From: Variovorax paradoxus
GTDB lineage: Bacteria > Pseudomonadota > Gammaproteobacteria > Burkholderiales > Burkholderiaceae_C
Assembly (NCBI GenBank): GCA_016806145.1
Contig: CP063167.1
Location: 1,174,501 to 1,238,500 of the forward strand
DNA: 64,000 nt
Direction of reading: 5' to 3'
Positions 1 through 64,000 of the stretch are shown here, piece by piece (position 1 is the stretch's first letter; every line of letters starts with the position of its first letter). Made by a program: the position numbers and the translations under genes. The notes below the pieces were generated by a model. It worked only from the letters and a program-made list of their open reading frames with translations, was not told where the DNA came from and did not search any database.

Positions 1-187
1 GGGCGGCAACGTGCGTGTGGGCCTGGAGGACAGCCTCTACATCGGCAAGGGGCAACTCGCACCATCCAACGCCGCCCAAATCTCGAAGATCCGCGCGACG
101 ATCGAATCGCTGGGTCTGGAGGTGGCCACGCCGTCCGAGGCGCGGCAACGACTCGGTCTGAAAGGCTCTTCTCAGACGGCGTTCTGA
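1..187 (+). CDS. Beta-keto acid cleavage enzyme (BKACE, DUF849), C-terminal end
   Basis: Only the last 61 codons are present; the gene begins before the window. The frame reads GNVRVGLEDSLYIGKGQLA and then a helical tail ending at a TGA at 185-187. The segment G-x-VRVGLED is the characteristic C-terminal stretch of BKACE enzymes, Zn-dependent TIM-barrel proteins that transfer the acetyl part of a 3-keto acid to or from acetyl-CoA. It lies 20 bases upstream of the SDR gene and is probably the start of the same catabolic operon. The substrate cannot be read from this fragment. Confidence 0.85.
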   Translation, partial: GGNVRVGLEDSLYIGKGQLAPSNAAQISKIRATIESLGLEVATPSEARQRLGLKGSSQTAF

Positions 188-207
188 CCTGCACTTCGAG
201 GATTTCC

Positions 208-972
208 ATGAAGCAGCAAAGCTATCAAGCCGCCAACTTCTCCATTGAGGACAAGGTGGTGCTCATCACCGGTGCCGGCAGCGGAATCGGCAGGGCCATG
301 GCCATCGGCTTGGCCGATGCAGGCGCGAAGATCGCCGTCATCGACCGAGACTTCGAATCGGCGCATCAGGTCGCCAACGAGATTGGTATGCAGCGGGCCG
401 TGGCAGTCGAATGCGATGTCACCGACGAGGAGGCCGTGGCGCGGACGGTGGAAACGACGTTGGACCAATGGGGACGCATCGACGGGCTGATCAACAACGC
501 GGGCCAGCTGCACCGGTGCCTCGTCAAGGACCACACGCTGGCCGACTGGCAGCGCATCTTCGAGGTCAATGTGATGGGAACCTTCCTGTTCGCACGGGCG
601 GTATTGCCGCAGATGATCCGCCAACGGAACGGGCGAATCGTGAACTTCACCTCCGCACTGGGTGTCAGGAGCATGCCTGGCGGCGCCGCCTACGGTGCCA
701 CCAAAGCGGCGGTCACCAGCTTCACCAACACCTTGCATCAGGAAGTGTGTGGAGAGGGCATTTCCGTGACCGCCATTGCCCCGGGGCTTACCAACACGCC
801 CATGGCCAACGACCACATGACGTCGGAATACATGGAGCGCATTGCAGCTTCTTATCCGGGAGGACGCCTGGGTCAGCCCGAGGACATCATCGGCCTGGCG
901 CACTTCCTCATGACCGACGCTTCCCGGCATGTGAGCGGCACCACGCTGTTCGTGCGCCCGCCCGGCGGCTGA
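208..972 (+). CDS. Short-chain dehydrogenase/reductase (SDR)
   Basis: A 254-residue cytosolic NAD(P)-dependent oxidoreductase of classical SDR length. The Rossmann motif TGAGSGIG is at residues 21-28, NNAG follows in the middle and the catalytic YGATK (Tyr-x3-Lys) is near residue 165. It follows the BKACE gene by 20 bases and precedes a TetR gene. The context suggests oxidation of a hydroxy-acid or hydroxyacyl intermediate whose keto product goes to BKACE or thiolase. The C-terminus ends in RPPGG rather than the usual VDGG, a minor variation. The substrate is not determinable. Confidence 0.92.
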   Translation: MKQQSYQAANFSIEDKVVLITGAGSGIGRAMAIGLADAGAKIAVIDRDFESAHQVANEIGMQRAVAVECDVTDEEAVARTVETTLDQWGRIDGLINNAGQLHRCLVKDHTLADWQRIFEVNVMGTFLFARAVLPQMIRQRNGRIVNFTSALGVRSMPGGAAYGATKAAVTSFTNTLHQEVCGEGISVTAIAPGLTNTPMANDHMTSEYMERIAASYPGGRLGQPEDIIGLAHFLMTDASRHVSGTTLFVRPPGG

Positions 973-1031
973 TCCGTCCCTCCCCCACGGACACTAAACT
1001 ATGACCCAATGTCTTGGAATCAGCCTCTCCG

Positions 1032-1652
1032 ATGAGCACCGCTCCCACCGTCGCCAACCGTCAGGGCACGCGCAACACTGGACGTCCGCGCAGCGAGCAG
1101 TCCCGCACCGCTGTGCTGGATGCCACGCGCAATCTGCTCGCCACCACGCGGGTGGGCGACTTGACGATCGATGCGATCGCGCGGGAATCCGGCGTGGCCA
1201 AGATGACAATCTATCGTTGGTGGGCCAATCGCAATGCGGTGGTCATCGACACGTTCATCGACCTCATGCTTCCCAGCACGCCGGTGCGCGATGCGGATTC
1301 GGCGATGGAGGCCATGTCCGAGCACCTGATCCTTCTGGTCAGGCAGTACCGCGGCGAAGTGGGGAAGATGGTGGCGGAGATACTGGCGGAAGGCCAGTCG
1401 GATCCCGTGCTGCGCGACGCGTTTCGCGAACGCTTTTTCCGGCAGCGCCGCGCCGATGTGCGCGCGGTCGTCGTGCGCGGCCAGGAGACGGGGGAGTTCT
1501 CCGCGGAGCTGGATGTGGATACCGCGCTCGACATGATGTACGGGGCCGTGTATTTCCGGCTGCTCATGGGGCACAAGAACCTGGACGCGCGCTTTGGCAA
1601 GGACCTGGCGGCCATGGCAGCCACCCTGCTGCGATCGGGGCGCCAGAAGTAA
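1032..1652 (+). CDS. TetR family transcriptional regulator
   Basis: 206 residues. The N-terminal helix-turn-helix reads LTIDAIARESGVAKMTIYRWWANR and is followed by an all-helical ligand-binding domain. An in-frame ATG exists 18 bases upstream (1014), but the ATG at 1032 starts the usual Ser/Thr-rich TetR N-terminus. The gene lies inside the acyl-CoA operon in the same direction, so it probably controls it in response to a CoA-linked or aromatic effector. That role is inference. Confidence 0.88.
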   Translation: MSTAPTVANRQGTRNTGRPRSEQSRTAVLDATRNLLATTRVGDLTIDAIARESGVAKMTIYRWWANRNAVVIDTFIDLMLPSTPVRDADSAMEAMSEHLILLVRQYRGEVGKMVAEILAEGQSDPVLRDAFRERFFRQRRADVRAVVVRGQETGEFSAELDVDTALDMMYGAVYFRLLMGHKNLDARFGKDLAAMAATLLRSGRQK

Positions 1653-1704
1653 GTCTGCCGGGCGGCGCGCAGCCGTCGGGACGGTCGCTCCTCGAGGAGC
1701 GGCC

Positions 1705-2340
1705 ATGAGCGCCTACAAGCTCTACTGCCGAGGCGAATCCGGCAACTGCTACAAGGTGGCGCTCATGCTCAACCTTGTCGGGGCCGACTGGGAAGCCGAG
1801 TTCGTCGACTTCTTCAATCCCGACTCCAAGGCGGCGTTCATCCACACCGTCAATCCACAGGGAGAACTGCCTGTGCTGCAACGGCCGGACGGCAAGTTGC
1901 TGACCCAGAGCGGCGCGATCCTGGACTACCTTTCGCGGGCGACGGGCCGATTCGCACCGGCGAGCGACGAGGACAGGCAAGAGGTCCTGCGCTGGCTGCT
2001 GTTCGACAACCACCGTTTCACGCCGGCGTTCGCCACCCTGCGCTTCATGGTCGGCATCCGCGGCGCTGAAGAGAACCAGCTCACGGGCTATCTGCGGGCG
2101 CAGGCGCAGGCCGCCTACGAGATCGTCGACGCGCATCTGGCCGGGCGTCGCTTCATGGTCGGTGACGCACCGACCGTGGCGGACATCTCGATGGCGGGCT
2201 ACCTCTACTACGACGAGGATGCGCGGTTCGACAGATTGCAGTTTGCCAACGTCCAGGCCTGGGCAGGACGTATCAGCGAGCTGCCGCGCTGGAAGCATCC
2301 CTATGAACTCATGCCGCGAGCGATCCGCGAAGGAAACTGA
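1705..2340 (+). CDS. Glutathione S-transferase
   Basis: 211 residues with the N-terminal thioredoxin-like fold (KLYCRGESGNCYKVALML, SGAILDYLSRATGRF) and a C-terminal all-helical domain (LAGRRFMVGDAPTVADISMAGYLYYDED). The start is the ATG at 1705, preceded by gaggagcgg as a ribosome site. Cytosolic GSTs conjugate or isomerise electrophilic substrates with glutathione. Here it stands between a TetR gene and an SDR in a degradative operon, so a maleylpyruvate-isomerase-like or ether-cleaving role is possible but unproven. Its stop abuts the next ATG. Confidence 0.9.
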   Translation: MSAYKLYCRGESGNCYKVALMLNLVGADWEAEFVDFFNPDSKAAFIHTVNPQGELPVLQRPDGKLLTQSGAILDYLSRATGRFAPASDEDRQEVLRWLLFDNHRFTPAFATLRFMVGIRGAEENQLTGYLRAQAQAAYEIVDAHLAGRRFMVGDAPTVADISMAGYLYYDEDARFDRLQFANVQAWAGRISELPRWKHPYELMPRAIREGN

Positions 2341-3090
2341 ATGATGGCCCACGACCTTCACGGCAAGCGTGCGCTTGTCACGGGCGCTTCTTCGGGCCTC
2401 GGTGCCCATTTCGCGCGGTTGCTGGCCCGCCAGGGTGTCGAGGTGGTGCTGGCGGCCCGGCGCGCCGAGACGCTATCCGGCATCGTGGCAGAGATCCGCC
2501 AGCAAGGCGGGGCGGCCAGCGCGATGCGGCTCGACGTGCGCGACATCGAGGCCAGCAGCCGCGCGATCTCGGAGCTCGGAACGCTGAGCATCCTGGTGAA
2601 CAACGCGGGCATTGTGCGGGAGGGCGCCGCGCTCGATCAGAACGAGGCGGCATGGGACGACGTCATCGACACCAACCTCAAGGGCATGTTCTTCGTCGCG
2701 CAGGCCGCGGCGCGGCTGATGGCGCCCAACCCCGGCGGCGCCATCATCAACATCGCCTCGATCCTGGGTCTGCGGCAAGCCGGCGGGGTGCTTCCGTATG
2801 CGGTGTCCAAGGCTGGCGTCGTGCAGATGACGAAATGCCTCGCCCTCGAGCTGGCGCGGCAGGGCACGCGCGTCAACGCCCTCGCGCCCGGCTACCTCCA
2901 CACCGAGTTGAACGGCGAATTCTGGACGTCGGACGCGGGTCGGGCGCTGGTGCGACGCATACCGCAGCGGCGCCTGGGGCGACTGGAGGATCTCGACGGA
3001 CCTTTGCTGCTGCTCGCTTCGGATGCCTCGCGCTACATGACCGGCGCGGAACTCGTGGTCGATGGCGGCCATTTGGTCAGCACCCTTTGA
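2341..3090 (+). CDS. Short-chain dehydrogenase/reductase (FabG-like SDR)
   Basis: 249 residues with TGASSGLG cofactor motif (about residues 15-22), NNAG, the active-site pair YAVSK and the C-terminal ELVVDGGH typical of FabG-like reductases. The start ATG immediately follows the GST stop (TGA-ATG-ATG), indicating translational coupling; the second ATG at 2344 is equally possible. It likely acts on a 3-hydroxyacyl or 3-keto intermediate next to the acyl-CoA dehydrogenase and thiolase downstream. Confidence 0.92.
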   Translation: MMAHDLHGKRALVTGASSGLGAHFARLLARQGVEVVLAARRAETLSGIVAEIRQQGGAASAMRLDVRDIEASSRAISELGTLSILVNNAGIVREGAALDQNEAAWDDVIDTNLKGMFFVAQAAARLMAPNPGGAIINIASILGLRQAGGVLPYAVSKAGVVQMTKCLALELARQGTRVNALAPGYLHTELNGEFWTSDAGRALVRRIPQRRLGRLEDLDGPLLLLASDASRYMTGAELVVDGGHLVSTL

Positions 3091-3103
3091 AATCGTCTTG
3101 AGC

Positions 3104-5368
3104 ATGAACCAAACCTTCGGTCCTTCTCCCACCGAACGCAGCCGGCAGATCGCCGAGCGGGTCGAAGCCTTCGTCCGCCAGACCGTCATCCCCTACGAAA
3201 CGGATCCACGCTGCGGTGCCCATGGGCCCTCGGAAGATCTGGTGCTGGAGTTGCGAAGCCTGGCGCGTGCGGCAGGCGTCTTGACGCCTCACATCCTGCC
3301 GGATGGACACTACCTGAGCCAGCGCGAGACCGCTGCCGTGCTCGAACGCTCCGGCCTTTCTCCACTCGGGCCGGTGGCGGTCAACACCATGGCGCCGGAC
3401 GAGGGCAACATGTTCCTGTTGTCCAGGATCGGAACGCCGCAGCAAAAAGAGCGCTTTCTGGCGCCCCTGGTGTCCGGCCAGCAGCGCTCGGCCTTCTTCA
3501 TGACGGAGCCGGCGGCGGAGGGCGGTGCGGGCTCCGATCCGTCGATGCTGATGACCACTGCGGTCCAACACGGGGGCGCCGGCGGAGATTGGCACATCCA
3601 TGGCCGCAAGATGTTCATCACCGGAGCGGTCGGCGCCAAGGTCGGCATCGTCATGGCGCGCACCGGTCAGGGCACGCCCGCGCGCGCCACGATGTTCCTC
3701 GTGGACTTGCCGCATCCTGCGGTGAAGATCGAGCGCGTCATCGACACGCTCGACAGCTCCATGCCCGGCGGCCATGCCCAGGTTTTGATCGATGGCTTGC
3801 AGGTGCCTGACGCCCATGTCCTCGGCTCGGCCCATGAGGGCTTCCGGTATGCCCAGGTCCGCCTGTCCCCCGCGCGGCTGTCCCATTGCATGCGCTGGCT
3901 GGGCGGTGCGGCCAGGGCCCATGAGATCGCCGTGCGCTACGCGACCTCGCGCTCGGCCTTCGGGAAACTGCTGGTGGACCATGAGGGCGTGGGCTTCATG
4001 CTCGCGGACAACCTGATCGATCTCAAACAGGCGGAGTTGATGATCGACTGGTGCGCGGGAGTGCTGGATGCGGGATCGGCCGGAACGGCTGAAAGCTCGA
4101 TGGCCAAGGTTGCGGTGTCGGACTTGCTGTTTCGGATCGCCGACCGCTGCGTGCAGGTCATGGGCGCCAGCGGCGTTTCGGGCGATTCAGTGGTTGAGCA
4201 GATTTTTCGGGAGACACGCGCCTTCCGGATCTACGACGGTCCGACCGAGACCCACAAGTGGTCGCTTGCAAAGAAAATCAAGCGGGATGCGCTCCAGGGG
4301 GGGGGGGCAATGACGTCGGTTCTCGAAGAGGAGGGCATTCGTCCTGTTCGCGCACAGCACCGGTTCGACGAAGAAGCGCTGGCGCGCTGGATGGCGGAAA
4401 ACGTGGACGGCTACGGGGGCGTCATGCAGGTCGACCAGTTCCAGGGTGGGCAGTCCAACCCGACCTACCGGTTGCGCACGCCGCACGCATCCTATGTATT
4501 GCGCCGCAAGCCGCCGGGTGTGCTCCTCAAGGGCGCCCATGCCATCGAGCGTGAGGCGCGGGTCATGACGGCCCTGGGGCAGGCCGGCTTTCCGGTGCCG
4601 AGGGTTCATGGCCTCTGCCTGGACGACACGGTCATCGGCAGCTGGTTCTATGTGATGAATCTGGTCGAGGGCCGAATCTTCTGGGACGCACGCCTGCCCG
4701 ATGTAGCCGCAGCGGACCGGCGCGCCTATCTGGAAGCGATGAACGCCACGCTGGCGCAGTTGCATCGGTACGACCCGGTCGCGCTGGGCCTGTCGGACTA
4801 CGGCAGGGCGGGCGGCTACATCGCCAGGCAGATCGAGCGCTGGTCGCAGCAGTACCTCCAGGACGAAGTCGCGGGTCGGCATGCATCGATGGATCGCTTG
4901 GTGGAATGGCTGCCCGAGCACATTCCCGCCAACGACGAGGTTGCCGTCACGCACGGCGACTTCCGGATCGACAACATGATCTTCCATCCCGTGGAGCCTC
5001 GCGTTGTTGCGGTGCTCGATTGGGAACTCTCGACCCTGGGGCATCCCCTGGCGGACTTTGCCTACAACCTGATGATGTATCGGGTTCCGCAGGAGATCCA
5101 CAACGGCTTGCTCGGCGCCGACCTGGCGGGCATGGCACTCCTGTCCGAGGCGGATTACGTGCGGACCTACTGCCGCGAGTCGGGCCGCCATCATCTCCCC
5201 GACCTCGAGTTCTACGTGGTGTTCAACATGTTCCGCTTCGCAGCCATCCTTCACGGCATTCGCGGCCGCAATCTCCGAGGCACTGCATCCAGCGCCAATG
5301 CGCAGGAGGTTGGAGACCGCTTCGCGCTGGTGGCCGATCTTGCCTGGCAGCAGGTGCAGCGCCTGTGA
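3104..5368 (+). CDS. Acyl-CoA dehydrogenase joined to APH-type phosphotransferase
   Basis: The 754-codon frame has two complete domains. Residues 1-402 are an acyl-CoA dehydrogenase (FFMTEPAAEGGAGSDPS flavin loop, RSAFGKLLVDHEG, C-terminal RIYDGPTETHKWSLAKKIK). From the internal ATG at 4310 there is a 352-residue APH/choline-kinase-like domain with THGDFRIDN and LDWELSTLGHP. The order is ACAD-APH, the reverse of animal ACAD10/11. The join is an 11-G run. With one G fewer the first gene would stop at a TGA overlapping that ATG (ATGA), the normal arrangement of two coupled genes. The fusion may therefore be a length variant or a sequencing error. The start is the ATG at 3104, 13 bases after the SDR stop. 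Confidence 0.85.
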   Translation: MNQTFGPSPTERSRQIAERVEAFVRQTVIPYETDPRCGAHGPSEDLVLELRSLARAAGVLTPHILPDGHYLSQRETAAVLERSGLSPLGPVAVNTMAPDEGNMFLLSRIGTPQQKERFLAPLVSGQQRSAFFMTEPAAEGGAGSDPSMLMTTAVQHGGAGGDWHIHGRKMFITGAVGAKVGIVMARTGQGTPARATMFLVDLPHPAVKIERVIDTLDSSMPGGHAQVLIDGLQVPDAHVLGSAHEGFRYAQVRLSPARLSHCMRWLGGAARAHEIAVRYATSRSAFGKLLVDHEGVGFMLADNLIDLKQAELMIDWCAGVLDAGSAGTAESSMAKVAVSDLLFRIADRCVQVMGASGVSGDSVVEQIFRETRAFRIYDGPTETHKWSLAKKIKRDALQGGGAMTSVLEEEGIRPVRAQHRFDEEALARWMAENVDGYGGVMQVDQFQGGQSNPTYRLRTPHASYVLRRKPPGVLLKGAHAIEREARVMTALGQAGFPVPRVHGLCLDDTVIGSWFYVMNLVEGRIFWDARLPDVAAADRRAYLEAMNATLAQLHRYDPVALGLSDYGRAGGYIARQIERWSQQYLQDEVAGRHASMDRLVEWLPEHIPANDEVAVTHGDFRIDNMIFHPVEPRVVAVLDWELSTLGHPLADFAYNLMMYRVPQEIHNGLLGADLAGMALLSEADYVRTYCRESGRHHLPDLEFYVVFNMFRFAAILHGIRGRNLRGTASSANAQEVGDRFALVADLAWQQVQRL
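4297..4307 (+). repeat. G11 homopolymer at the ACAD/APH junction
   Basis: Eleven consecutive G residues lie exactly where the dehydrogenase domain ends and the APH domain begins. The tract sits directly before the internal ATG (4310) and is itself Shine-Dalgarno-like. At 11 G the two domains share a frame. At 10 G the upstream frame reads CAA TGA and stops on the ATGA overlap. Such tracts are prone to slippage and to base-calling error. Confidence 0.95.
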
Positions 5369-5406
5369 CCGGCGCGTCAGGATCCCCGCTTTTTAGAAAG
5401 TCTTCC

Positions 5407-6597
5407 ATGTCCCATCGTGAAGTCGTTGTCCTCAGCGGTGTGCGCACCGCCATCGGTACCTTCGGTGGTGCCCTCAAGGATGTTCCTCCCATCACCCTGG
5501 CCGCCGAAGTCGTCAAAGCAGCTCTCTCCAAGGCTGGCGTCCCGGGTTCGGATGTGGGGCACGTGATGTTTGGCCATGTGATCAACACCGAGCCTCGCGA
5601 CATGTATCTGTCACGGGTCGCGGCCATCGAAGGGGGATGCGCAGAGACGACGCCTGCCTTCAACGTGAATCGCCTGTGCGGGTCGGGATTGCAGGCGGTC
5701 GTTTCCGCCAGTCAAGCGATCCTGTTGGGCGACACCGATATCGCGATCGGTGGAGGGGCCGAGAACATGAGCCGCGCGCCCTATGTGTCATCGACCTCGC
5801 GATGGGGAGCACGCATGGGCGACACCTCGATGACTGACATGATGCTGGGCGCCCTGCACGATCCCTTCGAGCGCATCCATATGGGTGTGACGGCAGAGAA
5901 CGTGGCCAGAAAGTGGGGCATCGACCGGGACGCTCAGGACAGGTTGGCGGTGGAAAGCCATCACCGCGCGGAGCGCGCCTGGGCGGCGGATGTGTTCAGG
6001 GACCAGATCGTCCCCATCATCCGAAAGGGCCGCAAGGGCGATGTCGTCTTTGACAAGGATGAGCACTTCCGCACCGGGGCGGTATTGGCGGACATGAGCA
6101 AGCTCAAGCCGGTCTTTCTCAGAGAGAACGGGACTGTGACCGCTGGCAATGCATCCGGGATCAACGATGCGGCGGCGGCACTGGTGCTGATGGAAGCTTC
6201 GGCCGCCAGAACGCGCGGGTTGAAGCCGATGGCACGGCTGGTGAGCTATGCCCATGCCGGTGTCGACCCCCGGTTCATGGGCATCGGCCCCGTACCGGCG
6301 AGCAGAGCGGCGCTCGAGCGCGCGGGACTGTCGGTGAAGGACCTCGATGTGATCGAGGCCAACGAGGCGTTCGCCGCCCAGGCCTGCGCCGTCAGCGCGG
6401 AGCTGGCGCTCGATCCAGCCAAGGTGAACCCCAACGGCTCGGGCATCTCCCTGGGCCATCCCATCGGCGCGACTGGCGCCATCATCACAGTGAAGGCGTT
6501 GCACGAACTCCAGCGGATCGGTGGGCGCTATGCCCTGGTCACGATGTGCATCGGGGGCGGACAGGGCATTGCCGCGATCTTCGAGAACATCGAGTGA
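5407..6597 (+). CDS. Acetyl-CoA acetyltransferase (thiolase)
   Basis: 396 residues, normal thiolase length. The nucleophile Cys91 is in NVNRLCGSGLQAV, NEAFAAQA and the His motif GHPIGATGA follow, and the second catalytic Cys is in CIGGGQG near residue 382. The start is the ATG of MSHREVVVLSGVRTAIG. It lies 38 bases after the ACAD-APH gene and likely performs the last thiolytic step of the operon's acyl-CoA pathway or condenses acetyl-CoA (BktB/PhaA-type). The direction cannot be told from sequence. Confidence 0.94.
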   Translation: MSHREVVVLSGVRTAIGTFGGALKDVPPITLAAEVVKAALSKAGVPGSDVGHVMFGHVINTEPRDMYLSRVAAIEGGCAETTPAFNVNRLCGSGLQAVVSASQAILLGDTDIAIGGGAENMSRAPYVSSTSRWGARMGDTSMTDMMLGALHDPFERIHMGVTAENVARKWGIDRDAQDRLAVESHHRAERAWAADVFRDQIVPIIRKGRKGDVVFDKDEHFRTGAVLADMSKLKPVFLRENGTVTAGNASGINDAAAALVLMEASAARTRGLKPMARLVSYAHAGVDPRFMGIGPVPASRAALERAGLSVKDLDVIEANEAFAAQACAVSAELALDPAKVNPNGSGISLGHPIGATGAIITVKALHELQRIGGRYALVTMCIGGGQGIAAIFENIE

Positions 6598-6671
6598 GCG
6601 GCGGGGTCGTTAGACCCCTTTCCATCTTCGGGCTGGCCTTGGACCGGCCCATTTCCACCAAAGGACAAGTC

Positions 6672-7802
6672 ATGTTGATTGGCGTACCTGCCGAAACCTC
6701 GGCGGGTGAGACTCGTGTTGCCGTCACGCCGGAGACGGCGAAGAAACTGGTGGCGTTGGGGCACACGGTGCGTGTGCAGAGCGGCGCGGGCGTGGCGGCC
6801 AGCGTGACCGACGCGGCCTACCAGGCCGCTGGTGCCGAGATCACCGACCAGGCCGGCGCCTTCGGTGCCGACATCGTGCTCAAGGTGCGCGCGCCGAGCG
6901 ACGCCGAATGCGCGCTCGCCAAGTCTGGCAGCGTGCTCGTGGGCATGCTCAACCCCTTCGACGCCGCCGGCCTGCAGCGCGTGGCCGCGGCCGGCCTCAC
7001 CGGCTTCGCACTCGAAGCCGCGCCGCGCACGACGCGCGCCCAGAGCATGGACGTGCTCAGCTCCCAGGCCAACATCGCCGGCTACAAGGCCGTGATGATC
7101 GCGGCCGACAAGTACCAGCGCTTCTTCCCGATGCTGATGACCGCCGCCGGCACCGTGAAGGCCGCGCGGGTGGTCATCCTCGGCGTGGGCGTCGCGGGCC
7201 TGCAGGCCATCGCCACGGCCAAGCGCCTGGGCGCGGTCATCGAGGCCTCGGACGTGCGCCCCAGCGTCAAGGAACAGATCGAATCGCTGGGCGGCAAGTT
7301 CATCGACGTGCCGTACGAGACCCAGGAAGAGAAGGACGCGGCCGAGGGCGTGGGCGGCTATGCCCGCCCGATGCCCGCGAGCTGGCTCACGCGCCAGCAG
7401 GCCGAGGTCGCCAAGCGCGTGGCGCTGGCCGATGTCGTCATCAGCACCGCGCTGATCCCGGGGCGTGCCGCGCCGACCCTGATCACCGAGGACATGGTCA
7501 AGTCGATGAAGCCGGGTTCGGTCATCGTCGACATCGCCGCCGGCAAAGGTCCGGACGGGGTAGGCGGCAACTGCCCGCTCTCGGAGGCCGACAAGACCGT
7601 CGTCAAGCACGGCGTGACCATCGTCGGCGAGACGAACCTCGCCGCGCTGGTGGCGGCCGACGCGTCGGCGCTGTACGCGCGCAACGTGCTCGACTTCCTC
7701 AAGCTCGTGCTGACCAAGGAGGGCGCGCTGAAGATCGACCTCGAGGACGACATCGTCGCCGCCTGCCGCGTCACGCAGGACGGCCAGGTCACGAAGAAGT
7801 AA
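6672..7802 (+). CDS. pntAA: NAD(P) transhydrogenase subunit alpha part 1
   Basis: 376 residues forming the NAD(H)-binding dI domain: MLIGVPAETSAGETRVAVTPE at the start, the nucleotide-binding GVGVAGLQAIATAKRLGA and SDVRPSVKEQIESLGGKF. It ends at the dI domain; membrane segments are encoded separately, as in the split alpha subunit of many alpha- and betaproteobacteria. It is the first gene of pntAA-pntAB-pntB, 24 bases before pntAB. The complex couples proton re-entry to hydride transfer from NADH to NADP+. Confidence 0.95.
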   Translation: MLIGVPAETSAGETRVAVTPETAKKLVALGHTVRVQSGAGVAASVTDAAYQAAGAEITDQAGAFGADIVLKVRAPSDAECALAKSGSVLVGMLNPFDAAGLQRVAAAGLTGFALEAAPRTTRAQSMDVLSSQANIAGYKAVMIAADKYQRFFPMLMTAAGTVKAARVVILGVGVAGLQAIATAKRLGAVIEASDVRPSVKEQIESLGGKFIDVPYETQEEKDAAEGVGGYARPMPASWLTRQQAEVAKRVALADVVISTALIPGRAAPTLITEDMVKSMKPGSVIVDIAAGKGPDGVGGNCPLSEADKTVVKHGVTIVGETNLAALVAADASALYARNVLDFLKLVLTKEGALKIDLEDDIVAACRVTQDGQVTKK

Positions 7803-7826
7803 GCGAACACGCGAGGAGAAGAAATC

Positions 7827-8156
7827 ATGGACATCGTCTCTCACACCGTCATCAACCTCATCATCTTCGTGCTGGCCATCTACGTGGGCTACCACGTGGT
7901 GTGGACCGTCACGCCCGCGCTGCACACGCCGCTGATGGCCGTGACCAACGCCATCTCGGCGATCGTCATCGTGGGCGCCATGCTGGCCGCCGCGCTCACC
8001 GAGACCGGCCTGGGCAAGACCATGGGCGTGCTGGCCGTCGCGCTGGCGGCGGTCAACGTCTTCGGCGGCTTCCTGGTCACGCGGCGCATGCTGGAGATGT
8101 TCAAGAAGAAGGAGCGCAAGGCCGCGCCCGCAGCCGCCGAGGGAGCTTCCAAGTGA
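7827..8156 (+). CDS. pntAB: NAD(P) transhydrogenase subunit alpha part 2
   Basis: 109 residues with three hydrophobic segments (VINLIIFVLAIYVGYHVVW, AISAIVIVGAMLAAAL, MGVLAVALAAVNVFGGFLVTRRML) and a basic C-terminal tail. This is the membrane dII part of the split alpha subunit. It has a good ribosome site (cgaggagaag) before the ATG. Its TGA overlaps the GTG start of pntB (GTGA), which implies translational coupling. Confidence 0.95.
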   Translation: MDIVSHTVINLIIFVLAIYVGYHVVWTVTPALHTPLMAVTNAISAIVIVGAMLAAALTETGLGKTMGVLAVALAAVNVFGGFLVTRRMLEMFKKKERKAAPAAAEGASK

Positions 8157-9577
8157 GCATGAACCTCGTCACCCTGCTGTACCTGCTGGCCAGCATCTGC
8201 TTCATCCAGGCGCTCAAGGGCCTGAGCCATCCCACCACCTCGATCCGCGGCAACGTCTTCGGCATGACCGGCATGGCGATCGCCGTGCTGACCACCGGCG
8301 CGCTGATCTACAAGCTCGCCAGCGGCAACCTCGAGGGCCTGGCCTACGTGCTGGTCGCGCTGGTCGTGGGCGGGGGCCTCGGTGCCTACATGGCCAACAA
8401 GGTCGAGATGACCAAGATGCCCGAGCTGGTGGCCTTCATGCACAGCATGATCGGTCTTGCTGCCGTGTTCATCGCGGTGGCCGCGGTGGCAGAGCCGCAT
8501 GCCTTCAACATCGCGCTCAAGGGCGATCCGATCCCCGCGGGCAACCGCCTGGAGCTGTTCCTGGGCGCGGCCATCGGCGCCATCACCTTCAGCGGCTCGG
8601 TGATCGCCTTCGGCAAGCTCTCGGGCAAGTACAAGTTCCGCCTGTTCCAGGGCGCGCCGGTGCAGTTCGCGGGCCAGCACATGCTCAACCTCGTGCTGGG
8701 CCTGGCGACCGTGGGCCTGGGCCTCGTCTTCATGGCGACGGAGAACTGGACGGCGTTCTTCGCGATGCTCGCGCTGGCCTTCGTGATGGGCGTGCTGATC
8801 ATCATCCCGATCGGCGGGGCGGACATGCCGGTGGTGGTGTCGATGCTCAACAGCTACTCGGGCTGGGCGGCCGCGGGCATCGGCTTCAGCCTGAACAACG
8901 CGATGCTGATCGTGGCGGGCAGCCTCGTGGGCAGCTCGGGCGCGATCCTGAGCTACATCATGTGCAAGGCGATGAACCGCTCGTTCTTCAACGTGATCCT
9001 GGGCGGCTTCGGTGGCGACGCGGCGGCGGCCACGGGCGGCGCGAAGGAGCAGCGCCCCGTCAAGAGCGGCAGCGCCGACGACGCGGCCTTCGTGCTGGGC
9101 AATGCCGAGACGGTGGTGATCGTGCCGGGCTACGGCCTGGCGGTGGCCCGCGCGCAGCACGCGGTCAAGGAGCTCGCGGCCAAGCTCACCGAGAAGGGCA
9201 TCACGGTGAAGTACGCGATCCATCCGGTGGCCGGGCGCATGCCGGGGCACATGAACGTGCTGCTGGCGGAGGCCGAGGTGCCGTACGACCAGGTGTTCGA
9301 GATGGAGGACATCAACGGCGAGTTCGGCCAGGCCGACGTGGCGATCATCCTGGGTGCCAACGACGTGGTGAACCCGGCCGCGCACACCAAGGGCAGCCCG
9401 ATCTACGGCATGCCGATCCTGGAGGCCTACATGGCCAAGACGGTGATCGTGAACAAGCGCTCCATGGCCGCCGGCTACGCAGGGCTGGACAACGAGCTGT
9501 TCTACATGGAAAAGACCATGATGGTGTTCGGCGACGCCAAGAAGGTGGTCGAGGAGATGGGCAAGGCGGTCGAATAG
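8153..9577 (+). CDS. pntB: NAD(P) transhydrogenase subunit beta
   Basis: 474 residues from the GTG at 8153, which has GAGGGAG 7 bases upstream; the ATG at 8159 is the alternative start. The N-terminal half is membrane-embedded (dII). The C-terminal half is the NADP(H)-binding dIII domain with VVIVPGYGLAVARAQHAV, HPVAGRMPGHMNVLLAEA and the NDVVNPAA loop. It completes the three-gene transhydrogenase. A near-identical internal piece of this gene recurs at 15.9-16.3 kb. Confidence 0.95.
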   Translation: MSMNLVTLLYLLASICFIQALKGLSHPTTSIRGNVFGMTGMAIAVLTTGALIYKLASGNLEGLAYVLVALVVGGGLGAYMANKVEMTKMPELVAFMHSMIGLAAVFIAVAAVAEPHAFNIALKGDPIPAGNRLELFLGAAIGAITFSGSVIAFGKLSGKYKFRLFQGAPVQFAGQHMLNLVLGLATVGLGLVFMATENWTAFFAMLALAFVMGVLIIIPIGGADMPVVVSMLNSYSGWAAAGIGFSLNNAMLIVAGSLVGSSGAILSYIMCKAMNRSFFNVILGGFGGDAAAATGGAKEQRPVKSGSADDAAFVLGNAETVVIVPGYGLAVARAQHAVKELAAKLTEKGITVKYAIHPVAGRMPGHMNVLLAEAEVPYDQVFEMEDINGEFGQADVAIILGANDVVNPAAHTKGSPIYGMPILEAYMAKTVIVNKRSMAAGYAGLDNELFYMEKTMMVFGDAKKVVEEMGKAVE

Positions 9578-9944
9578 CGAATGCGGCGCCAATCGCTTGC
9601 GTTGCGGCATCACCCAAGCCTGTCCCTTGTCGGCGTCTAGGCGGCGAGCCATGTTTCGGTGGAAATCTTCGAAGGGCGTGTAACCAGCAGTCATCTCTTG
9701 TCGAACTAAGCCCTGAGCAAGCGCCAGGCCGGCGTTGTCTGGCTGCTTGCCAAGCCATTGAAAGGGCATGAGATGAAAAGTTCTAAACACACGCACTACC
9801 TGCTGTCTGATCGCGGTGCCTTCCGTGGTTCACGCAGCGAGTCGACTCACAACGGGTCGCGATCGACACCACGCTGGGGGGTGTACCTTCACATAAGCGG
9901 TCTTGCGCTGACTGCCTCCAACAGTTGCACGGGAGCGTAGGCGA
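9578..9944. other. Intergenic region between pntB and the catalase-like gene
   Basis: 367 bases. A 60-codon open frame (9758-9940) has no convincing ribosome site and no recognisable product. I see no clear terminator hairpin. The region probably holds the promoter of the peroxidase gene, but no element can be assigned. Confidence 0.5.
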
Positions 9945-11012
9945 ATGAAGACCCCACAGGATCAAACTGCCACCGGGCGACCTACTGTCGTCCGATTCGC
10001 CGCGATCGCTCTTTCAGTCGGGGCCGTGGCCTGTGCCTTTGCCTACGCAGCTGGGTGGCTGACACCTGCGCGCCTGACGCCCGCCAAGATTGTGGATTCG
10101 CTCGCGCCGGCCAGCGGACCGGTCAAGGGATTCCGACGCAATCATGCGAAGGGTATTTGCTTTGCTGGAAACTTCGAGGCGAATGGCGAGGCGGTCGCAG
10201 TTTCGCGAGCGGCCATCTTCAAGGCTGGGAGTTATCCGGTCATGGGTCGCTTCAACCTCGCGGGCCCGATTCCGACCATGGCGGACGGCACCGGTCGTGT
10301 ACGTGGATTGAGTCTTCGAATCGAGGCGCCAGACCGGCAGGAGTGGCGCACCGCGATGATCAACGCGCCGTTCTTTCCGATCGCCACGCCGAAGGAGTTC
10401 TATGAACTTCAGCGTGCCAGTGCGAACAAGAACGACCCCGGCGCAATCAAGCAGTTTGCAGCCAGCCATCCTTCGCTTCGCGAGTTCGGTGCGTGGGCGG
10501 GCAGTGCTCCATATGCCGAGTCCTACGCGGAAGATCGCTTCAACAGCCTCAACAGTTTCATGCTGACCAACGCACAGGGTCAGAAGCAGGCCGTGCGCTG
10601 GTCATTCATTCCGACCGCCGCGATGGTTCCGGTGCCTTCGGAGGACTTGAAGAAGCGCGATCCCGACTTTCTCTTCAAGGAGCTCACCCAACGAGTCGCC
10701 GATGCCCCGCAAAAGTGGAAGCTGGTATTCACGCTCGCCAATCCGGGCGATCCCACGGCCGACCCCACCAAGGTTTGGCCCGCCGATCGCCGACAGATAG
10801 AAGCGGGCACGCTCGTGGTGACCCGGATCGAAGCCGAGGCCAACGGACCGTGCCGCGACATCAACTTCGATCCCACGGTTCTGCCGGAGGGAATGCAGAC
10901 CTCCGACGATCCGTTCCCCGCGGCGCGCTCGGCGGCCTATGCGGTGTCCTATGACCGCCGCACCTCGGAGTCGGAACACTACCCGCGCGTTCAAGCCGGA
11001 GCCAAGCCATGA
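9945..11012 (+). CDS. Catalase-like heme peroxidase, membrane-anchored
   Basis: 355 residues of the catalase-related peroxidase family (SrpA/KatA-like minimal catalases). An N-terminal hydrophobic segment (residues about 15-38) suggests export or an inner-membrane anchor. The distal heme His is in RRNHAKG (His67), and the C-terminal AYAVSYDRR is consistent with the proximal Tyr region. It overlaps the cytochrome b561 gene by 4 bases (ATGA), so the two are translationally coupled; the cytochrome may supply electrons for peroxide reduction in the periplasm. Confidence 0.88.
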   Translation: MKTPQDQTATGRPTVVRFAAIALSVGAVACAFAYAAGWLTPARLTPAKIVDSLAPASGPVKGFRRNHAKGICFAGNFEANGEAVAVSRAAIFKAGSYPVMGRFNLAGPIPTMADGTGRVRGLSLRIEAPDRQEWRTAMINAPFFPIATPKEFYELQRASANKNDPGAIKQFAASHPSLREFGAWAGSAPYAESYAEDRFNSLNSFMLTNAQGQKQAVRWSFIPTAAMVPVPSEDLKKRDPDFLFKELTQRVADAPQKWKLVFTLANPGDPTADPTKVWPADRRQIEAGTLVVTRIEAEANGPCRDINFDPTVLPEGMQTSDDPFPAARSAAYAVSYDRRTSESEHYPRVQAGAKP

Positions 11013-11554
11013 ACCATCCAAGCATGAAATTCTCGAAGCTGCAGCGCGTGCTCCATTGGGTCATGGCGATCGGCATCCTCGCGATGCTGTTCATCGGGGT
11101 GGGCATGATGTCCACGATCGATCGCGCTTACCTGGTGCTGGTGGGCATCCACAAGCAACTCGGCATTGCAATACTCGTACTGGCGCTGCTGCGTCTCGTC
11201 GTGCGATGGCGCAGCGGGGCACCGTCGCTGCCGGCGAGCATGAGCGAGCCCATGAAGCTCGCGGCAAGGTTGTCGCATGTCGCGTTCTATGCGCTGATGA
11301 TCGCGATGCCTTTGCTCGGGTGGTCCATGTTGTCGGCTGCGGACTATCCCGTGACCTTGGCCGGGATGCGGCTCCCCTCGATCGTTCCAGCCAGTGCCGA
11401 GTTGCACAGCATCCTGTGGAGCGCCCATCGCTTCCTGGCGTTCTGCCTGTTCGCCTTGTTCTTGCTGCACTTCGCCGCCGCGCTTCTTCATGCCTGGGTG
11501 CGAAGGGATGGCGTCTTCGAGACCATGACCTTTGGTCGTCGAGGTGGTCGCTGA
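11009..11554 (+). CDS. Cytochrome b561
   Basis: 181 residues with four hydrophobic helices and His residues placed as in bacterial di-heme cytochrome b561 (LQRVLHWVMAIGIL, HKQLGI, LSHVAFYALMIAMPLLGW, HRFLAFCLFALFLLHFAAALLHAW). It is an inner-membrane quinol-oxidising electron carrier by family knowledge. It starts inside the stop of the catalase-like gene (ATGA overlap), as in other peroxidase/b561 pairs. No regulator is next to it. Confidence 0.92.
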   Translation: MNHPSMKFSKLQRVLHWVMAIGILAMLFIGVGMMSTIDRAYLVLVGIHKQLGIAILVLALLRLVVRWRSGAPSLPASMSEPMKLAARLSHVAFYALMIAMPLLGWSMLSAADYPVTLAGMRLPSIVPASAELHSILWSAHRFLAFCLFALFLLHFAAALLHAWVRRDGVFETMTFGRRGGR

Positions 11555-11616
11555 TTCATTCGGCCGATCGTGAAGGCGCGCGGGTTCCAGGACCGAAGCG
11601 GCCCCGTCGTTGCCGT

Positions 11617-12639
11617 TCAGCGTGTCGAACCAGCCCGAGGCGCTTGCTGCAATTGCCGCGCTAGGACGAAGTCGGCGATGGCGTCGACGACCCCTGGTGC
11701 CAGTGGAAGGTCGGCACGACCGTAGGTCGCGAGATTGGCGGCCCGATCGTCGGTCTCGACGGCTTTCAGCACATGGTTCGCCTCCGGAAGCAGCACCAGC
11801 TTCGACTGCGCCGCCGCCTGACGCAGCCGCTGTGCGTCCGCGACGCCGACTTGGAGGTCGCGGCCGCCCTGCACGATCAGCAGGGGCTTCGTGTACCGGC
11901 CGGCCAACTTCGCGGGGTCGATGGCGAATGCGCTGATCAGGAACCCCTGCACTTTCGGGTGGAACACACGCCGCAGCGCCGGTTGCACATCGGCCATCTC
12001 CACCCGGCGGCCGGCTTCGAGCGCATCGATGGCGGCCATGGCCTGGTCTAGCAGCGGCGCGTTGGCGGGATTGGCCCGCAACTGCTCACGCAGTACCTGC
12101 CCCATCGGCCGGCCCGTGCTCGCCACCAGGACTAAGCCGCAGATGGCCGGATCCTGCCGCGCGGCCGCCGCCGCGAGCGCGACCATTCCGCCCTCGCTGT
12201 GGCCCAGCACCCAGACGCATCCGGCGCCGGAGGCCTCACGAATCGTGTCGACCCAGCGGCGCACGTCCTCCGCGTAGTCCTCGATGGTGACCGCGTCGGG
12301 GTCGGCAACCGCGCCGGCGCTGCCGTACAGGCCGCGCTTGTCGATCCGCACTGTCGCGATCCCTTTCGCTGCGAGGCCTTCGGCCAGGAGCCGGTACGTC
12401 GAGGCCTTCACTCCCAGCGGGCTGTTGCCGTCGCGGTCCGTGGGGCCAGAGCCTGGCACGATCAGTAGCACCGGAGCGAGCGGCGTAGCCGGAGCAGCCG
12501 GCGACAGCAGGGTGCCCCGCAGCGGACCCAGCGGCCCGGGCGCCTCCAGCGGCTTCTCGCGCGGTTCGGCGGCAGCTGCGCTGACCACGGTGGCGGCGAT
12601 GGCGGCCCTCGCCAGCAGATGGAGGAGGCAGGCTTTCAT
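11617..12639 (-). CDS. Secreted alpha/beta hydrolase (S33-like)
   Basis: 340 residues with a signal peptide (MKACLLHLLARAAIAATVVSAAAAE). The hydrolase core has the oxyanion loop LLIVPGSGPTDRDGN, the nucleophile elbow GHSEGG, the acid in LLIVQGGRDLQVG and the catalytic His in PEANHVLK. All triad members are visible. Predicted location is the periplasm. It is convergent with the cytochrome b561 gene and stands alone; the substrate is unknown. Confidence 0.87.
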   Translation of the reverse strand: MKACLLHLLARAAIAATVVSAAAAEPREKPLEAPGPLGPLRGTLLSPAAPATPLAPVLLIVPGSGPTDRDGNSPLGVKASTYRLLAEGLAAKGIATVRIDKRGLYGSAGAVADPDAVTIEDYAEDVRRWVDTIREASGAGCVWVLGHSEGGMVALAAAAARQDPAICGLVLVASTGRPMGQVLREQLRANPANAPLLDQAMAAIDALEAGRRVEMADVQPALRRVFHPKVQGFLISAFAIDPAKLAGRYTKPLLIVQGGRDLQVGVADAQRLRQAAAQSKLVLLPEANHVLKAVETDDRAANLATYGRADLPLAPGVVDAIADFVLARQLQQAPRAGSTR

Positions 12640-12980
12640 TTCTTCATGGACCTTTGACTCGATCCCCCAAGAGCGGGTCGGCCAAGACTATAAGGCTACC
12701 ATCGCCGCCCCGCATCGAAGAACGCGAAGGACGACCTCCCTGTTGGCCTCGTTGCGGCGCCTTCATGTCTCATTGTCTCACCGCGAGACCCGATCCATGA
12801 CCACCGCGAGCTTTGAAGCACCCGCCTCCGTTCGGGTCCATGGTGGGTCTGTCTAGGCGGCCGACTGAAGGCCGTGAACCTTCGGGCATCCGCGGCAATC
12901 AAATGGAGCTCTTCTGCCGTGCTCTCCAGGCCAAGCAGTTTCCAACCCTCCCGTCCGGAATTGGTTGGTGCCAACAGCCC
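12640..12980. other. Intergenic region between hydrolase and MFS genes
   Basis: 341 bases between two minus-strand genes. No conserved small ORF, strong hairpin or regulator site was recognised. The promoter of the alpha/beta hydrolase should lie next to 12640. Confidence 0.4.
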
Positions 12981-14441
12981 CTAGTTGGGTGCCGGCCGGG
13001 CAGCGACACCGACTCCCGACCTCGAAGCCACAACGGACAGGATGGCCGCAACGGTCAGACTGGCCCCGATGCAAAGCATGGCGGCAATCAGTCCCTTGGC
13101 CATGGAGCTCGCGCTCGGCGAAGTACCTGCGACGCTGAAGAAGACGCCGCCGATGACCGCGACGCCCAGGGCGGCGCTGATCTGCAAGGCCGAGTTGGTG
13201 ATGCCGGCAATCATCCCGGAGCCGCTCACCGGTGCGCGGTCGATGACCGAGCGCACGAGGGTAGGCAGTGCCCATCCCTGCCCGAAACCCAGCAGTCCCA
13301 CCGCAACGATGAGCGGAAACTGGGCCGGCATTTGTGCGGGGGCGCCAGCAACCAGCACCGCAAGGTACAAGCACCCGGCCACCTCGAGCAGCATGCCGAT
13401 GGCGGGAACCCAACTGCCAAAGAGACGGACGGCCAGCGGTGTCGTCAACGGACCGATGAAGAAGCCGACGCCGAAGGGCAGGAACACCAGTCCTGTTGCC
13501 AAAGGATCCAGTCCCAGCGCCGACTGTAGGTAGACGGAGAACACCAGGAAGAAGGCAGAGACGACGTAGAAGAAAAGAACGCCGGCGAGACCGCTCATCA
13601 ATCCCGGCATGCGGACCAGGTCGATGCTGACGAGCGGGACGCCGCCTCGTCGAGAAAACGCCTTTTCATAGCGCCAGAAACCGAGCGCGGCGACAGGTGT
13701 CGCGATGAGCATGGCGCATGCCCACCATGGCCAGCCCCTTTCGCGCCCCTCTACCAGCGGCACGATCAGCAGGCTCAGCGTGAGCGCGCAGAGCAGAACA
13801 CCGCCCCAGTCGATGGGCGCGGGGCTATCGCCACGAACGTTCGGCAGCAAGGGCAATCCACCGATCAGGACCGCAGCCACCACGGGCAAATTGATCAGGA
13901 AGATGATTCGCCACTGGAGGTGAAAGACGTCTGCGGAGATCAATGCGCCGCCCAGGGCTTGCGCGATTACTGCCGCCAGCCCGACGGTGGCGCCATAGAG
14001 GCCCAGCGCACGCGAGCGCTCCCGCACCGGGAACAGCGCATGAACGGAGGCCAGCCCTTGAGGGGCCATGGCGGCTGCGCTGAGACCTTGGAGTATGCGT
14101 CCCACGATGAGCATGGAAGGCGAGCTTGCGAGGCCGCACAGCAAGGACGTGAGTCCGAAGCCGCTGATGCCCAGCAGGAACATGCGCCGTCGGCCGAAGA
14201 GGTCGCCAAGCCGCCCACCGGTGATGAGGAAGACCGCGTAAGCCGCCGCATATCCGGAGATCACCAGTTGCAATTCAGCAGCACTCGTGCCGAGGTCGCC
14301 CTGAATGGACGGCAACGCAACATTGACGATGAAGAAGTCGAGCGGAGGCAGGAACGCCCCCACCAGCAACACCGCGAATGCGAGCCACCGATGCGAATCT
14401 GAACTTGCTTCTTGCATGATTTCGGTTGCGGCGGCGCGCAT
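12981..14441 (-). CDS. MFS drug efflux transporter (EmrB/QacA-like, DHA2)
   Basis: 486 residues and about 14 hydrophobic helices. The family motif GGRLGDLFGRRRMFLLG is in loop 2-3 and LDFFIVNVALPSIQGDL is in helix 1, typical of 14-TM DHA2 proton-driven exporters. The start ATG at 14441 overlaps the stop of the upstream SnoaL-like gene (TGATG), so the two are coupled. Both are divergent from a TetR gene across operator-like repeats, the usual layout for a TetR-repressed efflux operon. Confidence 0.92.
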   Translation of the reverse strand: MRAAATEIMQEASSDSHRWLAFAVLLVGAFLPPLDFFIVNVALPSIQGDLGTSAAELQLVISGYAAAYAVFLITGGRLGDLFGRRRMFLLGISGFGLTSLLCGLASSPSMLIVGRILQGLSAAAMAPQGLASVHALFPVRERSRALGLYGATVGLAAVIAQALGGALISADVFHLQWRIIFLINLPVVAAVLIGGLPLLPNVRGDSPAPIDWGGVLLCALTLSLLIVPLVEGRERGWPWWACAMLIATPVAALGFWRYEKAFSRRGGVPLVSIDLVRMPGLMSGLAGVLFFYVVSAFFLVFSVYLQSALGLDPLATGLVFLPFGVGFFIGPLTTPLAVRLFGSWVPAIGMLLEVAGCLYLAVLVAGAPAQMPAQFPLIVAVGLLGFGQGWALPTLVRSVIDRAPVSGSGMIAGITNSALQISAALGVAVIGGVFFSVAGTSPSASSMAKGLIAAMLCIGASLTVAAILSVVASRSGVGVAARPAPN

Positions 14442-14914
14442 CAGATGGGGCGACCGAAGCGTTCCGTGCCCATGATGGGGGCCCAGTTCTGCAGCGGCGT
14501 GGCGAAATGCATCTCGAAGATGCGCTGCTGGAACGCCCATCGCCCGTCTCTTCGCTGGTAGATATCCTTGTACTGGCCGCTCACTTGCAGCGGTCCCTTC
14601 TCGACGTCGTAGAAGAGGCAGTCCGCCGCAACCAGGCCATGGCCGTTGTCGCCGTCGAGCGTGATGATCGTGTTCGCCATCCAGTGATGCATGTGCGGCA
14701 TGCGTTTCATGTTGACGCGTGCTTGCGCCAGGATCTCATCGAGTCCTTCCGAGTTTCCATTGGCGCCGAGCAAGAGCCGAGAGTCGGGATGCCATAGGGT
14801 GGCGAGGAGTTCCACATTCATCGTGTCGAACGCTTCCGCATAGTTGGCGATCAAGGCATCGATGGCGAAGCGGCTTTCGATGGCGTCAAGGCGAGCTTCA
14901 AGTTCTTGGGACAT
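14441..14914 (-). CDS. SnoaL-like/NTF2-fold protein
   Basis: 157 residues. It has the alpha+beta cone fold signature IDALIANYAEAFDTMNVELLATLWHPDSRLL, followed by beta strands ending QYKDIYQRRDGRWAFQQRIFEMHF, as in SnoaL_4/NTF2-like proteins. The ATG at 14914 has ggag upstream. Family members are small cyclases, isomerases or dehydratases; no specific activity can be assigned. It is the first gene of the TetR-divergent operon with the MFS exporter. Confidence 0.8.
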   Translation of the reverse strand: MSQELEARLDAIESRFAIDALIANYAEAFDTMNVELLATLWHPDSRLLLGANGNSEGLDEILAQARVNMKRMPHMHHWMANTIITLDGDNGHGLVAADCLFYDVEKGPLQVSGQYKDIYQRRDGRWAFQQRIFEMHFATPLQNWAPIMGTERFGRPI

Positions 14915-14967
14915 GCGGGTTCTCCGTGAGTGAGCGGTGCGAGCGATCTGTGAGCGCACCGGGAAAA

Positions 14968-14983
14968 TGTACCGAGTGGTACA
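14968..14983. promoter_or_regulatory. TetR operator candidate 1
   Basis: TGTACCGAGTGGTACA is a perfect inverted repeat (TGTACC-N4-GGTACA), 54 bases upstream of the SnoaL-like start. It is the best of three related sites between the SnoaL/MFS operon and the divergent TetR gene. Confidence 0.65.
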
Positions 14984-15085
14984 AAAATGAGTAAAAAAAA
15001 GCGCGACTGGAGCGACCGGGGCGTGGAGCCCGCTTCCTGCGCGGGCGCCTGGTGTTCAAGCGCATGCTTCAAACGCGTCGATTTA

Positions 15086-15101
15086 AATATCGATTGGTAC
15101 A
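15086..15101. promoter_or_regulatory. TetR operator candidate 2
   Basis: AATATCGATTGGTACA matches candidate 1 at 12 of 16 positions, keeping the central CGA-T and the right half GGTACA. It is the middle site in the divergent intergenic region. Confidence 0.45.
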
Positions 15102-15194
15102 AATATATGGCGGCGTTCGAAGGCTGTCAACGGCTCGGTTCCCCCCGGTCGATTTGCCAGCCGGGAGAGGAGGTCTTTGCTTGCCGATTTATTG

Positions 15195-15210
15195 TGTATC
15201 GACTAGTATG
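15195..15210. promoter_or_regulatory. TetR operator candidate 3
   Basis: TGTATCGACTAGTATG matches candidate 1 at 11 of 16 positions and lies 25 bases upstream of the TetR start. Its position would allow autorepression. Confidence 0.45.
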
Positions 15211-15235
15211 TAATTTTGAACTGGCGGAGATCTTC

Positions 15236-15865
15236 ATGGCTCAGCGAGGCCGACCGCGCGCATTCGACCGCGATGCGGCCCTTACCTCGGCCATGCACCT
15301 GTTCTGGGAGCATGGCTTTGAATCGACCTCGCTGTCGCAACTGAAGGCGGCGATGGGCAGTGGCATCTCCGCGCCCAGCTTCTATGCGGCCTTCGAGTCC
15401 AAGGAAGCGTTATACAAAGAGGCGCTGGATCGATACATGGAGATCTACGGCCACTTGACCAGAAGCCTGCATGATCCTTCCCTAGAGCCGCGAGAAGCGG
15501 TGTTCCTTGCATTGAAGCGCTCGGCAAAGATGCAGTGGGAGGGAGGGCACCCCAAGGGTTGCATGGTTGCGTTGGGCGTGATGGGAGCCTGCTCGTCGGG
15601 CAGCGAAACCATCACCGCAATGCTCCGAGAGGTGCGCAGTCGCACCCGCGCTGGATTCCGTACCTGCGTCGAGCGGGCCATAAAAAGCGGCGAGCTGCGC
15701 AAGTCCACGAACCCGGCTTCGATGGCCGCCGCGTTCGACAGTTTCTTCTTGGGTCTGTCCGTCCTGGCCCGCGACCGTGTGCGGCTCGCGGTCGTCGAGG
15801 AATCCGTGGTCGAAGCCATGGGCATCTGGGATGCCGCGCTGGATCGATCCGATCATCCAGGCTGA
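15236..15865 (+). CDS. TetR family transcriptional regulator
   Basis: 209 residues beginning MAQRGRPRAFDRDAALTSAMHLFWEHGFESTSLSQLKAAMG, the typical opening and helix-turn-helix of AcrR-type TetR proteins. The C-terminal part resembles the TetR_C domain with many hydrophobic helices. The ATG at 15236 follows cggagatcttc. It is divergent from the SnoaL/MFS operon, and three operator-like sites lie between them, so it most likely represses the efflux operon and itself. Confidence 0.9.
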   Translation: MAQRGRPRAFDRDAALTSAMHLFWEHGFESTSLSQLKAAMGSGISAPSFYAAFESKEALYKEALDRYMEIYGHLTRSLHDPSLEPREAVFLALKRSAKMQWEGGHPKGCMVALGVMGACSSGSETITAMLREVRSRTRAGFRTCVERAIKSGELRKSTNPASMAAAFDSFFLGLSVLARDRVRLAVVEESVVEAMGIWDAALDRSDHPG

Positions 15866-15942
15866 GCTTTCGGTCGACTGGCAATGAACGCGCAGAGCAT
15901 TGCGCTGCCGTGCGCCACGCTCTGGCGAACGGTCGGCTAGCC

Positions 15943-16341
15943 AAGGCCTGCGCCACCCGACCACCTCGACCCGCGGCAACGTCTTCGGCATGACCGGCAT
16001 GGCGATCGCCGTGGTGACCACCGGCGCGCTGATCTACAAGCTCGCCAGCGGCAACCTCGAGAGCCTGGCCTACGTGCTGGTCGCGCTGGTCGTGGGCGGG
16101 GGCCTCGGAGCCTACATGGCCAACAGGGTCGAGATGACCAGGATGCCCGAGCTCCTGGCCTTCATGCACAGCATGATCGGGCTGGCGGCCGTGTTCATCG
16201 CGGTGGCCGCCGTGGCCGAGCCGCATGCCTTCAACATCGCGCTCAAGGGCGACCCGATCCCCGCGGGCAACCGCCTGGAGCTGTTCCTGGGCGCGGCCAT
16301 CGGCGCCATCACCTTCAGCGGCTCGGTGATCGCCCTCGGCA
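15943..16341 (+). pseudogene. pntB: Truncated internal copy of pntB
   Basis: About 400 bases match the internal part of pntB at roughly 8.21-8.61 kb with only scattered differences. The encoded peptide keeps RGNVFGMTGMAIAV, NIALKGDPIPAGNRLELF and GSVIA. It has no start codon region and no dIII domain. Similarity ends abruptly at 16341, where a different sequence leading into the esterase 3' end begins. Many differences are third-position changes, so it may come from a diverged second pnt copy rather than a very recent duplication. Confidence 0.85.
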
Positions 16342-16403
16342 GCGCCCCCCGCCGGCGGCTGCGCGCGAGGCGAGACCTTGGGCAGGCCCGCGTGGCGTGG
16401 CGT

Positions 16404-18473
16404 TCAGGGAAAGGCGCTGGCCAAGCCGGTGCGCGGCGTGGCACCGCCGCCCGGCCCGATTTCCAAGTAGGCGTCGCTGGCAGGCGTGTAGGCTTTCCAC
16501 TCCGGCGCGTCCATGCTGGGATTGCCATCCTTCGCGAAACGGGTCCATAGCGTCATGGTGGTTTCAGTGATGGCTTCGTCGTTCGGTCCCCAGCCCATCG
16601 ACGCCTGGACATCGGCCGCATCCCCAGCGGTGCCGGTGATGCCATTGCCATTGAGGTCACCGATGGGCGCCTTCGCGCCGGCCGGCGTGAGCACCAGACC
16701 CATCACGTAGTTCGTCACCATGCCTTGCGGGTAGCCGAACAGGTAGGGCAACTCGCCGCTGTGGCCGCTGAGCAGGCCCATCGCCGACCAGCCGTCCGGC
16801 ACGCGGCTGAACCGGTACACGTACTGGGGCGAGCGATAGGTTGGCGCGCGCTGCGCCATGAATACCGGCAGCGACGCGCGCAGCGAGGGATAGTCGCCAG
16901 AGGTCGCCCCCACCATCAGCGGCACGTCGCTGGGCATACCCTCCGCCATGTTCTGACCGTAGGTCTTCACCATGTGACGATGATCCACATTGGGTCGGTA
17001 GGTCTCGCGCGGGATGCCCGCGTCGAGGTCGGCTTGGGTGTAGGCGGTCCACGGCAAGGCGCGCGCCTGTGCCAACGTGGTCGCACCGACGCGCTCGAAC
17101 ACGGCCTTGCCGATCGCCTCGCCGCCGGCCAGCGAGCTCGCGGGTGTTCCGCCTGTCGCGATGGCATTGGCGCCGCTCTGCACAATGGCCTTGTGGAACA
17201 AGCCGGCAGCCTCGGGCGCGTTCATGAGGCCATAGACCTTTCCGCCGCCACCCGATTGGCCGAAGATGGTCACGTTGCCGGGATCGCCGCCGAACGCAGC
17301 GATGTTCGATTTCACCCACTGGAGCGCCATCACCAGGTCCATCTGGCCGTAGTTCCCCGAGCCACCGTGGCCGCTTTCCGCACTCAGCAGCGGATGCGCG
17401 AGATAGCCGAACGGCCCCAGCCGGTGGTTGACGGTGACCAGCACCACGCCCTTGGTGGTCAATCCATCTGGATTGTTGTACTGCTTGGAGTTGGCTGTGA
17501 GGATTGCGAACGAGCCACCGTGGAACCACACCATCACCGGCAGCTTCGACGCGCTTTTGGGCGCCGTCACATGCAGGTACAGCGAATCCTCGCTCATGCC
17601 GCCTTCGCCCAAAGCTTCCATCGTCGGGTTCTGCGCCGACTGGTCGGGCCAGGCGATGGCCTGGCGCACACCGCTCCAGGGTGTGGGCGATTGCGGTGCG
17701 CGCCAACGCAATGGACCGACCGGCGGTTGCGCGTACGGAATACCGAGGTACTGCCACGTGCCGGCATTTGCCTCGAAGCCCCGCAGCGAACCGCCCGTGG
17801 TGGCCACGAGGTGGCGCGTGCGCGTGCTTCGCGTGTAGTGTTCCTGTGCGGCTGCGGTGGTCCTGGCCGTGCGCGGTCGCGGGTCGAGGTCGGAGAAGGC
17901 GCCTGCCGTCTCGATCGCTGCGAGCAGGGGCGCAATGCTGGCACGGAACGCGGCCGCGGGCTGTGCGAAATCGATCGCGGCGGCATGACGCGAGACCGCT
18001 TGGCGGATCGCTTCGGTGATCTGTATGCCGTTGTTGAGGTCACCGTCGGCATCGAGGGATTGCAGCAGCACCAGGCGGTTGCTCACACGCACGTCACTGG
18101 TCGTGCTGTCGGCCCCGACCCAGGCGAGCGGCGAGACGGCGGCCGATGCCGGTGTCGAGCCCAGCGGCAATGTACCGATCGAGAAGCTCAAGGTCTCGCC
18201 GGCCGCATAGCGGTACCGGCCTTCGGCATCGGTGGTGCGCGCGCCGCTCAGTGAGCCGCGGTAATCGAGTCCCGACACAGGGTCACCCGTGAACGTGCCC
18301 GTGAGCTTGGGCTGAGTATCGGGCGCGGTGTCGCCCGCAGGCGGCGCGACGAACGCGAGGCTGGCGCCATTGCCGCCGCCTCCGCAGCCGAGCAGGGCGA
18401 CGGTGCTCGCCCAGGCTGCGAGGCAAAGGACGCGCGAGCGGCGCCGCTCGGCGCGGGCCGTGTGTGAGTGCAT
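16404..18473 (-). CDS. Lipoprotein carboxylesterase type B (paralogue 1)
   Basis: 689 residues. A signal peptide with lipobox VALLGC (Cys about residue 29) is followed by a Gly-rich linker. An N-terminal extension to about residue 220 has YRYAAGETLSFSIGTLPLG and DADGDLNNGIQ. The type B esterase domain follows with PVMVWFHGGSF, the nucleophile GQSGGG and the His region HSGELPYLFG. The common elbow GESGG has Gln instead of Glu. AAGGAGA precedes the ATG. It lies 95 bases downstream of the second paralogue on the same strand, probably as an operon. The substrate is unknown. Confidence 0.88.
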   Translation of the reverse strand: MHSHTARAERRRSRVLCLAAWASTVALLGCGGGGNGASLAFVAPPAGDTAPDTQPKLTGTFTGDPVSGLDYRGSLSGARTTDAEGRYRYAAGETLSFSIGTLPLGSTPASAAVSPLAWVGADSTTSDVRVSNRLVLLQSLDADGDLNNGIQITEAIRQAVSRHAAAIDFAQPAAAFRASIAPLLAAIETAGAFSDLDPRPRTARTTAAAQEHYTRSTRTRHLVATTGGSLRGFEANAGTWQYLGIPYAQPPVGPLRWRAPQSPTPWSGVRQAIAWPDQSAQNPTMEALGEGGMSEDSLYLHVTAPKSASKLPVMVWFHGGSFAILTANSKQYNNPDGLTTKGVVLVTVNHRLGPFGYLAHPLLSAESGHGGSGNYGQMDLVMALQWVKSNIAAFGGDPGNVTIFGQSGGGGKVYGLMNAPEAAGLFHKAIVQSGANAIATGGTPASSLAGGEAIGKAVFERVGATTLAQARALPWTAYTQADLDAGIPRETYRPNVDHRHMVKTYGQNMAEGMPSDVPLMVGATSGDYPSLRASLPVFMAQRAPTYRSPQYVYRFSRVPDGWSAMGLLSGHSGELPYLFGYPQGMVTNYVMGLVLTPAGAKAPIGDLNGNGITGTAGDAADVQASMGWGPNDEAITETTMTLWTRFAKDGNPSMDAPEWKAYTPASDAYLEIGPGGGATPRTGLASAFP

Positions 18474-18568
18474 GAAGGTCTCCTTGTGGTGTGGTGTGCG
18501 GGAACGAAAGGCGTGGCCGCGCCGCCGCGCCTTCCGCGATCTGGCGATGCGGCGCTCAGGCGGCGCGC

Positions 18569-20623
18569 TCAGGGAAAGACGCTCGACAGGCCGGTGCGGA
18601 CCACGGGCGCGGCGCCGAGTTCGACGAAGCGGTCGTTCGCGGGCGTGTAGGCAGGCCAGTCAACCAATCCCGCGACGCTTGGGTTGCCGGTTTTGGCGAA
18701 CTGGGTCCAGATCGCCATGCTGTTCTCGATCGCCTTCGCATCAGCGCTGTCGAAACCGGCCGAGGCAAGGATGTCCTGCGTGTCGCCCGCGGAGCCGCTG
18801 ACGCCGTTGCCGTTGAGGTCTCCAATGGCGAGCTTGCCGCCGGTGGCCGGGTCGATCACCAGGTCGAGCAGGTAGTGGGTGACGACGCTCTCAGGCGCAT
18901 TGAAGACGTAGGCCAGCTCGCCCGCGTGATACGTTTTCACGCCCCTAGCGCGCCAGCCGCCCGGCACCTGGCTGAAGAGGGCCGCATAGTGCCGGCTGGC
19001 GCTGTGCGCCGTCATCCAGGGAAACACGTTCTTCACCGTCTCGATCGGGTCGGGGGTGTCGTTGGTGTTGACGACAATCATGAAGGGCACGTCGTTGTGT
19101 CGGCGCGACTCGAAACTCACGCGCTCGCTGTAAGGCAGATAGCCGTTGTCGATGTTGGTGTAGGGCACGAGCACGGAGGCCGCTGCGACCACCTCGGTCC
19201 AGGGGCGGTTGCGCATCTCCTCGAGCGAGGCCGCGCCCAGCCTCTTCTGGAGCGCGAGTCCGACCGCCTCGGCCGAGGCCAGCGTGCGGGTGTCGGGAAT
19301 CAGCGTGCCGCTCTGGCTGATCGCTTTGTGGAAAAGGCCGGCCGCGCTCGGCGATGCCATCAGTGAAAGCACTTTGCGCCCGCCACCGGACTCGCCGAAG
19401 ACGGTCACGTTGTCAGGGTCGCCCCCGAAGGCCGCGATGTTCGCCTTGACCCACTGCAGCGCCATCACCAGGTCCATCTGCCCGTAGTTGCCCGAGCCGC
19501 CGCGACCGCTCTCGGCGCTGAGCGCGGGGTGCGCGATGTAGCCGAGGGCACCGAGGCGATGGTTCACCGAGACTTGCACCACGCCCTTGCTGACAAGGGC
19601 ATTCGGGTTGTTGAAAGGCTTGGTGTTGCTCGTGAGCGAAGTGAACCCGCCGCCGTGGAACCACACCATCACCGGCAGCTTGGAGGCCGACTTGGGTGCC
19701 GTCACGTTGAGATACAGCGAGTCTTCGCTCATGCCGCCCTCGCCGAAGCGCTCGAGCGCTTGGACCTGTGCGGCCTGATCAGCCCAGGCGACCGCCTCGC
19801 GGACGCCGCTCCACGGCTGGGGCGCTTGCGGCGCGCGCCAGCGTAGCGCGCCGAGCGGCGGCTGCGCGTAGGGAATGCCAAGGTATTGCCAGGTCGTGGC
19901 GCTGGACTCGAAGCCGCGCAGCGGACCGCCGGTGGTGGTCACGAGGTTGCGCGCGGCGGTGGCGCGGGCGTAGTGCTCCTGCGCGGCGACGGCGCCGCGC
20001 GCGCTGCGCGGACGCGGATCGAGATCCGTGAAGGCGCCGGCCGCATCGAGCGCTGCGAGCAATGGTGCGAGGCTCGCGCGGAAGGCCGTGGCCGATTGGG
20101 AGAAATCGATGGCCGCGGCATGCCTGGACACGATGTCGCGGATTGGGCCGGTGACCTGAATGCCGTTGTTGAGGTCGCCGTCGGCATCGAGGGTCTGCAG
20201 CAGTACGAGGCGATTGGTGGCGCGGGGGTCGGCCGGCGAGCTGGCGCCGCCGATGCTCAGCGGCGACAGCGCGTCCGCGGCGGGCGCGGTGCCCAGCGGC
20301 AACTCACCGATCGAAAAGCTCAGCGTTTCGCCTGGCGCATAGTCGTAGCGCCCCTGCGCGTCTGTCTTACGCGCCCCTGTGACGGAGCCACGGTAGTCGA
20401 GGCCAACGACCGGTCCGCCTGCGAACACGCCGATGAGCCGGGGCTGGTTGTCCGGTGCAGGCTCATGGCTGCCGCCGGGTGCCGGCACCGTGGGCCACGC
20501 TACGAAACTGGCGCTGCTCCCTCCTCCACCGCCGCAGCCCAGCAAGAACGCGGTCGCGGCGCAAGCGGCCACCCACCGCGTGCCGCAGCGGCGCCCCTCG
20601 GGCGATGCCATGCCTCTGATCAT
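18569..20623 (-). CDS. Lipoprotein carboxylesterase type B (paralogue 2)
   Basis: 684 residues, colinear with paralogue 1 over its whole length. It has lipobox FLLGC, the same N-terminal extension (YDYAPGETLSFSIGELPLG, DADGDLNNGIQ) and an esterase domain with VMVWFHGGGF, elbow GESGGG and HAGELAYVF. The start at 20623 has AAGGAGA upstream; an in-frame ATG lies at 20611. It is divergent from a TetR gene with a perfect palindrome between them. Both products should be outer-membrane or periplasmic lipoproteins hydrolysing an external ester. Confidence 0.9.
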   Translation of the reverse strand: MIRGMASPEGRRCGTRWVAACAATAFLLGCGGGGGSSASFVAWPTVPAPGGSHEPAPDNQPRLIGVFAGGPVVGLDYRGSVTGARKTDAQGRYDYAPGETLSFSIGELPLGTAPAADALSPLSIGGASSPADPRATNRLVLLQTLDADGDLNNGIQVTGPIRDIVSRHAAAIDFSQSATAFRASLAPLLAALDAAGAFTDLDPRPRSARGAVAAQEHYARATAARNLVTTTGGPLRGFESSATTWQYLGIPYAQPPLGALRWRAPQAPQPWSGVREAVAWADQAAQVQALERFGEGGMSEDSLYLNVTAPKSASKLPVMVWFHGGGFTSLTSNTKPFNNPNALVSKGVVQVSVNHRLGALGYIAHPALSAESGRGGSGNYGQMDLVMALQWVKANIAAFGGDPDNVTVFGESGGGRKVLSLMASPSAAGLFHKAISQSGTLIPDTRTLASAEAVGLALQKRLGAASLEEMRNRPWTEVVAAASVLVPYTNIDNGYLPYSERVSFESRRHNDVPFMIVVNTNDTPDPIETVKNVFPWMTAHSASRHYAALFSQVPGGWRARGVKTYHAGELAYVFNAPESVVTHYLLDLVIDPATGGKLAIGDLNGNGVSGSAGDTQDILASAGFDSADAKAIENSMAIWTQFAKTGNPSVAGLVDWPAYTPANDRFVELGAAPVVRTGLSSVFP

Positions 20624-20703
20624 CCATGTCTCCTTCGGTTATTTGACGTACGGGGTCCCCGCGCGGGGCCGAGCCGACCCAGACGGAACAGGTGGATAAT
20701 TCC

Positions 20704-20719
20704 ATTGAATTAATTCAAT
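20704..20719. promoter_or_regulatory. Palindromic operator candidate between esterase and TetR genes
   Basis: ATTGAATTAATTCAAT is a perfect 16-base palindrome, and an overlapping partial one (AATTC-N4-GAATT) follows. It lies about 80 bases upstream of the esterase start and 48 bases upstream of the TetR start, in unusually AT-rich sequence. This is the expected place for the TetR binding site. Confidence 0.6.
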
Positions 20720-20767
20720 CGAATTAGAACTAACCCTAGCCGAGCCAGAGGTCACAATCTGCGTCCC

Positions 20768-21445
20768 ATGCCCAGTCCCGCAACGAGCCCGAAGGAAAAA
20801 CGCCCGCCCGCGCTGGCGGCGTCGGCCGCCGCCACGCGCGAGCGCCTGCTGCTGGAAGCCATGCGGCTGTTCGCGCGAGAGGGCATGAATGCTGTGTCGC
20901 TGCGCAGGATCGTCGCGGCCGCGGGCGCGGCCAACTTGTCGGCGCTGCACTACCACTTCGGTAATCGCGAGAGTGTGGTGACCGAGGTGGCGCGGATGCT
21001 TCAGCGAATCCTCGAGCCGCGCTGCCGCGCGCGGCTCGAGGCGCTGGATAGGGGGCCTCACACCGTGCGCGACGTGCTCGACGCGGCCTTCGGTCCGATG
21101 ATCGACATGCTGTCCGAGGCCGGGCTGGGCCGCGACGCCGTGTGCTTCATCGGCCGGCTCGGCTGGGATTTTGGCGAGGAAGGCCAGAAAATCTCGGCCG
21201 ACATGCACCGCGACATACTGACCCTCGCACTGGACAGGCTTGCCGCATTGATCCCGGCGGTACCCCTCGAAGTTCTGAAGTTCCGACTCCTTCTGACGAT
21301 GAATTCGTTGTACTACGGCATCTCATACCGCAGCTATGCCATGCGCTCACCCTTCGGTCCGCTGTCGATCGGGCGACGCGGCAACGAAGTGCAGGAACGG
21401 GCGCTCTTCATGGACTATCTCGAAGCCGGTATCCGGCATCCGTGA
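20768..21445 (+). CDS. TetR family transcriptional regulator
   Basis: 225 residues. An N-terminal HTH (TRERLLLEAMRLFAREGMNAVSLRRIVAAAGAANLSALHYHFGNRE) is followed by a long helical effector domain. It is divergent from the two esterase genes across an AT-rich palindrome, so it probably regulates them in response to an ester or its product. Confidence 0.9.
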   Translation: MPSPATSPKEKRPPALAASAAATRERLLLEAMRLFAREGMNAVSLRRIVAAAGAANLSALHYHFGNRESVVTEVARMLQRILEPRCRARLEALDRGPHTVRDVLDAAFGPMIDMLSEAGLGRDAVCFIGRLGWDFGEEGQKISADMHRDILTLALDRLAALIPAVPLEVLKFRLLLTMNSLYYGISYRSYAMRSPFGPLSIGRRGNEVQERALFMDYLEAGIRHP

Positions 21446-21663
21446 CGCTCACGCTGGAGCGAAGATCGCCAGGCGCACCGGTGAACGCGGAGCGCATGAC
21501 CAGGCGCCGCAGCTTTCATGATTTGGCTTCATCGGTCATGCATGGCTCATGGCGTCGCTCGACACCGCGCACTGTTTGGCGAACAGCGCTGCTTGCTGAT
21601 AGCCAAAAGTCCTACATCCTTCTCGCAGACCCAAGGGTAGAAAAAGTGACCCTGGAGTCCAGA

Positions 21664-21891
21664 ATGACCACCGTTGCGTTTGACAAACGTTATGAGGCAT
21701 GGGCTGCGGCTGAGGCTGCGGTCTACGAAGCGATGACTCGGCTCGGTCCGCTCGGCCATGCAGAGGTCGCGCCTTTGCGTGCACAGGCCGATGAGCTGCT
21801 GCGCGACCTTTGGGAAGAACCAGATCTCTTTGAAGCCATTCGCCAGTCTCGCGATCAGTTTGAGTTTGCGCATGCCTTGCGGGCTGCGTAA
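21664..21891 (+). CDS. Hypothetical small protein
   Basis: 75 residues from the ATG at 21664 (MTTVAFDKRYEAWAAAEAAVYEAM), preceded by a weak purine-rich site (ctggagtcc). The composition is mostly amphipathic helix (EVAPLRAQADELLRDLWEE). No family was recognised. The open frame continues far upstream, but that part is low-complexity and not protein-like. It stands alone among small genes. Confidence 0.6.
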   Translation: MTTVAFDKRYEAWAAAEAAVYEAMTRLGPLGHAEVAPLRAQADELLRDLWEEPDLFEAIRQSRDQFEFAHALRAA

Positions 21892-22356
21892 CTGCTCACG
21901 TTGAAATCGTCGGCAGCTGGCTGGTGTGATCCTTGGCCAGATCACTGGGCGGGCGACGAGATCTCCATCCATGTTGATTCTCAAGTCTCCGGCTTGGCGC
22001 GCGAGGCTGCAGCGAGCTTGCCGCAAGCGCTTGTTCGCGGCGGGGCTCTTGTTACGCGGTGCTTGTTCCCTGCGGCGCACACATGGCTGCAGCGATCTGG
22101 TTCGTGAGGTGTGGGCGAGATCGGAGCCGCGGAGCCGCTCCGGGCGGCTCGGCGAGTTTGCCGCTGCGGACACGACAGGTTGTGGCCGGCTTCTCTTCGC
22201 GTTCTCGGCGTCACCCGCCTTTTTCTTACCATTCGCGTCTCTCGCGGCCCCCGCGCCTCAGAGTGCAAAGAATCAAAGTTATCTGACATGGCGTGAAGCG
22301 CGGGAACCCTACATTTCTGACGCCACGCTGCGTCGTGGCACCTTGCTGTAAACCTC
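21892..22356. other. Unassigned region ahead of a strong terminator
   Basis: No confident gene. A frame ending at 22351, just before the terminator hairpin, has a hydrophobic stretch (LLFAFSASPAFFLPFASLAAPAP) followed by a polar tail, like a secreted peptide. It has no nearby ATG or ribosome site. The region could also encode a small RNA using the terminator. Confidence 0.3.
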
Positions 22357-22385
22357 AGCCCGGCTCCGTGCCGGGCTCTTTTTTT
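22357..22385 (+). terminator. Rho-independent terminator
   Basis: The perfect 8-bp stem AGCCCGGC / GCCGGGCT with a 5-base loop is followed by a run of seven T residues. It is the clearest intrinsic terminator in the window, although no confident gene ends at it. Confidence 0.9.
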
Positions 22386-22484
22386 GGGTATCGCTGTGAC
22401 GAGTCGAACGGCTCTTGAAATCTTGCCGAAGGGGACCTAGATTGATCACCGTCGAAGTTTTGGTCAACTGAAAAGGAGGTTTCC

Positions 22485-22817
22485 ATGACCATGAACTTGT
22501 TGCGGCAGATCGCGACGTCCCGCCTGCCGGTCTCGTTCTATCGACCCGAAGACATTGACCAAGTCCGCATCCTCAGAGCGGCGGGGCTGGTTGTGGCGCT
22601 GGTTCCGGCGCCGACCGATCCGCTCACGCTGGGGGGCGATGGCTTGGCTGCCCAGGTGCTCGCCGTCACACAAAAGGGGCGTGAAGAGCTCGCAAGGTTC
22701 GACTACCCGCAGTCGCCGTCGAGGGCGCCGCTGTGGCGCCAACGAATGTCGCGAATCGTCACGCGGCGTCGCAGACCGCCGTCTTCCGACTCACCCAGCT
22801 CTGCACGCATGCAGTAG
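22485..22817 (+). CDS. Hypothetical protein, paralogue of the 23.5-kb gene
   Basis: 110 residues with a perfect ribosome site (AAGGAGG at 22473-22479). It begins MTMNLLRQIATSRLPVSF, continues with DIDQVRILRAAGLVVALVPAP and VTQKGREELARF, and ends in an Arg/Ser-rich tail. It aligns along its first 70 or so residues with the small protein at 23498-23713 (shared MxxLRxI, DI-x3-ILxAAxL, T-x2-GRxxL). The pattern resembles a small winged-helix or DUF protein, but no family was recognised. Confidence 0.75.
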   Translation: MTMNLLRQIATSRLPVSFYRPEDIDQVRILRAAGLVVALVPAPTDPLTLGGDGLAAQVLAVTQKGREELARFDYPQSPSRAPLWRQRMSRIVTRRRRPPSSDSPSSARMQ

Positions 22818-23187
22818 CAGAAGAAAAGATGGGTCCGCTCGAGCACGCGCTGCTTTGATCATTCACGGCAGCGCGTGCTGTTTCGACGGCCGAATCTTGC
22901 GCTTCGCCGCCGTGTTGGTCGGGCCCTTGGATTTCGATGCAGGCACCATGTGGCGGTACCTGTCTATATCGCTATTACGCCTCGAACCTTCATGAAGCGC
23001 AGGTCACTGCGAGCCTGCCGGCCATGCTGGCCCTAGGTTTCGCCTTGCTCGCATACATCCATCGCAGCGATTTGCCTCCAGATTCACTCGCAGCCATCGA
23101 CGGTGACATTCACCATCGGTCATTCACGCTGCTCAGGTGAGGACCCCGCGGGCACGCGCGACTACCTCCAGCAAAAGTAAAGCGCCA
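22818..23187. other. Intergenic region
   Basis: 370 bases. Only short frames without ribosome sites are present; no hairpin or repeat was recognised. Confidence 0.4.
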
Positions 23188-23430
23188 TCACAGCAACGTG
23201 ACCTCGACGCCGTCGGCCGCCACCATCACCCCGGGGGTGTCCGCAACGATCTCGATCGGCACTCCCATGTGGGTGAGAAAATCCCTCTTGGCCGAGCCGC
23301 AGAGCTTCAGCACTCGCATGTATTCCGCGTGTTGCGCGGGTGTCATCAGAAATTTTCGCGGATAAGCGTTGGCGTGGGCTTTCCAATGGGCCGACAGCTT
23401 TTCGGTCATTGAGAGATAGAGAGACGGCAT
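23188..23430 (-). CDS. Hypothetical protein
   Basis: About 80 residues ending KRDFLTHMGVPIEIVADTPGVMVAADGVEVTLL. The centre (YPRKFLMTPAQHAEYMRVLKL) has the look of a real globular protein. The start could be the ATG at 23430 (MPSLYLS) or 23409 (MTEKLSAHW); neither has a strong ribosome site. It is divergent from the small paralogue gene at 23498. No family assigned. Confidence 0.5.
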   Translation of the reverse strand: MPSLYLSMTEKLSAHWKAHANAYPRKFLMTPAQHAEYMRVLKLCGSAKRDFLTHMGVPIEIVADTPGVMVAADGVEVTLL

Positions 23431-23497
23431 ACGTAAAATGACATTGCTAAGCGCACAGGGCTTTAGTAGATTTTCGTGCCCGTTGGAGGGGGCTGGC

Positions 23498-23713
23498 ATG
23501 CCAATGGATTTTTTGCGTCGCATCGAGGACGCCAGGTTTCCGCTCGAGCTTCATGACGAAGCAGATATTAGAAATTCGATTGTTCTCGAAGCGGCCGAGT
23601 TGATTGAAGCCCAGCTTCCGGGTGTCGACGCCCCACCCGCGGACGCGAGCGCCATCATTTTCCGCATCACGCCGCAAGGAAGGGCCGCCCTGTCCACGGC
23701 CAAGCCGATGTAG
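23498..23713 (+). CDS. Hypothetical protein, paralogue of the 22.5-kb gene
   Basis: 71 residues from the ATG at 23498, with ggaggggg 5-6 bases upstream. The sequence MPMDFLRRIEDARFPLELH, then IRNSIVLEAAELIEAQLPG and ITPQGRAAL, parallels the first part of the 110-residue protein one kilobase upstream. This is a pair of diverged paralogues rather than a perfect repeat. Function unknown. Confidence 0.7.
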   Translation: MPMDFLRRIEDARFPLELHDEADIRNSIVLEAAELIEAQLPGVDAPPADASAIIFRITPQGRAALSTAKPM

Positions 23714-24119
23714 CTCGGTCGGTGAATGCCTGTGCCCGCATCTACGTTCGACTTGACATCATTTCGGTTGGTCGTTCCATGCGTCGGTACTCTGAGTGTC
23801 CAGCCAGCCCGAAAGGGCGCTCTTCTGCCGGTCGGATGCGAAAGGGACAAGCCTTTCTCGACGCACACGGGCGTAGTTCGGTGCATGAGTCTGAGTGCTT
23901 GACGAGCGCGCGAGCGCTGCTCAGCCTTGTGCCGGCAGCAGCGTGGATGCACGCACGTGCAGACGCTTTTCCGAGGGGACACCGAAGGGAGTTCGCTGTC
24001 ATCCTTTTCTGCAGGTTCCCACTGGCGTTCACAGCAACCGTTCACATTGCTCGGTAAGTCCTCAGTGGGGAGACGCTGCGAGACAAGCTTGCAGGCAAAG
24101 CATTTGCGAGAATAGATAC
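23714..24119. other. Intergenic region
   Basis: 406 bases with open frames in several phases but no ribosome site or recognisable protein. Nothing assigned. Confidence 0.4.
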
Positions 24120-24386
24120 ATGCTTCTTCCTCCTCCGAACGGTACGGACCGTGTGCAGGGCCTCGCGGCGCGCCTCGGGTGCACCGTGGCCGATCACTGT
24201 GAACTCTATGGGCAACCCAAGCCCGCCCTTCTGGGCAGCCTCTCAGGGCTCGCGCTGACGCTCAAGGAATTTGGGGGTCGTTGGGACAAGGTAGAGCGTG
24301 TGTACGTCTTCGCCAGCTGGCCCATGCTTGAGGCCGCTTTGGAATACTGCATCAGGCACAAGGAAGAAGCCCGCCCTTCGATTTGA
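24120..24386 (+). CDS. Hypothetical protein
   Basis: 88 residues starting MLLPPPNGTDRVQGLAARLG and containing ALTLKEFGGRWDKVERVYVFASWPMLEAALEYCI. The alternating hydrophobic pattern and Trp residues look like a folded small protein. The frame extends upstream, but the ATG at 24120 is where protein-like composition begins. No family recognised. Confidence 0.55.
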   Translation: MLLPPPNGTDRVQGLAARLGCTVADHCELYGQPKPALLGSLSGLALTLKEFGGRWDKVERVYVFASWPMLEAALEYCIRHKEEARPSI

Positions 24387-24838
24387 ATGCCGCGGCCCGA
24401 GACGGCGCGGTCGATGGTGCGCCGCCGCACGCCCTGGACTCGCGACAGCCAAGCGGAAAGACTGCAGCTATCACGGCGCCGTGCTCACGCAGGTTGGCGG
24501 AGAGAGAGCGAGCGACGACGCCCCGGGGTCTGATCGTGGTGCCTGGGCCCCACGGGCATCCAGCACGTGGGTCGCGCCGTGAATACGAAGCGCCGTCCCA
24601 AACGCCTCGGGCGTCGGCATGTCCCTCATGCAAGGCGCTTGCGGTCTCGTTGAGGACCCTGCCGCGCAGCGACGTTTAGTGCTAATCCTGTCGAGGTTGT
24701 CTTTTCACACAGTGATCCTGATGCGTTGCAGTTACGCTTGGTCAGATCGCTACAGCACTCGTTACGACGATTACAGCCCGATCGCATTGTAGGGCGGCGA
24801 GAATTGAAGCACTTTTTTGAACGAGCGTTCAGTGGTCA
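24387..24838. other. Intergenic region upstream of the LOV kinase
   Basis: 452 bases without a convincing gene. The last 130 bases are AT-richer and probably carry the kinase promoter, but I cannot place -35/-10 boxes with confidence. Confidence 0.4.
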
Positions 24839-26467
24839 ATGGAAATTCCCGAAAAGCCCTCACTTCCCCTATCAACCGTACGCGCAGAAGGCGGGCCGCA
24901 CGAACTTCGCGACCACAAAGACGACATCTTCTTCGCGGCGATCGAGACCACCCGTATGCCAATGCTGGTGACCGATCCGCGCCAGCACGACAATCCCATT
25001 GTGTTCGCAAACCGTGCCTTCCTGGCGATGTCAGGCTACTCGAGTGAAGAGGTGCTGAAGCGGAACTGCAGGTTTCTTCAGGGCCCTGCGACCGACAGAG
25101 AGTCTGTTTCGACGATCCGCGAGGCCATCAAGTTCCGCCGGCAGGTGCAGATCGAGATCCTCAATTACCGCAAGGATGGCACGACCTTTTGGAACGCGCT
25201 GTTCATCTCGCCAGTCTATGACCCGCTCGGTAACCTGATCTACTTCTTTGCGTCCCAGCTCGATGTCAGCCGTCGCCGCGACGCCGAAGAGGCACTTGCA
25301 CAAGCGCAGAAGATGGAGGCTCTGGGGCAACTCACCGGCGGAATCTCGCACGACTTCAACAACCTGCTTCAAGTCATGTCAGGTCATCTGGACATACTCG
25401 GGGTGAAGTTGGAAAAGGGAATACTCGATGAGGGCACCATCCGTCGAGGAGTTGAGAACCTGCGTTCCGCAATCTCTAAAGCATCGACCCTGACACAGCA
25501 ACTGCTCGCTTTTTCCAGACGTCAACGTCTGCGCGGTCGAGTGGTAAGCATTAACGCGGTGGCACAAGGAATGTCCGAGTTGGCCGCGCGTACGCTGGGT
25601 GATTCAATCCACATCGAATTCGACTTGGCGCCCAACGCGGGGAATGTGGAGATCGACGTGACGCAGCTCGAGGTCGCCATCTTGAATGTGCTCGTCAACT
25701 CACGCGATGCAATGCCAGGCGGAGGGACGATCAAGCTGCGTACACACCTCATGGAGGTGGCGCCTGGCAGTCCCACGGCGTTCGAGGGACTGAGGCCCGG
25801 TCCGTATGCTGCTGTCTGCATCTCCGATTCCGGCCTGGGCATTGATCCGGCGATCCTGCCTCGCGTGATGGATCCTTTCTTTACGACGAAAGACGAGGGG
25901 AAGGGCACTGGCCTCGGCCTGTCGATGGTTTATGGTTTCGTGAAGCAATCAGGCGGCGCCACAACGATCGAGTCAGAGGTAGGAAAGGGAACGACCATCT
26001 GCATGTACTTCCCGACGGTGGGCAGCGCGCTGACTGACGACTCGGAATCCATCGTGAGGCCCAGCATTCGGGGTGGCACTGAAGCAATCCTGATCGTTGA
26101 GGACCGCGAGGAAGTGGCAGTGGTAGCACAAGGCATGCTGGAAGGACTTGGCTATTCGGTGCATGTCGCGCCCAACGCCAAGATAGCGCTGGACAAGCTT
26201 CGTGACCTCGGCCCCGACGCAATTGATCTACTTTTCAGCGACGTGATGATGCCCGGAGGGATGAACGGGTACATGCTGGCCAGGGAGGTACAGCGGATAT
26301 CTCCCGGTGTACGTGTGCTGCTGACTACAGGCTTTGACCGGGATCTGAGCGCTTACGAACCGGCCGCCAATGCCGAGTTTGAACTGCTCAAGAAGCCGTA
26401 CCGCCTCGCTGACTTGGCGCGAAGAGTAAGGGACGTGCTGGATGGTCCGACCGGAACGATGGGCTAA
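24839..26467 (+). CDS. LOV-domain hybrid histidine kinase (blue-light sensor)
   Basis: 542 residues. A PAS/LOV domain at about 28-148 has the flavin-adduct motif NCRFLQ (Cys77) and the later LNYRKDGTTFWNALFISP strand. The usual motif is GxNCRFLQ; here Lys precedes RNC. The dimerisation/phosphoacceptor helix has ISHDFNNLLQ (His171). The ATPase domain has NVLVNSRDAMPGGG, SDSGLGIDP and GKGTGLGLSMVYGFV. A C-terminal receiver has phosphoacceptor Asp468 in SDVMMPG. No membrane segment is visible, so it should be soluble. The HWE-like hybrid layout suggests phosphorelay within the protein. No partner regulator is adjacent. Confidence 0.93.
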   Translation: MEIPEKPSLPLSTVRAEGGPHELRDHKDDIFFAAIETTRMPMLVTDPRQHDNPIVFANRAFLAMSGYSSEEVLKRNCRFLQGPATDRESVSTIREAIKFRRQVQIEILNYRKDGTTFWNALFISPVYDPLGNLIYFFASQLDVSRRRDAEEALAQAQKMEALGQLTGGISHDFNNLLQVMSGHLDILGVKLEKGILDEGTIRRGVENLRSAISKASTLTQQLLAFSRRQRLRGRVVSINAVAQGMSELAARTLGDSIHIEFDLAPNAGNVEIDVTQLEVAILNVLVNSRDAMPGGGTIKLRTHLMEVAPGSPTAFEGLRPGPYAAVCISDSGLGIDPAILPRVMDPFFTTKDEGKGTGLGLSMVYGFVKQSGGATTIESEVGKGTTICMYFPTVGSALTDDSESIVRPSIRGGTEAILIVEDREEVAVVAQGMLEGLGYSVHVAPNAKIALDKLRDLGPDAIDLLFSDVMMPGGMNGYMLAREVQRISPGVRVLLTTGFDRDLSAYEPAANAEFELLKKPYRLADLARRVRDVLDGPTGTMG

Positions 26468-26799
26468 GTCCAAGGCGCATCGATAGCTTCACTCTCGCGC
26501 GATCATGCTCGGTTTTTGACTCCAACCCGATCGAAGTCCGGCTGCTCACGATCACTGAGGTCGAGGCCGGGGACGCGAGGTGCAGCATCGGCGTCGCGGC
26601 GTTTGGCGTATCGGCCCATCGGTTTTGAGGAAATGAGCGCAACGCAGCAGCACCGATGCGCCAGTCCGAGTGCGCTTTTTCAAGCGCTGACCAGGGTCCT
26701 CAAGACCTTGACGGCGGCCTCGGCCTCCGGCTCTGCCTGGCGCACTCGTTGAGCTACGCGGCAGTCCCACGCGTCGATGTCTCTCATCCAAGGCTAAGA
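26468..26799. other. Intergenic region
   Basis: About 330 bases between the LOV kinase and the marR operator. No gene, terminator or repeat was recognised. Confidence 0.4.
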
Positions 26800-26826
26800 A
26801 AACTACGAAGGAAAACTTTGTAGTTT
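26800..26826. promoter_or_regulatory. MarR operator candidate
   Basis: AAACTACGAAG, a 5-base spacer, then CTTTGTAGTTT: an 11-bp inverted repeat with one mismatch. It ends 26 bases before the marR start and overlaps the expected promoter, consistent with autorepression of the marR-hydrolase-MFS operon. Confidence 0.65.
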
Positions 26827-26852
26827 GGCTTTGTATCCGCTAGGATGGCCTC

Positions 26853-27302
26853 ATGAATGAGTCAGCGAGCGGACCTGATCGATGCGCGCACACCCTCGCT
26901 GCGGAACTGCGCATGCTGGTGGCCAAGCTCAACCGGCGACTGCGTGAGCAGTCGCATGCCGGCGATCTCACGGGCTCCCAGAAGACCGTGCTGCTGCATC
27001 TCGAGCGCGAGGGTCCGGCCACGGTGACGACCCTTGCGCGCACGGTGGGCGTGCGTCCACAGTCCATGGGCGCGACGGTCGCCGCGCTTCAGGGGGCGGG
27101 ACTTGTGAGCGGCGCGCCCGACCCTGCCGATGGGCGGCAGACCATCTGGTCGATCACGCCGGCCTTTCGCAAATGGCTCAAGGACGCCCGCGCCGCGCGC
27201 GAGGACTGGCTGTTCCAGGTCATCCAGACCAGGCTCGCCCCGCGCGAGCAGGAAGCGCTCGCGGCATCCATCGAACTCCTCAAACGCGTCGCCGAAGATT
27301 GA
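26853..27302 (+). CDS. MarR family transcriptional regulator
   Basis: 149 residues with the MarR winged-helix core: LTGSQKTVLLHLEREGPATVTTLARTVGVRPQSMGATVAALQGAGLV followed by the wing PDPADGRQTIWSIT. It opens a three-gene operon with an isochorismatase-like hydrolase (13 bases downstream) and an MFS transporter, and an inverted repeat lies in its promoter region. It likely represses the operon until a small aromatic or drug-like ligand binds. Confidence 0.92.
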   Translation: MNESASGPDRCAHTLAAELRMLVAKLNRRLREQSHAGDLTGSQKTVLLHLEREGPATVTTLARTVGVRPQSMGATVAALQGAGLVSGAPDPADGRQTIWSITPAFRKWLKDARAAREDWLFQVIQTRLAPREQEALAASIELLKRVAED

Positions 27303-27315
27303 AAGCGAACCCGCC

Positions 27316-27870
27316 ATGCCCGTCACCACCCTCGATCCTCGAACCGCCCTCATCATCATCGACCTGCAAAAGGGCATCCTCGCGCTGCCCGTCGCGCACG
27401 CCACCGGCGAGATCGTGCAGCGCGCCAGTGCCCTGGCGTTTGCCTTTCGCCAACGTGCGCTGCCGGTGGTGCTCGTCAACGTGGCAGGCGGTGCCAAGGG
27501 CCGCACCCAGCAGCAGCGCCCCGGCGGCGAACTGCCCGCCGACTGGACCGAGCTGGCCGTCGAACTCGACCGCCAGCCCCAGGACCACCTGGTCACCAAG
27601 CACACGTGGGGTGCCTTCACGAGCACGGGGCTCGAATCGCACCTGAAGGCGCTGGGTGTCACGCAGGTCGTGATCGTCGGCATCGCCACCAGCATCGGCG
27701 TGGAGTCGACCGCACGCCAGGCTTACGAACTGGGTTTCAACGTCACGCTTGGCATCGATGCCATGACCGACATGAACGCCGACGCGCACGCCAACAGCAT
27801 CGCTCGCATCTTTCCGCGCCTGGGCGAGACCGGCACCACGCAGGAAATCATCGACCTGCTCGCTCGGTGA
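27316..27870 (+). CDS. Isochorismatase-like hydrolase lacking the usual Cys
   Basis: 184 residues with the isochorismatase fold: Asp16 in LIIIDLQKG and Lys93 in HLVTKHTWGAF. The position of the nucleophilic Cys (G-x-x-T-x-x-C-V) reads GIATSIGV, with Gly126 instead. The TSIGVESTAR variant occurs in a subfamily of these proteins, so this is a family trait rather than a fresh mutation, but thiol-based amidase activity is unlikely. Its stop overlaps the GTG start of the MFS gene. Confidence 0.88.
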   Translation: MPVTTLDPRTALIIIDLQKGILALPVAHATGEIVQRASALAFAFRQRALPVVLVNVAGGAKGRTQQQRPGGELPADWTELAVELDRQPQDHLVTKHTWGAFTSTGLESHLKALGVTQVVIVGIATSIGVESTARQAYELGFNVTLGIDAMTDMNADAHANSIARIFPRLGETGTTQEIIDLLAR

Positions 27871-29111
27871 GCAGCAGCACGTTTCGCTCGCTCAAGGGCT
27901 ACAACTACCGCGTGTGGGCCGGCGGCGCGGCGGTGTCCAACGTGGGCACCTGGATGCAGCGCACCGCGCAGGACTGGATCGTCCTTACGCAGCTCACGCG
28001 CCACAACGCCACGGCGGTCGGCATCGTGATGGCGCTGCAGTTCGGCCCGCAGTTGCTGCTGCTGCCGCTCACCGGCTGGGCGGCCGACCATCTCGATCGG
28101 CGCAAGCTGCTCATGGTCACGCAGGCCACCATGGGCGCGTTGGCGCTCGGGCTGGGTCTGCTGACACTCACCGGCCTCGTGCAGCTGTGGCACGTGTACG
28201 TGTTCGCGCTGCTGCTGGGGTGCGTGGCGGCCTTCGACGCGCCGGCGCGCCAGACTTTCGTGTCGGAACTGGTCACCGAGATCGATCTGCAGAATGCAGT
28301 GGCGCTGAACTCCACCTCATTCAATGCGGCGCGCATGATCGGCCCGGCGGTTGCGGGCACGCTCATCGCCGCGGTCGGCACGGGCTGGGTCTTCGTGATC
28401 AACGCGGCGTCCTACGTCGCTGTCATCGGCGCGATGAAGATGCTGCGCGTGCACGAGCTCTATCTGCGCCAGCGCGCGGTGCGCACCCGCGGCAGTTTCC
28501 TTGAGGGCTTTCGCTATGTTTGGCGGCGCCCCGACCTGAAGGTCGTGCTGTTCATGCTCTTTCTGATCGGTACTTTCGGCCTGAACTTTCCGATCTTCAT
28601 CTCAACGATGTCGGTCACCGTTTTCCATGCGGGCGCTCACCAGTACGGCCTGCTGTCTTCGATCATGGCCATCGGCTCCGTTGCAGGCGCGTTGCTCGCC
28701 GCGCGGCGCGACAAGCCGCGCATGGGCGTGCTCTTGGTAGGGGCGTCAGTTTTCGGCCTGGGCTGCGCACTGGCGGCGCTGATGCCCGGCTATTGGCTCT
28801 TCGGCATGGCGCTGATCGTGGTGGGTGTGGCCGCGCAAACGTTCACCACCACGGTCAACAGTTGGGTGCAACTGTCGACCGAGCCAGCCATGCGAGGGCG
28901 CGTGCTGGCGATCCTGCTGGCGATCGTGCTCGGTTGCACGCCAATGGGTGCGCCCCTGCTCGGTTGGGTGGCCGACACGTTCGGGGCGCGTTGGGCGATG
29001 GGTGTGGCGGCGCTGTCGGGGCTGGCCGCGGCCATCGTCGGGTTGCGCTACCTCTCGACGCACCACCGGTCGTCGCAAGTGGTCACTTCCCGGGCAAAAC
29101 CAGGACCATAG
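27867..29111 (+). CDS. MFS transporter (EntS/MFS_3-like)
   Basis: 414 residues and about 12 hydrophobic helices. YRVWAGGAAVSNVGTWMQRTAQDWIVLTQLT at the N-terminus and DAPARQTFVSELV are characteristic of the MFS_3 group that includes the enterobactin exporter. The GTG start at 27867 overlaps the hydrolase TGA (GTGA). In a MarR operon it most likely exports a toxic or siderophore-like small molecule. Confidence 0.88.
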   Translation: MSSSTFRSLKGYNYRVWAGGAAVSNVGTWMQRTAQDWIVLTQLTRHNATAVGIVMALQFGPQLLLLPLTGWAADHLDRRKLLMVTQATMGALALGLGLLTLTGLVQLWHVYVFALLLGCVAAFDAPARQTFVSELVTEIDLQNAVALNSTSFNAARMIGPAVAGTLIAAVGTGWVFVINAASYVAVIGAMKMLRVHELYLRQRAVRTRGSFLEGFRYVWRRPDLKVVLFMLFLIGTFGLNFPIFISTMSVTVFHAGAHQYGLLSSIMAIGSVAGALLAARRDKPRMGVLLVGASVFGLGCALAALMPGYWLFGMALIVVGVAAQTFTTTVNSWVQLSTEPAMRGRVLAILLAIVLGCTPMGAPLLGWVADTFGARWAMGVAALSGLAAAIVGLRYLSTHHRSSQVVTSRAKPGP

Positions 29112-29763
29112 ACTCGAGTGGGGGCAGTCCACTCGGGCGCAATCAGCGATCTCGCGGTGCACAGCCGCCGCATGACTGTCGATAGCGTACTCCGGCATGT
29201 GTACTGCGTCGTCGCCAGTGGTCCGGTTGAACGAGCGTGGCCGGAAAAATTAGCCGCCAGCCCCTGCTTGGCCACACACATTCAGCGCTCATTTTTACAA
29301 CGAATCGACGGTTCAGGACACCGAGGAAGAAATTTCCGCGGAGGGTGATGTGCAAGTGTGGGCTAACCGGGCAAGAAACCGTCCTCCCCGCGGGGGCGGC
29401 GGACTTCGCCCGCTCAATCACCGCTCCGCTGCGCATCTGTTGGGCCCCGCGCATGAGACTGATTCCTCGGGCCCGGGCCGGGCCTCGGGTTCGGATTCGC
29501 ATCCGCGTGAGCGAAGGAGCGCGAAGGAGCTCCCTGGAAGAGTCGATGCGGTCAGTGATGGGCTGCAGGTTGAGCGTTGGTGAGTGCTCATTCGCGCGGT
29601 CGGCTTTGCAGTTCGCAAGCCGACGGTTGGGCCGTCGGATGGGCGCGGTCGTCTTCCTTGGAGCGTTGACGTGGCGGCCTCTGCCGGCCAAGCGGATGCA
29701 AAATGCGCGCTGAGCAGGGCCGCTTCAAAAAAATTTACCCCTCCATTCCCCTTTTTCTCAAGA
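29112..29763. other. Long intergenic region upstream of the KaiC-like gene
   Basis: 652 bases. Several open frames exist on both strands, but none has a ribosome site or protein-like composition. The last 40 bases are A/T-rich and are probably the kaiC-like leader, which lacks an obvious Shine-Dalgarno site. Confidence 0.4.
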
Positions 29764-31152
29764 ATGAAAAGACTGTCTACCAGTGTCGAAGGCTTCGACA
29801 AGATCCTCAACGGCGGCTTGTTCGAGGGCGGCGTCTATATCCTTGAAGGGCCGCCTGGCGTCGGAAAGACCACGCTGGCCAATCAGATTGCCTACACACT
29901 GGCCAAACGAGAGACTCGAACGCTCTACGTCACGATGTTGGCGGAATCTCATTCGCGCATGCTCCAGCACATGGGAGGACAGCTGTTTTTTGACCACCAG
30001 GAGGTCAATTCCAAAGTTTTCTACGTGAGCGGTTATCGGGAGCTGGAGCAGGGTGGGTTGAAATCGGTTGTCGCCCTGCTGCAAGGAGAGCTGGCGCGCC
30101 ATCGCGCGGGTTTGCTGGTCATCGACGGATTGGTTGTCGGCGGTCCGGTCTCCATGTCAGATGACTCGGTGAGACAGTTTGTCCATGAACTGCAAAGCCT
30201 AGTTTCTGCGATGTCCTGTACTTGCCTTGTGCTGACAAGCGGCAACGGCAATGCCCTGAGCGCTGAGCAGACGATGGTCGACGGGATCTTCTCGTTTGAG
30301 GACCACGCGTTCCACTGGCGCGCCGAGCGCCGCATGCAGGTGCGCAAGTTCCGAGGCAGTCAGGTCATCCGCGGCAAACACACTTTCTGCATCTCCTCAA
30401 ATGGACTGCAGTTCTTCCCACGGCTTGAAAGCTTGCCAGCGCCTTCGTCAACGGGAATGCTGGGGCCTGCTGCGTCACCGTCGGGGGTGCCAGCGCTGGA
30501 TGAAGTCCTACGGGCGGGTGGGCTTCTTTCCGGCAGCGCCTCTGTCGTCATTGGGCAAAGTGGTTCCGGTAAAACCACGCTGGCGTTAGCGTTCGCGGCC
30601 GCCTCCACTGCTCAGAATCCTGGATTGCTGCTGCCTTGCACCGAGTTGGCAGGTGATTTGCGGCGCATGGGCGCGGAGTTGGGGCTGGCGGTGGCCGAGG
30701 CTGCGGACCGCGGGGCATTGACGGTTGAACCGCTTGGTCACGAGGATGAGTCCATGGACGAGATGGGGCACAAGCTCTTGCGAATGGTCGATGAACTCAA
30801 GATCCGCCGTTTGGCTGTCGACGGCCTGGCCGGGCTGGCGGACACGCTGGCGTTTTCCGAGCGTGGCTATCGCTTCCTAGGTCGACTGCTGGCAGAGCTC
30901 AAGGCCAGAGGAGTCACCTCGATTTTCACTGTCGATCCCGCCGCACTGGCGGTTGCCGCCAATACGCCATTGGCGGAGGGGGTCGTCGGTTGGTTCGACA
31001 ATGCTTTCGTTTTTCAATCACCATGCGATGGTGACGGGGACTCGAGTAAGCGCATTCTCTCTATCACGAAGATTCGCGGCGGTCATGCCTCGCGGACGAC
31101 TGTTGATGTACATCTACCCTTGCTCGATGCAAGCACGCATACGAGCAACTGA
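29764..31152 (+). CDS. KaiC-like RecA-superfamily ATPase
   Basis: 462 residues with two tandem RecA/KaiC-type domains. The first has Walker A GPPGVGKT (residues 29-36) after STSVEGFDKILNGGLFEGG. The second has GQSGSGKT after SGVPALDEVLRAGGLLSGS. It is shorter than cyanobacterial KaiC and there is no kaiA or kaiB, so this is a KaiC-like signalling ATPase rather than a clock. A single-domain response regulator follows 16 bases downstream, a common partnership in proteobacteria. The start is the ATG at 29764; the open frame extends upstream without protein-like sequence. Confidence 0.9.
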   Translation: MKRLSTSVEGFDKILNGGLFEGGVYILEGPPGVGKTTLANQIAYTLAKRETRTLYVTMLAESHSRMLQHMGGQLFFDHQEVNSKVFYVSGYRELEQGGLKSVVALLQGELARHRAGLLVIDGLVVGGPVSMSDDSVRQFVHELQSLVSAMSCTCLVLTSGNGNALSAEQTMVDGIFSFEDHAFHWRAERRMQVRKFRGSQVIRGKHTFCISSNGLQFFPRLESLPAPSSTGMLGPAASPSGVPALDEVLRAGGLLSGSASVVIGQSGSGKTTLALAFAAASTAQNPGLLLPCTELAGDLRRMGAELGLAVAEAADRGALTVEPLGHEDESMDEMGHKLLRMVDELKIRRLAVDGLAGLADTLAFSERGYRFLGRLLAELKARGVTSIFTVDPAALAVAANTPLAEGVVGWFDNAFVFQSPCDGDGDSSKRILSITKIRGGHASRTTVDVHLPLLDASTHTSN

Positions 31153-31168
31153 ATGAAGGTCCGTCCCG

Positions 31169-31615
31169 ATGAAGCTCATTTTGGTTGTCGAGGACGAGTA
31201 TGGCAACGCGCAAATTCTCCGGCTCTTGCTGGAGACGGAGGGCTATCGCGTGGCCTCCGCTTCGAACGGAAAGGTTGCGCTTGAACTGCTTTCGGGCGAA
31301 GCACCTGCCTTGATCATTTCGGACTTCATGATGCCGATCATGAACGGCGGCGAGTTCGGCGAAGCGGTGCGTCGGGATCCCGTGCTTTGTCGGATTCCGT
31401 TCATCATGATGAGCGCTACTGACGAAGACGTCGTTCGAAAAATCTTTCGCGGCTACGACGCCTTCTTGGTCAAGCCTTTCGAAATCGACCCCCTCTTGTC
31501 ACTCGTTCAACGTCTGGTAGCCAATGGCCGTCCTCCCCAGCCCAGCAGTGAAGAGATCAGCGAGTCGATGAGGCACCTCATGCGGGGCATGAAGCTCCCC
31601 GGCCGCGAAGAGTAG
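31169..31615 (+). CDS. Single-domain response regulator
   Basis: 148 residues comprising one receiver domain: acidic pair VEDE (residues 7-10), phosphoacceptor Asp52 in SDFMMPIMNG, MSAT switch residue and Lys102 in LVKPFE. The short C-terminal helical tail carries no DNA-binding or enzymatic domain. It is the second gene of a pair with the KaiC-like ATPase and probably transmits its state to, or receives it from, a separate kinase such as the LOV kinase at 24.8 kb (inference). Confidence 0.93.
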   Translation: MKLILVVEDEYGNAQILRLLLETEGYRVASASNGKVALELLSGEAPALIISDFMMPIMNGGEFGEAVRRDPVLCRIPFIMMSATDEDVVRKIFRGYDAFLVKPFEIDPLLSLVQRLVANGRPPQPSSEEISESMRHLMRGMKLPGREE

Positions 31616-31709
31616 GCCGCACAGGCATGACCTCACAGATCAGCGCCGCCGCCTAGCGCGTTGTGCTTCAGCATAAGGCGTCCCCTGGGTCGGGGACCCC
31701 TGCGCTGCG

Positions 31710-32522
31710 CTAGGTTGACAGCGCCATCGTGGAGGCCCCAGCTGCCAGCACATCGACGGTGATCGCCATCTCCGTTACCTCGAGGGGGCCGTAGTTGGAG
31801 AGGAACGCGACATCAGCCGCGTCGCGTCCATAGGCCAATACGATTCGACCGCCTCGAGGTTCCGCCTGCGTCGCATCAAACGTGTACCACCGCCCGCCAA
31901 CGAAAGCCTCGAACCAGGCGTGCATGTCCATCGGCTCAAGTTGATGCAGGTAGCCGACCACCAGGCGAGCAGGAATACGCAAGGCACGGCACAGCCCGAT
32001 AGCCACATGCGAGAAATCGCGACAGACGCCGGCGCCATCTGCGAGGGTGTCAAGTGCATCGGTAGATCCGTCGCTCACTCCATACCGGTACTCCAGGTGC
32101 TCGTGGATCCAGCGTCGAATGGCTTCGACCTGGGCGTAGCCCGATTTGGTGTCCCCGGCGATCTGGAGCGCACGGTCCTCCATCTTGTCAGAGGGGCAGT
32201 AGCGGCTTTGAAGCAAATATTGGAGTGTGTCCGAGGGCAGGTCGCGCACCGCCACCGCCTCGGCATCAGGTGCGACGGCAATCGCGGCTTCGGCTTCCAT
32301 GATCATCTCGACCTCTATGCGCATGTCGCCTTTCGGTACAGTCAGGCGCTGACACAGGTTGCCGAACACGTCAACGTATTCCGTGGTTGTGACCCACGGG
32401 TGAAGTTCGTAGCGTTCGCTGACCATCCACTGCGCATCGCCACTGCGCGGACGAAGCATTGCGACGACAGGACAGTCGCTACTTACTCGCACTCTCATCT
32501 TGCATGTGGCGTGAAGTCGCAT
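31710..32522 (-). CDS. Transglutaminase-like cysteine peptidase
   Basis: 270 residues. An N-terminal beta-rich domain (the bacterial transglutaminase N-terminal region) is followed by the transglutaminase core with Cys167 in GAGVCRDFSH, His201 in MHAWFEA and Asp216 in TFDATQ. The full triad is present. No signal peptide, so cytosolic. It converges on the response regulator and stands alone; family members act as peptidases or amidases. The leader of the gene contains no recognised regulatory element. Confidence 0.88.
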   Translation of the reverse strand: MRLHATCKMRVRVSSDCPVVAMLRPRSGDAQWMVSERYELHPWVTTTEYVDVFGNLCQRLTVPKGDMRIEVEMIMEAEAAIAVAPDAEAVAVRDLPSDTLQYLLQSRYCPSDKMEDRALQIAGDTKSGYAQVEAIRRWIHEHLEYRYGVSDGSTDALDTLADGAGVCRDFSHVAIGLCRALRIPARLVVGYLHQLEPMDMHAWFEAFVGGRWYTFDATQAEPRGGRIVLAYGRDAADVAFLSNYGPLEVTEMAITVDVLAAGASTMALST

Positions 32523-33028
32523 ATTTCGTTCTCCGTGGAGATTGGCTGTGGAAGCGGCCGCCGGAATCTGGCTTCGCGTGTAACCCTCGCATATCGCCGA
32601 TTCTGTCGGTTGCGGCCGAGTTATCGAGTTGCTACCAACGTTTGCACCCGGAAAGTTTGGACATGTTGGTTATAAACCTTACGCGCTTCTCAGGTACGCG
32701 TTGCAAGAGCAAAAGCCATGCCCTTCCGGGGAAAACCTCCGCGAATCCTGCGATTGCTAGGGGCTGATGCGACGGACTGGGTGCTGCCCGAGGATTTCTC
32801 TCACTCGAGACGCTGGAAATGCATGGATGCGAAAAAGACGTGCACCCGTCAGAAGTCAGGACCCATCAGAGAGCTGCTTGAGATCCCCGCTCGAGCGTAC
32901 CTCAAGGGTTGAGGCCTTCGCCAGCATGGGAGGTCATTTGGCTTAGAGAAAACAATGCAAGAAGGGAAGCAAAAAAGTCGAGATCTTTTTGCCTTCTGCC
33001 ACTTGTCAACGCCAAGAGGCGCCGGAGC
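32523..33028. other. Intergenic region between transglutaminase-like and chrR genes
   Basis: 506 bases. Open frames are short and without ribosome sites. No hairpin terminator was recognised for the chrR operon, which ends at 33029. Confidence 0.4.
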
Positions 33029-33694
33029 TCACATCCCGATCAAGCTGGCCATCGCGCGTGCAATCGGGCTATCAAATTGCATCTTGCCCTCGACTGCGGC
33101 AAAGCAGATGCAGTCGGCCCCGTTGGCGACAGTCGGGCAATGATGGATGCTCTGATCCGCGGCATCAAAGTCACCTGCGCCGAATACCTCACGCCCATCG
33201 GCAAAGGCGCCGTGGAGCACCTGGGTGAGCTCGGTGCCTTTGTGGGTATGAAATGGCAGGTTGCGACCCGAGCCGATGCGTAACAAGAAAAGCTTCGCAT
33301 CCGGGTGCGCAGGAAGACGAAGTCGGCTCCACCGCATGCCAGGAGCGAGAAACCTCCAGGGGGTTGACGTGCAGGCCTCGAGCGCGCGAGGCCACGCCAT
33401 GCCGGCGGGCAACGAAGGACGATCGCCCCGATCGAAGGTGCGTGATGCTGCTGTTGGGTGAGTCGATGCCGGCCGATCGATCGTCGCGAGTGTTCGTGCC
33501 AGCGCTTGCGCGGACAGGGATGCAGGCGGCAGGTCCTCGAGTGTGACCCCACCGACCGCTTCAAAGAGTCCAAGCCGCTCCTGGCACTGAACGCAGGTTT
33601 CTACGTGAGTGCGAACTACGAGCGACGCGCCGATAGAGAGCGTTCCCGCGGCGAGTGATAGCAACAGGTCGTCAGCGGGATGATGGCGGATCAT
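33029..33694 (-). CDS. chrR: ChrR family zinc anti-sigma factor
   Basis: 221 residues. The N-terminal zinc anti-sigma domain has His5, His30, Cys34 and Cys37 (HVETCVQC), spaced as in Rhodobacter ChrR (H6, H31, C35, C38, recalled). The C-terminal cupin-like domain has HTHKGTE (His149, His151, Glu155) and a downstream His-His pair near 184, the metal site needed for singlet-oxygen sensing in that family. Its ATG overlaps the sigma stop by 4 bases. It should hold the ECF sigma inactive until photo-oxidative or peroxide stress. Confidence 0.92.
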   Translation of the reverse strand: MIRHHPADDLLLSLAAGTLSIGASLVVRTHVETCVQCQERLGLFEAVGGVTLEDLPPASLSAQALARTLATIDRPASTHPTAASRTFDRGDRPSLPAGMAWPRALEACTSTPWRFLAPGMRWSRLRLPAHPDAKLFLLRIGSGRNLPFHTHKGTELTQVLHGAFADGREVFGAGDFDAADQSIHHCPTVANGADCICFAAVEGKMQFDSPIARAMASLIGM

Positions 33695-34350
33695 GGTTGC
33701 ATTCCTTCAAGCAACTCGCGCAAACGCGCAAGCGCCCTTCGAATGCGCGACTTCACAGTGCCCAAGGGAAGCCCAAGCTCTTGCGCAATCTCTGGATGGG
33801 GGTGATCTTTGAAAAAAGACAGGCTCAGCAGGTGCTTTTGCTCTGGAGAGAGCTGCGCCATGGCCAGTCGTACGCGTACTGCATTCTGGCCAGTCCACAC
33901 ACCGTCTTCCAGAGCCGGACCCGGGTCAACCAACTGCGTCGCCAGATCCTCCTCGTCTGGGACCAAGGGGACGTTGTCTCGTCGCAAAGAATCCACCCGA
34001 AGATTCCTTGCGATCGCGAAGATCCATGTAGACAACGCCGCTCGCTTCGGGTCGAAGAGCTTGGCCTTTCGCCAAAGGCTCACCATCGTCTCTTGCGCCA
34101 GCTCCTCGGCCGACGTCTCCGAAGACCCACAAAGCATCATGTAAGACTTGACCCTCGGTGCAAAATGCTTGAAGAGCGCCGCGAAAGCCTGCCGATTGTT
34201 GGCGGCTGCGACTGCCTCCACCCACTCATTGAGTTGCTCACTGGTTGGCACTGCACCTCGTCGCTGCGTTTTGGGCACGCTAGACAGCCAGGGCAGCTTG
34301 GACACCCCCGGGTCGGGTTCGGGCACGACGAGTTCTTGAACGGCGCTCAT
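33691..34350 (-). CDS. rpoE: ECF RNA polymerase sigma factor (ECF11/RpoE type)
   Basis: 219 residues with sigma region 2 (FAALFKHFAPRVKSYMML, AQETMVSLWRKAKLFDP) and region 4 (LSPEQKHLLSLSFFKDHPHPEIAQELGLPLGTVKSRIRRALARLREL). Coupling to ChrR identifies the group that answers singlet oxygen. The N-terminus has about 35 extra residues before region 2. A predicted sigma-E promoter lies almost on the annotated ATG, so translation may start at the very 5' end or at an internal GTG. Confidence 0.92.
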   Translation of the reverse strand: MSAVQELVVPEPDPGVSKLPWLSSVPKTQRRGAVPTSEQLNEWVEAVAAANNRQAFAALFKHFAPRVKSYMMLCGSSETSAEELAQETMVSLWRKAKLFDPKRAALSTWIFAIARNLRVDSLRRDNVPLVPDEEDLATQLVDPGPALEDGVWTGQNAVRVRLAMAQLSPEQKHLLSLSFFKDHPHPEIAQELGLPLGTVKSRIRRALARLRELLEGMQP

Positions 34351-34354
34351 GCCT

Positions 34355-34384
34355 CCCTTACGCGGCTTGGGCTCACTTGGATCA
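34355..34384 (-). promoter_or_regulatory. ECF11-type autoregulatory promoter
   Basis: On the minus strand TGATCC (34384-34379), an 18-base spacer and TAAGGG (34360-34355) match the RpoE/ChrR promoter pattern TGATCC-N18-TAxG known from alphaproteobacteria. It stands directly upstream of the sigma gene, as expected for autoregulation. The -10 box ends 4 bases before the annotated ATG. Confidence 0.75.
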
Positions 34385-34689
34385 TAGAATGGCCCGGGTT
34401 GCAGGCGAAAACTGTAACAATCGACTAGAGCGAGACCATCTCGGTGACGCGACTGCTCTTGAAGGTACCGAGCAAGCAGAGTTCAACCTCGCTGCGTGCG
34501 GCATCCGCGGCATGACAGCTGTATCTTTGCGGGCGTTGCACCGAGCGCGTATCGCGTGCTGGCATGGACGCCGACTTCTACATCGCGAGGCGGCGGGTGC
34601 CTAGCAGGCCGTTGCTAACGTCGAATGCCGCTGGGAATCTGGGAAGATTTGGCGTTGCGCCCCTGGCGGCCCTCTGCTTGGAACTCTCA

Positions 34690-36222
34690 ATGTCGTCTCT
34701 TGAAGCCCCTCCTGACGCACTGCTGCAGGCGTTGTTGCTCCATGGCGGATGCGCCGTGTGCTGTTACGACGACCAGAATCGCGTTACTGGTTGGAATGCA
34801 CTCTATACAGAGTTCTTTCCGGAAGTCGCTTCATGGATCAAGGTGGGAACAACGTTCGAGGAAACGTTGGAGGCGTTTCTGCGCCTACAGCATCCAGCGT
34901 CGACGCCTGAGCAGATGGTCCAGGCGACGAAAAATGGCATGTTTAGGCACCTGAACGAGCGCGGGCCCATCCAATATCAGCGGGCTGACGGCCGATGGCT
35001 CGAGCTTCGCATGTTCTCGCTGCCAGAAGGTGGGCGCTTCAAGATTTGGCGAGACATCAGTACTCAAATCGCGCCAGGCACAGATAGCGAACTGCTGCAT
35101 CGACTGATAGCGGCAGTCAATGTGGGCATCACGGTCCATGATGCCCATGGAGACCTGCGCTATGTGAATACGAGATTTTTTTCGGAACACTTTCTCAGTC
35201 TGATTCGAGGAGTTCCGGAAATTCAACGGAGAGTAAATCAAGGAAGCTACTGGAAGAAGTTCCAGGAGATTTTCGAACGCGACGCTGAGTTCGAAGAATT
35301 GTGTCTGAGTGAGGCTGAAGGTCCGTTGCATCGCCCAGTGACACTTCAGGCTCGTTCGGGTCGCTTCTATCGTATTCAAGAACAATGGTGGGAAGATGAA
35401 TTGGTCAGCATCTGGACTGATGTGACCGACGTGATTTCCCGGAAGAGAGCACTGCAACAGGCGCACTCTGAGCTTTCAGCGCTAAATCGCCAGTTGGTTG
35501 AGCTATCGGAAACGGATTCACTGACAGGGCTGGCCAATAGAAGACGATTTGGAGTACAGCTCGAACGTGCGCAGCAAGCAGTCATCGAAGGTTCCCACGG
35601 GGCGGTCGCAATATTTGACCTTGACTTCTTCAAGGCCGTCAACGATCGCTATGGGCATGATGCGGGAGACGTCGTACTTGTCGAGGCCGCAAGAATGCTC
35701 CAAGCTCATCAAAGTAACGACGTCTGTGTCGCCAGGCTTGGTGGAGAGGAGTTCGCAATGGTGTTTCGCGGCATGGAGGTTGCCGATGTTCTCGCGATTT
35801 GCGAGGACCTGCGTCGCGCGTTCTCGCAAGGCCACTTCAGTATCGGAGCACAGCGTTTGCGTGTCACCGTCTCGGTTGGGGTTGCGCTATTGAGAGAATC
35901 TCGGAGTCAGTCAGTTTCGTTGAAAAAAGCAGATGATTCGCTATGGAAAGCAAAGTCCGCTGGTCGCGACTGTGTCATGTTTGAGTCGAGATGGCCTCAT
36001 GTCCGCGACGGAGTCGACGATCTTCAAGTTTTCACGAATATCCGTGTCGATGATGAGCCCCTCACGCCGGAAGCCTTGCGTGAGAAGTACGCGCTGCCGG
36101 CCAATCAGCATCCAGGTTTCACTCGCTCCCAGTGGCAAGAAGCCGTGCAGCGCAGAGAAACCGTAGACGACTATTGGGGATGGGTCAGCTACAAGATTGA
36201 AGCGCGAAGCCAAGACCATTGA
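34690..36222 (+). CDS. PAS-GGDEF diguanylate cyclase
   Basis: 510 residues from the ATG at 34690 (MSSLEAPPDALLQALLLHGG). There are two PAS-like segments (about 12-125 and 135-255), then a short coiled linker and the GGDEF domain. DSLTGLANRRRF opens it and the active-site signature is GGEEF (ARLGGEEFAMVF), compatible with c-di-GMP synthesis. About 75 residues follow the cyclase (from WPHVRDGVDDLQVF to the end), an unusual C-terminal extension. No membrane segments. The frame is open 42 codons further upstream, but that part is not protein-like. Confidence 0.9.
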   Translation: MSSLEAPPDALLQALLLHGGCAVCCYDDQNRVTGWNALYTEFFPEVASWIKVGTTFEETLEAFLRLQHPASTPEQMVQATKNGMFRHLNERGPIQYQRADGRWLELRMFSLPEGGRFKIWRDISTQIAPGTDSELLHRLIAAVNVGITVHDAHGDLRYVNTRFFSEHFLSLIRGVPEIQRRVNQGSYWKKFQEIFERDAEFEELCLSEAEGPLHRPVTLQARSGRFYRIQEQWWEDELVSIWTDVTDVISRKRALQQAHSELSALNRQLVELSETDSLTGLANRRRFGVQLERAQQAVIEGSHGAVAIFDLDFFKAVNDRYGHDAGDVVLVEAARMLQAHQSNDVCVARLGGEEFAMVFRGMEVADVLAICEDLRRAFSQGHFSIGAQRLRVTVSVGVALLRESRSQSVSLKKADDSLWKAKSAGRDCVMFESRWPHVRDGVDDLQVFTNIRVDDEPLTPEALREKYALPANQHPGFTRSQWQEAVQRRETVDDYWGWVSYKIEARSQDH

Positions 36223-36463
36223 GTTGCATGCATCGTTCCCGTGTTGTTGCGAGGGTCGGACTGTGCGATCTGTCGATCTTTGTTTGAGCGCTTTGATTGA
36301 ATGCGGCTGGTCGCCTTGGCTTGACGCTCAGATGTCCCCACGTGTTAAACGTCGGCGCTTGGACAAGGCTGTACGTCCATCGAGCTGGCAAGTCCAGTCG
36401 GTGAGGGCGATTTGGGCTTCGTGCCGTGAGCGTAGATTGTTGCCGGCCGGGCCTGCCGAGGCG

Positions 36464-37051
36464 CTAAGGCCTTGCACGCGCCCCGGGCGTCTCCGGCCAG
36501 CGCTGCGGCACACGGCGCAGGTTGTCCACTGAATAGCCCAGCTCCTTCAGACGCGCCACCGCGTTCTGGTAGGACGTTTCGGAGATCTGCGGCGTGCGTG
36601 CCATGATCCAAGCGTAGTCGCGATCGCTGCGCCCGATGATGGTCAGCTGGTAGTCGCTGTCGATGTCGACGATCACGTACTCGGCCTTGATCGGCCAGAT
36701 GAACTGCATGCCCCAGACCGCATTGTTGGTCCCGGGCACTACAGTGGCCACGGGATTCATCGTCTTCAGCTCGCCGTCGAAAGCGCCTTCACGATAGCGG
36801 AACTGGGTGGCGATCCTGCCGTCGGCCTGCAGCGTGTACGACTCGACCGCGTTGAAGGCGTTGCGCTCGGGACGCGTCGGGATGTTCCCGATGACATACC
36901 AGTCGCCAACGAAGCGCTGCAGGTCGACCTGTGGCACCGGCCGAATCTTGGTATTCGGTGACACAGCGCAGCCGGCAACGAACAGCGTGGCGAGCAGGGC
37001 TGCGGAAAGTAGGATGGTCGGCTGGACCAGCCGCGACGAGAGGCGGTGCAT
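36464..37051 (-). CDS. blc: Lipocalin family lipoprotein (Blc-like)
   Basis: 195 residues. Signal peptide with lipobox LFVAGC, then the lipocalin motif DLQRFVGDWYVIGNIPT (G-x-W), YREGAFDGELKTM and the C-terminal DRDYAWIMARTPQIS region of Blc-type outer-membrane lipocalins. The C-terminus ends in a Pro/Arg-rich tail. These proteins bind lysophospholipids or fatty acids under envelope stress. It is a monocistronic minus-strand gene. Confidence 0.9.
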   Translation of the reverse strand: MHRLSSRLVQPTILLSAALLATLFVAGCAVSPNTKIRPVPQVDLQRFVGDWYVIGNIPTRPERNAFNAVESYTLQADGRIATQFRYREGAFDGELKTMNPVATVVPGTNNAVWGMQFIWPIKAEYVIVDIDSDYQLTIIGRSDRDYAWIMARTPQISETSYQNAVARLKELGYSVDNLRRVPQRWPETPGARARP

Positions 37052-37437
37052 AGGGGCGACTCCGGAAATTTGGTACAAATTACGGTTGGGTGCGCGCCAG
37101 ATACGTCGGACGGCACCCCGCGCGGTTGCAAGCCCGCTCAGCGCATCGGGCTCCCACGATCCTCCACCCCGGGGACGACTCCAGTGTCTTGCTCCGCCGG
37201 AGGTCGTCGCAAGGGGAAAGCTCCCAGAGAATGAGGCCAGCAGTGGAAGCTGCCTTGCGGGGAAAGCGGCTCGCGCTGGGGGGCACGCACGGCTATCGAT
37301 AGCCTGACGATCGCGGCTTTCGATGCCGCGAAGCTGACATGGAAGAAAGATAGTTCGCGACATGGCCAATGAAATGGCGCAGACTCCTCTGCCCAACACG
37401 ACCAGTACCGGTCGCGTTTAACGAAAGAAAGGCGTTT
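37052..37437. other. Divergent intergenic region
   Basis: 386 bases between the lipocalin and the monooxygenase-fold gene, which point away from each other. Both promoters should be here. No repeat or operator was recognised. Confidence 0.4.
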
Positions 37438-37740
37438 ATGGTCACAGTCGCGTTATTCGTTCGCCTGGAAGCGAAGCCCGGGAAGGAGAAGGAGGTCGAA
37501 GATTTTCTCGTGGGTGGCCTCCCTCTCGTCATGGAGGAGCCCGCCACTACCGCTTGGTTTGGCATTCGCCTTGGGCCAACAACCTTCGGGATCTTCGACG
37601 CCTTTCCGGATGAAGCAGGCCGCCATGCTCATCTTTCCGGCAAGGTTGCGGCGGCTTTGATGGCACAGGCAGGTGAGCTCTTCTCCGAACCGCCGTCCAT
37701 TCAGAGTGTGGACGTGCTTGCGGCAAAGTTGCCCGGCTGA
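37438..37740 (+). CDS. Antibiotic biosynthesis monooxygenase-fold protein
   Basis: 100 residues from the ATG at 37438, with gaaagaaagg upstream. The dimeric ferredoxin-like ABM pattern is visible: VALFVRLEAKPGKEKEVEDFL, then ATTAWFGIRLGPTTFGIFDAFPDEAGRHAHL and a helical end. Members include heme-degrading and quinone monooxygenases; no specific activity can be inferred here. It is monocistronic. Confidence 0.85.
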   Translation: MVTVALFVRLEAKPGKEKEVEDFLVGGLPLVMEEPATTAWFGIRLGPTTFGIFDAFPDEAGRHAHLSGKVAAALMAQAGELFSEPPSIQSVDVLAAKLPG

Positions 37741-38025
37741 ACCTATCGGAAATCGATCGCCGAGAGACTTTCTCCGCGCACCACACGCTGAGCCGTCGCG
37801 CACAGGAATGTTGTGGCGCATGGCCCGTATCGGCAAACAATTGGCCGTGATGGTCGTTCCCGCCTCCTGGCTTGGACTGAGTGCGCATGCAGTCGCTTTG
37901 CGCAGGAGCGTACCTACAGCGGCTTTATGTACAGTTACCGCGCATCAATACGGATCATCGCAAGACGCGCCATGGTGGCGGGAAGGAAAGGTCTCGGCCA
38001 AACCTACGGTTATTCACCGCAAAAA

Positions 38026-38469
38026 ATGGAATTTGGGGTTTTGAACGATCAGTGCATTGTCGTTCCGGCACGGCAGGCTCTCATGGTGAAAGAAGAGGGG
38101 GAGCCCATCCTTCTGGCGATCGCAAAGTCAGGTGTCGGCAGCCCTGCGCGCTGCAGGCCCGTCAGCAACACTGGTATGGCGGCGGAGCAGGATATCTGTT
38201 TGCTCATGCAAAAAGGCGAATTTCGACTACAGATAGGGTCTTCTGTAGCGACTAGAAGCCTCTTTATGCCTACGCCAAAAGCAAAGATCGATCGGGTGCA
38301 GCGGTTGTCCGCTGAGGAACGTCTGAGCCAGCCCTCACCAGAAGAATGGCTGCAGCGCCTGGACGAAACTTGGCTCCGTCCAGGGCTCTTGCTGCGACCG
38401 AGCGATTTTCCCCGCGCCACGGCTGCGCGGGATTTTGCCGTCGAGAGGCGTCAGTCGTCCGCAGACTAA
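38026..38469 (+). CDS. Hypothetical protein
   Basis: About 147 residues from the ATG at 38026 (MEFGVLNDQCIVVPARQALMVKEEGEPILL); the frame is open from 37813. The C-terminal part (DRVQRLSAEERLSQPSPEEWLQRLDETW) looks helical. There is no clear ribosome site and no recognised family. Base composition is a little lower in GC than neighbours. It may be an accessory gene or a decayed one. Confidence 0.4.
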   Translation: MEFGVLNDQCIVVPARQALMVKEEGEPILLAIAKSGVGSPARCRPVSNTGMAAEQDICLLMQKGEFRLQIGSSVATRSLFMPTPKAKIDRVQRLSAEERLSQPSPEEWLQRLDETWLRPGLLLRPSDFPRATAARDFAVERRQSSAD

Positions 38470-38509
38470 GCCGCAAGCCTGAGGAGTGGTCCCCAGGTGC
38501 CCGCTTGCG

Positions 38510-38782
38510 CTACAGCTCCGAGACGAGACGCACATCCTGTGCTGGGTCCTGATGAAGTATCAGCGCCCAAGTCAACTCAAACCCTCGTAGCGCTTTATCG
38601 GGGAGCAAACTCGCTTCGAGGTGTGCTTGCGAAAACTGTCGCTGCTGCACAAGCTCTTTAGCGAGAAGGGTCGGATGCGGATGCGCCTTGATCAAAGCGC
38701 GTAAAGCCGCGGTCAGCGCGATCTCTGTTCCAAGAACGTTGGCCGCCGACGCGTTTTCTGTTGCCTCTTCCGGTGTGGTCAT
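38510..38782 (-). CDS. Hypothetical protein
   Basis: 90 residues with a strong ribosome site (AAGGGAGG, 6 bases before the ATG at 38782). The sequence is mainly helical: TEIALTAALRALIKAHPHPTLLAKELVQQRQFSQAHLEASLLPDKALRGFELTWALIL. It has no signal peptide and no recognised family. It is convergent with the hypothetical gene before it. Confidence 0.7.
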   Translation of the reverse strand: MTTPEEATENASAANVLGTEIALTAALRALIKAHPHPTLLAKELVQQRQFSQAHLEASLLPDKALRGFELTWALILHQDPAQDVRLVSEL

Positions 38783-39378
38783 TGTGTGCCTCCCTTGCGG
38801 GTTCCGTGTTGAGGAGCTCCCACTCTACTGCAAGAGGGCCCACTTGGTGAACACCACAGAGACGGCGCATCTTCTTGCGTCTGAGCTGACGGAGACAGTC
38901 TGGCCTGTGGTATCCACTCGTGCAGTGATGCAGAACGCGAGACCGCCAGATGCAAGACAAGCAGCCGATCCTGCAGGACGCGTTTCGACAGCAATTTCAT
39001 GCTGCGCCTGCCCTTGTTGTTCGTGATCCGTGATGCTGCGAGGGCAGCCGTGGAATCCATGCGACATCCCATGTCGCTGGTGAACCGCGATCATCTTCCG
39101 TGAGCGCCGAAGTCGCTGGGCAATGTCAAGAGGCTCAAGCTCGAACTGTCTAGGAGGTCTTCGTCTCGCCAGCTCTTGAATGCTCGCGTTTGGGGCTCTG
39201 GACTTACACACACCCTCGTTTGACCGCATCACGCGGTGATGCGCGATTCCCTTTGAAGGATCGGCTCACGAGGTCGAGATGCGTCTTGGCGTTGCGACAA
39301 CTCAGCTTGCCCCCGACTGCGGACCCACGCTTTTCAGGGGGCGCTTCGCTCGCCGGGCCGGTTGCTAAGGGCAACTTC
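38783..39378. other. Intergenic region
   Basis: 596 bases. Open frames on both strands lack ribosome sites and protein-like composition. The end of the SGNH hydrolase operon lies at 39379, but no T-rich terminator hairpin was recognised. Confidence 0.4.
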
Positions 39379-40059
39379 TCATTTCGCGTGCAACATGGAA
39401 TCAGATATGTTTTTTGCTCGAACGATCAGCTCGTGCACAACCAACGCGGCCGCCTTGCCGATAACGTCGTGTTGGTTGGCGTCAAGATGAATTCCGTCGA
39501 TGTCACTGCGGCCCGTGATCGGGTTCAGGTCAAAGAAGTGAACAGATTTCGCCACCGCCATCTCTGCCAGCGCCGCGGCGAAGCCGTTGCTTCGCTCGAC
39601 CGCACCTTCGAACTTTTTCTCGTTGGTGCCCTTCGGCTGAACGATCTCCGGCGGCGCCACGATCAGGATGCGAGGCTGCGGCATGCCGGGTTCCAACGGG
39701 GCATGGCGTACGATTTCAACCAGCTTTCCGACGCCGGAGGCGGCTGCCCAGGCCTTGATGCCGAAGGGGGCCTGGAAGTCGTTGGTTCCCAGCTGAATAA
39801 TCACTAACTCCAGCGGGGCGCACATCTCGATCACCTCGCCGAGCCCTGCCGCGCCATTTCGCCCTGGGCGAAATGGATCGTCCCAGATCGTTTTCCGGCC
39901 GGGAAGGCAGTTCTCGACGACTCGGATCTCCCGCAAACCGGCGCTGTGAAGTGCGGCTTCCAGGACACCCGGCCACCGTTGATCGAAGGCGTAACGTTTG
40001 CGGGTGCCGGGGACCATGCCCCAACTCATGCTGTCCCCGTACACAAGGATTTGCTTCAT
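39379..40059 (-). CDS. SGNH/GDSL hydrolase
   Basis: 226 residues with all four SGNH blocks: GDSM (Ser catalytic), the Gly block around GAAGLGEVIEMC, GTND and DGIHLD with catalytic Asp and His. The start is the ATG at 40059. No signal peptide, so cytosolic esterase or lipase-like. It is third in a minus-strand operon after the Na/Pi transporter and phosphotransacetylase (55-base gap), and so is linked to the phosphonate cluster. Confidence 0.9.
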   Translation of the reverse strand: MKQILVYGDSMSWGMVPGTRKRYAFDQRWPGVLEAALHSAGLREIRVVENCLPGRKTIWDDPFRPGRNGAAGLGEVIEMCAPLELVIIQLGTNDFQAPFGIKAWAAASGVGKLVEIVRHAPLEPGMPQPRILIVAPPEIVQPKGTNEKKFEGAVERSNGFAAALAEMAVAKSVHFFDLNPITGRSDIDGIHLDANQHDVIGKAAALVVHELIVRAKNISDSMLHAK

Positions 40060-40114
40060 GGCCTGACCGTTTCTGTCAAAGGGTGTTGCTTCACGAGCAT
40101 GGGCGCCCAGTCCA

Positions 40115-41077
40115 TCAGGACGTGCATTCGTCGCGCAGCAGCACGCTTGCCAACGCCGCCGAGTACACCTTGGACTCGAGACTGTCCGTGCGGCTGGTGA
40201 GGACCACAGGCTTTTTCGTTCCCAGCACGACGCCGGCACAAGACGCACCAGCCATGTAAACGAGCGACTTGTAGAGGGCGTTGCCAGCTTCGAGGTTTGG
40301 CATCAGAAGAATGTCTGCTCTGCCGGCGACGGATGAGTCGATGCCCTTTGCGTTCGCAGATGCCATGGACACCGCGTTGTCGAAGGCAAGCGGACCATCC
40401 ACAGCCGCATCGATGATCTGACCACGCTGCGCCATCTTCGCGATGGCTGCGGCATCGAGCGTGCTCGGGGCACCCGGTAATACCGATTCGGTGAAGGAGA
40501 CAACAGCCGCTCTTGGCCGGACAACGCCGAGCGCTCTTGCCAAATGAATGGCATGTTCAAGAATTTCCACCTTCTCGCCCAAGGTCGGTGCCACGTTCAC
40601 GACGCAGTCGGAGATGATCAGCGGCGATGGGCGGCCCGGCACTTGGAGCACGAAGGCATGAGAAATACGCCGCTGCGTGCGCAGCCCGTCGATACGCGCG
40701 ACCACCGCGCGCATCAGTTCATCGGTGTGGAGTGAGCCCTTCATCAACATGTCGAGGCTTCCGGCGGCCGCATGCTTGCACGCTTTCTGAGCAGCCGACG
40801 CAGCGTCGGCGCCGGTGTCGATCAACTCAAATCGCTCCAGATCGATGCCTTCGCGCGCCCCGAGCTCGAGCAGACGATCGCGCGGGCCGAACAAGCTCAC
40901 ATCGGCGATGTCTTCTTCGGTCAGCCGATAGCCTGTCTGGAGCGCGGCTGCGTCGCAGGGAAACACCATGGCGATCTTCCGCCGGCCGCATTGACGGGCG
41001 GTCGCGAGCAGGCCGTCGAGAAAAGTGCTGCTGCTTTGCCCGGCGACGCAGGCAGGCGGTGAGTTGGGGGCGGTCAT
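40115..41077 (-). CDS. Phosphate acetyl/butyryltransferase
   Basis: 320 residues of the PTA_PTB family, the short single-domain form. Visible are MLMKGSLHTDELMRAVV, ISDCVVNVAPTLGEKVEIL, VDGPLAFDNAVS and ILLMPNLEAGNALYKSL. The enzyme interconverts acyl-CoA plus phosphate with acyl phosphate plus CoA. It lies 34 bases after the Na/Pi transporter gene, so a role in handling phosphate or an acetyl product is plausible. No acetate kinase gene is adjacent. Confidence 0.9.
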   Translation of the reverse strand: MTAPNSPPACVAGQSSSTFLDGLLATARQCGRRKIAMVFPCDAAALQTGYRLTEEDIADVSLFGPRDRLLELGAREGIDLERFELIDTGADAASAAQKACKHAAAGSLDMLMKGSLHTDELMRAVVARIDGLRTQRRISHAFVLQVPGRPSPLIISDCVVNVAPTLGEKVEILEHAIHLARALGVVRPRAAVVSFTESVLPGAPSTLDAAAIAKMAQRGQIIDAAVDGPLAFDNAVSMASANAKGIDSSVAGRADILLMPNLEAGNALYKSLVYMAGASCAGVVLGTKKPVVLTSRTDSLESKVYSAALASVLLRDECTS

Positions 41078-41111
41078 AGAGTGCGATGTTGAAGAGGGCT
41101 GGGCGTGCCGG

Positions 41112-42791
41112 TCAGGCGACGGGTTCCTGTGCGGAGGTGGCCGGCAGTGCGCTCGAATGACGCAGCCGTGTCTTTGTCAAGGCGCCGGCTGTCTCCAGGA
41201 TCGGGTACGCGATGGAGCAGATGAGGGAGTTGATGCGCTTGAGATCGCTGATGAGGTCGAGGTGCAGAGAGCTTGTCTCGATGCTTTGGCTCGTCTGCAT
41301 CTGGAGACGTGCAAGATGGTTGGCGGCATACGCGTGTTCCAGCTCGCGGAACCGGGCCTTCTCCTCAAGCAGCGCTCTCGCATCGTGCACCTGGCCGTCC
41401 AGGAAAACGCTCATCGCCAGCCTCAGGTTGGCAATCAATCGCGAGTGCAGATCCGCGATTTCTCCCATCCCGGCATCCGAGAAGCGGCTGGCCTTGCGGA
41501 TCTGCTTGTCCTCGAGGTCTTGGATCACATGCTCGATGAGGTCACCAACCTGTTCCATGTGGATGGTGAACGAGACAATGTTCGACCAGCGGCGTCCTTC
41601 TTTCTCCGGCAACGCATCGCGAGGGATCTGCGTGAGGTAAAACTTGATCGACGAGCAGATTTCGTCGACGCGGTCGTCCATCTTGCGCAACTGCTCGGCC
41701 AGCGTGAGGTCGGCGTTGCGAAGCACCGGGAGGATGCCGGTGAGCATGGCTTCAACCAGATCCGCTTGGTGCAGGGCCTCGCGAGCCGCACAGCTGATCG
41801 CGAGGGAAGGGGTCGCCAGGGCGCCAGGATCGAGATGTCGCGGGCGGATCTCGCCGACCGGCGTGGTAGGGGTGGGTAGCAGCGTTTCGACGACCTTCGC
41901 CATCGGTCCCGTCAGCCCAATCAGAAGCACGGCCCGCGTGAGGTTGAACCCCAGGTGAAAGGCAATCACCTGGGTATGCAAGCTCGAGAAGTTCTGTTGC
42001 AGCAGATGCTCGATCTGGGGGAGCATGACCACGGCCAGGGCGCATCCGAGCAGCTTGAACAGCAGGCTGCCGAGCGGAAGCCGCATGCGGATCGCACGCG
42101 GTCCCGAGCTGGTGAGCAGTGCCAGAATTCCGCTGCCGATGTTCGCGCCCAACACGAGGCACATTGCCATCGATATCGGCAGGACGCCCGAAGCCGTCAA
42201 AGTCGCGGTCAGGAGCACAAAGGCGAGACTTGAATAGGTCGCCATCGTCAGCAGGGCACCGACGACGATCTCCAGAAAAACATCGTCGGGCAGTGCGAGC
42301 ACCAGGCTGCGAAACGTTGCAGAGGCGAGCAGGGGCTGGGTCGCGCTGACGATCAGCTGCAGCCCGAGCGTGATCAGACCGAAGCCAATCAGCACATGCC
42401 CCACGCGGGCGCGCTTTCGCTTCTCTGAGCCGGTGGCGAGCACGACCCCCGCGAGCACGAGCAGCGGTGAAAGCCAGGACAGGTCGAAGGAGAAGACCAC
42501 CGCCATCAGGCTGGTGCCCACCTCCGCGCCGAGCATCACGGCCAATCCGGCGGGCAGGCCGACCAGGCCGCTGCCGACGAACGATGAAATGAGTACCGCG
42601 GTGGCCGTGCTCGACTGGACGATGCCTGTCACCGTCACGCCTGCGAACATCGCCAGGAAGCGATTTTTCAGGCTGCGCGAGAGAACATCGCGCAGGTTGG
42701 CGCCAAAGAGTTGAATGACGCCGGTGCGCACGATCCCCGTGCCCCACACGAGCAGAGCGATCGCAGCGAGAAGGTTGAGCAAGTGGATCAT
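41112..42791 (-). CDS. Na/Pi cotransporter family protein with PhoU domain
   Basis: 559 residues from the ATG at 42791 (MIHLLNLLAAIALLVWGTG); the frame is open to 42893. The membrane part has about 8-9 helices with the inverted-repeat motifs GIVQSSTATAVLISSFVGSG and LGANIGSG of PF02690. The C-terminal 200 residues are helical PhoU-like (MEQVGDLIEHVIQDLEDKQ). Bacterial relatives such as YjbB export phosphate when it is abundant. Its promoter region is shared with the divergent LysR gene and contains one copy of the cluster motif. Confidence 0.9.
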   Translation of the reverse strand: MIHLLNLLAAIALLVWGTGIVRTGVIQLFGANLRDVLSRSLKNRFLAMFAGVTVTGIVQSSTATAVLISSFVGSGLVGLPAGLAVMLGAEVGTSLMAVVFSFDLSWLSPLLVLAGVVLATGSEKRKRARVGHVLIGFGLITLGLQLIVSATQPLLASATFRSLVLALPDDVFLEIVVGALLTMATYSSLAFVLLTATLTASGVLPISMAMCLVLGANIGSGILALLTSSGPRAIRMRLPLGSLLFKLLGCALAVVMLPQIEHLLQQNFSSLHTQVIAFHLGFNLTRAVLLIGLTGPMAKVVETLLPTPTTPVGEIRPRHLDPGALATPSLAISCAAREALHQADLVEAMLTGILPVLRNADLTLAEQLRKMDDRVDEICSSIKFYLTQIPRDALPEKEGRRWSNIVSFTIHMEQVGDLIEHVIQDLEDKQIRKASRFSDAGMGEIADLHSRLIANLRLAMSVFLDGQVHDARALLEEKARFRELEHAYAANHLARLQMQTSQSIETSSLHLDLISDLKRINSLICSIAYPILETAGALTKTRLRHSSALPATSAQEPVA

Positions 42792-42900
42792 CGAGGTGAC
42801 ACGACGCAGGGCGTCGGGCCGGCGAGAGGCGCAGTGAAGGAGGCCGCGATTGTGGGTTTCGGTGGGCCTCAGGATCAATCGACCATTGCTCACACGCCGG

Positions 42901-42912
42901 GTGAGTTTTTAT
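42901..42912 (-). promoter_or_regulatory. Cluster motif copy 1 (A(T/G)AAAAACTCAC)
   Basis: The minus strand reads ATAAAAACTCAC. It lies between the divergent Na/Pi and lysR genes, 45 bases before the lysR start and 109 before the transporter start. It is one of three copies, all upstream of genes in this cluster. Confidence 0.6.
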
Positions 42913-42957
42913 GCAGACCAACGGATGTATGCTTTTTGATCGTCCTCCTCAGTTCCG

Positions 42958-43866
42958 ATGCATGCCATGCGAGCCCTTCCTCCGCTGAATTCCATCAAGG
43001 CCTTCGACGCGGCCGCGCGCCACCTCAGCTTCACGAAGGCTGGCGATGAGCTGTGCGTGACGCATGGCGCGATCAGCCGGCAGATCCAGGTGCTCGAACA
43101 ATGGCTGGGCACCGCCTTGTTCCTGCGGCTGCCGCGCGGGCTGCAGCTCACGGCCGATGGCATGCGCTTTCACACCGAGGTCAATGCCATGCTGAACAGC
43201 CTGGCCGCTGTGGCTGACCAGATCCGACGGCCGCAGACGACCCGCATCATCCGCGTGCAGTCCTTGCCGACGTTCACGATGCGTTGGCTCATCCCCCGGT
43301 TGCCGGATTTCCAGAGAAGGTATCCCGATGTCGAGATCCGGCTGTCGATTGCGGCCGACGCCATGCCGCCGCGCGTCAACGACTTCGAAGTGTTCCTGAC
43401 CGGCGGCCCGGAAAGCCATCATGGCTTTCGTTCGGGGCGATTCCTCGATGAGCAACGGATCGCCGTCGCGGCGCCGGAGTTGTTGCTGCGTTCACCGATC
43501 CAGCAGCCCAGTGACCTGAAGCAGCATGTGCTGCTTCACACCAGCAGCCTGCCGGCGCTTTGGTCCAACTGGTTTTCGGCCGTGGGCAGCCAGACGATCC
43601 AATGCCGCAGCGAACTGACCTTCGAGCACCTTTACCTGTCCATCCAGGCCGCCGTCAACGCCGTGGGCGTTGCCATCGGTCCGACGGCCTTGGTGGCCGA
43701 TGACATCGACGAAGGGCGGCTGCAGTACGTCATGCCGCAGTACGCGCTGCCGGCCAGGAGCTACTTTTGGTACTGCCCGGAGCGGACCAAGGGTGACGCC
43801 GCGGTGGAGGCCTTCTGTGCCTGGCTCGTGGATGTCGGCAACACGGGCCCAGTGGTTGCGAGCTAG
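42958..43866 (+). CDS. LysR-type regulator (GcvA-like)
   Basis: 302 residues. The N-terminal winged helix LNSIKAFDAAARHLSFTKAGDELCVTHGAISRQIQVLEQWLG is of the GcvA/AmpR type, followed by the two-lobed effector domain. In-frame ATGs occur at 42958 and 42967. It is divergent from the Na/Pi operon and directly upstream of the PhnZ-like gene. The A(T/G)AAAAACTCAC motif in both flanking intergenic regions and before the Fsr-like operon is its most likely binding site. Confidence 0.92.
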   Translation: MHAMRALPPLNSIKAFDAAARHLSFTKAGDELCVTHGAISRQIQVLEQWLGTALFLRLPRGLQLTADGMRFHTEVNAMLNSLAAVADQIRRPQTTRIIRVQSLPTFTMRWLIPRLPDFQRRYPDVEIRLSIAADAMPPRVNDFEVFLTGGPESHHGFRSGRFLDEQRIAVAAPELLLRSPIQQPSDLKQHVLLHTSSLPALWSNWFSAVGSQTIQCRSELTFEHLYLSIQAAVNAVGVAIGPTALVADDIDEGRLQYVMPQYALPARSYFWYCPERTKGDAAVEAFCAWLVDVGNTGPVVAS

Positions 43867-43897
43867 CTGGAACCAAGCCGGGTCCAGGGGCGAGTTC

Positions 43898-43909
43898 AGA
43901 AAAACTCAC
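43898..43909 (+). promoter_or_regulatory. Cluster motif copy 2 (A(T/G)AAAAACTCAC)
   Basis: AGAAAAACTCAC, 88 bases before the PhnZ-like start. The wider sequence GAGTT-N6-AACTC makes it an inverted repeat, fitting a LysR-type site upstream of a -35 region. Confidence 0.65.
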
Positions 43910-43997
43910 AGGCCTGTCTCAACTTAAATCGATTGATACCAGACGGCTCCGAAAAATAGCATCGCTCGTTTCATACACCTGAGAACAAGGAGCGAGC

Positions 43998-44600
43998 ATG
44001 GCTTTGGAGCTTGAAGATATTCGGGCGTTATTCGACGCGTACGGCTCACGGGCATACGGCAAGGAAGCGGTCACGCAACTGGAGCACGCACTGCAGACGG
44101 CCCATCTGGGCGAATCCGAAGGCGCCGAGCAGGAACTGATCGTCGCGGCATTCCTGCACGACCTGGGGCATCTGATCGGTTTGAGCAAGCACCATGAAGA
44201 AGGGGCGCCGAGTTCGGACGACGGATCGCCTTTTGGAACGGGTGACGACCTGCATCAGTACGTGGCGCTGCCGTTCTTGCGCCCCGTTCTCCCAAGCGCA
44301 GTGGTCGATCCCATCGGTCTGCACGTCGAGGCCAAGCGCTGTCTGTGCGCCATCGATCCGACATACCGCGCGAAGCTCAGCCCGCTGTCCATTCACACGC
44401 TGAAACTGCAGGGCGGCATCTACACGAAGGAGGAGGCAGATGCCTTCCAGCATCGCCCCTTCGCCCTCGACGCCATGCGGCTGCGCCGCTGGGATGACGC
44501 GGCCAAGGTGCCCGGCGTCAAGACGCCGCCGTTCGAGCACTACTTTTCCATGCTCTCGCAAATCTACGCGCAGCACCGCGAAACGCGCGCGGCGCACTGA
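43998..44600 (+). CDS. phnZ: PhnZ-like HD-domain phosphonate oxygenase
   Basis: 200 residues with ribosome site aaggagcg. Residues match those I recall for PhnZ with the same spacing: Tyr20, Glu23, His30, His54-Asp55, His58, then His86, His109, Lys113, Ser131 and Asp166 (PhnZ Y24, E27, H34, H58-D59, H62, H80, H104, K108, S126, D161). Only the H58-to-H86 loop differs, by several residues. PhnZ is a mixed-valent diiron oxygenase that cleaves the C-P bond of 2-amino-1-hydroxyethylphosphonate to glycine and phosphate. The partner hydroxylase PhnY is not in the window, so the substrate may already be a 1-hydroxyphosphonate. Confidence 0.88.
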   Translation: MALELEDIRALFDAYGSRAYGKEAVTQLEHALQTAHLGESEGAEQELIVAAFLHDLGHLIGLSKHHEEGAPSSDDGSPFGTGDDLHQYVALPFLRPVLPSAVVDPIGLHVEAKRCLCAIDPTYRAKLSPLSIHTLKLQGGIYTKEEADAFQHRPFALDAMRLRRWDDAAKVPGVKTPPFEHYFSMLSQIYAQHRETRAAH

Positions 44601-44650
44601 ACAAGAACCAAAAAGCAAGCTCGCGCGAGCGCGCGAGTGCAGGAGACAAG

Positions 44651-46252
44651 ATGTTTCATCAATTGACGATGCCGATCGGCGGCGCACTGCTGCCCACCTT
44701 CATCGTGGCGGCACTTCCGATCACGACCGTGCTGCTGATGCTCGGCGTGCTACGGCGACCTGGCTGGCAGGCGGGTCTTGCGGGCCTGGGCGTAGGTCTG
44801 GCCGTTGCGGTCTACGGCTGGCAGTTTCCAGTCGGCATGGCCTTCAACGCCGTGGCCCTCGGCGCAGTGTTGGCGGTGTGGCCCGTGATGTGGGTCGTGG
44901 TCGCGGCGATCTTTTTGTTCAACATGACCATACGAGCGGGACGGCTCGACGCCTTTCGTGTTTGGGTGCTGGACAACGTGCCCAACGATCGACGGGTTGT
45001 GCTCCTGGTGGTGGGTTTCCTCTTCGGCTCGCTCTTGGAGGCCGTGGCGGGGACTGGTACGCCCATTGCCATCACCTCCGCTTTGCTCGTCACGCTCGGC
45101 TTTCCGGTGCTCGATGCGCTGGTATTCATGCTGATCTTCGATACGGTTCCGGTCGCGTTTGGCGCCATGGGCCTGCCGATCACGGTTCTGGCTGCCGTCA
45201 CCGGGCTGCCTGCCGCGGAACTGGGCCAGATGGCAGGGCGCCAGCTCCCCTTTTTCGCGTTCCTGCTGCCCTTCTATGTGCTGACGATCTACAGCGGCGT
45301 GAAAGGCTTGCGCGCCGTCTGGCCGCTTGCACTCGTGGCGGGGGGAAGCTTCGCGATCACCCAATTCCTTGCCGCCAACTTCTTGAGCTATGCGATCTGT
45401 GACGTGCTGGCCGCGATCGTGGCGATCGTGGTGACGATGACTTTCCTGCGCTACTGGAAGCCGGCGCCCGATGCTCACTACCATGTCAACATCGACCGGG
45501 CGAGCATTGCCCGAACGAGCGTGACAGGTCGGCAAAGCTGGTATCCGTGGCTGATCGTTGCAGTGATTGCCGTGGGATGGACCGTCGCGAATCTCGGAAA
45601 AATCGGGGAAGTCTCGATCCCCTGGCCCGGGCTCGACAAGGCGGTGTACATCACTGTCTACCAGAAGGCGTATCCGGCGGTGTGGAGCTTCCAGCCGCTG
45701 ACGACCGGTACGGCGGTGCTGGTTGCTGCGTTGGTCTCCGCAGTCGTCATGCGCTTGTCAGTCAAGGACTTCTTCGGCGCTGCGAAGGACACCTTGCGGC
45801 AAACAGCGGTGCCCGTGGCCACAGTCGCCATGATCATCGGTCTGGCCTACCTGATGAACTATTCCGGGATGACGTACAGCCTGGGCCTGGGCATCGTGGC
45901 GGTGGGTCCATGGTTCCCCTTCGTGTCGGCCTTCCTTGGGTGGATCGCGGTGTTCCTTACCGGCAGCGATACCTCCGGCAATGCCCTGTTCGGCAATATG
46001 CAGGTGGTGGCGGCGAACCAGCTGGGGCTCAGCCCCACGCTGATGGCAGCCACGAACTCGACCGGGGGCGTCTTCGGCAAGATGATCTCCCCGCAGAGCA
46101 TCGCGTGCGGTGTTGCAACCACAGGGATGCATGGCAAAGAGGGGGCCATCGTCGCGCGCACGTTCAAGCACAGCATCTTTCTGACCCTTTTGCTGGGCGT
46201 GTTGGTGTGGCTGCAACAAAACCATCTTCACTGGATGATCCCTGGTCACTGA
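44651..46252 (+). CDS. LctP/LldP-family permease
   Basis: 533 residues, about 13 hydrophobic helices, with the lactate permease signatures FGSLLEAVAGTGTPIAITSALL and GSDTSGNALFGNMQVVAANQLGLSPTLMAATNSTGGVFGKMISPQSIA. It is an inner-membrane proton symporter for lactate or glycolate in known members. It lies 50 bases after the PhnZ-like gene and before a PhnM-like gene, so it may import a 2-hydroxy-acid-like organophosphonate, or the co-product. That is inference from context. Confidence 0.9.
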   Translation: MFHQLTMPIGGALLPTFIVAALPITTVLLMLGVLRRPGWQAGLAGLGVGLAVAVYGWQFPVGMAFNAVALGAVLAVWPVMWVVVAAIFLFNMTIRAGRLDAFRVWVLDNVPNDRRVVLLVVGFLFGSLLEAVAGTGTPIAITSALLVTLGFPVLDALVFMLIFDTVPVAFGAMGLPITVLAAVTGLPAAELGQMAGRQLPFFAFLLPFYVLTIYSGVKGLRAVWPLALVAGGSFAITQFLAANFLSYAICDVLAAIVAIVVTMTFLRYWKPAPDAHYHVNIDRASIARTSVTGRQSWYPWLIVAVIAVGWTVANLGKIGEVSIPWPGLDKAVYITVYQKAYPAVWSFQPLTTGTAVLVAALVSAVVMRLSVKDFFGAAKDTLRQTAVPVATVAMIIGLAYLMNYSGMTYSLGLGIVAVGPWFPFVSAFLGWIAVFLTGSDTSGNALFGNMQVVAANQLGLSPTLMAATNSTGGVFGKMISPQSIACGVATTGMHGKEGAIVARTFKHSIFLTLLLGVLVWLQQNHLHWMIPGH

Positions 46253-46323
46253 CTCCCCGCACGACGACGTGATGCGCCTGGTGCTGCCCCGCCTCGCTTG
46301 CGGAGCTCGGGTAGCATCGCCGC

Positions 46324-47496
46324 ATGTTGCGCGCGTCCCACACCGATCCTCCCCTGGCTGGCATTCGAGGGGCGCGCGTGCTCACGCCCGAAGGCTTGGC
46401 GCCGGCCTCCTTCGCTGTGGACGAAACGCTGCTGCACAGGGCTGCGTCGTCCGATGCGTTCCTGGATGCGGGCGACCTGCTCGTCCTGCCTGGCATCGTT
46501 GACATCCATGGCGATGCCTTCGAGCGGGCACTCAGGCCCCGGGCAGGCGTTCAAGTGCCGCACGCGACGGCACTCACGGATGTGGACGCCCAGCTGCTGG
46601 CCAACGGCATCACGACGGCCTATCACGGCGTGACCATTTCGTGGGAAGGCGGGCTGCGCGGCTTGGCCGTTGCCGAGCAAATGCTTCACGCCTTGCAAGA
46701 GCGCGGCGTTCGATGGGGCGCCGACCACCGATTTCACTTGCGACTGGAAGCCAGATTCGTGGAGGGGTGGGCTGCCGCAAGTCGATGGATCGAAGCTGGC
46801 CATGTTCACTTCCTGTCCATCAATGACCATTGGCCGCAGCTGGCGGCCAAGCTGAACGATCCCGTGCATCTCGCCCGGTACGCGGAGCGCGCGGAATGCG
46901 ATGTGCAGACCTTTGTTCAGCGCGTTGAGGCTGCCAGTCAGACAGCGCCCGAGGCGCCGGGGTTGGCACAACTCGTGGCACAGGCCAGGCGAGCCGGGCT
47001 GAGCGTCGCGTCGCATGACGATCCGGATGCGGCGCAGCGGCGACGTCTGAGCCTCTGGGGCTGCAATGTGGCCGAGTTTCCGCTGAGCGAGGATGCGGCG
47101 AGAGAAGCGAGGGTGGCGGGTGACCTCATCGTGTTCGGCGCGCCGAATGTGCTGCGCGGTGGGAGTCACGTGGGGGCGCCACGAGCCGAGGACATGGTCC
47201 GCAAGGGCCTGTGCGATGTACTGACGTCCGACTATTACTATCCGTCGCCGCTGCTCGCCGCATTCGACCTCGCACGCCGAGAGGTTCTTTCGTTCCCCGA
47301 GGCGTGGAGCATGGTCTCACGCCATGCCGCGACGGCGGTGGGGTTGACGGACCGCGGGCGCTTGGAGACAGGGCAGCGGGCAGATTTTCTGCTGGTGGAT
47401 GACGCAGTTCCCGGGCAGCCGCGTGTCGTCGCGAGCGTGGTGGCGGGAGCATTGCGCTTCGCGCTGCGTGCCTTCGAAAGCGGCACGCTGCTTTGA
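46324..47496 (+). CDS. phnM: PhnM-like amidohydrolase
   Basis: 390 residues with the amidohydrolase fold. PhnM-specific features are LPGIVDIHGDAFERAL (metal ligands around His62 and Asp64), GITTAYHGVTISWEGG, FHLRLEAR, SHDDPD and the ITSDYYYPS-like VLTSDYYYPSPLLAAF. In C-P lyase operons PhnM hydrolyses ribose-1-methylphosphonate triphosphate to the 5-phosphate. None of phnGHIJKL is present here, so this copy must do something else or serve genes elsewhere. It is 71 bases after the permease and ends 7 bases from the convergent SDR. Confidence 0.88.
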   Translation: MLRASHTDPPLAGIRGARVLTPEGLAPASFAVDETLLHRAASSDAFLDAGDLLVLPGIVDIHGDAFERALRPRAGVQVPHATALTDVDAQLLANGITTAYHGVTISWEGGLRGLAVAEQMLHALQERGVRWGADHRFHLRLEARFVEGWAAASRWIEAGHVHFLSINDHWPQLAAKLNDPVHLARYAERAECDVQTFVQRVEAASQTAPEAPGLAQLVAQARRAGLSVASHDDPDAAQRRRLSLWGCNVAEFPLSEDAAREARVAGDLIVFGAPNVLRGGSHVGAPRAEDMVRKGLCDVLTSDYYYPSPLLAAFDLARREVLSFPEAWSMVSRHAATAVGLTDRGRLETGQRADFLLVDDAVPGQPRVVASVVAGALRFALRAFESGTLL

Positions 47497-47503
47497 ACAA
47501 CCG

Positions 47504-48265
47504 CTACTTCCCGCCCGTCACGTCGAGGAAGGTGCCGGTGACAAAAGAGGCTTCGGCGCTGGCCAGCCACAGGATCGCTCGCGCCACTTCTTCGGGCTGG
47601 CCGCCTCGGCCCATCGGGATCGAATCCTTGACACGATCCACTCTGCCGGGCTCGCCGCCACTGGCATGCATCTGCGTGTAGATATGACCGGGGCGGACGC
47701 AGTTGACGCGGATGCCCTCGCGAGCGACCTCCTTGGCGAACCCGGTCGTGAAGGTTTCGAGCGCGCCCTTCGATGCGGCGTAGTCGACATATTCGTTGGG
47801 ACTGCCAAGCCGCGCGGCTGCCGACGAGACATTGATCACCGCTCCCCCTCGCGCGTTGTGGCGGCTGGACATGCGCTTGATCGCTTGCTGTGCGCAAAGG
47901 ATCGGGCCGATGGCGTTGACCGCAAAGATGCGGTGCATCCGCTCGAAGTCGAGATCTTCCAGTCGACATTGCTTTTGCAAGATGGCGGCGTTGTTCACGA
48001 GCACATCGAGGCGTCCGAACGTGCGGTCGAGCTCCGCGAACAGACGAGCGACTTGCGCGGGATCTGCGCTGTCAGCTCGCACTGCCAACCCTTGCCGGCC
48101 CGTGGCTCGCACGTTCGCGATGACGGTATCGGCAGCCGGTTCGTCTGAGAGATAGCTGATCACCACGTCATAGCCTTGCGCGGCTGCGAGACGCGCTGTG
48201 GCCGCACCGACGCCGCGGCTGCCGCCTGTGATCAAGATGACGGGTGCCTGAGAAGCATTTTCCAT
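47504..48265 (-). CDS. Short-chain dehydrogenase/reductase (SDR)
   Basis: 253 residues with TGGSRGVG, NNAAIL, catalytic YVDYAASKGA and the C-terminal TFLDVTGGK. It is a cytosolic NAD(P)-dependent oxidoreductase. It follows the Fsr-like MFS gene by 63 bases on the same strand, and that operon carries a motif copy in its promoter. It may oxidise or reduce the organophosphonate's hydroxy or keto group; the substrate is unknown. Confidence 0.92.
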   Translation of the reverse strand: MENASQAPVILITGGSRGVGAATARLAAAQGYDVVISYLSDEPAADTVIANVRATGRQGLAVRADSADPAQVARLFAELDRTFGRLDVLVNNAAILQKQCRLEDLDFERMHRIFAVNAIGPILCAQQAIKRMSSRHNARGGAVINVSSAAARLGSPNEYVDYAASKGALETFTTGFAKEVAREGIRVNCVRPGHIYTQMHASGGEPGRVDRVKDSIPMGRGGQPEEVARAILWLASAEASFVTGTFLDVTGGK

Positions 48266-48328
48266 GGGGTGAAGTTCCAGAGAGTGAGAAGAAGGCAGGA
48301 TGGGCCGGCTTGTGGTCGAGTGAGGCCG

Positions 48329-49540
48329 TCAGGTCGCCTGGTCGGTGAGCGTCAAACGCGCGCGCAACGCCAACGCCAATGGGACCACGGCGATGGCAGT
48401 CAGTGCCGTCGCGCATGTAGCCCACTGGATGCCGACCCGATCCCCCAGAAGGCCGTACACCACCGGAGAAATCGCGCTCGAGCCGATGGTGCCTGTGTAG
48501 AAGAGCGCAAAGGCACGTTCGTCATTTCCCCCGGGTGCCAGTTCGGGTACCGTGCCGTACAGCACGGAAGAGGTTCCGTTCATGAGCGCGCCCAGCAACG
48601 GCAGCAAGACCAGCGCGGGAACCAGGGGACACAGCATCACCGATAGGATGCACACCGCAGTTCCGCATTCGGTGGCGAGCACGGTACCGATGACGCCCAT
48701 GCGCTGGCCGAGCCAGCCGCAGATGAACTTCCCGGCGGCGCCGCCGATGAAGACCATCGCCAGGGCTGTGCCCAGCATCGGCGTCGATATGCCTTTGCCT
48801 TTGAGCAGGAACGGCAAGAAGGTCAGCAGCCCCATGCGCACGGCGCTGTCCAGCACACCGATCGCCAGAAGGAGCCGAAAGCCGGTGGCTGACGGATTCT
48901 TTTCATCGGCGCCTTCAACGTCTTCGATCGCCGGGTCGCGAGGTGTTGACGGAAGCCAAAGTGCCAGGCCTGCAGCGACCAATCCACCGACGATGGACAT
49001 GGCCCACAGTGCATGACGCCACGGCATCATGGTGGCCAGCAGCGAGATCGCCGCGGGCAGGGCGGCCTTGCCCAGATCTCCGGCAAAGTTGTAGATACCG
49101 AGGGGGCCCCGGGCGTTGCGCCCATAGGCGCGCGACACGGCACCCGAAGCCAATGGATGCTGGGTACTTGAACCGCTGCCCGACAGGGCCAGTGCGACGC
49201 ACAAGCCAAGCAGGCCACCGGACAGGCCCGCCGCCGCATAGCCCAGTGCGGCGAGCAGCGTCCCGAGCGCCAGCGTCGCACGGCTTCCGATCCAGCTGGC
49301 CAGACGACCTGCAGAGAGCTGGAACACAGCCATCGTCCCAGTGTAGACGCCCCGCACCAACGCCAGCGAGGCATAGCCGAGTTGGAACTCCGCCTGCCAG
49401 ATCGGCAGCAGCGCATAAATCATGTCGCCGTAGCCGTCATGGAGTGCATGTGCAGCACAGGTTGTCCATAACACGCGGGTGCGGTTGCTGGATGCCTTTT
49501 TTGCCTCAGTTGGCTGCGAGACAGCGGTCGGCATCGTCAT
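48329..49540 (-). CDS. Fsr-like MFS transporter
   Basis: 403 residues and about 12 hydrophobic helices. HALHDGYGDMIYALLPIWQAEFQLGYASLAL and the motif GSGSSTQHPLASGAVSR (compare GTGSSVFHPESS in fosmidomycin resistance protein Fsr, recalled) place it near Fsr, which exports a phosphonate antibiotic. It could therefore move a phosphonate or its product. It is the first gene of the operon with the SDR, and a motif copy lies 60 bases upstream. Confidence 0.85.
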   Translation of the reverse strand: MTMPTAVSQPTEAKKASSNRTRVLWTTCAAHALHDGYGDMIYALLPIWQAEFQLGYASLALVRGVYTGTMAVFQLSAGRLASWIGSRATLALGTLLAALGYAAAGLSGGLLGLCVALALSGSGSSTQHPLASGAVSRAYGRNARGPLGIYNFAGDLGKAALPAAISLLATMMPWRHALWAMSIVGGLVAAGLALWLPSTPRDPAIEDVEGADEKNPSATGFRLLLAIGVLDSAVRMGLLTFLPFLLKGKGISTPMLGTALAMVFIGGAAGKFICGWLGQRMGVIGTVLATECGTAVCILSVMLCPLVPALVLLPLLGALMNGTSSVLYGTVPELAPGGNDERAFALFYTGTIGSSAISPVVYGLLGDRVGIQWATCATALTAIAVVPLALALRARLTLTDQAT

Positions 49541-49600
49541 GGGGCGATGCTAGGGTGGGCCGCCGACAGCTGCCATCGATGATATGTCACACCTGCGGCG

Positions 49601-49612
49601 AGAAAAACTCAC
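49601..49612 (+). promoter_or_regulatory. Cluster motif copy 3 (A(T/G)AAAAACTCAC)
   Basis: AGAAAAACTCAC, within GCGAG-AAAAA-CTCAC, the most symmetric of the three copies. It is 60 bases upstream of the Fsr-like MFS gene, which reads on the minus strand. Confidence 0.6.
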
Positions 49613-49899
49613 ACCACAAAAGCAGCAAGGACGCTCGCGTGGCGGCCACTTTGAACGCCGGAGCGCGAAGACCTGCAGCGAATGGCCGCAATTCCATAGC
49701 GGCATGCGGCCCACGGCAGCGCGGGCGCAGCGACTTCAGGGGCAGTCTCGCTCACTGCTGTGTAAACGCCATCGGGATCGGGCGTGTTTTCTCTTCGTCC
49801 TGCTCTGTGCAGCGCGCCATCTGCCGCGAGTTCGAAGTCACTTTGAGCGGCCGAGAGCGTCGGGCCTCGACTCGCCCCCGTCGCTGGTGGCCGACTGGG
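49613..49899. other. Intergenic region
   Basis: 287 bases after motif copy 3, downstream of the CxxC protein gene. No gene or hairpin was recognised. Confidence 0.4.
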
Positions 49900-50316
49900 T
49901 CAGAGGAACGTGCTGATCAATGCCATCAGGGCGATCGCTGCGATGTACGCCGCCATGAGTGGTTGGAAGCGATGACCATCCCAGAAGCTGCGCTCGACGT
50001 GGCGATCAGGGGGCCGCGCAGCCTCGGCGCCGCCTTGCCCGACCACTGAATCCGGAGCCTCGATGGGGTGCCGAGCGATCAGCGCCCGGAACCCGGTGCC
50101 TCTGCACGCGCTACAGACGACCAACCCTTCCGCAAAGCATGAGGGGCAGGGAATCTCGTCCCCGTCGTATGTGCGGTAAAGCCCGTCCCCGCGACAGCTC
50201 CGGCAGTCCACGAGGCCATCAGTGCATAAGGAACAGGGAACAGAGTCATGGGAATTGTTCTTGAGAGGGCGAGCGGCTTCAGGAGGCATGAATTTCCAAC
50301 ATTTGGAACACACCAT
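49900..50316 (-). CDS. Five-CxxC zinc-finger-like protein with C-terminal membrane anchor
   Basis: 138 residues. CxxC pairs occur at residues 3/6, 28/31, 38/41, 57/60 and 68/71; several read CxxCxGxG (CRSCRGDG, CSACRGTG), as in the DnaJ zinc-binding domain. A C-terminal hydrophobic segment (PLMAAYIAAIALMALISTFL) would anchor it in the inner membrane with the cysteines on the other side of a polar linker. There is no J domain. Function is unknown; a redox or chaperone-like role is possible. Confidence 0.65.
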   Translation of the reverse strand: MVCSKCWKFMPPEAARPLKNNSHDSVPCSLCTDGLVDCRSCRGDGLYRTYDGDEIPCPSCFAEGLVVCSACRGTGFRALIARHPIEAPDSVVGQGGAEAARPPDRHVERSFWDGHRFQPLMAAYIAAIALMALISTFL

Positions 50317-50836
50317 ACGTGCTTGAGGCCCAGCCGGATCAGATTTTCCGGACCCAGCTACACCTTTCTGCTCACATTGATCGTCGCTATCGGGAGCCCT
50401 CCGTGTGCGGAGTCGATCAGGTACAAAAGGGGGCGCGCAGCCGACGATGATGCAAAAACTCGTCGCGAAAAGACAACCTCGGCATCATCGTTGTCGGGCA
50501 CGTCAAGCACCTCACAGAATCGCTTGCGTTGGATCACTGTCCTGGTCGGTGGCCGCCTCGCGCCGGACGATGCCGGCGGCAGTGATGTTGCCTTGCCGAT
50601 GGTCGGGGCATGGTCTATGACGGAGCATGGCACGCGCCTGTCAGTGCGGCTTGAGGCAACGGCTGCTTCGCGATGGGGCCGCGGCAGCCGATCGCGAGAT
50701 CCGAAAGGGGAACGTTCGAGTAAAGTTGCTTTGCCCGCCCGCATCAGCGAACTGTCATGCTTAAGCCATTTCCTCCAACCATCTGCCCCGTGACCCTGTG
50801 CAAGCGTGAGTTAACAGTGCGTCATTTCTTCGGCAA
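50317..50836. other. Divergent intergenic region
   Basis: 520 bases between the CxxC gene and the small membrane protein, which point away from each other. Frames here are not protein-like. No operator was recognised. Confidence 0.4.
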
Positions 50837-51172
50837 TTGCTTGACCATTGCCGGCGCGGCGAGCGCGTGACGAGCCGGCCGGATGCCCCAAGCCGCCGTC
50901 GGCCGTGGCTGCAGTCGCTGGCAGCTCTCGCCGTCGCGACCTTGATCGGCTGGGGTTGCCTGATGGGAGCGACCGAAGTGGTGGAAAGCCTGCGCACGGG
51001 GGTGCTCAACAACCGCAAAGGACCTGACGTCCTTGCAGCCGAGCAGCCTGTACTCTATTGGGCTCTGATCGGCTTCTACACGGCGGCGACGCTGACCGCA
51101 GCTGGCTTGGCACTCTTGGTACTGACCGTTGCCGTGCGCGATCTGATCAGCGCGAGAGGCCCTGATCGATGA
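50837..51172 (+). CDS. Small hypothetical membrane protein
   Basis: Up to 111 residues; the GTG at 50867 (VTSRPDAPSRRRPW) is an alternative start. Two hydrophobic segments (LAALAVATLIGWGCLMGA, LIGFYTAATLTAAGLALLVLTVAV) flank a polar loop, with a basic N-terminus. It is a probable inner-membrane protein with no recognised family. Confidence 0.5.
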   Translation: MLDHCRRGERVTSRPDAPSRRRPWLQSLAALAVATLIGWGCLMGATEVVESLRTGVLNNRKGPDVLAAEQPVLYWALIGFYTAATLTAAGLALLVLTVAVRDLISARGPDR

Positions 51173-51983
51173 ATGCTTGGTTAGCGCGACTGGCGACTGT
51201 TGACCTGCGGCCGGTGGTGACGCGCCCATCGTGGGTTGTCCGCCCGGCGCAGTTCTCCTGACTCCACGCACAGACGCCTGCGTGGCGGCGCCGAAGGGCC
51301 GCTCCTGGCCGACCGTAGGTCATCGCGGACTTGCTGGGAACGCGCCAGTCTTGCCGGCATCTCCCATACGCGTTGTCAACGTATGCCGGCCCTTTCCAAG
51401 CCATCGGCGAGCCACCGACCTCTCACCTTTGGGACAAGCTTGGTCGCCTCACGCCCGAAGGAACCTGTCTCCGTATGGTGGCTTGACGACTTCGGATCCA
51501 ACCAAGATCGTGACAGCACGAACTTTCGGCCGACGAGTCGGGAGCCGCGCAGCGACCATGCCGATAGTCATGGAGGTGGCGGCAAAGTGGATCGCGCACC
51601 AGGTCGCGTCAACGTTGACGCGAAGCGGCGCTGCATCGAGGTCGAATCGGCGTTCTGGACTGGACCATTGACGAGCCGCGCGGCGGCGCCGGAGCAGTTA
51701 TTGACGCAGCTGCGGGGCGCAGCGCCACGTTGGCATCGATCCGTCTGCGCGTTCGACGAGATATGCGCTTAGCGGCGAAGACACATGACTCATCAACGCA
51801 GCATCTGGACGGCAACTCCCGAGGAGACGAGCATGACGTCAACATCGGTTCCTTAATCGGTGGGCGTCACTGCTTGAGGCAGGTGAAGCGGTTCAACCAA
51901 CGATTTCCAGGCGTACAAAGCTTGACGGACTACCCGCTCGAACTACAGTACAGAAGTCCATACCGAGTTCTCGATCACAGGCT
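51173..51983. other. Non-coding or decayed region upstream of vapB
   Basis: 811 bases. Open frames on both strands are long because of high GC, but none has a ribosome site or recognisable protein. This low gene density marks the beginning of the accessory region. Confidence 0.45.
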
Positions 51984-52223
51984 ATGAAAACGACGCTCAA
52001 TCTCAACGACATTTTGCTGATGCAAGCCAAGGCACTTGCTACGCAGCAGCGGACGAGTCTCACGCGTTTGATCGAGGAAGGGCTTCGGCTGCGGCTGAAA
52101 GCCAAGCCGACATCCCCTCAAGTCGTTCATCTCCCGGTGTATCGCGGCAAGGGAGGGCTCGCTGGTGGCTTGTGCGGTGCAAGCAACAAAGAAATGTTCG
52201 ACGCTGTAGATCCTGAGACCTGA
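51984..52223 (+). CDS. vapB: VapB-type antitoxin
   Basis: 79 residues. MKTTLNLNDILLMQAKALATQQRTSLTRLIEEGLRLRL is the ribbon-helix-helix DNA-binding domain of this VapB group, and LPVYRGKGGLAGGL is the conserved toxin-wrapping tail. The cognate toxin frame begins inside its 3' end but is broken, so this appears to be an orphan antitoxin. It lies next to a mobilization module. Confidence 0.85.
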   Translation: MKTTLNLNDILLMQAKALATQQRTSLTRLIEEGLRLRLKAKPTSPQVVHLPVYRGKGGLAGGLCGASNKEMFDAVDPET

Positions 52224-52450
52224 CGTAGAAATTCTGGTTGCTGCGTCGAAGCGACCATCCGCATCATGCAACTGGATTGGCTCTGGTACAGCAAGCGCTT
52301 GCTGATGCGGCCGCTGGGCGATCCTTCGTATTGCAACCCATGGTCGCTGCCAGCTTTCTGCGCCTGGATGCTCTGCACGTCGACGTCGTCTCTGCGCGTG
52401 GCACCCACGATGTTTCTCGATTGGCAGGCATTGCTTCTAGAGTTATGTGA
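52210..52450 (+). pseudogene. vapC: vapC toxin remnant (start codon lost, frameshifted)
   Basis: A PIN-toxin frame overlaps the vapB end. Where an ATG is expected the sequence has ATC, followed by LRPDVEILVAAS with the first PIN Asp. After about 13 codons the reading moves to the +1 frame, which continues SDHPHHATGLALVQQALADAAAGRSFVLQPMVAASFLRL, a typical VapC middle. The C-terminal half is then unrecognisable. Start loss, frameshift and truncation together make it a dead toxin. Confidence 0.75.
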
Positions 52451-52513
52451 AGCGAGATCTGGCGCTGAGCGTCGCATGCACTGCAGCTGTGAGGCCCGTC
52501 GGCCTCTGGTTCC

Positions 52514-53620
52514 TCACCGTGTTCGCGGTCCTTTGTCCGGGGCGACAGGCGCCAGGTCTGCACGGCCCTTCGCCTGCGCCTTCCAACGCTCTGCGAGCCA
52601 TCTCGCGTCGGTCTGCACTGCGGGCATGCTTTCGACAAAGCGATCGACCTCCGCTGCCAGTTTGGCCTCTCCCTGCCCGCGCAGTTGCTGGGCCGTGGTG
52701 CGCCAATCATGGAGGACTCCTTGTCGCGTGCGTTGCATCGCCTCGAGGCCGTGATCGATGACCTGCTCCTGGGTCCCGAGGAGACGCAGCACCTTCTCAA
52801 TTTTTGCTTGCAGCAAGGTAGAAGTTTTTGGCGCGCGGTGCCGATCCTTCTCCTCCGGCGGCCACTGAGCTGATGCTTGCAGCGCCTGCAGGCGGTGATG
52901 GACCGCGGTGCTGTAGGGAGTGCGCATCTGTCCTCGTACCTGCCTGGCTGTCGCATTGGCCGTGACGCCTTCTTCGCGCAGGAGCGCAGCGAACTGCTCG
53001 CGCCACTGTCTGAGCGTGGCTTTGTAGATGCACAGCCGCCTTGTTGGCTCGTACTCCTCTTCGCTTTTGACGACCAGATGCACATGCGGATGCGCCTGGT
53101 CGACATGCAAGGTCATGGCGTATCGGTGGCGCTGCCCGAAGTTCGTGCGTGCGAACAAGCGTGCCGCCCTCAGCAGCTTTTCCGGCTGTGTACCTTGCGG
53201 CATCGACAGCACAATGTTGTGCGCGACCTTGGGACGAGTGTCCGTTTGACCTTTGCGTGGCTTGGCTTTGTACTGACCTTTGCAGAGTTCCAACTGCCAG
53301 TCGCTTGCGAGTTCGCGAGCGGCGCTTCTTCCGTGATGAGTGCGTCCTTCGTCGTCTTCGATGGGAAGTTTTCCCTGCCGGCCGATGTAGTCCAGATGGA
53401 CTTGAACGCTGGAGGCGTCGCGTCCGCCACCGGTGATTTTCACCATCACCTCTGGCGCACGATCGACTGTGCGCCGGATCTGCGCGAGCTCGTCGGAACT
53501 GAAGCGCAAGATGCCGCCGGGCCCCTTGCGGCCATAGCTCACGATGTCCAACAACATATCGGGTGTGGCCCCGATCGGTGCGGCGCCTTGCCGACTGGCT
53601 TGCGCGTTTTTCGCGGGCAT
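52514..53620 (-). CDS. Relaxase/mobilization nuclease
   Basis: 368 residues from the ATG at 53620. A candidate nicking Tyr is Tyr79 in VHLDYIGRQGK, motif II is around NIVLSMPQGT and the metal-binding motif III is LHVDQAHPHVHLVVK (His172, His177, His179, His181), as in MOBP-type relaxases. The C-terminal third is a helical, basic region. It starts one base after the stop of the accessory-protein gene. No coupling protein or type IV secretion gene is present, so the element would need a helper for transfer. Confidence 0.88.
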   Translation of the reverse strand: MPAKNAQASRQGAAPIGATPDMLLDIVSYGRKGPGGILRFSSDELAQIRRTVDRAPEVMVKITGGGRDASSVQVHLDYIGRQGKLPIEDDEGRTHHGRSAARELASDWQLELCKGQYKAKPRKGQTDTRPKVAHNIVLSMPQGTQPEKLLRAARLFARTNFGQRHRYAMTLHVDQAHPHVHLVVKSEEEYEPTRRLCIYKATLRQWREQFAALLREEGVTANATARQVRGQMRTPYSTAVHHRLQALQASAQWPPEEKDRHRAPKTSTLLQAKIEKVLRLLGTQEQVIDHGLEAMQRTRQGVLHDWRTTAQQLRGQGEAKLAAEVDRFVESMPAVQTDARWLAERWKAQAKGRADLAPVAPDKGPRTR

Positions 53621-53621
53621 C

Positions 53622-54188
53622 TCAGGCCTGCGCGCCGGTTTCCCAGCAGATGAGGTTCCTGCGTACAACAGTCGCCGCCTCCTCGCGCGCGGCTTCCACC
53701 TGACTCCGAACCTCTGCAAGCACGCCGCCGAGCTCGGTGGCCACACCGAAGGAAGTGTTCGGCGTGCCGAACGCCTCTAGCTGCCGTCGTAGCGAGGCCA
53801 GGTGTGCGCAAAGAATCTTGAGCTGCGTCAGTTCGCAGGGGGGCGGGACCGCCGAGCGTCGCACATGATTGCGCACGAGCAGGACCAGATAGCTGCTGAG
53901 CTTCATGCCACAGGCATCGGCGCGCAGTGTTGCCAGGGCGCGGTCACCCGTTCGAAGGCGCAGTGCGACGCGAGGGAGCGCGGAGTCCTCCACGTCGGCC
54001 GCCGACGTTTCCTCTCTTTCAGGGCCATCCGGTTCGGCAGTGCTTGAACCCGTGAGAACCTCGTTGACCATACGAGCGAGCAGGTGAGCCTCGCAGAGGC
54101 CATGGAACGCAGCAAGGGCGGAAAACCTGGCCCGTGTTTCTGAGGGTACGCGGGTACGGATCACGCTGGAGCGATGGTTGGAGGTCAT
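53622..54188 (-). CDS. MobC-like relaxosome accessory protein
   Basis: 188 residues from the ATG at 54188 (MTSNHRSSVIRTRVPSETRARF). The N-terminal part and the later RVALRLRTGDRALATLRADACGMKLSSYLVLLVRNHVRR look like two ribbon-helix-helix units, followed by a MobC-style helical tail (LKILCAHLASLRRQLEAFG). It probably binds oriT and recruits the relaxase, whose gene follows after one base. No strong ribosome site was seen at this ATG. Confidence 0.7.
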   Translation of the reverse strand: MTSNHRSSVIRTRVPSETRARFSALAAFHGLCEAHLLARMVNEVLTGSSTAEPDGPEREETSAADVEDSALPRVALRLRTGDRALATLRADACGMKLSSYLVLLVRNHVRRSAVPPPCELTQLKILCAHLASLRRQLEAFGTPNTSFGVATELGGVLAEVRSQVEAAREEAATVVRRNLICWETGAQA

Positions 54189-54291
54189 GGAGCGGGACGG
54201 CGGTCGATAGGTCGGGTTGAACTCTATCGATTCGCGGTCGCCGGGCAAGGACTTTGCGGCCGGACTCTCGAAGCGTGCGCGCGGTGAAAAG

Positions 54292-54323
54292 CCCTCGCGC
54301 CAGCGACGTTGGCTGGCCGAGGG
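54292..54323. repeat. Large hairpin upstream of the mobilization genes (oriT candidate)
   Basis: CCCTCG-c-GCCAGC, a 7-base loop, then GCTGGC-CGAGGG: a 12-bp stem with one bulged base. It is 104 bases upstream of the accessory-protein gene, where an oriT would be expected. No nic consensus was recognised, so this is a candidate only. There is no T-tract immediately after it, which argues against a terminator. Confidence 0.45.
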
Positions 54324-54448
54324 ACCGAGGGTTTTCGAACTGATTTTTTGACAGCCGCCCGCTTTGAGACTTGTCAGAAATGGTAGCGGTTCCAAAATTC
54401 GTTCCCGCCCTAAGCTCGTGGCCTGAACGAGCTCCACGGATGCCCTGA

Positions 54449-54751
54449 ATGCCGAAAATCACCCACACTGCCGAGCAGCTGCAAGATCTGCTACTAGAGA
54501 GAATCAATCGAATCCCGAGTCTTCGAGGCGAAGACACGGATGTCAACAAAGGTGAGTTGATTTGGATGGAAGCCGGCGAGGCCAAGCTCAACGGGCTTGA
54601 TCCCTACGCCTACCTGCACGATGTGCTGGAGCGGTTGTCGACGCAGGCGGCCAACCGGATCGACGAACTTCTGCCGCATCGCTGGCGACCCTATCAGCCG
54701 GACGGGGACAAGATGCTTCGCGCCGACGGATACGAGGTCTCGAAGCATTGA
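54449..54751 (+). CDS. Small protein with an IS66-transposase-like C-terminus
   Basis: 100 residues. The N-terminus (MPKITHTAEQLQDLLLERINRIPSLRG) is not recognised. The C-terminal LNGLDPYAYLHDVLERLSTQAANRIDELLPHRWRP closely resembles the terminal segment of IS66-family TnpC transposases. This may be a chimera of a small accessory gene and an IS66 remnant, or a protein that merely shares this helical element. No IS66 ends or other tnp genes were seen nearby. Confidence 0.55.
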   Translation: MPKITHTAEQLQDLLLERINRIPSLRGEDTDVNKGELIWMEAGEAKLNGLDPYAYLHDVLERLSTQAANRIDELLPHRWRPYQPDGDKMLRADGYEVSKH

Positions 54752-54762
54752 CCAACGAAAGG

Positions 54763-55893
54763 CTACGCCAGCGTTCGAAGCGGCAGGCACATCGTGAAGA
54801 CGCATCCCTTGCCGGGCAAGTCTTGCACGGTCAACTGCCCACGGTCGGCTTCGACACTGCGCTGAGCGATGGATAGGCCCAATCCAAGTCCGCGCTTGTC
54901 GTTAAAGCCCTGCTGGAACGGCTTAAACATTGTGTCGACCCCACCTGCTGGAAGCCCGCCGCAGCAGTCTTCCACGCCGATGTTGATCCATCCACCGGAC
55001 GTATGCGCATGCAACGCAACCTCGGTGCTCGGCCGAGTGAACTTGAAGGCGTTCTGAAGCAAGTTACCAAGTGCCGCCAACAGCAATTCGCGGTTTCCTT
55101 CAACCGCAAGATTGGCGTCCACTTCGGCAACCCGGAGTGTGCAACCCGTGTCGGTTGCATAGAGCTCGGCAACGCGGCCGGCATCGGCTAAGAAGGTGGC
55201 AAGGGAAAAGATGCGCGGATGCAAGGGCGCGCGCGCCGCGTCGCGGACGGCTGCCAACGAATGGTCGATCAAACTCTCCATCGAGCCAAGGCTGCGCTTT
55301 AGCACCGCACCGGTAGAACCACCAACGGGAAGCCTGCCCGACTCCAAAGCTGCGAACGCGAGCTTGGCTACGTGCAAGTGGTTGCGCAACTCGTGTGCGA
55401 GAAAGCCCAGCCGCTGGTTCTCCTCCTCGGCTTGTCTTCTTGCCACTTCCAGGTCGCGCTGGGCAGCGAACTCGGTCACCGCGTCGGCAATCGCATTGTC
55501 CAGACAGCGGTTTAACGTGCGGAACTGCTCGACTGAAAACGGGGCGTCCCGCTCGACGGCTAGATCAGTGATGGCCTGGCACAGGTCCCCATAGTCATGA
55601 ACGACTTGGTCAACTGTGTAGCCAATCCCCAGCAGCTCCCCACCGTGGACGGTTGCCGAAACTCCCATCTCCGAGAGCGCCGCCGCGTCGCCTCCTGACG
55701 GACCGGATATGCGGAGACCGCCAGCGGCGTCACCGTCATCTTCGGCCGCAAGCGTGCGCGTCAGTTGGTCGAGAAACATCGGGATGCCATTCGACAACTG
55801 CTCACGGGTGGCACCCCGCGCAGGCCGCAGCGCAACCTTGTCCTTGCATCGTTGAATGAGTTCGTCGCGATTGTTCAGCAGGAAGCCACGCAT
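54763..55893 (-). CDS. Sensor histidine kinase with RsbRD-like N-terminus
   Basis: 376 residues from the ATG at 55893 (MRGFLLNNRDELIQRC). The helical N-terminal domain (about 1-150, DELIQRCKDKVA, YTVDQVVHDYGDLCQAITDLA) resembles the RsbRD-type sensor domain. The phosphoacceptor helix has FLAHELRNHLHVA, and the ATPase domain has LGNLLQNAFKFTRP and RGLGLGLSIAQRSVEADRGQL. No membrane segment, so cytosolic. No response regulator gene is adjacent. It converges on the small IS66-like gene. Confidence 0.9.
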   Translation of the reverse strand: MRGFLLNNRDELIQRCKDKVALRPARGATREQLSNGIPMFLDQLTRTLAAEDDGDAAGGLRISGPSGGDAAALSEMGVSATVHGGELLGIGYTVDQVVHDYGDLCQAITDLAVERDAPFSVEQFRTLNRCLDNAIADAVTEFAAQRDLEVARRQAEEENQRLGFLAHELRNHLHVAKLAFAALESGRLPVGGSTGAVLKRSLGSMESLIDHSLAAVRDAARAPLHPRIFSLATFLADAGRVAELYATDTGCTLRVAEVDANLAVEGNRELLLAALGNLLQNAFKFTRPSTEVALHAHTSGGWINIGVEDCCGGLPAGGVDTMFKPFQQGFNDKRGLGLGLSIAQRSVEADRGQLTVQDLPGKGCVFTMCLPLRTLA

Positions 55894-56920
55894 ATGGATC
55901 GCTCCAGCATGCTGCGGCGTAGCGCCGGTCGCAGCGGGGTGATGGCGGAATCGTCTCGCGTCGCTTGAGAGACAAAGTATGCGCCAAAGCCCAGCGGCCT
56001 TGGCTCGGCAGTGGCCTCCAGAAGCAAAGAAGCGCTTCTGAAACTCAACATGCCTTCGCCGGACGCTTACGAAGACTTTCCCTCCGTTCAGGCTGATGCT
56101 TTGTCTGTCCCAGACGGTCAGCAACTGCGGCTTTAGATTCCACACATGTCTTGCCGAGTCCGTGTCAGCCGGAATACAGCCCTGCTGGGCGTGTACATGA
56201 CGGAAAAGCACGGCAGGCGTGCTTAGCAAATCAAGTACCGGTTGCGTGACCTGCAGCCAGCGCGATGACGGTCAGCCGTTGGAGCATTTCCGGCGTGGCC
56301 AGCCACGTGCCCTCAAGCGCGCCACCCACCTAGGCAACAAGCTCGTGCAGTGGGTTGTCGTTCTACATCAGTTCGAAAACGGCGTGCTGTGCTGGAGGAC
56401 TCTGGCCAGTCCCCATCCCATGCGTTGCAGCTGTTGCCATCCTGCTTCGGTTGGATCACTGGCGCTCGGTGAGTGAGCGTCCGACCGCGCGACGCTAACC
56501 GATTCTCTGAGTCAGTCCGATCCAAGTTACTAGCCATTCGACAACAGATCCTCGCAGCGTGACATACCGCCCCGATTCGACCGCCAGGAGCTTCTCCGGC
56601 TACATCGTCAGCGTGCCATCGCATGGATGGGGACGACTGACCCGATGCTCGCCGCGCGTTGCGTTGCGTTGCGCCAAGACGCACTACGGAACGCCAGTCA
56701 ACCCTAGCGGCTAGTACGCCGTGGCCATCTTCGATCGGAGGCAGGCGCCATCGGACGTTCGCGTTGCGCGCAGTTAAACCTTCACCATTTCCGTTTTTGC
56801 GCTATTGACGAAGGGTCGCTCTTGCATCTATCGATGGGCTCGCGGCCTCGCGACCGGGTGCTTAGCGCGGGACTTCGATTTCCCCCAAGGCCGAACGCGG
56901 GAGTGCTTGAGCCTGTCAGG
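55894..56920. other. Long region without recognised genes
   Basis: 1,027 bases. Frames on both strands show no ribosome sites, conserved motifs or good composition, and there are no tRNA-like structures. It may be decayed mobile DNA. Confidence 0.45.
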
Positions 56921-57097
56921 CTAACTGGCAGCAGGAAGGCGCAACAATCTTCGAAGCTGCAATTGCAAGGCTTCCACCAGATCGTACGCTTCCAAATAGC
57001 TCTCACTGATCCCTGTCCGCCTCCATGCTTCGCAGTCCATGACGGCCTTGGAGATCCGCTCCTCCAAAGTGGCAATCGTTTCTTCTTCATTCGCCAT
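56921..57097 (-). CDS. Very small hypothetical protein with strong ribosome site
   Basis: 58 residues: MANEEETIATLEERISKAVM, then a run containing SYLEAYDLVEALQLQLRRLLRLPAAS before TAG. AAGGAGG lies 8 bases upstream of the ATG, the best ribosome site of this region. The sequence is acidic at the start and basic amphipathic helix at the end. No family recognised. It could be an antitoxin-like or regulatory peptide; nothing in the sequence decides this. Confidence 0.65.
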   Translation of the reverse strand: MANEEETIATLEERISKAVMDCEAWRRTGISESYLEAYDLVEALQLQLRRLLRLPAAS

Positions 57098-57225
57098 GTG
57101 AAAACCTCCTTCGGCTCAGCACCGTCCCAGATTGTGTTCTCAAACAAAGCGGCGTATAACATTTATCACTTACTAGTGGGAGAAGCGTGCACCTGCTGTC
57201 GGTCAAGATTGAAATAACTTGACGC

Positions 57226-57417
57226 TCACTGCCGACGGACATCTTTAAGGCGCCTTGGTCGGCCCAACTGAGGCCGTTTTGCGGGCCTGGGGTAGCCCAC
57301 CGGCGGATTTATAGTTTTGCGGACCCGTTCGCATTCAGCCTCCCAAGCAACTTGCGCAGTGAGCCGAGCTTGCAGTTCTGAGCCCCCATGCATGTGGGCA
57401 TGCTCCGTCGCGAACAA
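57226..57417 (-). CDS. Hypothetical small protein (doubtful)
   Basis: 63 codons from a TTG at 57417 (LFATEHAHMHGGSELQARLTAQVAWEAECERVRKT), or fewer from the ATG at 57393. The middle looks like an amphipathic helix and the C-terminus is Arg/Pro-rich. There is no clear ribosome site. Recorded because its composition is better than that of neighbouring frames. Confidence 0.3.
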   Translation of the reverse strand: MFATEHAHMHGGSELQARLTAQVAWEAECERVRKTINPPVGYPRPAKRPQLGRPRRLKDVRRQ

Positions 57418-57549
57418 CTCATGTCGCGAAGTTCTTTTTATGAACGCGACTTTACAACCTCGTAGGAGTGCGCTTCTTTCATCTGAGAGCTTGACTTCTA
57501 CGGAAGTTGGCCGCCACTGAGCGCCAAGCGCGCAGCGGTAAATAGTGAA

Positions 57550-57819
57550 TCACGGCCTTCGCCCTCTTGCACCCATTGGATCAGCGAATGAAGGCATGGC
57601 AAGCTCTTGCGAGCGTGGTCCCTGCGTCTGGTCTTCGGTCAAGGCGAGAAGGGCGCGCGAACCTTGTCTCCAGGCATCGATCCACATGTCGTAGCCTTCC
57701 TTACTGGAAGACAGCTCCGCCCAGGTATAGGCATCGGTGCCTTCCTCCATGAGCACCCAATGGAAGTGACCGGGGTCAGGTTCGTCGACATGCAGCGAAA
57801 TACGACGCAGAGGGTTCAC
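57550..57819 (-). CDS. Hypothetical protein coupled to DUF3606 gene
   Basis: 89 residues with a plausible folded core (RISLHVDEPDPGHFHWVLMEEGTDAYTWAELSSSKEGYDMWIDAWRQGS) and a disordered tail. Its ATG overlaps the stop of the DUF3606 gene (ATGA), which supports translation as a pair. No family recognised. Confidence 0.7.
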   Translation of the reverse strand: MNPLRRISLHVDEPDPGHFHWVLMEEGTDAYTWAELSSSKEGYDMWIDAWRQGSRALLALTEDQTQGPRSQELAMPSFADPMGARGRRP

Positions 57820-57998
57820 CAGCGCCTCCCGGCAAGGAATTTACGGACCCTGTCCGCCGAGTTGCCTACAGCCTTGATGGCATCGCGCAGTTGGGTTTCT
57901 GTGCACTGCAAGCTCTCGGTCCAGGCTCTAACTTCGTATTCCTCGCCCAGCGAAATCAGTTTTCGGTCGAGGCCAGTTTTCTTGGTGTCGTCAGACAT
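57816..57998 (-). CDS. DUF3606 domain protein
   Basis: 60 residues: MSDDTKKTGLDRKLISLGEEYEVRAW, then CTETQLRDAIKAVGNSADRVRKFLAGRRW. The D-R-K-x-I and E-YE-x-R-x-W positions and the helical second half match DUF3606, a short domain common in proteobacteria and of unknown function. It is the first gene of a two-gene unit. Confidence 0.82.
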   Translation of the reverse strand: MSDDTKKTGLDRKLISLGEEYEVRAWTESLQCTETQLRDAIKAVGNSADRVRKFLAGRRW

Positions 57999-58327
57999 CG
58001 ATGCTTCCTGTATTTGGATACAGGGAGCTTTTCCGGGATCGATGTTCGGTCAAAAGTAGGCCGAGGCCGGCAAACGACCGACTCAAAGGACTGACGGCTA
58101 GCAGCGCGCAGTCATGTTGCCTGGCGCCCGCGACGCCCATGTCCGTAGTTCGGCTGCAGGTGGTCAGATACTGGAAGAGAAAGGCACACGTTTCGAAGTT
58201 TTCCACAAGCCGGACGGCGCGGTCGGCGAAAGGCGAGGCTTCTAAATCTCTTCAAGAGACAGGTGCCGCCGTGCCGATTGCGTGGGCTGGCCCGGTCCCT
58301 TGGGCCGTGAGCACGGCGGTAGTCCTC

Positions 58328-58546
58328 AGGCTTGCACAGCATCTTCTTCGGCCTCAGGCGCACCGCCTTCACCAGCGGGATCTGCCGCCATCAGGTTGGC
58401 TGTGGGCAACTCGATCGTCTTCCTCGCCTCGTGCACGCATGTCAGCCAGCGCGCGAAGGTTGCTCTTCGAGCGGGACGACGGACCGCTTGTCGGAAATCA
58501 CCTGCCCGGTCTTTCGATCGATCTCGGTCTTATGCATGCGCGACAT
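58328..58546 (-). pseudogene. Possible frameshifted small gene
   Basis: From the ATG at 58546 the frame reads MSRMHKTEIDRKTGQVISDK then RSVVPLEEQ. A shift of one base lets it continue ATFARWLTCVHEARKTIELPTANLMAAD and on to a stop near 58328. Each half looks more protein-like than the alternatives, which suggests a small gene of about 70 residues with one frameshift. No family is known to me, so this is tentative. Confidence 0.3.
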
Positions 58547-59225
58547 CAAAGGAGGAGGCTCGAAAGAACTATCAGTGCTGCGCGATCGTGATCGGTAGGC
58601 CGGGGGGCGGCTGTCCGGGGGACGAGGGCCCTGGCTTGAAGACACCACGCGTGGATAGCCGTTGGCCGCGCAATTGTGACTGCGCGCTACAGAGCCGAGT
58701 TGTCCGACTAAGGATGGCCCCACAGCCCCGCAGCCGACATCAGCAGCACGTAAAAGCCATAGGGGGAGCGTCAGGGGCGTGGGGACCGAATCGCGCATGG
58801 CACTGAAGATTTCAATACCGACAAGCCGCGACGATGTTCTCGTGTCTGTCAGGGCCACGATCCCTGCGGGCCGTCGGTTCGTCCGCCGTAACGTCGCGGC
58901 CTATAGGCCGCTGGCAGTAGAAGCAAAGCCCGCGCTTCGCGCGACAGGCGTAGTAGCGAAGAATCAGACAACGAGCTCCCCGCATGCACGAACTCCTAGG
59001 GTTGAACTTGGAAGTCCCCGGGTTCGCTTGTGCGCAGAGCGGGGGCCGGGCATCGCGCTTACCGGCGGGTGATGCCACGAGGCATCACGGCCGGACAGTC
59101 GTCCGAGCGTTGGAACTTTTACGTCGAAAAGAATCTCGAGGCACCTTGAATCCATGTTCCACGCAGGGACCGTGCACCCCGGTGCTACTTGCCCTTCCCC
59201 ACTTTGGCGCGGCCGAGTGCGGAGA

Positions 59226-59425
59226 TTCTTCGTCGTCGGAATAAGCGACGGCGAGACCGTCACCGCGCGCTGCGGCGCCGCGGGAAGCTGCGCGCCGGTG
59301 AAGGTACGCCTCTGCGGCAAGGACACGCCCGAACAGCGGCAGCCTTTCGGGGACGCGCGAAGCAGGCGAGGTCCGACCTTGCCTACATCAGTGCAGCGAC
59401 TGTCGAAGTGCAAGCGGCTGAGTTG
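59226..59425 (+). pseudogene. Staphylococcal-nuclease-like (thermonuclease) remnant
   Basis: One frame reads VVGISDGETVTARCG, then VKVRLCGKDTPEQRQPFG, corresponding to the SNase motifs GxxDGDT and VRLxGxDAPE. Immediately after, a one-base deletion moves the continuation (RAKQARSDLAY, then AATVEVQAAE) to another frame. The N-terminal signal region and the second half of the nuclease are missing. The catalytic Arg-Leu and Asp-Pro-Glu motifs survive, but the gene is broken. Confidence 0.75.
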
Positions 59426-59594
59426 ACCCTGCGTTCCATAGCACCATGAATCGCTGGTTGGCCTCCAGCTTGAGCTCGGCCAACTCATTCAAAGCACTCA
59501 ATGAAGCTCCCCCGCGGATCTGACGCACCGCCTCGTGCAAGAGGTTCTCGGAGACTGCCCACGCCTCAAAGAGACCTTCATCGATTCGTGCCAT
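59388..59594 (-). CDS. Hypothetical small protein
   Basis: 68 residues from the ATG at 59594, with aaaggaga 6-7 bases upstream. The sequence MARIDEGLFEAWAVSENLLHEAVRQIRGGASLSALNELAELKLEANQRFMVLWN is largely helical and Cys-free. It overlaps the end of the nuclease remnant on the other strand. No family recognised. Confidence 0.65.
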   Translation of the reverse strand: MARIDEGLFEAWAVSENLLHEAVRQIRGGASLSALNELAELKLEANQRFMVLWNAGSTQPLALRQSLH

Positions 59595-60001
59595 CGCTAT
59601 CTCCTTTCCACGGTGGATGAACTCGTGGCAGGCAGCCACGCCCGCTGGAATCCTAAAGCAGTACAAGCAGACTTTGCAACGGCTCGCTCAGCCTCGCCCT
59701 CCTCGAAACCCAGGATGTACATGCCAACGCCAACCCGCTAGGCAAGACGGGAGGTGCATCCGCTCGACCCCATCGATGGCGGACCAGAAGCTGATCTGAG
59801 CGCCGGCCCGCACCGAGAGCACTCGCCCTGGTGCGTCGACGACCGCGATGGGCATTGCGCGCTCGACGACGCGTTCACTGCGTGCACCAACCTGCCATGG
59901 GCTCACTGGCGCAGATGCAGAGCATCGCCTAAATGTGACGCTGACGTTGCTCTGTGTGCAACGCACCGGCAATTCGAAGATGTTGTGATGACCAGTGCAA
60001 G
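59595..60001. other. Intergenic region
   Basis: 407 bases. A minus-strand frame (59688-59972) is open but has no ribosome site or recognisable protein. No terminator hairpin was identified for the amino-acid operon that ends at 60002. Confidence 0.4.
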
Positions 60002-60388
60002 CTAGCGTACGCTGTCCAGCGCCAATATGGCGTCGACCTCGATGTCAAAGATGCTAAAGCTAGACTGGACTAAGGTCCTGGCTGGTGATGGGGAACCGAC
60101 GTAGTTCGCGTAGATCTCATCGAAGGCCTGTGCGTTTGCCATGTCTTTGAGGAACACGCCAACCTTTACTGCATCGCGCAGGCTTGAACCTGCTGCATTC
60201 GCGGCCGCCTCAAGGTTGTCGAGCGCCATCCTTGCCTGCACGACGAAGGGCTTGTCCCCATGCCTCACGCTGTAGCGGTCGCGCGGTGTTTGGCCTGAGA
60301 GAAATACGAGATGGCCTGCTTGCATTGCCACGCTATAGGTGCCGGCGGGCGGCGGTGCCGATTCGCTCTTGAAGGTTTTTCTGATCAT
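60002..60388 (-). CDS. RidA/YjgF family imine deaminase
   Basis: 128 residues with the RidA fold and the conserved Arg in SPARTLVQSSF, with GQTPRD early and AGSSLRDAVKVGVFLKDM in the middle. RidA proteins hydrolyse reactive enamine/imine intermediates such as 2-aminoacrylate, made by PLP-dependent dehydratases. It is the last gene of the operon with the aminotransferase (22-base gap) and the serine/threonine dehydratase-like enzyme, exactly the source of such intermediates. Confidence 0.92.
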   Translation of the reverse strand: MIRKTFKSESAPPPAGTYSVAMQAGHLVFLSGQTPRDRYSVRHGDKPFVVQARMALDNLEAAANAAGSSLRDAVKVGVFLKDMANAQAFDEIYANYVGSPSPARTLVQSSFSIFDIEVDAILALDSVR

Positions 60389-60410
60389 GGCGTGGGCGTC
60401 AGGTGGATCA

Positions 60411-61634
60411 TCAAAGGCGATGCTTTTCGACCATGGCCGCGATGCGCTCGACCCCCGCGACCGCTGCTTGATGGTTTTGCGAGAAATTGAGGCGGATGCT
60501 GTCACCGGCGTGCGGGCTGAACTCGGTCCCAGGCGTAACCGTGACGTTGGCTTGCAGCCGCAACTCACGGATGAAGGCTTTCAGAGGCGTGCGCAGTGGA
60601 GGGAGCCGAGGAAACAGATAGCTGCCCGCTTGTGGCGTGCGGACCGCCACGCCTTCGACAGCCCGAAATATCGACAGCAAGGCGTCGCGTATCTGTTGGT
60701 GTTTTTCGATGCGGTCAGCCAGCCATTCGGCGGGCTCTGAAAACCAGGTCTGCAGCACGGCTTGGCAGTAACCGGGTGCGCGCAACGAAACGATCGCCTG
60801 GAGTTGCTCCATACGCTGGATGATGTAAGCGCTGCCGAACGCCACGCCGAGCCGGTAGCCGCTCAGCGATTCCGTCTTCGACGGCCCCATGATGGTGACG
60901 ACGTTGTCAGTCGCCGGAAAATGGGCGCGAAGGTGAGTGTATGGCTGTCCCGCGTAAAGAAGCCGGGAATAGAGTTGATCGACGATGACAGTGGCATCAA
61001 AACGTTCGGCGAGCGCGGCAATCTGCTCAATCTCGCTGCGGGAGTAGACCGCGCCCGTGGGATTGTTAGGGTTCGAGAAAAGGAAGACCTTGGCGCCCTG
61101 GGCGAAAGCCGATTCGAGCTGTTGCAGGTCCAGGCCGGCCTGTGCAGAACCGATCAGGTAGTCCAAGCGAATTGGGATCATCTCGGCGCCCATGAACTCG
61201 ACCAGCTTGCGATTGGCGAAATAGTCAGGCTGGACAATTGCCACCTTGTCGCCTGCGGTCACGGTGGCCGCGACGGCCAGGAACAGCGCACTTTGAGTTC
61301 CGGGTGTGAGGATGAGTTGTTCGGAGCCCGAGACGGGTTGCCCCGAGAAGGCGGTCAAATCGTGCGCGAGCTTTTCTCGAATGGCCGCATCGCCGCGGTA
61401 CTCGGTGTAGGCCTGCGAGCCGCCGCGGTGGACGCCGTCAATAAAGGCCTCCAGCGCGCCCGGCGTGGGTTCAAACGCTGTGACATTCACGTCACCATGC
61501 GAGAAGTCAACCGCAGCACCGGGCAGAATCTCGTCGGGGTCCACGGCACCGGCCCCGTTGCGATCCTGGCGTACTTCTTGACCAGGCGCGTTGTCGATGC
61601 CCAGCTTCAGGAATTTCTCTTCGATGGTCTTCAT
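60411..61634 (-). CDS. PLP-dependent aminotransferase class I/II
   Basis: 407 residues. PLP-binding signatures include LTPGTQSALFLAV, FLFSNPNNPTGAVYSRSEIEQ, VIVDQLYSRLLY and the Schiff-base Lys in GPSKTESLSGYRLGVAFG, with the substrate Arg near IRLNFS at the end. It is fold type I, cytosolic. The ATG at 61634 has no clear Shine-Dalgarno site; a CAACAG repeat lies just upstream. It is in an operon with dehydratase, RidA and an amino-acid ABC importer; the amino acid is not identified. Confidence 0.93.
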   Translation of the reverse strand: MKTIEEKFLKLGIDNAPGQEVRQDRNGAGAVDPDEILPGAAVDFSHGDVNVTAFEPTPGALEAFIDGVHRGGSQAYTEYRGDAAIREKLAHDLTAFSGQPVSGSEQLILTPGTQSALFLAVAATVTAGDKVAIVQPDYFANRKLVEFMGAEMIPIRLDYLIGSAQAGLDLQQLESAFAQGAKVFLFSNPNNPTGAVYSRSEIEQIAALAERFDATVIVDQLYSRLLYAGQPYTHLRAHFPATDNVVTIMGPSKTESLSGYRLGVAFGSAYIIQRMEQLQAIVSLRAPGYCQAVLQTWFSEPAEWLADRIEKHQQIRDALLSIFRAVEGVAVRTPQAGSYLFPRLPPLRTPLKAFIRELRLQANVTVTPGTEFSPHAGDSIRLNFSQNHQAAVAGVERIAAMVEKHRL

Positions 61635-61649
61635 AGCTTGCTTTTGCCC

Positions 61650-61667
61650 TTGCTGTTGCTGTTGCTG
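61650..61667 (-). repeat. CAACAG hexanucleotide repeat in the aminotransferase leader
   Basis: Three tandem copies of CAACAG (TTGCTG on the plus strand) and part of a fourth, 16-33 bases upstream of the aminotransferase ATG. It occupies the place of the ribosome site. Unstructured CA-rich leaders can raise translation, and the repeat number could vary by slippage. Confidence 0.85.
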
Positions 61668-61728
61668 TTGCGATAAGAGGGTGCGCGCGGCGCGCGCTAC
61701 GATGCGGTCTGCATGCGTGCGTCCGCGC

Positions 61729-62802
61729 TCATGACGGCCGCTCAACGGGGCCACGCCTGTCGTCGGCGCGCATGAGCGTGGCCAGCAACGTCATGTCGAC
61801 GTTGCCGCCGGACAGCACCACGAGCGTGTCTTTGCTTCCGGGCTTGAGCCGGCCAGCCAGCACGGCCGCTAGTGCAACCGCGCCTCCGGGCTCGACCACC
61901 ATGCGCAGTTCGGTCAGCGCGAAGCGGATAGCGCAGCCGATCTCCTCGTCGGTCACGGACCATGCCTCGCTCAAGAAGTGACGGTTGATCTCGAACGGCA
62001 GTTCTGCCGGCGTCGCGGCTTGCAGGGCGTCTGCGAGCGAGCGCGCTGCTGGGTCGTTGACTTCGCGCCTTCCACTGTGGAGCGAGCGCGCCGTGTCGTC
62101 GAAGCCGAAAGGCTCGACGGCGGCAATCCGCGCGTCCGGCTGGAGGGCGTTCAACACCAGGCCGCAACCCGCCAGCAATCCGCCGCCGCCGCAGGGTGCG
62201 GCGAAGGTGCCAAGGTTCTCTCTGGCCGCCGGAGGCAGTGCGTCCAGCGCTTCCAGAGCGACTGTCCCCTGTGCGGCCAGCACGTCGGGGTGATCGCCTG
62301 GCGGAACGAGCGTGCCGCCGGAGTCCTGCAGCAATCGCATTCCAATCGCTTCCCGGCTTTCGTGTCGCCGGTCGTAGTGCACGACGCGGGCGCCATGGGC
62401 AAGCGCTCGGTCGACCTTGTTACGCGGCGCATCGATAGGCATGACGATCGTGGCAGGGACGCCCAGGCAGCGTGCCGCCCAAGCGATGGCCTGGCCATGG
62501 TTACCGGTGGAATAGGCCACGACGCCCCGTTGCCGTTCTGCTTCGCTCAGTCGCAGCACGGCGTTGAAGGCGCCGCGCGCCTTGAACGATCCCGTGACCT
62601 GCAGGTTCTCGGCTTTTAGCCAGACCGGCGCGCCCGCGATGTGATCGAGGACTGGTGATCGTACGAGCGGCGTGCGCACCACATAGGCGCTGATGCGCTC
62701 GGACGCCGAGCGGACGTCGTCGAATGTCGGCACGCGCATGGGCCCCAGCGATTCGTGGGTGAGGACGGGGCTCGGGTTTCTCTGGGTATCGTGTCTGGTC
62801 AT
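61729..62802 (-). CDS. Threonine/serine dehydratase-like PLP enzyme
   Basis: 357 residues from the ATG at 62802, with aggag upstream. Fold type II PLP features: Lys in GSFKARGAFN, YSTGNHGQAIAWAA and the phosphate-binding glycine loop CGGGGLLAG. It should convert threonine, serine or a hydroxy amino acid to a 2-keto acid and ammonia, or act as a racemase. It lies 22 bases from the ABC ATPase gene and upstream of aminotransferase and RidA. Confidence 0.92.
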   Translation of the reverse strand: MTRHDTQRNPSPVLTHESLGPMRVPTFDDVRSASERISAYVVRTPLVRSPVLDHIAGAPVWLKAENLQVTGSFKARGAFNAVLRLSEAERQRGVVAYSTGNHGQAIAWAARCLGVPATIVMPIDAPRNKVDRALAHGARVVHYDRRHESREAIGMRLLQDSGGTLVPPGDHPDVLAAQGTVALEALDALPPAARENLGTFAAPCGGGGLLAGCGLVLNALQPDARIAAVEPFGFDDTARSLHSGRREVNDPAARSLADALQAATPAELPFEINRHFLSEAWSVTDEEIGCAIRFALTELRMVVEPGGAVALAAVLAGRLKPGSKDTLVVLSGGNVDMTLLATLMRADDRRGPVERPS

Positions 62803-62824
62803 GGTGTACTCCTGCACACTGCAC

Positions 62825-63586
62825 TCAATGGGAGACTAGGCGCGACAGGAACTCCTGCGCTCGCTCGGTTGTGGGAGATGCGAAGAACGCGTCCGTCGAG
62901 GTGTTCTCCACCACCTTGCCGGCGTCCATGAAGATCACGCGGTCCGCGGCGCGGCGGGCAAAACCCATCTCGTGGGTGACCACGGCCATCGTCATACCGT
63001 CCTGGGCGAGTTCCAACATTACGGCGAGTACCTCGCCGATCATTTCTGGATCCAGGGCCGAGGTCGGCTCGTCGAAGAGCATGACGATGGGGTCCATTGC
63101 CAGCGCACGAGCAATCGCGATGCGCTGCTGCTGGCCGCCGGACAGCTGAGCGGGATACGCGTCGACCTTCCCCGGCAGGCCTACACGGCTCAGCAGTTCG
63201 CTGGCCCTGCGCTGCGCCGCATCGCGCGATCGGCCGAGCACCTTCATGGGTGCGAGGCAGAGGTTCTCTCGCACCGTCAAGTGCGGGTAGAGCTCGAAGT
63301 GCTGGAACACCATGCCCACACGCCTGCGCAGCTCGCTCAAATTGGACGTCGCCGCGCCCACCTCAACGCCGTCGACACGCACGCTGCCCCGCTGGAACGG
63401 CTCGAGCCCGTTGAAACACTTGATCAGCGTGCTTTTGCCTGAGCCGGAGGGGCCGCAGATCACCGCGACCTCGCCGCGGCGGATCGTCAGGTCGCAACCG
63501 TTGAGCACGGGGACCGACCCATAGGCCTTGTGGAGCCCGGCTACTTCGATCATGGGCGCTTCGAGGTTCTTTTTCTGGGAAGTCAT
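62825..63586 (-). CDS. Polar amino-acid ABC transporter ATP-binding protein
   Basis: 253 residues from the ATG at 63586. Walker A GPSGSGKST, Q-loop FQHFELYPHLTV, signature LSGGQQQR, Walker B VMLFDEP and the switch His in VVTHEMGFAR are all present, in the GlnQ/HisP pattern. Its ATG overlaps the permease stop (ATGA). It energises amino-acid import in the inner-membrane complex. Confidence 0.95.
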   Translation of the reverse strand: MTSQKKNLEAPMIEVAGLHKAYGSVPVLNGCDLTIRRGEVAVICGPSGSGKSTLIKCFNGLEPFQRGSVRVDGVEVGAATSNLSELRRRVGMVFQHFELYPHLTVRENLCLAPMKVLGRSRDAAQRRASELLSRVGLPGKVDAYPAQLSGGQQQRIAIARALAMDPIVMLFDEPTSALDPEMIGEVLAVMLELAQDGMTMAVVTHEMGFARRAADRVIFMDAGKVVENTSTDAFFASPTTERAQEFLSRLVSH

Positions 63587-64000
63587 GCAGCGCTCCTGCG
63601 CTTGGCAGCCAGGTGGGCCGCCAGTGAAAGGGATGCGCAGAGCACGAAATAGACGAGCGCTGCGAACAGGTACATCTCGACCAGGCGGTTGTCCCGGTTC
63701 GCCACGATGCTGGTGGACGTCATGAAGTCCCGCAGGGAGATCACATAGACGAGCGAGGTGTCCTGGAACAGGACGATGGCTTGCGTGATCAGCACGGGCG
63801 TCATGTTGCGCAGTGCCTGAGGCAGCACCACGTAGCGCAGCGCCTGCGCCGGTCGCAGGCCCGAGGCTGCCGCCGCCTGCCACTGGCCCATGCGCACGCT
63901 CTGCAGGCCCGCGCGAATGATCTCGGAGTAGTAGGCCGCCTCGAACAGCGTGAAGGCGATCAAGGCCGACGTGAGCGCGCCCACGGGCCTGCCGACGATC
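63583..64000 (-). CDS. Polar amino-acid ABC transporter permease, C-terminal part
   Basis: The last 138 codons; the gene continues beyond the window. The EAA-like loop reads EIIRAGLQSVRMGQWQAAAASGLRPAQALRYVVLPQALR, the signature of HisMQ/GlnP-type permeases, followed by hydrophobic helices and a short basic tail. It precedes the ATPase gene with a 4-base overlap. Further transporter genes (a second permease and a binding protein) are expected to the right. Confidence 0.93.
   Translation of the reverse strand, partial: IVGRPVGALTSALIAFTLFEAAYYSEIIRAGLQSVRMGQWQAAAASGLRPAQALRYVVLPQALRNMTPVLITQAIVLFQDTSLVYVISLRDFMTSTSIVANRDNRLVEMYLFAALVYFVLCASLSLAAHLAAKRRSAA

Follow-up and report, generated by a model that had tools for sequence, protein, structure and literature searches.

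A Candidate Motif-Marked Phosphonate-Use Gene Cluster with a PhnZ/TmpB-Type Oxygenase Gene Next to an LctP-Family Permease Gene in Variovorax paradoxus

Overview of the Locus

The window analyzed here (the whole stretch of 64,000 nucleotides from contig CP063167.1 of Variovorax paradoxus, a soil-type bacterium) contains a locus of nine genes at 39379–49540, all of which are intact. The following assignments are given with profile scores in bits and model cut-offs.

39379–40059, minus strand: SGNH/GDSL hydrolase, at the end of the Na/Pi-PhoU unit (PF13472, 51.5; cut-off, 32.9)
40115–41077, minus strand: stand-alone phosphate acetyl/butyryltransferase, the Pta half of the NF006045 type (PF01515, 149.3; NF006045, 361.5; cut-off, 282)
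41112–42893, minus strand: Na/Pi cotransporter with PhoU domains (TIGR00704, 240.9; cut-off, 210.1; PF02690 and PF01895)
42958–43866, plus strand: LysR-type regulator, GcvA-like subfamily (NF008352, 296.2; cut-off, 288)
43998–44600, plus strand: PhnZ/TmpB-type HD-domain diiron oxygenase, by motif, sequence and predicted fold (TIGR03276, 212.8; cut-off, 214.6)
44651–46252, plus strand: LctP-family permease (TIGR00795, 423.5; cut-off, 341.15)
46324–47496, plus strand: PhnM-like amidohydrolase, NF011987 subfamily (NF011987, 451.7; cut-off, 253)
47504–48265, minus strand: short-chain dehydrogenase/reductase (SDR), second gene of the MFS unit (NF004777, 383.3; cut-off, 383)
48329–49540, minus strand: MFS transporter (PF07690, 97.4; only weak NCBIfam matches)

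Within the transcription units, the genes are separated by gaps of 34–71 bases. The GDSL gene at 39379–40059 was absent from the gene list of the preliminary description. No Rfam match was found at 36000–54000, and 13 terminator-like sites were observed against 7.5 expected.

The HD-Domain Oxygenase

Motif, sequence and predicted fold all identify the HD protein as a diiron oxygenase of the PhnZ/TmpB type, in agreement with the preliminary description. A search of the PDB at an E-value of 0.001 returned PhnZ and TmpB as its sole relatives. The predicted model (pLDDT, 89.7) was compared using Foldseek, and the ten top hits were all PhnZ/TmpB (target TM, 0.83–0.87), the fold alignments having 32–35% identity to TmpB and 30–31% to PhnZ. 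All of the aligned PhnZ positions are kept, namely Y24 and E27, together with those that we take to be H34, H58, D59, H80, H104, K108, S126, R158 and D161 in PhnZ numbering.

One could envisage a regulon for 2-hydroxyacid catabolism whose HD enzyme acts on a non-phosphonate, as myo-inositol oxygenase does, and the LctP permease, the SDR and the GcvA-like LysR would suit such acid metabolism. This is very unlikely, as the HD protein keeps the YxxE loop, which myo-inositol oxygenase lacks, plus the presumed K108, S126 and R158, and the cluster also encodes PhnM-family and Na/Pi-PhoU proteins. Oxidative C–P cleavage is the chemistry suggested by the family motif and the predicted fold, and the HD enzyme in all likelihood cleaves a 1-hydroxyphosphonate.

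The metal motif H...HD...H...H...D of PhnZ/TmpB-type oxygenases is present, and Y20 and E23 of the substrate loop align with Y24 and E27 of PhnZ; this motif and the roles of the two PhnZ residues are defined in the available part of PMC8177086. According to the same text, E27 contacts the amino group of the substrate in PhnZ and TmpB. The kept equivalent thus favors a substrate with an amino group over a bare isostere of lactate; however, it discriminates little, since 41 of the 42 HD rows in the tree conserve it.

With about 212 bits (212.8 and 212.1), the HD protein narrowly misses the TIGR03276 cut-off of 214.6, by about 2 bits, and is therefore not filed under this model. It also lies below the equivalog cut-offs of 300 set for TmpB (NF049941, 144.6) and HMP dioxygenase (NF052439, 139.9). 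The genome has two further HD oxygenase genes, one with PhnA/PhnY-ALDH and the other with PhnX/TIGR03364. Both of these belong to phosphonate clusters of known types, and the third therefore looks like a separate system. In the tree, the HD protein groups with HD proteins of PhnA/PhnY-type clusters (support, 97/96), apart from those of C–P-lyase loci. The closest HD locus sampled (Stutzerimonas, L003; 66% identity) has an EamA transporter and a LysR near TIGR03339 (303.1; cut-off, 341.1) in place of LctP and the GcvA-like LysR. Plasmid searches with the HD, PhnM-like and LctP proteins gave no match at 60% identity or above.

The PhnM-Like Amidohydrolase

The PhnM-like protein does not reach the cut-off of the PhnM equivalog TIGR02318 (302.3; cut-off, 390.55), and it is the sole strong match of its model in the genome. 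PhnJ was absent from the genome, the only one searched for it, whereas the E. coli control was positive. The earlier claim of a PhnM-like enzyme without C–P lyase was thus borne out, and this enzyme probably acts outside C–P lyase chemistry.

In the tree, the protein nests among the second PhnMs of Burkholderiales C–P-lyase loci; duplicate phnM copies as such were already known, as the accessible text of PMC9381506 indicates. The preliminary description had suggested a neighborhood search across Burkholderiales, and the linkage of PhnM and HD genes does recur, whereas that of LctP and HD genes is rare (see below). An HD gene is found within 3 kb of the PhnM-like gene in four of six relatives of the order (PhnM-like proteins at least 46% identical), and the two genes adjoin each other on Nostoc pNsp_b.

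This phylogeny, with HD genes near several of the C–P-lyase-locus PhnMs, and the absence of PhnJ would fit a relic of a C–P-lyase locus, in which the PhnM-like and HD genes remain after loss of phnGHIJKL, beside an unrelated lactate permease. Such an origin is nevertheless highly improbable: none of the genes is degraded, the PhnM-like protein keeps 41 of the 42 positions invariant among 22 comparison PhnM rows, similar gene pairs apparently occur on several contigs in other genomes, the upstream motif is confined to this cluster genome-wide, and the HD protein belongs with the PhnA/PhnY-type group.

A fold search with the predicted PhnM-like model (pLDDT, 90.8) matched general amidohydrolases (allantoinase, dihydroorotase and others), and therefore gives no hint of the substrate.

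The Na/Pi-PhoU, Pta and MFS–SDR Genes

The Na/Pi-PhoU transporter of the preliminary description was confirmed by its score above the TIGR00704 cut-off. A GTG at 42893 opens its longest ORF, but translation more likely begins with the ATG at 42791. Its homologues (47–50% identity) adjoin HD genes in other genomes as well, in two lineages (Pandoraea and L116); in the three sets of HD loci, such a neighbor was found at 10 of 80 (all Pandoraea), 1 of 20 and 0 of 4. According to the part of PMC11389368 available, YjbB, a Na/Pi cotransporter, promotes the export of phosphate. Pta aligns with positions 163–458 only of the 467-position NF006045 profile, and is one of four places in the genome matched by PF01515. 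The MFS transporter had been called Fsr-like; this identity was rejected, as NCBIfam and Pfam give general MFS matches only.

The LctP Permease and Its Linkage to HD Genes

The LctP protein scores below the equivalog cut-offs of LldP (404.4; cut-off, 918) and GlcA (372.3; cut-off, 1121). In a tree of 28 hand-chosen rows, it falls in a clade of seven (support, 100/100) with a long stem, apart from the common lactate permeases. Two permeases of the common type were seen near thiC.

LctP was absent from all of the 104 HD loci sampled (0/80, 0/20 and 0/4), the set of 80 including 58 loci with less than 3 kb after the HD gene, 78 with at least 3 kb before it, and 21 with at least 3 kb on both sides. 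LctP–HD as a widespread pair was rejected as a general rule. Three other genomes of the order have LctP at 1e-190, each with its HD gene on a different contig.

In P. unamae, LctP P0248 belongs to the LctP clade of the window, and HD protein P0015 joins the HD clade of the window at 84/96; both come from contigs of 56253 bases. Other pairs on equally long contigs are P0010/P0246 (5087), P0126/P0245 (9491), P0006/P0129 (12120) and P0007/P0130 (4225). Judging solely by equal contig size and source, two LctP–HD pairs may exist outside the cluster of the window. The match in contig size is weak proof of pairing, because an unrelated record, P. solitsugae L063 (HD protein 63% identical to P0015), also measures 56253 bases by coincidence. 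A P. unamae-type LctP was found in 0 of 144 in the genus of G291, a set without a positive control.

At locus L160, an LctP gene (57% identity) lies among PhnW, TIGR03329, PhnR and a TIGR03339 LysR, convergent with the latter, and its product joins the LctP clade of the window from outside (80/93). This lends weak support at most to a phosphonate-linked LctP.

Given as import, the transport direction of LctP is itself presumed, and it is conceivable, though somewhat doubtful, that LctP imports the phosphonate cleaved by the HD enzyme. In another scenario, itself rather unlikely, the substrate of the HD enzyme is (R)-2-amino-1-hydroxyethylphosphonate (R-HAEP) or an N-substituted derivative, which enters by another route, while LctP carries a carboxylate partner or product (glycolate, lactate). 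The E27 equivalent, the lactate/glycolate permease profile of LctP and the other aminoethylphosphonate-type gene sets of the host would agree with this scenario. Against it, the regulon has no other phosphonate importer, unless this is the MFS protein, and LctP falls outside the common clade, in the divergent one.

The Upstream Motif and the LysR Regulator

The 10-mer GTGAGTTTTT is found upstream of all three transcription units in the following exact copies.

42901–42910, plus strand: GTGAGTTTTT, between the Na/Pi-PhoU and LysR genes
43900–43909, minus strand: GTGAGTTTTT, 88 bases upstream of the HD gene
49603–49612, minus strand: GTGAGTTTTT, 63–72 bases upstream of the MFS gene

A common motif of 12 bases had been described before all three units. 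Its placement stands; strict identity extends over 10 bases, and over 12 only if A or C is allowed at base 11 (GTGAGTTTTT[AC]T).

A scan of the window allowing up to one mismatch gave no copy beyond these three. The count within the window is little proof, because 17 of 100 shuffled windows reach at least three matches at this threshold. In the genome (9.44 Mb), exact copies number three, every one of them in the cluster, within 6.7 kb. The reversed control pattern also has three copies genome-wide; a total of three is thus unremarkable, and it is solely the placement (three of three within 6.7 kb) that stands out. In a Markov null of the three promoter stretches, none of 20,000 draws had a common word of at least 9 bases, and the real stretches share 10. 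The Stutzerimonas locus has no copy at up to one mismatch. A promoter-like match was seen at 43933–43962, in a scan that gave 2 against 1.7 expected, not above chance.

The LysR protein scores 55.2 bits against TIGR03339, the usual phosphonate LysR model, below the cut-off of 341.1. The GcvA-like LysR would bind the motif and control the three units, and the gene set is very probably a motif-marked phosphonate regulon.

The motif also marks the MFS–SDR unit, as would be expected of a detoxification regulon, in which an MFS pump and the HD enzyme guard against a toxic phosphonate and phosphate use is secondary. This explanation is improbable in view of the missing Fsr-like resemblance, the import-type permease family in the HD unit and the inclusion of Na/Pi-PhoU in the regulon.

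Proposed Pathway

According to the accessible part of PMC10574752, the first step of PhnZ-type pathways is the formation of the 1-hydroxyphosphonate by a hydroxylase. No Fe/2-oxoglutarate hydroxylase of the PhnY*/TmpA type was found among the nine genes of the cluster (NCBIfam, Pfam). If the substrate arrives already hydroxylated and is cleaved directly by the HD enzyme, no such hydroxylase is needed. The GcvA-like LysR would sense the substrate or an intermediate and bind the motif; LctP would bring in an alpha-hydroxyphosphonate, an isostere of an alpha-hydroxyacid (lactate, glycolate); the HD enzyme, with O2, would cleave it oxidatively to a carboxylate and phosphate; and Na/Pi-PhoU would dispose of or balance the released phosphate. 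As a guess, the SDR may act on the carbinol (oxidation, reduction or inversion), Pta may deal with an acyl product, and the PhnM-like hydrolase may have the task of opening or trimming the substrate. Taken as a whole, this account of a dedicated organophosphonate-use regulon is plausible and is put forward tentatively.

A more specific version of this organophosphonate-use account starts from ready-made alpha-hydroxyphosphonates (hydroxymethyl- or 1-hydroxyethylphosphonate, or an amino or carboxy derivative). A lactate-permease paralogue would feed the PhnZ-type oxygenase directly, a new hydrolytic step would fall to a PhnM paralogue no longer tied to C–P lyase, the compound would serve as a carbon source, so that phosphate would be exported, and the GcvA-like LysR would rule all three units through the cluster-only motif; in this detail, the proposal is speculative and rather unlikely. 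The racemase PbfF, of the D-2-hydroxyacid dehydrogenase family, is a precedent for recruited alpha-hydroxyacid machinery (PMC12366243, in the portion available). If true, hydroxyphosphonate import would indicate that a pool of such compounds exists, whether natural or man-made, and the PhnM relative would have a role in a genome without C–P lyase. A motif-defined LysR regulon is directly testable.

Comparison with Known Systems

In its ligands, YxxE loop and fold, the oxygenase of this cluster is of the same HD mixed-valent diiron type as those of the PhnY*/PhnZ and TmpA/TmpB pathways, but the cluster lacks their Fe/2-oxoglutarate hydroxylase, has LctP in the HD unit and a LysR of another subfamily. 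TIGR03276, the "PhnHD" of phosphonatase clusters, is the NCBIfam model closest to the HD protein, and a LysR gene is near in both; in contrast to the Achromobacter clusters, as far as the available text of PMC11203657 describes them, the nine genes do not include PhnW, PhnX, PhnA or PhnSTU, and LctP, PhnM-like, Na/Pi-PhoU and Pta genes are found instead. The second PhnM of Burkholderiales and Nostoc C–P-lyase loci has the NF011987 subfamily in common with the PhnM-like protein and often an HD gene nearby, whereas the present genome lacks PhnJ and the nine genes lack phnF, phnN and TIGR03223.

Among the papers listed in searches of mostly open-access literature, no description was found of LctP or a lactate permease joined with PhnZ/PhnM/PhnHD phosphonate use. 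The permease matches the lactate/glycolate permeases at the family level through TIGR00795, and differs from them in its divergent clade and in being encoded next to the HD oxygenase; if the proposed import is true, it would suggest that a phosphonate is among the substrates of the LctP family.

Gene Organization and Shared Upstream Motif

The host genome comprises 9.44 Mb in three contigs, and the window corresponds to C2:1174501–1238500. A LysR gene of the window is surrounded by three transcription units, and all of the nine genes (39379–49540) are intact:

Unit 1, minus strand: Na/Pi-PhoU, Pta, and GDSL
Unit 2, plus strand: PhnZ/TmpB-type HD-domain diiron oxygenase (HD, 43998–44600), LctP permease (44651–46252), and PhnM-like amidohydrolase (46324–47496)
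Unit 3, minus strand: MFS and SDR

The Pta domain (PF01515) is encoded at three further places in the host genome. A gene for a MobA/VirD2-type relaxase lies at 52514–53746, 3 kb past the MFS gene, which suggests that a mobile element adjoins the regulon.

The motif GTGAGTTTTT is found at 42901 (plus strand), 43900 (minus strand), and 49603 (minus strand), and an exact search revealed no further copy in the host genome. Since its reversed control pattern likewise occurs three times in the genome, the total is ordinary, but the placement of the copies is not. In 20,000 Markov draws of the three promoter stretches, no common word of at least 9 bases was obtained, while the real stretches share 10 bases. 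The window-only count with one mismatch was not significant (17 of 100 shuffles), and the two other HD clusters of the host (L113, L114; 20 kb retrieved per cluster) contain no copy with at most one mismatch. The motif-marked units around the LysR gene, as given in the preliminary description, were confirmed by gene calls and motif placement; the LysR protein presumably binds the motif. The first copy is partly covered by a plus-strand, terminator-like stem-loop at 42888–42906.

HD Oxygenase

TmpB and PhnZ were the sole matches of the HD protein in a PDB sequence search (E-value, 0.001), and all ten Foldseek matches of its predicted structure (pLDDT, 89.7) at an E-value of at most 0.001 are TmpB/PhnZ chains. 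According to the alignment, the protein retains the six metal ligands and the equivalents of Y24, E27, K108, S126, and R158 of PhnZ. The roles of the metal motif and substrate loop in PhnZ-type enzymes are treated in PMC8177086. The protein misses the NCBIfam cut-off of TIGR03276 by ~2 bits, and those of the TmpB and HMP-dioxygenase equivalogs widely. Sequence matches, structure, and residues together bear out the assignment as a PhnZ-like oxygenase.

In a tree of 42 hand-chosen rows, the window HD belongs to an 11-row clade (support 100/99) that includes a Stutzerimonas locus (L003). At an open fork (84/96), this clade is joined by P0015 of P. unamae and L070 of Advenella, and a wider 21-row group (97/96) contains HDs from PhnA/PhnY-type clusters. 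Of the host's other HD genes, one is accompanied by PhnA/PhnY-ALDH (L113) and one by PhnX/TIGR03364 (L114). HD was found in 64 of 399 genomes of the order. The window protein is 98% identical to a protein cluster labelled 'MULTISPECIES [Burkholderiales]'; for a cluster from Variovorax sp. PBS-H4 the value is 85%. The best match among 36 other genomes of the genus reaches 56%, which marks the gene as accessory there.

PhnM-Like Protein

The PhnM-like protein belongs to NF011987, outside the TIGR02318 equivalog (NCBIfam), and is the sole strong match of its model in the host genome (451 bits; next, 22). Canonical PhnMs score 243–305 with this model, so one encoded in the host would have been seen. 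No PhnJ was found genome-wide; the proposed PhnM-like enzyme is supported, in a genome without this C-P lyase protein. The protein keeps 41 of 42 positions invariant across 22 comparison rows. In a tree of 30 chosen rows, its seven-row clade (100/100) is nested within the second-PhnM (NF011987-type) group of C-P-lyase loci.

At 1e-50, the protein was matched in nine of 399 genomes of the order, host counted. Six others carry a relative of at least 46% identity, and in all of them tblastn showed a further PhnM homologue as well as C-P lyase genes at the locus. HD lies at most 3 kb away in G134, G194, G414, and G213; the two genes are on separate contigs in G174, and in G244 the PhnM-like gene is interrupted by a contig end, with HD on another contig. 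G290 and G428 match at 37–38% identity, the gene of the G290 locus being nearest to canonical PhnM.

C-P-lyase loci of several Burkholderiales (L151–L156) hold two PhnM homologues, the second of NF011987 type; the NCBIfam models were applied to both copies in L151–L154 and to the NF011987-type copy alone in L155. On Nostoc plasmid pNsp_b, an NF011987-type gene immediately adjoins HD, and a canonical PhnM is also present. In a Nostoc C-P-lyase operon (L133:7342–9561), genes for a FosA-like protein (as annotated), a PhnM-like protein, and an HD oxygenase are interleaved.

LctP Permease and Its Linkage to HD

LctP exceeds the family cut-off and scores far under the lactate and glycolate equivalogs (NCBIfam). 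A tree built from 28 chosen rows groups it with P0244–P0249 in a seven-row clade (100/100; stem, 0.68), separate from common Burkholderiaceae permeases (present at 1e-215 in 107 of the 398 genomes of the family), two of which are near thiC. Just outside the clade (80/93) are P0294 and the permease of L160; the latter (L160:1977–10706) is surrounded by phosphonate genes and adjoins PhnW, TIGR03329, PhnR, a TIGR03339 LysR, and phosphocholine-specific phospholipase C.

The neighborhood check gave a mixed picture: HD and the PhnM-like gene recur together (four of six relatives); LctP was absent from all three sets of fetched HD loci (0/80, 0/20, including the host's L113 and L114, and 0/4). Of the 80, 56 stop at most 1500 bases after HD and 58 at most 3000, and 21 have at least 3 kb on both sides. 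In Paraburkholderia xenovorans (L055:10001–16467), HD is the last gene of a phosphonate cluster and is followed after ~0.6 kb by a complete rRNA operon, a possible cause of many of the contig ends behind HD. In the three other genomes of the order with LctP at 1e-190, HD is on different contigs. Linkage is favored by equal contig size and source of the database entries for HD and LctP (P0010/P0246; P0015/P0248, 56253 bases), PhnM and LctP (P0126/P0245), and HD and PhnM (P0006/P0129, P0007/P0130). Such pairing can mislead: the P. solitsugae contig L063, with HD only 63% identical to P0015, also has 56253 bases. P0005 and P0125 are both on a 6.4 Mb chromosome, which is uninformative on closeness. 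The 120 listed matches of the PhnM-like protein include none from P. unamae.

Proposed Pathway

The interpretation as a phosphonate-use regulon is supported in part, and our literature search found no report joining these genes. In the most economical account, an alpha-hydroxyphosphonate would be taken up through LctP and cleaved directly by the HD enzyme, and the released phosphate would be disposed of. Such a route would account for the missing hydroxylase and ABC importer. The review PMC10574752 distinguishes four PhnY/PhnZ pathway versions, all of which include hydroxylation, and describes GmPhnZ as accepting both R-HAEP and hydroxymethylphosphonate. Recruitment of alpha-hydroxyacid enzymes to hydroxyphosphonates has a precedent in PMC12366243. 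The kept E27 equivalent would favor an amino-bearing substrate over the simplest lactate isostere, but with conservation in 41 of 42 HD tree rows it discriminates little.

A Na/Pi-PhoU homologue (47–50% identity) adjoins HD in about two lineages: in 10 loci of the set of 80, each from Pandoraea, in one of the set of 20, and in none of the set of 4. By analogy with YjbB, a Na/Pi cotransporter that promotes phosphate export according to PMC11389368, the window Na/Pi-PhoU may export phosphate.
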